Shown here piece by piece: positions 1 through 20,495 of a stretch of 20,495 bases of DNA. Source of the stretch: a virus. The stretch is from positions 1 through 20,495 of IMG/VR virus record IMGVR_UViG_3300024261_000186; one strand, 5' to 3'. The number at the start of each line of letters is the position of its first letter. Positions within the stretch are counted from its first letter, which is position 1. The notes beneath the pieces were generated by a model. That model searched no databases. It was not told the origin of the DNA and worked only from the letters and a program-made list of their open reading frames with translations. The position numbers and the translations under genes were made by a program.

Positions 1-698
1 GCAGCCGGGAAACCGTAGGAGAAGTGCCCCGGGGTTCGGAGTTCGCCGAAGGTGGCCGGGAAGTCGGTGGACGCGCCGCCGCCGCCGCCAGCCTGGCCGC
101 CAGCCGCGCCGCCGCCGCCTGCAGAGCCCGCGCCGCCCGGGTGCATCTGGTTTGCCGGCGGGGCGTTGCCTGCGGCGCCGACGCCAACGGTGGCGCGGCC
201 GTTCGCCCCTGCGCCGCTCTGGGCGCCGAGCACTCCGGATGCCGGGATGGCAGCCCCGCCGACGCCAGCAGCGGCATCGGCGCCGTTCATGCGGATCTCG
301 CCGGTAGCCTCGATGGTGAGGGTGCCGCGCACGTAGATCGGAAAACCTGCCGTCTCGATGACGGTCCCGGCGGGCACGGTCAGATCGTCGTAGAACATCG
401 CCTTGGTCAGGGTCACGGTTCCAACGATCGTCCCGTTGCCGCTGGCGCCGTCCCCGAACAGGGCATCAGGCTGGTACTGCGGGTGAGCGCCAAGCGGATC
501 GGCCAGGTGGGCGACCAGCAGCGCCCCGTCCGCGCCCACGTCCCGGCCGTCGATGGTGACGCCAGCGGACACGGTCAGGTTGCCGGTCAGGGGCTTCGTG
601 CCGTCCTCCATCAGGTAGGGCGCATGCGGGTCTGACTCCGCGACGTGGTCCGCGATGGCGCCGGAAACGAGAGCCCCGGGGAAGATGCTGCGGGACAT
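1..698 (-). CDS. Glycine-rich tail fibre/adhesin, C-terminus cut by window edge
   Basis: A partial reading frame starting at ATG 698, three bases after the stop of the upstream gene, stays open for 232 codons to the window edge. Residues 25-50 contain HAPYL followed by DGTKPLTGNLTV, a pattern common in the stalks of phage tail fibres. Residues 85-137 look like beta-rich repeats (GTIVGTVTLT, GTVIETAG, GTLTIEATGEI). From about residue 139 the protein turns into a Gly/Ala-rich segment containing GGGGAAGGQAGGGGG near 193-208, resembling the polyglycine-rich tips of some phage adhesins. Position after the baseplate genes fits a receptor-binding or fibre protein. I infer it is a distal virion adhesin; the receptor and the missing C-terminal part are unknown. 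Confidence 0.75.
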   Translation of the reverse strand, partial: MSRSIFPGALVSGAIADHVAESDPHAPYLMEDGTKPLTGNLTVSAGVTIDGRDVGADGALLVAHLADPLGAHPQYQPDALFGDGASGNGTIVGTVTLTKAMFYDDLTVPAGTVIETAGFPIYVRGTLTIEATGEIRMNGADAAAGVGGAAIPASGVLGAQSGAGANGRATVGVGAAGNAPPANQMHPGGAGSAGGGGAAGGQAGGGGGASTDFPATFGELRTPGHFSYGFPA

Positions 699-701
699 GG
701 T

Positions 702-1481
702 CTATTCCTCGTCCACGCAGGGCCCGAACCAGACCCCGTGTGCTCGGTGGGTGACCGTGGCGCCGTCGCCCGCTCCTGCGACGCTGGCCAACTCGGCGCA
801 GATCCGCGCCAGGCCTCCGGTTTCGACCCGTTCGGTGGCCCCGCGATAGTCCAGGCTCACGGTGCCGCCGTTGATCTGGGTCCAGACCTCAGGTGGGTCC
901 ACCGTGCTGTTCAGGGTGCTGGTAGTGTCCGGGTATTCGTAGAGGAGCAGGGTCGCGGTCTTGGCATCCGCCACGCAGGCAAGCGCACCGGCCCCGGTGG
1001 CGCCGATATCGATCGTCCAGTCTGCGTTCACGGTGCCGAGGATCTGGAGCGTCTCGGCCGGGTTGCCACCCGCCCCCGCGCCCGCGGTGACGGCTCCTGC
1101 GGAGTCGAGGCACCGGGCCTCCACGATCTGGTTCGCGCCCGCGGCACCACCGACGACAGCGTCTGCTGTGACGGCGTTGCGGAGCCCGATCAACAGCGCG
1201 TCCTCGTTGGCGGGCGTCGCGTGGTTGATGGCGTTGCCGTTGATGGTGACCGTGTAGGTGGCAGCCACGTCGAGCACGGTCATGGTCACATCCGCGATCC
1301 TGCGGTGGACCTCGGAGCGGAGAGCCGCCACCAGGAGCGCGACCACGGACGACTGCAGAGCGACCCCTGCAGCAGCTGTGGCTGGCGCTCCCGTGTAGCT
1401 GGTCTGCTCCTCCCACTGCGGGTTGCGGCCGGCGAAGAGGACGGCGAGGGTGTTGGCGAGCTGGAATCCGGCGGTGGTCAT
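702..1481 (-). CDS. Hypothetical virion protein of the fibre region (259 aa)
   Basis: A 259-aa frame begins at ATG 1481, four bases after the upstream stop, and is followed three bases later by the adhesin gene. No family is recognised with confidence. The middle (about residues 73-110) holds a beta-rich module with the pattern TYTVTINGNAINH followed by an Ala/Leu-rich helix-like stretch (ANEDALLIGLRNAV). A similar pattern recurs in the cement protein at 17345-18532, so it is probably a structural beta-sandwich building block. The C-terminus ends in an acidic VDEE. There is no signal peptide or membrane segment. Context suggests a fibre-attachment or small virion protein; that is inference from position only. 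Confidence 0.7.
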   Translation of the reverse strand: MTTAGFQLANTLAVLFAGRNPQWEEQTSYTGAPATAAAGVALQSSVVALLVAALRSEVHRRIADVTMTVLDVAATYTVTINGNAINHATPANEDALLIGLRNAVTADAVVGGAAGANQIVEARCLDSAGAVTAGAGAGGNPAETLQILGTVNADWTIDIGATGAGALACVADAKTATLLLYEYPDTTSTLNSTVDPPEVWTQINGGTVSLDYRGATERVETGGLARICAELASVAGAGDGATVTHRAHGVWFGPCVDEE

Positions 1482-1485
1482 GTGG

Positions 1486-2043
1486 TCACTCCACGGCGGT
1501 CTTGGTGTAGGTCAGGCGAATGGTGCCGAACCTTGCTGTCGCCGCCCCGTTGGGGGTAAGGCTCATGACAAGAAAATAGCCCTTGTTTTTCACGTCGATC
1601 GCGTGAGAAAACGTATCGGTATAGGTGGTCCATGCTGGCGTGGTCACACCGAACTGCGGGGCGCCGTACTGTTCGAGCGCGTTCGCGCTGGCGGATCCGT
1701 CCTCTGCCAACTCGTTGATGATAATATCGCACGACGAAAGGGCATCGCGGTAGTAGTCGATACGGATTCCAGTGAGGGTAAAGACGGTCCCCGCGGCAGG
1801 ATCGTCCGTGTTGTTCTGCTCGAATCGCAGCGGGTATCTGGCGGTCATGGTGGCGCCGCCGCCGGTGGCTCCGGTCACGTAGTCAGGAGGCCCCGCTGCG
1901 TAGGCGATCGAGTCGTTAGACGGGGCCCATCCCCCCATGAGCGGAGACACGTCCATCACCATCTCCAGCGTCTCGTCGTAGGCATAGCGGATCTCGGTGT
2001 CCGGATCTTTCCCTGCTACCTGTCCCTGGTGTCCTGTGCTCAT
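1486..2043 (-). CDS. Hypothetical tail fibre-region protein (185 aa)
   Basis: This 185-aa frame starts at ATG 2043 behind a near-perfect ribosome binding site (AGGAGG five bases upstream) that overlaps the stop of the propeller-protein gene. The product is beta-rich and soluble, with aromatic- and glycine-containing stretches such as GGGATMTARYPLRFEQ. No catalytic motif, signal peptide or transmembrane segment is visible, and I do not recognise the family. It lies between two probable fibre genes and is co-transcribed with them, so a structural role at the tail tip, for example a carbohydrate-binding or collar-like fold, is plausible but not shown by the sequence. Confidence 0.7.
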   Translation of the reverse strand: MSTGHQGQVAGKDPDTEIRYAYDETLEMVMDVSPLMGGWAPSNDSIAYAAGPPDYVTGATGGGATMTARYPLRFEQNNTDDPAAGTVFTLTGIRIDYYRDALSSCDIIINELAEDGSASANALEQYGAPQFGVTTPAWTTYTDTFSHAIDVKNKGYFLVMSLTPNGAATARFGTIRLTYTKTAVE

Positions 2044-2052
2044 GGGATCCTC

Positions 2053-3342
2053 CTATTGGCCTGGTACGATGAGCTGACGCATGGGCAGGTAGTCGTCGCC
2101 CGGATCAACGCGGCGCCAGACTCCCGGCCTGTTGCCCCGGTAGATGCGAGCGATGGAGGACCCGCCGCCCGTGTCGTAGCCAGTGAAGACGGCGGTTCCG
2201 TCGGTGGCCACGGAGTTGATCGCGCCTGCTGCTGGCTGCCAGTTCCAGGTCATCGACAGATCCGACTTGTTGAACGCGCCGACGATGTTGACGCCCGCGG
2301 CATCGTAGGCGACGAGGACCAGATCCTGATCGACCGCGATGCTGTGCTCGTTGGCGAGCCCCGCGATGTTGCGGGAGGTGAGCGTCACGCCATCCGCACA
2401 GCCCCTCACGGTCAGGTGGGCAGCGGCGCCGGAGTCGATCGCGTAGAGGTATCGACCGTCGCAGGCGAGCCGCTCGTTGGCGGCGATGGCATTCGGGGCG
2501 AGGTCCCAGGCGGCGCCTGTCGTGTCCAGAGCCGTGCCTCCCTCGTTGGCGGCGTCGTTGCCCGTGGCGGCGTCCAGGGCTCGCATGGTAGCGGCCGAGC
2601 CATGCCCGGAGGCAGTGCCAGCTACGAAGACCTGACGGCCGTTGGTGGCGATGCTGAATAGGTTCGCGTTGTGGTCGTAGGACCACGTCAGGGCTCCGGC
2701 TGCGATGGTCAGGGCTTTGACCTGGTTCGCGGCAAGCTGCCCCGCGACGTAGACGTGCGTGCCGTCCATGCAGATATCGTTGACCGTCGAGACGTTGTTG
2801 TGTACCCACTGGCTCACGCCGGTATCGTGGTCGAACAGCTCGACGAACGCACCATATGCCAGGGCCACGTACTCGCCATTGCTGCAGACCTTGAAGTTGT
2901 TGCCGGCGTTGGTCTTGGTGTAGGTGGCGACCGCAGTGGTGGTGTCCCGCTCGCGACTCACGATGGTCCCTGCGCCGTCGTGCATGAGGATGATCGACTT
3001 GGCGGTCACCGCTACGCTGTCCACGTCGTCGCTGGTGTCGGTGGTGGTGTGCGCCGTCCCCGGCGCCTGGTCCATGTCGTGCTCATCCACCAGGCAGGCC
3101 TGCTCGATGGCGGCCCCTGCGCTGTCGCTCATGCCCTCGACGGCTTCCTCGAGGGTCTCGAACCGCGGAAGCAAACCTTGGCCGATCATGTACGCCAGCC
3201 AGTTGAACTCCTCGGCTGGGACGGGCTGACCGGACGGGTACCCCTGGGCGATCTGCGAATCCGTGGGCCTGGCCGGGGCGTGCGGCTCGCCGGTCGCGGT
3301 CGCTGCGGCTCCCCAGTCAAATGGGCTGTCAATGGCGCTCAT
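2053..3342 (-). CDS. Tail fibre-like protein with seven-bladed beta-propeller
   Basis: The 429-aa product starts at ATG 3342, overlapping the upstream stop as ATGA; longer frames from 3423 lie inside the DUF2612-type gene. Residues 1-65 (HAPARPTDSQIAQGYPSG...VPAEEFNWLAYMIG) resemble the N-terminal virion-attachment segment of phage tail fibres. From about residue 110 there are seven similar repeats, near 110, 150, 187, 228, 291, 333 and 375, of the type s(I/V)xxDGxxVyVAG followed by xxLDxxTGxxxW. This is the pattern of PQQ/WD-type beta-propeller blades. I infer a seven-bladed propeller displayed at the tail tip that could bind a surface ligand. No enzyme active site can be assigned. Confidence 0.8.
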   Translation of the reverse strand: MSAIDSPFDWGAAATATGEPHAPARPTDSQIAQGYPSGQPVPAEEFNWLAYMIGQGLLPRFETLEEAVEGMSDSAGAAIEQACLVDEHDMDQAPGTAHTTTDTSDDVDSVAVTAKSIILMHDGAGTIVSRERDTTTAVATYTKTNAGNNFKVCSNGEYVALAYGAFVELFDHDTGVSQWVHNNVSTVNDICMDGTHVYVAGQLAANQVKALTIAAGALTWSYDHNANLFSIATNGRQVFVAGTASGHGSAATMRALDAATGNDAANEGGTALDTTGAAWDLAPNAIAANERLACDGRYLYAIDSGAAAHLTVRGCADGVTLTSRNIAGLANEHSIAVDQDLVLVAYDAAGVNIVGAFNKSDLSMTWNWQPAAGAINSVATDGTAVFTGYDTGGGSSIARIYRGNRPGVWRRVDPGDDYLPMRQLIVPGQ

Positions 3343-3923
3343 GGGTAGAGCCTCCGGGAGAGGATGGTCGTGCCCCAGGTCGTTCCCGAGCCGGCGTACC
3401 CGGGCAGGGCCTCGGTGAGGCACCAGGACACGCCCGCGGGGATGGCCTCGGCGATCAGGCGGACCGTAGCGTTGGCCTCCTCGTCGGAGAGCCAGGACTC
3501 GCGGAAGATCGAGATGTTGAGACCCGCGGGGTAGAGGCCGAAGTAGCGGGCCGACGTGGCCTGCGTGATGTCCTTGGCGATATCGATCAGGGCGTCGATC
3601 GGGTTGTCGCTCCCGTGTCGGTACAGGCGGAGCACGCGCATGCGGGCGCGAACGAAGCGCCGCAGCTGCTGGTCGTTCAGGCCGTCGTATGGCTGGCCGA
3701 CCAGGTCCGCCCAGACGCGCAGGTGGACGCCCTTCGCGGCGTGCAGGGTCATCCCGTCCAGCAGCGAGAAGGCCACGTCTTCGAGGTCTTGGACCCCTGC
3801 GGCCAGGCCCTGGACAATCCGCGACGTCCTGGGCTGAGCCTGCAGGGCAGTAGGCATCCTACCAAGCGCGATCTCCGCGTGGTTCGGGATGTAGCCGACA
3901 GCGAGGGACGGGGTGATGCTCAC
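3339..3923 (-). CDS. Baseplate gpI-like tail protein, DUF2612 type
   Basis: A 194-aa protein starts with GTG 3923, overlapping the gpJ-like stop (GTGA). Residues 40-100 contain LEDVAFSLLDG, then GVHLRVWADLVGQPYDGLNDQQLRRFVRARMRVLRLYRHGS. This is the core of the DUF2612/gpI group of baseplate proteins, which begin with a 'distance from previous part, order of magnitude' region and an R-rich helix. In myophages this protein sits at the end of the wedge next to gpJ and links it to the tail fibres. The gene order gp25-gpJ-gpI-fibre here is the canonical one, which strongly supports the call. It is translationally coupled on both sides. Confidence 0.85.
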   Translation of the reverse strand: MSITPSLAVGYIPNHAEIALGRMPTALQAQPRTSRIVQGLAAGVQDLEDVAFSLLDGMTLHAAKGVHLRVWADLVGQPYDGLNDQQLRRFVRARMRVLRLYRHGSDNPIDALIDIAKDITQATSARYFGLYPAGLNISIFRESWLSDEEANATVRLIAEAIPAGVSWCLTEALPGYAGSGTTWGTTILSRRLYP

Positions 3924-5101
3924 GTGGTCACCGTCACGGTCCCGAGATCAGGCCACTCGGTAGCGATCGGCTGCACGAAGGCGTCGCCGTTGAGAGTCAC
4001 GGTGACACGGCGCACGCCAGCCACGTCGTCGGCGATGGCGACCTCCAGATCGAGATCGTCGATGGCGACCCCGCCCGCCGCGTTGTCGGTGAACCAATCG
4101 GTGATCGCGGTGTCCACGTCGTCGCTCACGTCGCCCAGCACGTAGCCGGTATCGGGAACGACCGTGGCGATCACGTTGACGGTCAGGCTGGTCGCGTAGT
4201 ACCAGCGCACGGTCTCCTGGTAGCCGTCGGAGCGGGTCACCGTCGCAGTCGTCGAGCCGTTCAGGTAGATACCCGGGTCGAGATGACGGTAGAGCAACTC
4301 TGCCAACTCTTCCTCTTGTGCCGTGGTGAGCGTGGAGGGGTAGACGCAGACCGCGATGGAGTGAGGCTGGAGGGTGAGCCCGGAGACGACCGCGGCGGAC
4401 GCGGTCCGGTTGGAGACGCAGAAGGCACCCTGGACGTAGTCCAGAGCGAGGACGCGTGCTTGTACCGCGGCCAGGGTGCCAGAGCCGCGATTGGCCAGCG
4501 AGGACGCCTGACGGAGCCTGTAGGCGTTGTCGCTCTCCAGGTTGGTGCCGAGCGTCGCCGCCGCCGCGTTGTAGACGGCCGTCCAGCCTGACACCGGGGT
4601 GACGATCTCGTCGATCTCGCCGATGACAGCGGCCGTTGGGCCGTCCTCCGTGCACTGAACGACGGTGGTGGTGGTGCCGGCCAGGGGGATCGTGACGTCT
4701 TCCGTCAGCGCCCACTGCGCTGTGTCGTCCTCTCCGCCCCCGCGCACCAGCTTGCCGGTGACGATGATCGTCCCCGTCGTCCCGGTGATGATGACGGTGC
4801 ATGTCGAGGGCGTGGCGGGGTCCCGCTCCACGCCGCGGATCGCGCCGATATCATCCAGGTGGACCCCGGTGGCGTTGTTGGGGGACATGGAGTCGTGGAT
4901 CGACTGCGTCATCTCCGAGACGCTCCCGAGCCGGTCGGCGAGCACGTCCACCAGGATGGACAGCACCAGATCGCTATCCCAGTCCACGGCGGCGTAGCCT
5001 GCGTCGAGCAGGGCGGCGTCCACGCCGTCCCGCATCAATTCCGCTTCGTCTGCCGCCCGGGGGGCCACGTAGCCGGAGGAGTCGAATCCGTAGGTGCTCA
5101 C
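3920..5101 (-). CDS. Baseplate J-like wedge protein (gpJ)
   Basis: The 393-aa product starts at GTG 5101; a GAGGAGG ribosome binding site six bases upstream fixes this start, because the ATG further up is out of frame and stops at once. Residues 50-95 (LVDVLADRLGSVSEMTQSIHDSMSPNNATGVHLDDIGAIRGVER) match the N-terminal signature of baseplate J proteins, where 'A.G..LD.iG...g..R' is typical. Later segments such as SDNAYRLRQASSLANRGSGTLAA and VAIADDVAGVRRVTVTLNGD fit the family's central and C-terminal parts. Length is normal for gpJ. With the gp25-like protein it forms the wedge around the hub and transmits baseplate expansion to sheath contraction (family knowledge). Confidence 0.92.
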   Translation of the reverse strand: MSTYGFDSSGYVAPRAADEAELMRDGVDAALLDAGYAAVDWDSDLVLSILVDVLADRLGSVSEMTQSIHDSMSPNNATGVHLDDIGAIRGVERDPATPSTCTVIITGTTGTIIVTGKLVRGGGEDDTAQWALTEDVTIPLAGTTTTVVQCTEDGPTAAVIGEIDEIVTPVSGWTAVYNAAAATLGTNLESDNAYRLRQASSLANRGSGTLAAVQARVLALDYVQGAFCVSNRTASAAVVSGLTLQPHSIAVCVYPSTLTTAQEEELAELLYRHLDPGIYLNGSTTATVTRSDGYQETVRWYYATSLTVNVIATVVPDTGYVLGDVSDDVDTAITDWFTDNAAGGVAIDDLDLEVAIADDVAGVRRVTVTLNGDAFVQPIATEWPDLGTVTVTT

Positions 5102-5111
5102 GTCAGCCTCC

Positions 5112-5519
5112 TCATGCCAGCACCGAGCTGGCCCGGCCCCAGAAGTTGGCGGTGAAACTCATCGATCTGGCGTCGTGGTCCTGGATGGTTGCGGAGATGC
5201 TCACGGATCCCTCGTCTGTCGAGACGTCGGCGGACACGGAGATCGTACCCCCTGACGCGGTCGCTTGCACGTTGGACACGGAGACGACGCCCTTGACCGC
5301 GGAGATCTGCTTTCGCGCGTGGGATCGCACGGTGGCGAGCGGCACGGGCTTGGACGACAGGACCGCCACCCAGGGCATGCCGATAGACACGTCTCGCAGG
5401 ACCTCGCCCTTGTGGGTTGCGAGCCTGACGCGGATCCGCTGGGCCACCAGGTCGATGCCGGAGACCAGCCTGCGCCGATCGGGGAAGTCCAGGCCGTCAA
5501 GGTAGGTGTCGAGTCTCAT
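5112..5519 (-). CDS. Baseplate wedge protein, gp25/gpW-like
   Basis: A 135-aa protein with ATG 5519 overlapping the stop of the spike gene (ATGA). It begins with MRLDTYLDGLDFPDRRRLVSG and continues with VAQRIRVRLATHKGEVLRDVSIGMPW, the layout of the gp25-like/XkdS (DUF2634-type) lysozyme-unrelated wedge proteins in which R-L-T-x-x-GE is a recurring element. A second beta-rich half (residues 75-115) is consistent with the family fold. Position between spike and gpJ is the usual one. In related baseplates this protein contacts the first sheath ring and nucleates sheath polymerisation. Its stop codon overlaps the ribosome binding site of the gpJ-like gene. Confidence 0.82.
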   Translation of the reverse strand: MRLDTYLDGLDFPDRRRLVSGIDLVAQRIRVRLATHKGEVLRDVSIGMPWVAVLSSKPVPLATVRSHARKQISAVKGVVSVSNVQATASGGTISVSADVSTDEGSVSISATIQDHDARSMSFTANFWGRASSVLA

Positions 5520-6166
5520 GTGTCCGCCTTCACGACAGACGAGCCGACGTTTCCGGCGGACCCTGTCGTGGTGCTGACGCCGGTGGAGAGAGGCCCAACT
5601 ACCACCCCTGGGTGTATGTGGGTCGAGATCGCGGTCCAGAGTGCATTGATCTCTGACCTAACCAGCGAGTCGAGGGCTACCTTGTCGGACGCGGATGAGC
5701 TCCCAAGCCGCACGTCACCGGTCCCGCGGTCGTAGAGCACCACGGCGCCGCTGGCGTAGGCCGCGGACGGCAGAGGGGATGCAGGGGCCTGCACGCCGGC
5801 CAAGAACACGGCATCGGTGATGTCGAATCGTCGTGGGTCGCGGGGCTCGGTCGCCTGGCTTGCCGTCGCCTTCCACTCGTCGATCGAGCGGTCGCAGATC
5901 AGAGCCAGGCCCCACTCGCCATCCTCGAGGTCCCAGGTCACGGAGCCGGCGAACTGAACGGGGACGTTGGAGACCGGCGGCCGAGCCCTGGCGACCGTCT
6001 CGCCGTCGTCGTTCTGGACACGGTAGGCGGTCGCGATCTGGATGGTGGCCGTCTGCGTGGCGCGGTCGTAGGACAGCACCCACGCCGGAGCGGCGACCCT
6101 GACGGCGCCACGGGCAGCCTTGGCGGCCTGGTCTTGCACCTGGGCCTGCGTGGTGTTGCGGCTCAT
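5516..6166 (-). CDS. Baseplate central spike, gpV/gp138-type
   Basis: I choose ATG 6166 (216 aa), which overlaps the hub stop as ATGA, over the in-frame start at 6229, which would run 64 bases into the hub gene. Residues 25-60 (APAWVLSYDRATQTATIQIA) form the OB-fold beginning seen in gp138/gpV N-terminal domains, including the FAGSVTWDLEDGEWGLALICDRSIDEW region where 'GD.gl.l..drsid.W' is characteristic. Near the C-terminus ISTHIHPGVVVGPLSTG carries an HIH motif; in P2 gpV-like spikes an HxH triplet in each subunit binds a metal ion at the trimer apex. The protein is therefore the probable trimeric membrane-piercing spike. Confidence 0.88.
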   Translation of the reverse strand: MSRNTTQAQVQDQAAKAARGAVRVAAPAWVLSYDRATQTATIQIATAYRVQNDDGETVARARPPVSNVPVQFAGSVTWDLEDGEWGLALICDRSIDEWKATASQATEPRDPRRFDITDAVFLAGVQAPASPLPSAAYASGAVVLYDRGTGDVRLGSSSASDKVALDSLVRSEINALWTAISTHIHPGVVVGPLSTGVSTTTGSAGNVGSSVVKADT

Positions 6167-6972
6167 AGCGTCGCCCCCACGGCTTCCACGTAGAACTCCG
6201 AGCCCCGGGAGTCGCCCCGGAATCGGCATTCGGTGCAGCGGTAGTCCCCGGACACGCTCTCGGAGGTCACGCGGAACGCCCGCCCGGGGCGCATGGAGGG
6301 GTCGATCAGGGCTCGGATCTCCACGCCCGAATCAGTCCTCGTGGGGCTGCCGATCATGCCGGTGGTAGGCGTGAACAGGATCGCCTCCTCGCCCGTGGTG
6401 GTCCCGGACGCCCAGATCTGGAGCGTGCCGTCCCGGATCGTCCACTGGCGCCCGGTCATGCCGCAGAGATCGTCCAGGATCCCCCGCGCGGTCCCGGACA
6501 GGGCGCGACCGTAGGGGAATCGCTCGTCCTCTCCGACGTCGTAGGTGCCCAGCGGCAGCCCGAGTTCGTCGGCGACAACCTGGAAGACCTGCGCCGCGGT
6601 CTGCTCGGCGGAGTAGCCCACGTCCAGGTATGTGCCCGTGTAGGCGCTCCGGCCGTCCTGGGCCTCGACCACCAGCACGCGGTCAGTGGACTCTCTGCGC
6701 TCGCTGACGCCGTCGGGGATGGGCTCCCCGTGGAAGATGAGCCGCGCCACGCCCTCGCTCGAGTAGCCGACCAGGAGCCGGATGACGGCCCCGTCCTCTT
6801 GCATCAGGGCGATGGTGTCCGAAGCGGCGCCCGTGATCTCGATCTTGGCGCTGTTCGGGCTCGAGCCGTCGTTCATCTGGACGTCGAACTTGACGCGCAG
6901 GGCGGACAGTTCCCGGCCCGTGTCACCCTCGGTGCCAAGCTGGACGGTCACGAGTCGGCCGAACTGGGTCAC
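6163..6972 (-). CDS. Baseplate hub protein (gp27/gpD-like)
   Basis: A 269-aa protein with GTG 6972 overlapping the preceding stop (GTGA). Features typical of phage hub proteins are visible: an N-terminal beta-barrel start (RVKFDVQMNDGSSPNSAKIEITG), a middle segment TDRVLVVEAQDGRSAYTGTY, then a LysM-like or linker helix (TAAQVFQVVADELGLPLG) and a C-terminal barrel ending with YRCTECRFRGDSRGSEFYVEAVG, where 'H.gD.rg..w.t...G' is common in hubs. It lies directly upstream of the spike gene, and hub and spike interact as trimers in all contractile systems. The length is short for a hub but normal for small myophages. The exact family was not confirmed. Confidence 0.82.
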   Translation of the reverse strand: MTQFGRLVTVQLGTEGDTGRELSALRVKFDVQMNDGSSPNSAKIEITGAASDTIALMQEDGAVIRLLVGYSSEGVARLIFHGEPIPDGVSERRESTDRVLVVEAQDGRSAYTGTYLDVGYSAEQTAAQVFQVVADELGLPLGTYDVGEDERFPYGRALSGTARGILDDLCGMTGRQWTIRDGTLQIWASGTTTGEEAILFTPTTGMIGSPTRTDSGVEIRALIDPSMRPGRAFRVTSESVSGDYRCTECRFRGDSRGSEFYVEAVGATL

Positions 6973-7322
6973 GTCGTCACCCGCAGCCCGAGATCGTCGG
7001 AGTCCTCGTCCGGGATCTCGCTCTCGGAGTAGTACAGGAGCCGTCCGTCTTCGGTGCCCAACTCCTCGCGCTGGCGCAGGTCGCCGAAGACCAGGAACGC
7101 CCCGGGCGGCTGGCTGGCCTGCAGCACGCCGACGAGTGGGTCGGAGCGCCCGGATAGGCGGCGACCCTTGGCGATCGGGGTCATGTCCTGCGTGTAGATG
7201 TCCATGTACCAGGCCTGCTGACGGGCTCGCCAGGTCAGGCGGACGCGGTAGCGCGTGTCGTCCATGGTGTGGGTGAAGATCGTAGACGGCTGACTGACGA
7301 ACGACGGGAGCTCACGGGGCAT
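6969..7322 (-). CDS. Small baseplate plug protein (Pam3 gp18/DUF6983-like)
   Basis: The 117-aa gene starts at ATG 7322, sharing one base with the upstream stop (TGATG). The much longer frame reaching 8147 is out-of-frame shadow of the Dit-like and tape measure genes. The product begins MPRELPSFVSQPS and contains MDDTRYRVRLTWRARQQAWYMDIYTQDMTPIAKG, a pattern I associate with the small 'plug' proteins found between Dit-like and hub genes in simple myophage baseplates (Pam3 gp18 group): an Y.l.l.W......W.ldi.d..g.pi..g.rl.. motif. It probably sits inside or around the hub channel. Family membership is judged from this motif and position only. Confidence 0.78.
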   Translation of the reverse strand: MPRELPSFVSQPSTIFTHTMDDTRYRVRLTWRARQQAWYMDIYTQDMTPIAKGRRLSGRSDPLVGVLQASQPPGAFLVFGDLRQREELGTEDGRLLYYSESEIPDEDSDDLGLRVTT

Positions 7323-7906
7323 CAGGAAGCCTCCTCTTGCTCGCTGCCGTAGATCAGCTGGTACAGCCACGACGACGCGGCCTCTTCCTCGGCCTCGCTC
7401 ATGTCCGGGGTGGCCCCGCTCTGCTCGCCTGCATCCACCTCGGACGCCAGCCCGTCGGCGGCCGTCTCGGCGGCCTGGGTGACTGGGATCGTGACGGTTT
7501 GCGCCTCGACCACCACCACCTCGCGGAATGCCAGCGAGAAGCGGAGCGAGCGGTAGGCGCCCCTCTCGTGGGACATGGAGACCAGCACGTAGCTGTCGAT
7601 CTCCTCCTCGGGATAGGCCAGGGTCAGCGACAGGCCCCAGCAGCCCTCCAGGAACTCGACAGCGGCGTCCTCGCGCTCCTTGCCGGTCGGCTGGTCGTAG
7701 GTCCTGCCCTCGAGCGGAGAGCGGGTCACGGTGGCCAAGGGGGTATCTCGCCCGGGCTCCCTGATCACGGTGTCGGAGATGGAGGTCCCGAGTTCGACGG
7801 GGTGATCCGTGGTACGCGCCCGCAAGTCGCGCGCGTACCTGGTGACCGCGTCGAAACTCCAGGACACGCCGTCGGAGCGGGTCACGACGAGGGGCGCGGT
7901 TGCCAT
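7322..7906 (-). CDS. Dit-like baseplate protein
   Basis: A 194-aa protein with ATG 7906 overlapping the tape measure stop (TAATG). Residues 10-75 (DGVSWSFDAVTRYARDLRARTTDHPVELGTSISDTVIREP) match the N-terminal signature of the Dit-like proteins of myophages ('T.HPVE.G..itDHvi..P'). The central part keeps the usual elements GKEREDAAVEFLEGCWG and LVSMSHERGAYRSLRFSLAFREV. The last about 45 residues are strongly acidic and low-complexity (SEAEEEAASSWLYQLIYGSEQEEAS), perhaps a disordered tail. In related phages this protein forms the ring between tube and hub. Its place directly after the tape measure and before the plug and hub supports this. Confidence 0.85.
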   Translation of the reverse strand: MATAPLVVTRSDGVSWSFDAVTRYARDLRARTTDHPVELGTSISDTVIREPGRDTPLATVTRSPLEGRTYDQPTGKEREDAAVEFLEGCWGLSLTLAYPEEEIDSYVLVSMSHERGAYRSLRFSLAFREVVVVEAQTVTIPVTQAAETAADGLASEVDAGEQSGATPDMSEAEEEAASSWLYQLIYGSEQEEAS

Positions 7907-9531
7907 TAGACCTCCGCTCCGGCCAGGGCTGCCACGGCGTCGCGGTTGCTACGTGCCAGGGCGTCCTCGATCTGCCTGGCGATATCGTCGGCGTCGGCTT
8001 GTCCGTTGACGGTGACGGAGACTTGGTTGCTAACCGCGGCGTTGCTGATCGCTGTGCTTGCCCCGGACATTGGCGCCACTGACGGCTCGTAGGTCCCGCC
8101 AGATACGAACCCGGTGAGGCCTTGGATGGCGTCCGTAACGGCACCAATCATCCCCGTCAGGCGGTCAAGCTCGCTCGTTAGATACCGCTCGATCAACTCT
8201 CCGACTTCCGGCAGGACGACCCCAAAGGCGGACAGGAACTCCTGCGCGGCCGACCACGCGCCGTCGAAAGCGATGACGACAGCGTCGAGCAGATCGATCA
8301 TGGCCTGCAGCATTTCCAGGGTCGCCTGGCCCTCACGAACGAGAGCTCCCATGATTCCGGCCGCGCCCTCGTGCTTCTCGATGAACTCACCGATCGCGCT
8401 GGAACCACCCTGCCACAGCACCACGAGATCCTGGTAGGCAAGCGCGAGCAGCACGATGACGCCAATCACCGCGGCCACAGCCGCAACCCAACCGCCCAAC
8501 GCGGCCCCGGACACGCCGACGATGGCGGCCAACGACTTGAACGCCTTGATCATGGACAGGATCGCCGACGTGGTCTTGTAGGCGACCACAGCGGACAGCG
8601 CGGTAGCCAACGCAGCGGCCGCGACCGCTGCAGCCTCGAACAGGAAGCCGACGGTGGCGATGACGTCGATCCGCTCCTCGAGGGCGACAAGGGCGTCGCG
8701 GATGGCGATGATGCCGCCCTCGATCTTCTTGGCCCACTTCTCCATCCGCTGGCGGATGATATCGCCGTTGGCCTTCGCCCAGTCGGAGAACCTGCCGAGC
8801 ATGTCGTTGAAGACCGGAAGCAGGCCCTCTCCGATCGTGTTGCGGAGGCCGACCAAGAATGCCTTGGCGTTGGTGAGTCCGTCCACGAACTCCTCTGACG
8901 CCGCTGCGCCCTCCACCGAGAGCACCAGGCCGAGGTCGTGCGCCTCCTGACGGTAGGCCCGCAGGGCATCTCCGCCCTCGTTCAGCAGCGGCAGAAGCTT
9001 GGCCCCGCCCTTGCCGAAAATGTCGTTGGCGAGAGCCATCTTGGTGGTCTCGTCCTCGAGGCCCTTCATCTCTTCTGCGATGGCCTCCAGGAAGCCCAGC
9101 TGCCCAAGCGACGAAGCCTCCTTCGCGCTGTCTTCATCGCCGAACAGGCGGGTCAGAGCGTCCGCGGCCGTCCCTCCGGTGGTGGCCAGCTCGTCCGTGC
9201 CGACGGCCAGGCGGCGCAGCGACGTCTCGACGTCCTGGATCGACGCCCCGGACCTGTCAGCAGCGAACGAGAGCTCTTGGAACTCTGCCGTGGTGACGCC
9301 AACGCGCTTGGACGCCTTGGCCGCCTCGTCTCCAGACACCGCTACGGCGTTGACCACGGCTGCAATGGACCCTGCAACCAGCGCGATCCCGCCAGCAAGG
9401 ACAGCCGCGGCCTGCGCCGCTGTCGCCATGCTGCTCTTGGCGTCGCCGATGGCACTGTCGAACTCGGAGACCGCCGCCGTGTCGGCGTCAACCCCGAGGG
9501 CGACCAGCAGCTCTCGGATCGTGGTCGCCAT
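7906..9531 (-). CDS. Tail tape measure protein
   Basis: The 541-aa gene begins at ATG 9531 immediately after the chaperone stop. The N-terminus (TIRELLVALGVDAD...VSEFDSAIGDAKSSM) is typical for phage tape measures of the 'l...lGvd.~~~~~f~~~i~~~~~' kind. An Ala/Val hydrophobic segment lies at residues 38-66 and a second larger one at about 290-370, ending IGVIVLLALAYQDLVVLW. This late segment is usual in these proteins and probably becomes membrane-associated during DNA ejection. Between them the sequence is mostly helical. At roughly 1.5 angstrom per residue this length implies a fairly short tail of the order of 80 nm (an estimate from the general rule). Conserved location after the chaperone pair supports the call. 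Confidence 0.93.
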   Translation of the reverse strand: MATTIRELLVALGVDADTAAVSEFDSAIGDAKSSMATAAQAAAVLAGGIALVAGSIAAVVNAVAVSGDEAAKASKRVGVTTAEFQELSFAADRSGASIQDVETSLRRLAVGTDELATTGGTAADALTRLFGDEDSAKEASSLGQLGFLEAIAEEMKGLEDETTKMALANDIFGKGGAKLLPLLNEGGDALRAYRQEAHDLGLVLSVEGAAASEEFVDGLTNAKAFLVGLRNTIGEGLLPVFNDMLGRFSDWAKANGDIIRQRMEKWAKKIEGGIIAIRDALVALEERIDVIATVGFLFEAAAVAAAALATALSAVVAYKTTSAILSMIKAFKSLAAIVGVSGAALGGWVAAVAAVIGVIVLLALAYQDLVVLWQGGSSAIGEFIEKHEGAAGIMGALVREGQATLEMLQAMIDLLDAVVIAFDGAWSAAQEFLSAFGVVLPEVGELIERYLTSELDRLTGMIGAVTDAIQGLTGFVSGGTYEPSVAPMSGASTAISNAAVSNQVSVTVNGQADADDIARQIEDALARSNRDAVAALAGAEV

Positions 9532-9717
9532 CTACATGCGCCCCTGCTGCCGACGGGCAGCGGCTTCGCGCTTGATCTTGTCCCGCTCCAGCTTGTGGAG
9601 CGCGTCCATGGCGTCCTGGGCTACGTGGGCTTCGTAGACGTCGCCGAACCCGAGCTGGCGGACGGCAAGCATCCGCCCCGGGTCAACGCGTCCGGAGCCG
9701 TCCACGGAAAGGCGCAT
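9532..9717 (-). CDS. Second tail assembly chaperone frame (gpGT-like T part)
   Basis: This short frame can start independently at ATG 9717, twelve bases after the first chaperone's stop, giving 61 aa (MRLSVDGSGRVDPGRM...RREAAARRQQGRM), rich in charged helix-forming residues at the C-terminus. The same frame is open upstream to beyond the slippery site at 9822-9828, so it is more likely expressed as a -1 frameshift extension of the first chaperone, as in lambda gpG/gpGT. In that case the fused product is about 248 aa. The T part of such proteins binds tube subunits and recruits them to the tape measure (established for lambda). Independent initiation at 9717 cannot be excluded; no clear ribosome binding site precedes it. 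Confidence 0.72.
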   Translation of the reverse strand: MRLSVDGSGRVDPGRMLAVRQLGFGDVYEAHVAQDAMDALHKLERDKIKREAAARRQQGRM

Positions 9718-9728
9718 GGTCCACCAGC

Positions 9729-10277
9729 TCACTCCGTCGGCGGCCGCCTGTCGGGTGACAGAGCGGCCTTGGCCTTGGTTGTTGCTGCTCGGACGAGGGC
9801 GCCGAAGCCACCCAGCGGCCCGAAAAAACGGTTGTACTGCCCCACCTTCCACACGGCGGCCACGAGCTCGCCGTAGTTGCGCTGGTAGGCGGTGTCGAAT
9901 GCCACGTCCCGGGCCAGAGGCTTGCCGTCGCGCTCGGCATGGCGCAGCACGTCGCGCACCAGAGGCAGGTCGATCGCCTCGATGGCACGCCGCATCGCTG
10001 GCCCGCTGCTGGTGAAGTCCAGCCCGGCCAGGTTGGCCATGACCTCGGGATCGTCCATGATGGACTCGAGGTCGAAGCTGCCATCGGTCTTGGCTGCGCG
10101 CTTGAGGGCGGCAGGGACGGTCTTGACGAGCACGGACAACGCCGTGCCGGCCAGGGGGTCGATAACCGCTGCGGCGATGCGGGAGCAGACGCCGAAGCCT
10201 TCGGTCGGGTTGTGAGCCGCCACGCGGTAGCTGTGCTGCTTGCCGTCGGCGTCCTCGAGTGTGAACTGATGGAACAT
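9729..10277 (-). CDS. Tail assembly chaperone (gpG-like), 182 aa
   Basis: The gene starts at ATG 10277 with GAGAGGA about nine bases upstream and a 29-base gap to the tube gene. The 182-aa product has no recognisable catalytic motif; it is mostly helical (residues 28-62 and 95-145). It lies between tail tube and tape measure, the invariant position of tail assembly chaperones. Codons 150-152 are CGT TTT TTC, forming the -1 slippery heptamer T_TTT_TTC at 9828-9822. A -1 shift there leads into the open frame ending at 9532. The chaperone assignment rests mainly on gene order plus the frameshift architecture; the family itself was not recognised by sequence. Confidence 0.82.
   Translation of the reverse strand: MFHQFTLEDADGKQHSYRVAAHNPTEGFGVCSRIAAAVIDPLAGTALSVLVKTVPAALKRAAKTDGSFDLESIMDDPEVMANLAGLDFTSSGPAMRRAIEAIDLPLVRDVLRHAERDGKPLARDVAFDTAYQRNYGELVAAVWKVGQYNRFFGPLGGFGALVRAATTKAKAALSPDRRPPTE
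9822..9828 (-). promoter_or_regulatory. Probable -1 programmed ribosomal frameshift site T_TTT_TTC
   Basis: On the minus strand the zero-frame codons CGT TTT TTC GGG contain the heptamer T TTT TTC, which satisfies the X_XXY_YYZ rule. A shift of -1 changes reading to the frame of the 9532-9717 gene, which has no stop between here and its end. The expected product has 152 residues from the first frame and 96 from the second. Immediately downstream GGGCCG (from 9821) can pair with CGGCGCCC about 11 bases later, with one bulged G, a possible stimulatory hairpin. The frame arithmetic is exact; use of the site is inferred from the conserved behaviour of tail chaperone genes. Confidence 0.72.
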
Positions 10278-10306
10278 GGCGCGTCCTCTCGGTGGTCAGG
10301 CTACCG

Positions 10307-10756
10307 CTACAGAGCGGTCGCCAGGGAAACGGTCGGGTCTGGGAGCAGCACGCGGAACTCGACGCCGTCGCGCCCAGAGCCCATGCTGACGTCAGGGCGG
10401 GAGATGATGATCGCGTGGTCGCTCTCCCAGGTGTCGCCGTTGCTCGGGTCGGTGAGACGGAAGGCACGGGCCGTCAAGGCGCCGCCCTCTTCCACCTCGG
10501 TCCGCTGCTCGGCGCGGATCTCGGCCAGGTACTTGTACCCGGTGGACTCCGGATGCAGCGTCATGGTGACGATGTGCCGGTTGTCGCTGGAGACGTTGAG
10601 CACGACCGCGGAGCCGTCCACGGAGACCTCGTGCTCATCGTCGGCGGTGACCGGCGAGACGGTGACGATGGTGTCACCGGAAAAGCCCTGGATGCGGTAG
10701 GGGGAGAGGAAGACCTGGACGGCCTTCGGGGCATAGGCGCGGGTGGTGTCGGCCAT
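10307..10756 (-). CDS. Tail tube protein, DUF3277 type
   Basis: A 149-aa protein starting at ATG 10756, nine bases after the sheath stop. It opens with YAPKAVQVFLSPYRIQGFSGDTIVTVSP, and later has VSSDNRHIVTMTLHPESTGYKYLAEI, both characteristic of DUF3277-type myophage tube proteins ('y.p..v.v.~~G~~i~Gf~dg~~i~v', 'n.~~~it~tL~~tS~~n~~L'). Length is normal for a tube subunit. Position directly after the sheath gene is diagnostic. The product polymerises as hexameric rings inside the sheath and forms the DNA conduit (family knowledge). No odd features. Confidence 0.9.
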   Translation of the reverse strand: MADTTRAYAPKAVQVFLSPYRIQGFSGDTIVTVSPVTADDEHEVSVDGSAVVLNVSSDNRHIVTMTLHPESTGYKYLAEIRAEQRTEVEEGGALTARAFRLTDPSNGDTWESDHAIIISRPDVSMGSGRDGVEFRVLLPDPTVSLATAL

Positions 10757-10765
10757 GGGTCACGC

Positions 10766-11860
10766 TCACACGATGGCGGTGGTGGAAAGGTTGACGGTGA
10801 CGTCGATCGCGATGGCGCCGACGACGTTCTGGGCGCCGACGGTGAACCGGAGCTGCTGGGCAGTCCTGTCCGCGGCCGTGATGGTCTCGGGCGTGATGAC
10901 GACTTGGCCCTTCTCGAAGTGGCCAGCGGTCACGCCGGTCAAGGCGACCTTGCCGATGGTGCCCGCCACGCGGTTCTGGCCGTCGGCGTTCACGCCCAGC
11001 TTCTCGCCGTTGGCGGCGAGGGTGGCGTTCAGGTCTGCGAGCCCCTCGTTCAGCCGGGTCTCGAACCAATCGGCGGTGATGATCTGGTCGAATGCGCGGC
11101 TGTTGAGGTTGCGCCCCGGGTCGCAGTAGGCGTCGTAGATCGTGCCCATGGGAAGCAGGGTGTTCCCGTTGTTGGTGCGGGCGAATTCCTTCTGGGCCTG
11201 GGTCGGCGTGTCAGCGGTGAAGCTGTAGACCTCGGCCACGGGGCTGTTCCATGGGACGGACTTGTCGTCAGGGCTGCGAGCCAGACGGTTTCCGGCCAGC
11301 CCCTCGGCGCGTGGGGCGGCGTCCGTGCCGTGGTAGACGACGAAGACGCGCTCCTTGTCGTCGATGGTGGAGTAGCCGGCCGGCACGCCGCCGGTCGTCA
11401 GCCAGTCGGCGTCGGCGCTCTGGATGACCGTCACGAACTTGGAACCAGCGGCTTCCTGGGTGTCGATCCATCCGGAGAGGACGACGTGGTCGGCCGCGGT
11501 GCGGTCCTCGATGCAGATGCAGTAGAAGTCGGAGTTGTCCGCGAGAGCCGCGGTGAGGGCGTCGGCGATGGTGTCGCCACCCGCGTCGTCCCACTCCGCG
11601 ACCAGCAGAGAAGCGGGGCGCGGGGACTGCCCGAAGATCTCGGTGATGGCGGCCAGGGTCCAGGCGTTGATCTCGCCAGCGGCCAGGTCCGCCTGAGCGG
11701 TCACGACGCTGGTATACTCCTTGGACACGACTGCGCCCAAGGTGATGTCCTTGCCGACCAACAGGGGCCGGAAGGTGGCGCCGCCCGTGGAGAGCACGGC
11801 CAGGTTGACCGTGATGGAGATGCGGTCGTCGTGGGTCGAGGGGTCGAGGTACGGGCTCAT
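10766..11860 (-). CDS. Contractile tail sheath protein, DUF3383 type
   Basis: The 364-aa gene begins at ATG 11860, seven bases after the terminator stop. The N-terminus (SITVNLAVLSTGGATFRPLLVGKD) and the C-terminal region (FDQIITADWFETRLNEGLADLNATLAANGEKLGVNADGQNRVAGTIGKVALTGV) match the DUF3383 sheath group, in which 'q.i...WF..R...~~~~l~~~~~~~~kip~t~~G' is a signature. SPDDKSVPWNSPVAEVYSF lies in the middle. Presence of a sheath shows the virion is a myovirus. The protein assembles around the tube and contracts upon baseplate switching. Its C-terminus is somewhat shorter than some DUF3383 sheaths but retains the expected end strands (AIAIDVTVNLSTTAIV). Confidence 0.92.
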   Translation of the reverse strand: MSPYLDPSTHDDRISITVNLAVLSTGGATFRPLLVGKDITLGAVVSKEYTSVVTAQADLAAGEINAWTLAAITEIFGQSPRPASLLVAEWDDAGGDTIADALTAALADNSDFYCICIEDRTAADHVVLSGWIDTQEAAGSKFVTVIQSADADWLTTGGVPAGYSTIDDKERVFVVYHGTDAAPRAEGLAGNRLARSPDDKSVPWNSPVAEVYSFTADTPTQAQKEFARTNNGNTLLPMGTIYDAYCDPGRNLNSRAFDQIITADWFETRLNEGLADLNATLAANGEKLGVNADGQNRVAGTIGKVALTGVTAGHFEKGQVVITPETITAADRTAQQLRFTVGAQNVVGAIAIDVTVNLSTTAIV

Positions 11861-11867
11861 GGGTCAC

Positions 11868-12461
11868 CTACACGGTTGCGGTGATGGTGGTTTCGAGGTC
11901 GGGGTATGCGTCGGAGGACTGGGTCACCGTGGTCTCGATGGTGGCCAGCTCGATCTGGGTGCGGGCCGCGCCTGCGACGGCGTAGTGGACGAAGACGTCG
12001 AGGCCGTAGCGATGCTCGTTCTCGGTGTCGAGGAGTTGGCCCACGTTGGTCAGGGGGCCGTCCGTGAAGAACCCGAAGCGGGGATAACCAGCAGCCTCGA
12101 GCGTGTCGGCCACGGCGTCGGCGAGGGTCATTGAGAGCCGGAGCTCCTCCAACCACTCGGCGGTGTCCTCGCCGTAGCCCTGGATGCTGATGGTGGCGGT
12201 CCTGCGGCCCTTGGGGGTCTTCGTCGGGGCGCCCCCGCCGGTCAGTCCGTCGATCTGCTCGTCGTGGCCGTTGGCAGCCCCTGGGGACGTGACGTCGATC
12301 GTCAGGTAGGGCAGGTCCGGGCGTTCGTGCGGCTGATCTGCGAAGACGACCTGGACGGCGGTTCCGAGGCCCGCGGTCACGAGGGCGACGCCGTCAGGCT
12401 TGGCGTAGGCGGCCACCCATGTCAGCACGGCTTGGCGCAGGGTCTCGAGGGGGGCGGTCAT
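11868..12461 (-). CDS. Tail terminator / neck protein (LIC_12616-like)
   Basis: A 197-aa protein with ATG 12461 overlapping the previous stop (ATGA). Residues 30-60 (GTAVQVVFADQPHERPDLPYLTIDVTS) and 84-105 (KGRRTATISIQGYGEDTAEWLEELRLSM) follow the pattern of the phage neck/tail terminator family: 'v..~~~~~prP~~Py~~~~i~', then 'r~~~~sv~~~G~~a~~~l~~l~~~l', then GFFTDGPLTNVGQLLDTENEHRYGLDVFVHYA, which resembles '...~~~v~~l~~l~~~~~e~Ra~~d~~~~~~'. It is followed by the sheath gene, the usual place for a terminator. The protein caps the tail tube and joins the tail to the head connector (family knowledge). Confidence 0.87.
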   Translation of the reverse strand: MTAPLETLRQAVLTWVAAYAKPDGVALVTAGLGTAVQVVFADQPHERPDLPYLTIDVTSPGAANGHDEQIDGLTGGGAPTKTPKGRRTATISIQGYGEDTAEWLEELRLSMTLADAVADTLEAAGYPRFGFFTDGPLTNVGQLLDTENEHRYGLDVFVHYAVAGAARTQIELATIETTVTQSSDAYPDLETTITATV

Positions 12462-12808
12462 TCGTCCGCCTCCTGGGCCCGCTTCGCCAGCGCCTTGTAG
12501 TGGGGGATCGGCGCGTTGGTGAAGTAGGGAACGCTGGTCAGGACCTTGAACCAGGCGCTGCCGTCCCTGCTGATGAGGTCGGCGGAGACCTTGGTGTGCT
12601 GATCCGAGGTGTTGAGGGCCGTCTCGGTGTAGACCTTGGCGTAGTCAGACGCGCGCTCCCCCTCGGGAAGCAGGGCGATCTCTCGGCCGGACAGAGGCTG
12701 CCAGGAGCCCTGGAAGGTCGAGGCGGTCGGCGTGGACGTGCCTCGGCCCGCTGCCCAGACGGTGGCGGCGTTGCGGCGGAGGTTCAGGGTCTCGAGACCG
12801 AGGATCAT
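12458..12808 (-). CDS. Head-closure/neck protein (head-tail joining)
   Basis: A 116-aa gene with ATG 12808 overlapping the preceding stop (ATGA). Key elements are a beta-rich first half (RRNAATVWAAGRG...FQGSWQPLSGREIALLPEGERASDYAKVYTETAL), a typical head-closure layout with 'G.~qP~~~~~~~~lPeG~r~~~~~~v~t~~~L~~~d', followed by ADLISRDGSAWFKVLTSVPYF. I read this as a stopper-type neck protein that seals the portal after packaging. It lies between the gp10/gpG-like protein and the terminator, as expected. Family membership is by motif pattern and gene order only. Confidence 0.77.
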   Translation of the reverse strand: MILGLETLNLRRNAATVWAAGRGTSTPTASTFQGSWQPLSGREIALLPEGERASDYAKVYTETALNTSDQHTKVSADLISRDGSAWFKVLTSVPYFTNAPIPHYKALAKRAQEADE

Positions 12809-13323
12809 GCTGCCGACTCCCGGGCCTTCATCTCGACCTTGTGGGAGATGCTTTGGCGCATGCGGCCGGTGTGGATGAGCGGGTTCTGCCCCGGGTACTT
12901 CCTGGCAAGGGTCGAGGGTGCGTTGGGCGGCGCCTTGAGGTCCCGGATCTTGTTCTGGACGTCACGAGTCACCAGCAGCCCGAGGCGCCCCAGCTTGTAC
13001 TCGAGCACCCTGTTCCCGCCACCAGCCACCTTGATCGCCGCGTCGATGAAGGCCGCGATGGACTCCTCGATCTCCTTGTCGTACGCGTTCTTGTTGTCCG
13101 CCACGGTGGAGCGCAGGAACGAGCGCTCTGGGACGTGGCCGTCGCTGCTGCCGAACTCGTTGACCGCGGCATACCCGGCGAGGGTGATGCCGTCCTCGGT
13201 CGTCTCGGAGCCCTTGTCCTGGAGGATGCCGACGTAGACGCGAGGATTGCCAGCCTGGCCAAGCTCTCGTAGCTCGGCCATCAGGCTGTCGTACCCCATG
13301 TCTCGATCGGTGACTCCGGACAC
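12805..13323 (-). CDS. Neck/tail completion protein, HK97 gp10 or Mu gpG-like
   Basis: The 172-aa gene uses GTG 13323: GAGAGGAG lies five bases upstream, whereas an ATG two bases further up is in another frame and the in-frame ATG 13299 lacks a good binding site. The product contains PRVYVGILQDKGSE, AGYAAVNEFGSS...VPERSFLRSTVADN, then ALNKIRDLKAPPNAPSTLARKYPGQNPLIHTGRM in slightly shortened form. The elements 'yaa~nEfG~~~iPeRpFlR' and 'PPnapsT~~rK~~~~pLidTGrm~~si' are diagnostic for the HK97-gp10/virion morphogenesis group. It participates in joining head and tail. The C-terminal ARESAA overlaps the next gene's start. Confidence 0.9.
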   Translation of the reverse strand: MSGVTDRDMGYDSLMAELRELGQAGNPRVYVGILQDKGSETTEDGITLAGYAAVNEFGSSDGHVPERSFLRSTVADNKNAYDKEIEESIAAFIDAAIKVAGGGNRVLEYKLGRLGLLVTRDVQNKIRDLKAPPNAPSTLARKYPGQNPLIHTGRMRQSISHKVEMKARESAA

Positions 13324-13339
13324 ATCGGCTCCTCTCGGA

Positions 13340-15574
13340 TCAGACGAGGTGGGTGTGACCCATGCCGGCGTGGGCGGGCGGGGTCACGGTCACGGCGGTC
13401 ATGGCGTGCTGGTGGCTGGTGGTCGAGACGTTGTACTCGACCTCGATGGTGCTCACGGTCGGCTCGGCCGCGCCGTCCTCTTGGATGACGTAGAGGAACA
13501 GACGGGCGGCGGTGGTCAGGGCCCACGGAGTGCAGGTGATGCGCTCGCGGCGGCGGTCCTGCGCCCAGGTGAACTTGCGGTGCTCGCCGCTGATCGCGTC
13601 CCACAGCAGGAAGACGACGTCCTGGGTGGTGTGCAACACGCCGGCCTCGTCGGTCACGACCAGCGCTGTCAAATTGCCGTCGTTCGGGACTCGCCAGGCC
13701 TGTTCGCCTGTCACCGTGTCGTGCTGGACGGCGTTGAGGATCGGGGTCTGGGTGACCTGCAGCGCGGTGATCTCGCCGACGTACCAATAAGCGAGTTGGC
13801 CATCGAGGGTGTCGGCCGTGAAGTCAGACGGAGGCTCGACGGTGACGGCTCCGCTTTGCTGGAGGGAGCGCAGCCCGTCGCGGGCCGTGGTGTCGGTGTT
13901 GTCGTAGCCCTCGCCGCCCGCACCCGTGACGGTCAGATCTGCGCGAGAGCCAACGCCATCGGTATAGGTCCACTTCATGCCGTCACCGCCCCACGTCGCG
14001 GCCTGGGAGAGGTCCACGGCGAACTCGGGGGCAGGAACGTCGAAGCCGAAGGCGAACAGGTCGCCTACTTCTTCGTTCGCTGCGTCGGCGGTGAGCTGGT
14101 AGTTGGCGGTCCAGCCAGCCAGGGCCGAGGACAGGGAGACGTCAGACCACGTGGTGGTACCCAGGTCGTAGACCTTGCAGTAGGTGGCGCCCATGGCCTG
14201 CAGGGCGGCGATCTGACCCACCAGCCCGCCGCCGTTGGTCCGCGCGCCATCCCCGTCCACTGCCCACGCGCCGTAGACGGCCATGGGGAGCAGCATTCCG
14301 ATGGTCTCGGCGCCCGCTGCGTCACTCGAGCCTGCTGGGGTGATGGCGCCGTGGTCGTTGATGGTCTCCGCGGTGCTGCCGCTGGCGATGCCCGCCTGGC
14401 TGACGACGCTCAGCACCTTGTAGTTGGCGCCGTCGCGGATGACCAGGGCCACGTCTTCCAGGGCCGCAAGCACGATCGACGCGGCGCGCGTGGTGTAGAT
14501 GTTGCCCGCGCCGACCGCGTTGTCGCGGATGGTGACGGGGTTGGCGATATCGCCGATGGTGAGCCACGCCCACTCGCCGTCGTCGAGCCCTGCGAAGGTG
14601 TCGAGGTCGAACGCGCCGACGCCGTCGTCCAGGGCGTAGGTGCCGATCCCGGTCAGGGTCGCGGTGGCAGCGGCGGGCACGTTGGCCACGGCCGCGGTCC
14701 CGGTCAGCTTGGTCACCGTCAGGGCCTTGTCCGCGAACAGGGCCCGCGTCGGGGCGTCAGCTCGGAACGCGCCGTCCACGATGAGCTGGATGAGCACGGC
14801 ATTGGTGAACGAGTCGGTGGCGAACAGATCGACCACCGTGGCCTCGTTGAAGAACCCGGCCTCGATGATTGCCCGCCCGGTGGCGTCCGCGCTCAGGGCG
14901 TCAACCTGAAGGCTGGCGTTGCCGTGCTTGTTGACCAGGGAGGCGCCCGGGTACCAGACGATGACGCCGACGGTGGCACTCTTGATCGCCACCATGGCGA
15001 CCTCTTGCCCGTTGTCGGTCTTGGCCGTCGGGATTGTCTCGCTGGTGGTGTTGGTCGTGGTCGCCGTGGTGGTCAGGTACAGGAGCACGTCCGCCGCGCT
15101 GTAGCCGCTGGTGTCCACGTCGCGCTGGATCCAGGAGCCCGCCACGGTGCCGGTAGCGCCGTCGGCGATGGCCTCGATGCAGACGTGCGTGGCCTGCTTG
15201 GCCGGGGTGTCGCTGTCGGCCAGGACGGCCTCGCGGATGCCGTTGGTCGCGTCCCAGGTCGGGAGGTACACCAGATCCCCGGCCGCGTAGTCGCCACCGC
15301 TGGTGTTGGCGATAACCTCTTGGGAGCCCGAACCGCCCGAGGGGATGATGTCCGCGCCGTCGCCGACCGGGTCCAGATACAGGAACGATCCTGCGTCGCC
15401 CGGATCGGTCCTGATGAAGATGGTCGGGTAGCCGAGCGCGTCGCTCTGCGTCGGCACGCCCTCGATGGGCTGCCAGTAGATGCGCTTGCTCTGGTCGGCG
15501 AGCATGAGCACGAGAGCGCGCATGGCGCGGGCGCCGTCGATGCGGGGGTCGATGATGCGGGGGGGGGTGGCCAT
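13340..15574 (-). CDS. Large fibre-like virion protein in the head module, HxH C-terminus
   Basis: A 744-aa gene from ATG 15574, ten bases after the DUF4054-type stop. Residues 90-230 hold a beta-rich fibre-type module (DYAAGDLVYLPTWD...AVLADSD...GYSAADVLLYLTTTATT...VAMVAIKSATVGVIVWYPG). Other parts are Gly/Ala/Thr-rich beta regions. The last 25 residues have H721-Q-H723, H735 and H740-T-H742, the kind of HxH pairs that bind metal at the trimeric tip of T4 long tail fibre gp37. No catalytic motif is evident. Location between head connector genes suggests a head fibre or capsid whisker, but a tail or collar fibre is possible. A C9 run lies eight bases after the start. No family was recognised over the full length. 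Confidence 0.8.
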   Translation of the reverse strand: MATPPRIIDPRIDGARAMRALVLMLADQSKRIYWQPIEGVPTQSDALGYPTIFIRTDPGDAGSFLYLDPVGDGADIIPSGGSGSQEVIANTSGGDYAAGDLVYLPTWDATNGIREAVLADSDTPAKQATHVCIEAIADGATGTVAGSWIQRDVDTSGYSAADVLLYLTTTATTTNTTSETIPTAKTDNGQEVAMVAIKSATVGVIVWYPGASLVNKHGNASLQVDALSADATGRAIIEAGFFNEATVVDLFATDSFTNAVLIQLIVDGAFRADAPTRALFADKALTVTKLTGTAAVANVPAAATATLTGIGTYALDDGVGAFDLDTFAGLDDGEWAWLTIGDIANPVTIRDNAVGAGNIYTTRAASIVLAALEDVALVIRDGANYKVLSVVSQAGIASGSTAETINDHGAITPAGSSDAAGAETIGMLLPMAVYGAWAVDGDGARTNGGGLVGQIAALQAMGATYCKVYDLGTTTWSDVSLSSALAGWTANYQLTADAANEEVGDLFAFGFDVPAPEFAVDLSQAATWGGDGMKWTYTDGVGSRADLTVTGAGGEGYDNTDTTARDGLRSLQQSGAVTVEPPSDFTADTLDGQLAYWYVGEITALQVTQTPILNAVQHDTVTGEQAWRVPNDGNLTALVVTDEAGVLHTTQDVVFLLWDAISGEHRKFTWAQDRRRERITCTPWALTTAARLFLYVIQEDGAAEPTVSTIEVEYNVSTTSHQHAMTAVTVTPPAHAGMGHTHLV

Positions 15575-15584
15575 GGTCAGAGCC

Positions 15585-15986
15585 TCATGTCAGGATCCGA
15601 GCGCCGGTCTGGTAGCGGCTGTCCCGGATCTGGAGGTAGGCCAGGCCGTGGCGGCTCTGGCGGTAGTAGTCGTCCTCATGGGACGACGAAGCGAAAGCGG
15701 AGGAGAAGCCGTAGGAGACCGCCAGGTCCCCGGTACGGAGAGACGTCACGCCGCCGACCCCGGAAGAGCCGGCCGAAGCCGACCCGTCCCGGGCCTGCAT
15801 GGTGAACTCGTGAGCTGTCAGCCGCGCGACCGCCTCGGTAGTGCGGGCCCCGAACACGCCTGGCGTGATGGAGCCTGCTACGATCGTGACCACGTCTTCC
15901 ACGTCTGCGTCGCTCGTAGAGGCGAACTCCGGAGCGACGATCCGAAAGACGGGCAGGACCGCGTCGATGGCGGTCGCGTCGGCCAT
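15585..15986 (-). CDS. Head-tail connector, DUF4054 type
   Basis: A 133-aa protein starting at ATG 15986, which shares a base with the preceding TAA (TAATG). The start of the product (VLPVFRIVAPEFASTSDADVEDVVTIVAG) and the later portion (VTSLRTGDLAVSYGFSS...YRQSRHGLAYLQIRDSR) follow the DUF4054 pattern: 'f~~~fPefa~~~d~~v~~~l~~A', then 'v~s~~~g~vs~sy', then 'T~~G~~yl~l~r'. This is a known adaptor family of myophage necks. It is positioned after the major capsid protein as expected. It likely docks under the portal as a ring (family knowledge). Confidence 0.85.
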   Translation of the reverse strand: MADATAIDAVLPVFRIVAPEFASTSDADVEDVVTIVAGSITPGVFGARTTEAVARLTAHEFTMQARDGSASAGSSGVGGVTSLRTGDLAVSYGFSSAFASSSHEDDYYRQSRHGLAYLQIRDSRYQTGARILT

Positions 15987-16204
15987 TAGCCGATCTGCAG
16001 CCCGAGACGCTCGGCGAGCGCGCCCATGCCACCCTTGCGGTAGCGGGCGACCCGCGGGCCCTCGACCTGCTGGCCGATGTTGGGAGCCTTGTCCACGTCC
16101 TTGTCAGCCTGGCCGCCGAGGGTGAGCATGGGCACGCCCTTCCCGCCGCCCAGGATGACGCGGTTCGTGGAAGTGTTGCGGACGAAGGTACGCTTGGTGG
16201 GCAT
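15986..16204 (-). CDS. Small unknown protein of the head module (72 aa)
   Basis: A short basic protein starting at ATG 16204, two bases after the capsid gene stop, and overlapping the DUF4054-type gene. It starts MPTKRTFVRNTSTNRVILGGGKGVPML and ends GGMGALAERLGLQIG. Lys/Arg content is high in both ends and there is no membrane or signal segment. Tight coupling to both neighbours supports that it is real. I do not recognise it. Similar small basic proteins occur next to capsid genes in other phages (for example FluMu-type N-terminal proteins), so a minor head or DNA-associated role is possible; this is speculation from context. Confidence 0.75.
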   Translation of the reverse strand: MPTKRTFVRNTSTNRVILGGGKGVPMLTLGGQADKDVDKAPNIGQQVEGPRVARYRKGGMGALAERLGLQIG

Positions 16205-16206
16205 GA

Positions 16207-17340
16207 TCAGGCCTCGCTCTGGACGTAGACGAGGAGGTTGTCACCGACCTCGCGCTGGTTGAGCCCGCCGAAACCGGCCACGATGAACATCTTGCTGGAC
16301 ATGGCCGTCCGCTCGGGGGGGAGCGGGGTGGGGGTCATGGCCACGATCATCTCGGCGGAGGTGTCGCCCGCGCCGGAGCCCTTGCGGGTGAAGGCCATGG
16401 CGTGGATGTTGGTCCCTCCGGCGTCGTTGAGCTCGCGGATGGGCAGCACGTTCTTGATGTGCTTGTTGGCCGAGAGCATCCAGTCCATCATGCTCTTGTC
16501 GGCGTTGTCGCCGTAGCGCCGGTTCGAGAACTTGTTGAACAGCTTGGTGCTGATCAGCAGGGTGTCAGGCTGGAACACACCGCCGCTCTCGTTCTCGGCG
16601 TAGTTGGCCCACTGCCCGAAGTCCTCGACGATATCGTCGGCGGAGGTGGCGGCGATCCAGTCCACGTCGGACAGCGCGGTGTCCATGTAGGGGTGGTTCA
16701 GCAAGCCGTAGATGTTGTAGTCGCTCGCGCCCTGGAAGGTCCAGCGGTTGATCATCTGGTCGATGACCAGACGAGCGGCGCGCATCTTGGCGGTGCCGGT
16801 GTCCAGGCCGGTCAGGTTGCCGCGCAGGCCCTCGAGCCAGTCCATCTCGTACATCGAAGCCAGGTAGACCACGGGTGCGGAGAAGTGCGCGGCGCCGATG
16901 CCGACAGCGGGGATGTTGGACCCGGAGCCGCCGCGGTAGACCACGGCCTCGCCGGTCGCGTAGGTCCGTCGCTGCTCGTAGTTGAGCATGCCGGGGGAGA
17001 CCTCGGTGTTGATCGAGAAGGCCTTGGTGGCGTTCAGCGGCGCGGTGCGCTCGGCCATGACCTTGCGCATCTTCTGCGTCAGGTCGCGGGGCTGGAACAT
17101 GCCCAGGCCCGGATCGTAGCCGTCGAGTCGCAGGTCGGCGTTCAGCTGCGCCGCGTAGCTGTCAGCACGGCGCTCCATGATGGCCATGCCGCGCTCGACG
17201 GTCGGCCAGAAGGTCTGACCGGTGGAGTCGGCGCGCGGGGTGCAGCCTGCGGCGATCTCGGCGATGCCGCGCGAGATATCCCCGTAGGACTGCATACGCT
17301 CGACGTGGGACCCGTTGAGGAGGAGGAAGTGGGCGTTCAT
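16207..17340 (-). CDS. Major capsid protein, DUF2184 type
   Basis: I take ATG 17340 (377 aa), four bases after the cement stop and preceded by GGGAG about twelve bases upstream. A longer in-frame extension to 17553 is rejected, because it would overlap the cement gene in another frame and has Ser/Pro/Thr shadow composition. Residues around 165-230 contain YLASMYEMDWLEGL, MRAARLVIDQMINRWTFQGASDYNIYGLLNHPYM, the hallmark of DUF2184 major capsid proteins ('...~~~~d~~~n~~~~~G~~~~g~~GLlN~p~'). The C-terminus with MTPTPLPPERTAMSSKMFIVAGFGGLNQRE fits the family. It has the HK97 fold and forms the capsid shell. Confidence 0.92.
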   Translation of the reverse strand: MNAHFLLLNGSHVERMQSYGDISRGIAEIAAGCTPRADSTGQTFWPTVERGMAIMERRADSYAAQLNADLRLDGYDPGLGMFQPRDLTQKMRKVMAERTAPLNATKAFSINTEVSPGMLNYEQRRTYATGEAVVYRGGSGSNIPAVGIGAAHFSAPVVYLASMYEMDWLEGLRGNLTGLDTGTAKMRAARLVIDQMINRWTFQGASDYNIYGLLNHPYMDTALSDVDWIAATSADDIVEDFGQWANYAENESGGVFQPDTLLISTKLFNKFSNRRYGDNADKSMMDWMLSANKHIKNVLPIRELNDAGGTNIHAMAFTRKGSGAGDTSAEMIVAMTPTPLPPERTAMSSKMFIVAGFGGLNQREVGDNLLVYVQSEA

Positions 17341-17344
17341 GGTC

Positions 17345-18532
17345 TCAGGCTCCCATGTCGAGGTTGATGACGCCGACGCCATCGGTGGTGGTGCTGTACT
17401 CCTGGCGCTGGATCTTGGCCTTGTACGACCCGATCCAGACCCGGCCAGCTGCGGCGGCGTTGTAGAAGCGGCCCTTGGTGGACGTGTTGAGGTCCACGTA
17501 GACCTCGTCGCCGTAGGCCCAGGTCTCGGTGGTGTCGCGCTGCACGATGCCATGCCCGCGGACCGCGACCTCCACGCCCTGGTTGGCGGCGTAGACCGGG
17601 TCGTCGCCGTCGATGGTGGCGTTCTCGACGTCCAGGCGGCGCACGCTGACGCCGGCCATGGCGCGGAGCAGGCTGGTGTCGGTGCTCGGGCCCGTGGTGT
17701 TGGCCTTGGCGACGGTGCCAGCGCCGCTGACGCTGGAGACGCCGCGGAATTCGGAGCCCGCCACGTCGGAGGTCAGGGTGATGGTGGTGGCGTCCGAGGC
17801 GAGCGCGATGGACAGCGCGGCACCGAAGGCGGCGTCCAGGATGACGTCCATGGCCGTGACCAACGCCGCGAGGGTGAGGGTCTGGCTGGTGGCGTAGGTG
17901 ACGCTCTCGGCGAAGCGCTTGCCCTGGAACCTGATCTCCAGGAAGACCTCGTCGCCCGCGCCCACGCTACCGTAGGTGAAGGTCACGACCTGGGCCGTGA
18001 AGTCGGTGCTCACCGGCACGTAGCCCTTGGGGGTGCCCTCGTCGGTGACGTAGCCCGAGAGGACCATCGCCCGCCCGAAGCTCACCGTGTCCGCGCTGGC
18101 GGCAGTGGTGGTGTTGGTCGGGGTGCCGAGGTCCTGGGTGGTCTCGGAGGCGTTGACCGTGGTGGTCCAGCTGACGCCCGGCCACACGCCGGTCAGCGTG
18201 ATGGTGCCGCCCGCGTAGGACGCGGCGCACAGCCGATAGGCGGCGGCCTTGTCGTTGATGGCGGCCTCGAGGCCCGCGCCGAGCTCGGCCTGGGTCGCGC
18301 TGGCGTCGGTGGTGAACTCGCAGGAGGCGCCGTCGATGACCACCTTGTAGGTGGTGCTGTTGTCGGGCGCGGCGGGGACCGAGATGGTGGTGACCTGCGC
18401 GGCCTGGGGGTTGGAGTTCATCACGGAGATGGACTTGTAGTCCAGGTTCCGCGTGAAGTCGCCGATGAACCCGATGGGCTGACGGGCGCGGGCGTCGTCG
18501 GCGCGCTGGAAGAAGGTGGAAGCCGGGGACAT
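17345..18532 (-). CDS. Capsid cement / head decoration protein
   Basis: A 395-aa protein with ATG 18532, three bases after the protease-scaffold stop. The final about 80 residues (DPVYAANQGVEVAVRGHGIVQRDTTETWAYGDEVYVDLNTSTKGRF...VWIGSYKAKI) match the beta-barrel of phage structural cement proteins found between protease and capsid genes. The front part carries an added Ig-like beta module at about residues 47-120 (TTYKVVIDGASCEFTTDASATQAELGAGLEAAIND) and possibly a second at 170-280. This makes it much longer than the usual about 130-200 aa cement proteins. The product is likely bound on the outer capsid. The name rests on the C-terminal pattern and gene position. Confidence 0.78.
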   Translation of the reverse strand: MSPASTFFQRADDARARQPIGFIGDFTRNLDYKSISVMNSNPQAAQVTTISVPAAPDNSTTYKVVIDGASCEFTTDASATQAELGAGLEAAINDKAAAYRLCAASYAGGTITLTGVWPGVSWTTTVNASETTQDLGTPTNTTTAASADTVSFGRAMVLSGYVTDEGTPKGYVPVSTDFTAQVVTFTYGSVGAGDEVFLEIRFQGKRFAESVTYATSQTLTLAALVTAMDVILDAAFGAALSIALASDATTITLTSDVAGSEFRGVSSVSGAGTVAKANTTGPSTDTSLLRAMAGVSVRRLDVENATIDGDDPVYAANQGVEVAVRGHGIVQRDTTETWAYGDEVYVDLNTSTKGRFYNAAAAGRVWIGSYKAKIQRQEYSTTTDGVGVINLDMGA

Positions 18533-18535
18533 GGA

Positions 18536-19135
18536 TCAGCCCTCCTTGGAGGCGCGGTTGTTGGCGAGCCAGGGATCGTCGGCGGGCGTGGTGGCGCCGT
18601 CGATGCGGTTGGGGTCGTCGTTGCGGAGCCCGTCGTAGCGGGGGTCCCGCTTGCCGGAGTCCTTGCGGATGGAGTCGAGGATGCCGTCCACGTAGCCAGC
18701 GCTGGACTCGTCGGTGACACTGTCCACGCGGGTCTTGGCGATGGCGAGGCGCAGGGCGGGCAGGTCGAGGGCGTCGTGCTTGACGTTGACCTTGTCGGCC
18801 AGCTTCTGGAGGTCCGCCAACTCGGCCGCGTCCTTGCGGTCCTTGTCGGCCTTCTCGGCCTTGGTGAACTTGGCCTGGAGGGCATCGAACTCGCCCTGGA
18901 GCTTGTCGAGCTTGGCCTGGCAGGCGTCGCGGTCGGTCTTGGCCTTCTCGAGTTCTTCGGTCATGGCCTCGGCGTCCGTCTTGGCCTTGTCGGCTTCGGC
19001 TTCGGCGGTGGCCTTCTCGTCGGCGTCGTTGCGGAGGGTCTTCACGGCGGCGATGCCGGACTGGAGGGCCGTTCCCTCGTTGTCCAGGCGCTCGACACCA
19101 AGCGCGGTCAGGAGGGCCGCGAGGGTCGGGTTCAT
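18536..19135 (-). CDS. Probable nested scaffold protein (internal start, 199 aa)
   Basis: Within the protease-scaffold frame an internal ATG 19135 is preceded by GGGAGAAGCAC, a ribosome binding site with six-base spacing. It lies just after a Pro-rich linker (TPPPPREKH). The product would be 199 aa: a short helix, then a long Ala/Glu/Lys/Asp coiled coil (about residues 35-105), and a charged C-terminus. This is the composition of phage scaffolding proteins. The layout copies lambda C/Nu3, where the scaffold is translated from inside the protease gene. Separate translation is inferred from the ribosome binding site; alternatively the fused protein alone acts as scaffold. Confidence 0.6.
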   Translation of the reverse strand: MNPTLAALLTALGVERLDNEGTALQSGIAAVKTLRNDADEKATAEAEADKAKTDAEAMTEELEKAKTDRDACQAKLDKLQGEFDALQAKFTKAEKADKDRKDAAELADLQKLADKVNVKHDALDLPALRLAIAKTRVDSVTDESSAGYVDGILDSIRKDSGKRDPRYDGLRNDDPNRIDGATTPADDPWLANNRASKEG

Positions 19136-19735
19136 GTGCTTCTCCCGTGGGGGGGGTGGCGTGGTGGCGTACCGACCCGCGGCGTCCGCGGAGTCAGTTC
19201 GGAGGGAAACGGTGGAACCCGCCCGGCCCTCTGGGACCTGGGCGAGGTGGTTGCAGTCGCGGCCGACCTGTCGGGCGTCGTAGCGGCCGAAGATCGGGTG
19301 CTCGCCTGGCGTGTCGTCCAGGGCCACGGCGTAGCCGCAGGAGACTTCCTTGACGCCCTCGTTGAAGGCGTCGATGGCGTCTTGCCGGCGCAGGGCGACC
19401 TTGACCCGCACGAAGGAGCCCTGAGCGTCCTCCTCGACGGTGGCGTCCCCGTCCACGTCGCCTGTCCCGTCGTCCTTCACGCTGTCGGTGGTGACGAACC
19501 CCGTCTTGGGGTGGTGCAGGGTCATCGGCGAGCGGGGCAGGGTGCGGGCAGTGTCCAGCACTGCGGCGCGGGTCACCAGCTCGCGGCGGATGGTGCCGTC
19601 GGGCTGGGGGTACTCGAGGATCCCCTCGCGGGTCGCGATGCACTCGGCAAGCACGGAGCCGTCCGAACGCACGAACGGCGACCGGAGCGGGCCTGCACGG
19701 TCGTAGCGTCGGGGGGAGGCGTCGGAGAAGGGGAT
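18536..19735 (-). CDS. Prohead protease fused to scaffold, DUF2213 type
   Basis: Family elements are clear: RYDRAGPLR...VRSDGSVLAEC...GILEYPQPDGTIRREL, then MTLHHPKTGFVTTDSV, EVSCGYAVALDDTPGE and CNHLAQVPEGRAG. The His of HHP and Ser of EVSCGY are the conserved pair of DUF2213 prohead proteases. A coiled coil fills the C-terminal half. The first standard codon is GTG 19672 (378 aa), but family-like sequence (SPRRYDRAG) continues upstream of it to the TGA at 19765-19763. No ATG, GTG or TTG lies there. ATC 19735 has GGAG six bases upstream, and CTG 19747 is another option. I give 19735 as the best estimate (399 aa). The enzyme cleaves scaffold and capsid during maturation. Confidence 0.88.
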   Translation of the reverse strand: MPFSDASPRRYDRAGPLRSPFVRSDGSVLAECIATREGILEYPQPDGTIRRELVTRAAVLDTARTLPRSPMTLHHPKTGFVTTDSVKDDGTGDVDGDATVEEDAQGSFVRVKVALRRQDAIDAFNEGVKEVSCGYAVALDDTPGEHPIFGRYDARQVGRDCNHLAQVPEGRAGSTVSLRTDSADAAGRYATTPPPPREKHMNPTLAALLTALGVERLDNEGTALQSGIAAVKTLRNDADEKATAEAEADKAKTDAEAMTEELEKAKTDRDACQAKLDKLQGEFDALQAKFTKAEKADKDRKDAAELADLQKLADKVNVKHDALDLPALRLAIAKTRVDSVTDESSAGYVDGILDSIRKDSGKRDPRYDGLRNDDPNRIDGATTPADDPWLANNRASKEG

Positions 19736-19768
19736 CGCGAACTCCAGATCGCTGCACGTCTGTCACGG

Positions 19769-19797
19769 AGGGTAGCGGAGCGGTGACAAGGTGTCAA
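19769..19797 (-). promoter_or_regulatory. Leftward promoter of the structural operon
   Basis: On the minus strand TTGACA (19797-19792) is followed after exactly 17 bases by TACCCT (19774-19769). The -35 is a perfect sigma-70 match; the -10 keeps T, A and final T. Transcription would begin near 19762, leaving about 27 bases before the proposed ATC start at 19735. It faces the whole head-tail gene train. An inverted repeat TGACA-agg-TGTCA (plus strand, 19784-19796) overlaps the -35. The promoter is a sequence-based prediction; strength and timing are unknown. Confidence 0.6.
19784..19796. promoter_or_regulatory. Dyad operator-like site over the leftward -35
   Basis: TGACAAGGTGTCA is a perfect 5-base inverted repeat with a 3-base spacer. 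It overlaps the -35 of the leftward promoter, a classic position for a repressor site. It shares TGTC with the other two dyads in this region. Function is inferred. Confidence 0.45.
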
Positions 19798-19820
19798 CCG
19801 GGTGTCCGAATTTGTGGACG

Positions 19821-19838
19821 TGTTCCAGAGTTGGGACA
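19821..19838. promoter_or_regulatory. Dyad operator-like site between the promoters
   Basis: TGTTCCAGAGTTGGGACA has half-sites TGTTCC and TGTCCC (reverse complement of GGGACA) separated by six bases. The same two half-sites recur in the dyad at 19916-19933. A related GGTGTCC-gaatttgt-GGAC element lies just left at 19801-19819. Together they suggest binding of one regulator to the divergent region. Function is inferred. Confidence 0.45.
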
Positions 19839-19883
19839 GGGAGAGAAATATCACCGTATTGGTATCTTTTTTGGGCCGAGAGC

Positions 19884-19912
19884 TTGCCTATGTTCCACTG
19901 CACGGGTATATT
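19884..19912 (+). promoter_or_regulatory. Rightward promoter for the small plus-strand genes
   Basis: TTGCCT (19884-19889) and TATATT (19907-19912) are separated by exactly 17 bases. The -10 matches five of six positions of TATAAT and the -35 four of six of TTGACA. Surrounding DNA is AT-richer than the rest of the window. It would drive the genes from 19947 onward. Initiation would be near 19918-19920, inside the dyad at 19916-19933. Confidence 0.58.
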
Positions 19913-19915
19913 GAA

Positions 19916-19933
19916 GGTGTCCCAAGGAACACC
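19916..19933. promoter_or_regulatory. Dyad operator-like site at the rightward transcription start
   Basis: GGTGTCCCAAGGAACACC is an 18-base inverted repeat with half-sites GGTGTCCC and GGTGTTCC (seven of eight identical) and an AA centre. It starts four bases after the -10 of the rightward promoter, covering the expected start point, so a bound repressor would block initiation. The half-sites match those of 19821-19838. Confidence 0.55.
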
Positions 19934-19946
19934 GAACGGAGCCGAC

Positions 19947-20126
19947 ATGACCACCGCTACCCTCCAAGCCACCGCAGCCGACACCGTAGCCGAGCACCGC
20001 GCCATGTGCGACCAAGCCGGCATCACCTTCGACGTGGACGACATGGTCAACACCGAAGCCCTCGGTCACTGGGATGGCTTCTGCTGGGAAGACGTGGAGC
20101 AGGCTCTGCGCGACGCCGCCGAGTAG
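19947..20126 (+). CDS. Small acidic unknown protein (59 aa)
   Basis: ATG 19947 is preceded by ACGGAG at suitable distance and by the rightward promoter. The frame is open upstream to GTG 19791, but that start would include the promoter and operator, so the ATG is preferred. The product (MTTATLQATAADTVAEHRA...EDVEQALRDAAE) is acidic, helical at both ends, with a central GITFDVDDMVNTEALGHWDGFCW. No known family or DNA-binding motif is recognised. As first gene behind a probably repressed promoter it may be an early or regulatory phage gene, which is inference from position. Confidence 0.65.
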   Translation: MTTATLQATAADTVAEHRAMCDQAGITFDVDDMVNTEALGHWDGFCWEDVEQALRDAAE

Positions 20127-20150
20127 CCCCACCACCAACCCCCAAGCCCA

Positions 20151-20170
20151 GCCCGGGGGTCAAGCCGGGC
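20151..20170 (+). other. GC-rich hairpin before the second small gene
   Basis: GCCCGG-gggtcaag-CCGGGC gives a 6-bp all-GC stem with an 8-base loop between the first and second small plus-strand genes. There is no T-run after it, so it is not a typical intrinsic terminator. It ends directly before the AGGAGAGG ribosome binding site of the next gene and could affect its translation or mRNA stability. Confidence 0.35.
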
Positions 20171-20180
20171 AGGAGAGGAC

Positions 20181-20384
20181 ATGTTCTTCGCTTTCTCGAC
20201 ATCAACCGCAAACATTGCCCGCCTCCAGTCCCGCAGCGACGCGCCAGTCACGCGCCACGAATGCCGCGGAGACATGCTGCGCCGGTGGAGCGCTCGCGCG
20301 GTGCGCGCGGTGCGGCTCGAGGAAGCGCAGGCAGCCTGCACGACCACGGAGGCCATGCGCCGCGTGCGGTCGGCTGCTGTCTGA
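20181..20384 (+). CDS. Small basic unknown protein (67 aa)
   Basis: ATG 20181 follows a strong AGGAGAGG ribosome binding site. The product is very basic (many Arg, e.g. ECRGDMLRRWSARAVRAVRLEE) and helical. It stops at TGA 20382-20384, which overlaps the ATG of the next frame (TGATG), suggesting translational coupling. No family is recognised. Small basic helical proteins may bind nucleic acid, but nothing in the sequence proves it. Minus-strand frames here have no supporting signals. Confidence 0.6.
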   Translation: MFFAFSTSTANIARLQSRSDAPVTRHECRGDMLRRWSARAVRAVRLEEAQAACTTTEAMRRVRSAAV

Positions 20385-20495
20385 TGTTTCAGATCCCGCT
20401 CGGCTACCACCCGTTCAGACCTGGCCAGAGGGTCCGGTCTCTGGCTCGCCCATGGTGGGGCGTCGGCGTGGTGCTGCGGCCGTCTCTCGGTGGTG
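20384..20495 (+). CDS. Partial unknown protein, runs off right edge
   Basis: ATG 20384 overlaps the stop of the preceding gene and the frame is open for 37 codons to the window end (MFQIPLGYHPFRPGQRVRSL...). The segment PGQRVRSLARPWWGVGVVL resembles the 'G~~VrH~~wG~G~V~' pattern of small SH3/Tudor-like modules (DUF3553 or the end of UvrD-type helicases). That likeness is weak and rests on few residues. The protein may start with such a nucleic-acid or protein binding fold. Confidence 0.5.
   Translation, partial: MFQIPLGYHPFRPGQRVRSLARPWWGVGVVLRPSLGG

Follow-up and report, generated by a model that had tools for sequence, protein, structure and literature searches.

A candidate frameshift signal ahead of the tape measure gene

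Does the gene pair that lies between the tail tube and tape measure genes of this virus encode two proteins, or one protein in two forms? The initial annotation of the window (the whole stretch of DNA analysed here, a 20.5-kb virus record) read the pair as shifting frame like tail chaperone genes, although its products belonged to no recognised family. That reading is supported by a conserved heptamer and −1 frame and by weak profile and fold matches, and we put a probability of roughly 0.92 on the gene at positions 10277–9532 encoding a tail assembly chaperone in two forms via a −1 frameshift. The features of the locus are collected in Table 1.

Table 1 Features of the putative chaperone locus and its neighbours in the window.
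Feature	Position	Strand	Evidence
Slippery heptamer T_TTT_TTC (zero frame CGT TTT TTC)	9822..9828	-	Sequence; position matched in three independent relatives
Shine-Dalgarno-like GGAAGGTG, candidate stimulator	9843..9850	-	Predicted anti-SD pairing −10.0 kcal/mol; ~14 nt upstream of heptamer
Zero-frame ORF, ATG start, 182 aa, putative G-like short form of tail assembly chaperone	9729..10277	-	ORF; Pfam TAC_15 E 0.0037, sub-cut-off; relatives 69/68/33–38% identical
−1 frame extension, putatively T-like, 96 codons + stop (9532–9534)	9532..9822	-	Alignments; codon-position pattern of changes past zero-frame stop
Tape measure protein gene, starts on base next to −1 frame stop	7906..9531	-	PHROG tape measure families including phrog_8125, E down to 1.2e-36
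Probable tail tube gene	10307..10756	-	phrog_280 (virion structural protein) E 9e-16; gene-order slot of XM1 gp7, tail tube
Tail sheath gene	10766..11860	-	phrog_205 tail sheath E 4e-26
Pam3 gp18-like plug gene	6969–7325
E217 gp41-like hub gene	6163–6972

The heptamer lies on the minus strand in the phase that had been claimed for it, and translation bears out the two predicted products: with the last C of the heptamer read again, the −1 frame begins CGG GCC GCT GGG TGG CTT (RAAGWL...) and runs without a stop to 9532, giving a fusion of 152 + 96 = 248 aa, whilst the unshifted protein continues for 30 codons beyond the slip site. TTTTTTC occurs once in the whole window, against 0.09 copies expected by chance, and amongst the 22 window genes scanned T_TTT_TTC is the sole in-frame X_XXY_YYZ heptamer with an A/T second triplet. 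U_UUU_UUC (H_HH.U_UU.Y class) is one of the efficient shift motifs measured in E. coli, where it shifts at >0.1% without stimulators, and it is employed by IS elements (PMC4066793). The openness of the −1 frame was discarded as weak evidence: the window is 68% G+C, on account of which the −1 frames of its other genes are often open, with 52% of 96-codon −1 stretches in those genes containing no stop.

Conservation of the signal and of both frames

We regard conservation, and not the open frame, as the decisive evidence for the predicted signal. A first search of IMG/VR returned four contigs, three of them essentially the same virus and the fourth (L005) 69% identical; contigs L013–L015 were recovered by a search with the −1 frame alignment, and L037 by a further alignment search. 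Including the window, the relatives fall into four lineages; the proteins of two of the other three differ from those of the window by only ~30%, and L037 alone is truly distant. In the L016/L005 lineage the zero-frame protein is 69% identical to that of the window and the identical heptamer falls on the matching codons of the alignment; the −1 frame of L005 runs for 92 codons (65% identity). The L013/L036 lineage (68% identity in the zero frame) likewise keeps T_TTT_TTC, and L013–L015 have 98 open −1 codons at 74% identity. In L037, where only 33–38% of zero-frame residues are shared, TTT TTC lies within the aligned NGFF/NRFF codons, and the homologous −1 frame extends over 84 codons to the start of the tape measure gene. 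The comparison proposed with the initial annotation, of heptamer and open −1 frame amongst homologues, thus finds both retained down to ~33% identity. TTT is rare amongst phenylalanine codons in every one of these genomes (8/156 in the window; 1/48, 5/58 and 6/50 in the relatives), so the repeated retention of TTT TTC is not a matter of codon habit.

Two patterns of nucleotide change bear on the second frame. Past the zero-frame stop, change is heaviest at the third positions of the −1 frame in each of the three close pairs, and significantly so in two of them, which indicates that the −1 frame is protein-coding. Of the conserved codons, 3 of 29 differ synonymously within the 12-codon stretch past the slip site, whereas 45 of 123 do so upstream of it (Fisher p 0.007, the sequence pairs being non-independent); this suppression is as expected if two frames or a signal just past the site were under selection.

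The most serious rival is that the pair consists of two separate genes, the second frame being translated from an internal start such as the ATG at −1 codon 36 (position 9717), just past the zero-frame stop, with the heptamer incidental. The window and its two close relatives all have this ATG, and a purine-rich stretch (GGAGTGAGCTGGTGG in the window) precedes it; in the distant L037, however, the aligned residue is Trp, and every one of the four lineages conserves ten −1 residues upstream of codon 36 (G4 W5 R10 V22 A26 A27 D29 G30 V31 W33). The Trp in L037 and these upstream residues make a fusion far likelier than two genes. A separate gene would also leave both the residues and the heptamer, conserved in all lineages, unexplained. 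L037 carries a different ATG and a GTG just past its own zero-frame stop. A start of its own for the second frame in all relatives had been named as one finding that would speak against the frameshift; no start codon stands at a common position in all of them, and we rejected an independent start as it is not kept in L037. We consider the two-gene explanation improbable, and at most a weak internal start may operate besides the frameshift.

Alternatively, it might be RNA polymerase, and not the ribosome, that slips on the T6 run to give the fusion. The transcript does contain a run of six U, but this is a short run for a polymerase to slip on, and it stands in exactly the X_XXY_YYZ phase that ribosomes need, as in P2 E/E', which makes this very improbable indeed. 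That a single gene was broken because its T run was mis-sequenced or misassembled, homopolymers being error-prone, has next to no chance of being correct and is largely refuted, as the six T and the C are identical across contigs from several metagenomes and four divergent lineages, and the 30 zero-frame codons past the site can be aligned, three lineages sharing the position of the stop. The programmed −1 frameshift in a diverged tail assembly chaperone is, judged from these comparisons of sequence, very probably genuine.

Probable identity as a tail assembly chaperone

The position between the tail tube and tape measure genes, found in both the window and L037, is the standard slot for a tail assembly chaperone, and both share the order sheath, tube, chaperone, tape measure. 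Around the gene pair the window encodes a tail terminator, sheath, probable tube, the pair itself, tape measure, a Dit-like protein, the Pam3 gp18-like plug, the E217 gp41-like hub and Baseplate_J, a set of genes that resembles the structural block of small contractile-tailed phages of the XM1/Pam3 type; the plug and hub in particular suggest a contractile phage of minimal make-up. No close relative turned up in the phage collection, where the chaperone proteins and the sheath were used as queries without a match, and scans of GTDB genomes with the zero-frame and −1 frame alignments gave no confirmed relative.

Searching tail chaperone profiles, as had been proposed, gave a sub-cut-off TAC_15 match that, together with weak fold matches, points to tail assembly chaperones. 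Pfam PF21822 (Phage_TAC_15) is the best profile match for three of the four members (the window, L016 and L037) at 18.2–18.7 bits (E 0.0026–0.0037), and all members tested score less than the curated 22-bit cut-off; membership of PF21822 was therefore not assigned. TAC_15 also gives weak matches in unrelated control genomes, and for this reason we treat the match as supporting evidence only. No family profile reached its cut-off with the window protein, and neither product had a useful match in NCBIfam or PHROGs.

An AlphaFold model of moderate quality (pLDDT 71.6), built on a five-sequence alignment, was compared with known and predicted structures. Against viral models, the best 20 Foldseek matches include two proteins named tape measure chaperone (probability 0.97, E ~0.04), with one tail assembly chaperone and one 'pre-tape measure frameshift protein G' also among them. 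In VIA-align the third-ranked structure was the HK97 tail assembly chaperone (2ob9), a weak match with Z 3.7 over 88 residues at an rmsd of 4.9. Foldseek against the PDB found nothing significant, the zero-frame profile matched no sequence of a solved structure, and a model of the −1 extension by itself gave no fold match. We would call the gene pair a putative tail assembly chaperone on the strength of its position, the signal and weak homology.

Possible stimulators of the shift

Downstream stimulatory RNA structures are frequent, though not required, in G/GT-type frameshifts. The initial annotation had suggested a possible bulged hairpin, GGGCCG/CGGCGCCC, right after the slip site, for which we found no support: its stability is no better than that of shuffled sequence and the pairing is not conserved, so that we rejected it. 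Folding of the window downstream of the slip site gave z −0.25 (32 nt) and z +1.11 (62 nt) relative to shuffles, and L013 is the only member with a mild excess of stability (z −1.6, 62 nt). Predicted downstream pairings vary among the relatives, the GCCC arm of the proposed hairpin is broken in L016 (GCAC), and the stem would begin without a spacer after the slip site. The first 25 bases past the site are nearly invariant in close relatives.

Upstream of the heptamer, by ~14–15 nt, a GGRAGGT element is present in all four lineages (window, L016, L013 and L037). Its predicted anti-SD pairing in the three relatives is −6.7, −10.0 and −11.4 kcal/mol, strengths reached by 11.8, 1.8 and 0.6% of background positions, respectively, and by 1.8% in the window. 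The element overlaps conserved Trp-Lys/Glu-Val codons, and as selection on the protein may explain its retention it is a candidate stimulator only, albeit one that appears a better candidate than the downstream hairpin. We offer as a tentative possibility, one that we think has the odds against it, that the pair represents a new chaperone family in minimal contractile phages whose U_UUU_UUC shift is aided by GGRAGGT (~14 nt upstream) rather than by a hairpin.

Proposed mechanism and comparison with known systems

The probable frameshift at T_TTT_TTC is a new example of a well-known mechanism and is ordinary in kind. In lambda, a short protein G and a −1 frameshifted long protein GT act as chaperones on the tape measure protein, the G part binding the tape measure and the T part the tube subunit, and neither form is found in the virion (PMC5009743). 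The gpG:gpGT ratio matters; it is ~30:1 in lambda, and frameshifting is 2- to 3-fold higher in relatives of P2 (PMC5009743). The window resembles lambda in its predicted combination of a short and a −1 frameshifted long form, and differs in that the lambda tail is non-contractile, its heptamer is a different one and there is no detectable sequence relation. The lambda G/GT heptamer is G_GGA_AAG.

We infer that the shift occurs in the window gene, and that its two forms would be made at some ratio and serve as chaperones. Most ribosomes would stay in the zero frame and produce the 182-residue protein, whilst a minority would slip back one base at U_UUU_UUC and produce the 248-residue fusion. 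By analogy with lambda gpG/gpGT, the shared N-terminal part may coat the tape measure protein, and the tail encoded in the −1 frame may attach to the tail tube subunit, so that tube protein is delivered to the tape measure.

P2 E/E+E' resembles the window in its contractile tail, in the gene order sheath, tube, E/E', tape measure, and in its slip site GGT TTT TTG (T_TTT_TTG), with a −1 fusion that ends at the tape measure gene. It differs in that its heptamer ends in G where that of the window ends in C, and in that its zero frame is 91 aa long with the shift ~6 codons before the stop, compared with 30 codons in the window; a search of the phage collection with the window protein gave no sequence match.

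Vibrio phage XM1, a minimal contractile phage, has the order tube, a 135-aa open-reading frame with T_TTT_TTG (CCT TTT TTG) near its end, a 77-aa −1 extension, and tape measure. It differs from the window in that its best Pfam match is TAC_9 (2e-4, sub-cut-off) and not TAC_15, and in that the genes concerned, 2_8 and 2_9, are annotated as two hypothetical proteins.

Whilst the mechanism itself is textbook, the locus yields a corrected gene model (the 248-aa fusion) and a name for a gene pair missed by current profile libraries, and a search for conserved slip sites ahead of tape measure genes can in this way reveal diverged chaperones in metagenomic phages.

Similar sites were seen in other phages. 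In XM1 (MT720689.1, 3198–3766), T_TTT_TTG and the open −1 frame link genes 2_8 and 2_9 just ahead of the tape measure gene. When the text of the paper on the XM1 structure (PMC10457771) was searched, neither a chaperone nor a frameshift turned up. No report of such heptamers in phage tail genes was found in open-access text, a limited scope that says little. In Paracoccus phage Shpa (NC_041868.1, 3184–3815), gp13 has an A_AAA_AAG close to its end that leads into an open −1 frame spanning gp14; the tape measure gene follows directly, and gp13 and gp14 are annotated as separate genes. Two further phages have an in-frame heptamer near the end of the pre-tape-measure open-reading frame that leads into an open −1 frame, annotated unjoined: A_AAA_AAC in Microcystis phage Mae-JY22 (2930–3726; ~110 codons) and G_GGA_AAC in Butyrivibrio phage Arawn (2844–3418; ~70 codons).

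Follow-up and report, generated by a model that had tools for sequence, protein, structure and literature searches.

A partly conserved divergent control region with a probable late promoter in an uncultured contractile-tailed phage

The late promoters of phage P2 carry an element near -55 and have poor -35 hexamers; gene O of this phage encodes the scaffold-protease and gene N the capsid protein. In P2 and its relatives a TGT-N12-ACA element lies between the divergent, Ogr-dependent promoters PO and PP, one of which starts the capsid-gene operon, and in Smp131 two divergent late promoters share a single TGT-N12-ACA element of 18 bp (PMC3931495). A phage accessory locus that runs antisense to lytic genes from a promoter of its own is described in PMC7067206. 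In CI/Cro-type immunity regions divergent promoters are accompanied by several dyads. The locus considered here shares features with each of these systems; a literature search returned no paper on it among the matches listed.

The window, that is the whole stretch of DNA analysed, is a single virus record 20,495 bp long (IMG/VR IMGVR_UViG_3300024261_000186), and the region of interest spans positions 19763-19946, between a leftward head-tail operon and a rightward cassette of small genes. As with PO and PP, a TGT-N12-ACA element (the dyad D2, below) lies between divergent promoter-like sites, one of which precedes the operon containing the major head protein gene. Unlike in P2, the opposing promoter faces an accessory cassette rather than terminase and portal genes, the -35 is a consensus hexamer, the centre of the element is at about -67, the element of a relative lacks the first T, and no Ogr-like protein was found in seven records that are possibly fragments. 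By analogy, the region may work somewhat like the P2 divergent late promoters, although we do not class it with them. The resemblance to accessory (moron) loci lies in the cassette, which is on the opposite strand within lytic genes, inside the leftward late cluster, and has its own predicted promoter-like site (9/12). In contrast to moron loci, its position and at least two of its gene families are common to a relative, where the two homologues are oppositely oriented as well (r_92, 59%; r_143, 39%), which argues that the cassette is not a recent single-gene insertion. Divergent promoters and several dyads recall CI/Cro regions, but no regulator gene adjoins the locus, and the Cro/CI-like gene of the phage lies elsewhere with divergent promoters of its own.

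The gene layout around the region is plain from the sequence (Table 1). A simple coding-score caller gave 26 ORFs in the window, and this region is the sole gap of more than 56 bp among them; it measures 274 bp up to position 19947, or 199 bp if the protease gene starts at 19747. Between 19672 and 702, twenty-four of the ORFs called in this way follow one another leftward, never more than 56 bp apart, and their families include a head maturation protease, major head protein, tail sheath, tape measure and baseplate wedge. The GC content is 0.538 over 19763-19946 and 0.678 over the whole record, in which the 184 bp of lowest GC (0.52) start at 19784, bearing out an earlier remark that the stretch is AT-richer than its surroundings. 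Rfam and tRNA scans were empty, and no terminator-like site was found in 17000-20495. A 12-bp perfect inverted repeat (19767-19778 / 19954-19965) flanks the region and is the only one in the window; shuffled sequences average 1.2 such repeats, and we therefore treated it as chance.

Table 1. Features in and around the control region (positions in the window; promoter starts are inferred)
Feature	Position	Strand	Remarks
Rest of head-tail operon: sheath, tape measure, baseplate and others	702..15986	-	phrog_205, phrog_8125, phrog_6
Major head protein, third leftward gene	16207-17340	-	phrog_264
Second leftward gene, function not assigned, 395 aa	17345-18532	-	phrog_33525
Head maturation protease, first leftward gene	18536..19747	-	phrog_530, E 1.4e-48
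Leftward (late) promoter, predicted, TTGACA-17-TACCCT	19769..19797	-	-35 at 19797-19792, -10 at 19774-19769; inferred start near 19762
Dyad D1, TGACAAGGTGTCA	19784..19796	.	TGACA-N3-TGTCA arms; overlaps five bases of leftward -35
Dyad D2, TGTTCCAGAGTTGGGACA	19821..19838	.	Candidate regulator site upstream of leftward -35, centre about -67
Rightward promoter-like site, TTGCCT-17-TATATT	19884..19912	+	9/12; -35 at 19884-19889, -10 at 19907-19912; inferred start near 19919
Dyad D3, GGTGTCCCAAGGAACACC	19916..19933	.	At inferred rightward start; possible operator, same half-site kind as D2
First cassette gene, 59 aa	19947..20126	+	No family match
Second cassette gene, 67 aa	20181..20384	+	

An earlier note on this DNA had proposed one leftward and one rightward promoter-like site, and both are present; promoter activity and start points are predicted in each case. 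The leftward site has no second match of its kind in the window, but chance alone would give one per record (one observed, shuffle mean 0.86), and one rightward-type site was found where shuffles average 0.1 in 3.5 kb. Judged by homology, the start codon of the protease gene appears to be the CTG at 19747, some 15 nt past the inferred start of the leftward transcript: the N-terminal 25 residues align with those of the protease of the divergent relative described below (L050), which has a GTG start at 13409. No obvious ribosome site was seen by eye before the protease start in the window or in L050, and both leaders are short.

All three dyads listed in the earlier note lie where it had placed them, with D1 overlapping the leftward -35 and D3 covering the inferred rightward start, also as described. 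The TGTCC/TGTTCC half-sites that were said to be common to the three are found in D2 and D3, but not in D1, whose arms are TGACA and TGTCA and which is probably a by-product of the -35 sequence. Counts of dyads of the same quality in the window are no higher than in dinucleotide shuffles (114 against 142.9 for D1, 1081 against 1124 for D2, and 37 against 48.8 for D3), so that the dyads as such prove nothing. The objection that dyads of equal quality occur elsewhere by chance thus holds for each dyad taken singly, but not for the half-site pair of D2 and D3, which is rare: TGTYCC-N0-8-GGRACA occurs exactly twice in the window, at 19821 and 19918, against a shuffle mean of 0.075 per window. Since this motif was defined from D2 and D3 themselves, its rarity is partly post hoc and the test is only partly independent. 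No exact copy is present in the 9.2 kb by which the near-identical contig L003 extends beyond the right end of the window, in the near-identical record G001 (TerL 99%; 24.5 kb) or in G003 (31 kb); G001 and L003 overlap in part, and so these motif-free stretches are partly the same. The half-site GTGTYC occurs four times within the 184 bp, a number reached in none of 2000 shuffles of the region (0/2000), and a cluster of four arose somewhere in 13/200 shuffles of the whole window. The half-sites are separated by 6 nt in D2 and by 2 nt in D3, which speaks against one rigid dimer on both. An RNA hairpin formed from D3 is not supported (z +1.0 for the fold of 19918-19960, a stretch that begins after the first two bases of the dyad). 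As single DNA strands, D1 and D2 fold better than shuffled sequences (1/200 and 4/200 as good, respectively), which merely restates their dyad symmetry.

In IMG/VR scans the control region is present only in L002 and L003, both near-identical to the window, and in IMGVR 3300005512_000209 (L050/L053), the only divergent record carrying the locus; the conservation of the leftward promoter and D2 is thus that of two genomes, the window and one divergent relative. The relative has the same gene order, with TerL, portal, minor head protein, oppositely oriented small genes, a divergent gap, protease, the 395-aa gene and major head protein, at identities of 49% for TerL, 64% for the portal, 68% for the protease, 78% for the 395-aa gene, 72% for the major head protein and 86% for the sheath. 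The leftward promoter has a counterpart there, TTGACA-17-TATCGT at L050:13367-13395, before the protease gene, and over the 30 nt counted from the leftward -35, 21/30 positions are identical at the same spacing (1/5000 shuffles as good). D2 is identical at 14/18 positions and again lies upstream of the leftward -35 (0/300 shuffles as good); the conserved block, GTCC-N7-GGAACACG, aligns without gaps over 19 columns, of which 16 match and 3 do not (score 13; 4/5000 shuffles as good). The dyad in L050 is an imperfect TGTYCC-GGRACA, with CGTCCG on one side, and its distance to the -35 is 16 nt rather than the 23 nt of the window, a difference of 7 nt that would place it on a different face of the helix. 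D1 and D3 have no counterpart in L050 (273/300 and 294/300 shuffles, respectively, match as well or better), and a reading of the L050 sequence gave no counterpart of the rightward promoter at the equivalent place. Conservation of the dyads, which the earlier note had proposed as a check, is accordingly found for D2 and not for D1 or D3 in this one relative. An unanchored alignment of the whole regions of the window and L050 is marginal (17/500 shuffles as good), and a MAFFT alignment of the two did not line up the promoters.

The window and L003 differ at 94 positions over 6.4 kb, clustered in 17.8-19.5 kb, and at none from 19461 to 20493, so that the identity of the region to L003 is uninformative. 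Within the protease gene there is a patch of dense differences (window 19009-19175) between these otherwise near-identical phages. TerL relatives L047-L049 (72-74%) and L044-L046 (99%) end before the control region, and L006 begins within the head protein gene and so is without it. An 18-bp palindrome pattern was found in 34 IMG/VR contigs, which is about the chance number by an estimate from an assumed collection size; by tblastn, only L014 and L035 among these 34 have late structural genes of the window type downstream of TerL, and these are the two near-identical contigs. Against GenBank phages, megablast of the whole window gave no match, and the tblastn matches were all distant, below 60% identity, in 34 records with the head protein, 87 with the protease and 571 with TerL, whereas the sheath gave none; TerL identity is at most about 35% among the matches listed. 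A scan of GTDB genome contigs with the sheath and TerL found no relative.

The cassette runs past the end of the window to about 22612 (equivalent position, from L003) as small, mostly overlapping rightward ORFs, of which seven were called in L003 together with one more open frame. Beyond it L003 carries, leftward, genes for an HNH endonuclease, a minor head protein with an intein, the portal and TerL, the last two named from their place and from similarity searches. With TerL, portal and minor head protein leftward on its far side, the cassette sits inside the leftward late cluster, and the protease-to-tail operon therefore needs a fresh transcription start here. The scanned cassette products of this lineage have no family match, except for a 116-aa product with weak portal (E 0.03) and head-morphogenesis (E 0.1) similarity. 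The cassette of L050 includes a small, weakly NikA-like protein (below cut-off), for which a promoter of its own, TTGACG-17-TATGCT, can be read on the minus strand at 12740-12795, flanked by a 10-bp inverted repeat (CCTTTCGTGG/CCACGAAAGG). Two further L050 cassette proteins (L050:12801-13124 and 10786-11097, minus strand) have N-terminal lipoprotein-like signal peptides by eye, as would suit a role in surface exclusion or host modification.

The most unusual feature seen lies outside the control region, in the minor head gene. Its intein of 318 residues (L003:5148-6101; window-equivalent 23572-24525) is covered to within 3 nt at each end by an antisense ORF of 315 aa (L003:6098-5151), the product of which matches a helix-turn-helix family (PF13936, E 1.5e-9) and, weakly, nuclease-like families (PF18741, 0.0055; PF04480, 0.023), as if the homing endonuclease of the intein were encoded on the opposite strand. 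The intein of the L050 minor head protein has the same first residues, is 175 residues long and is without the block covered by the antisense ORF. Three near-identical records have one intein difference each, synonymous in the sense frame and non-synonymous in the antisense one, which is too few to tell which frame is selected. An antisense ORF filling an intein was not reported among the literature matches listed, as far as their titles and the opening parts of their abstracts go.

No regulator gene is recognisable in the window, in agreement with the earlier observation that no repressor gene is visible in it; the neighbours of the region encode the head protease and the 59-aa protein without a family match. 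G001 encodes a 74-aa Cro/CI-like protein (17894-18118; phrog_2328 transcriptional repressor, E 1.5e-6; Pfam HTH_26 below cut-off) at an equivalent position some 21 kb rightward of the region, and HTH_3 gave only two matches, both below cut-off, of which one is this protein. A second divergent control region (G001 18118-18312; L057) lies between the gene for this protein and a ParB-like (DUF6551) gene, with divergent promoters TTGTCA-17-TATGCT and TTGCCA-17-TATGCT at G001 18165/18250, and, from its sequence, is to be preferred to 19763-19946 as a candidate early switch. No TGTYCC-N0-8-GGRACA with up to one mismatch is present in this promoter region (G001 18.1-18.3 kb), and the only two one-mismatch copies in G001, at 5523 and 17194, lie outside it. 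A 119-aa protein of G001 (12303-12662, minus strand; L056), encoded upstream of TerL in the leftward direction, has weak similarity to sigma-70 region 4 (Sigma70_r4 at E 0.0025, which is below cut-off, and phrog_351 sigma factor at E 0.0023) and is a candidate late regulator.

We consider it reasonably probable that 19763-19946 contains a regulated late promoter and, facing away from it, a weaker one for an accessory cassette, in an uncultured contractile-tailed phage. The leftward, sigma-70-type promoter would start the head-tail operon, with the protease gene first and the major head protein gene third, and D2, just upstream of its -35, would be the likely binding site of a regulator, which from this upstream position is more probably an activator than a repressor. 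The weaker rightward promoter would drive the small accessory genes that interrupt the leftward late cluster, and through D3, at its predicted start, the cassette may be repressed by the same protein or a related one; that a regulator exists, which way it acts and that D2 and D3 are linked is what we infer. It is unlikely, in our view, that the region is simply an AT-rich gap with two promoters of host type, both constitutive, and with every dyad there by chance. The dyad counts at or below shuffled expectation, and the lack of conservation of D1 and D3, are as such an explanation would have them, but it would have to accommodate both a D2 conserved in position and sequence and two exact half-site pairs in 184 bp where 0.075 are expected per 20.5 kb. 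A stronger form of the favoured reading, in which one protein reading TGTYCC/GGRACA would activate the late operon from D2 and shut the cassette from D3, and so act as a strand toggle in the middle of the late cluster, seems to us distinctly unlikely. The earlier proposal that one regulator coordinates the late and the rightward genes is supported in so far as there is a divergent control region, with the leftward promoter and D2 kept and in the sole sizeable gap; it is not supported as three related dyads under one regulator, given that D1 and D3 are not conserved and that the half-site spacings are 2 and 6 nt.

Two further explanations, each very unlikely in our estimation, would name a particular regulator. 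A P2-type late promoter, at which an Ogr-like zinc-finger activator on D2 would turn on the late operon and perhaps the cassette, has in its favour that D2 is the only one of three TGT-N12-ACA sequences in the window to lie outside called genes, and that Smp131 offers a precedent of one such element for two divergent late promoters (PMC3931495); three per 20.5 kb, however, looks like background, the relative has CGT-N12-ACA, the inferred starts put the centre of the element at about -67 for the window and -61 for L050, next to a consensus -35, and Ogr_Delta (PF04606) was found in 0/7 records, all possibly incomplete, at E values up to 1. Alternatively, the sigma-70-region-4-like protein could be a late activator or an alternative sigma factor acting at the leftward promoter, with the dyads irrelevant; the G001 protein that suggests this matches its families weakly, the promoter hexamers are ordinary and host-like, and the conservation of D2 would be left unexplained. 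Least probable of all, and highly unlikely, is a lysis-lysogeny switch in which a CI/Cro-type repressor on all three dyads would pick between the divergent transcripts. That a near-identical phage encodes a Cro/CI-like protein speaks for it, but the gene for this protein has its own divergent promoters some 21 kb away without these dyads, no exact TGTYCC-N0-8-GGRACA occurs anywhere in G001, two of the three dyads are not conserved, and tyrosine integrase (PF00589, Phage_integrase) and resolvase (PF00239) were each found in 0/7 records, all possibly fragments.

Retention of TTGACACC, the -10 and TGTYCC-N6-GGRACA in further relatives would favour the reading as a late promoter. The three proposed regulator sites are narrowed to one that is conserved, D2. 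If the toggle were true, late genes and an antisense accessory cassette would be switched by one protein. The locus is a real, partly conserved phage control region of an ordinary, known kind, and it pinpoints the probable late promoter in an uncultured phage lineage to which no GenBank phage is closely related.
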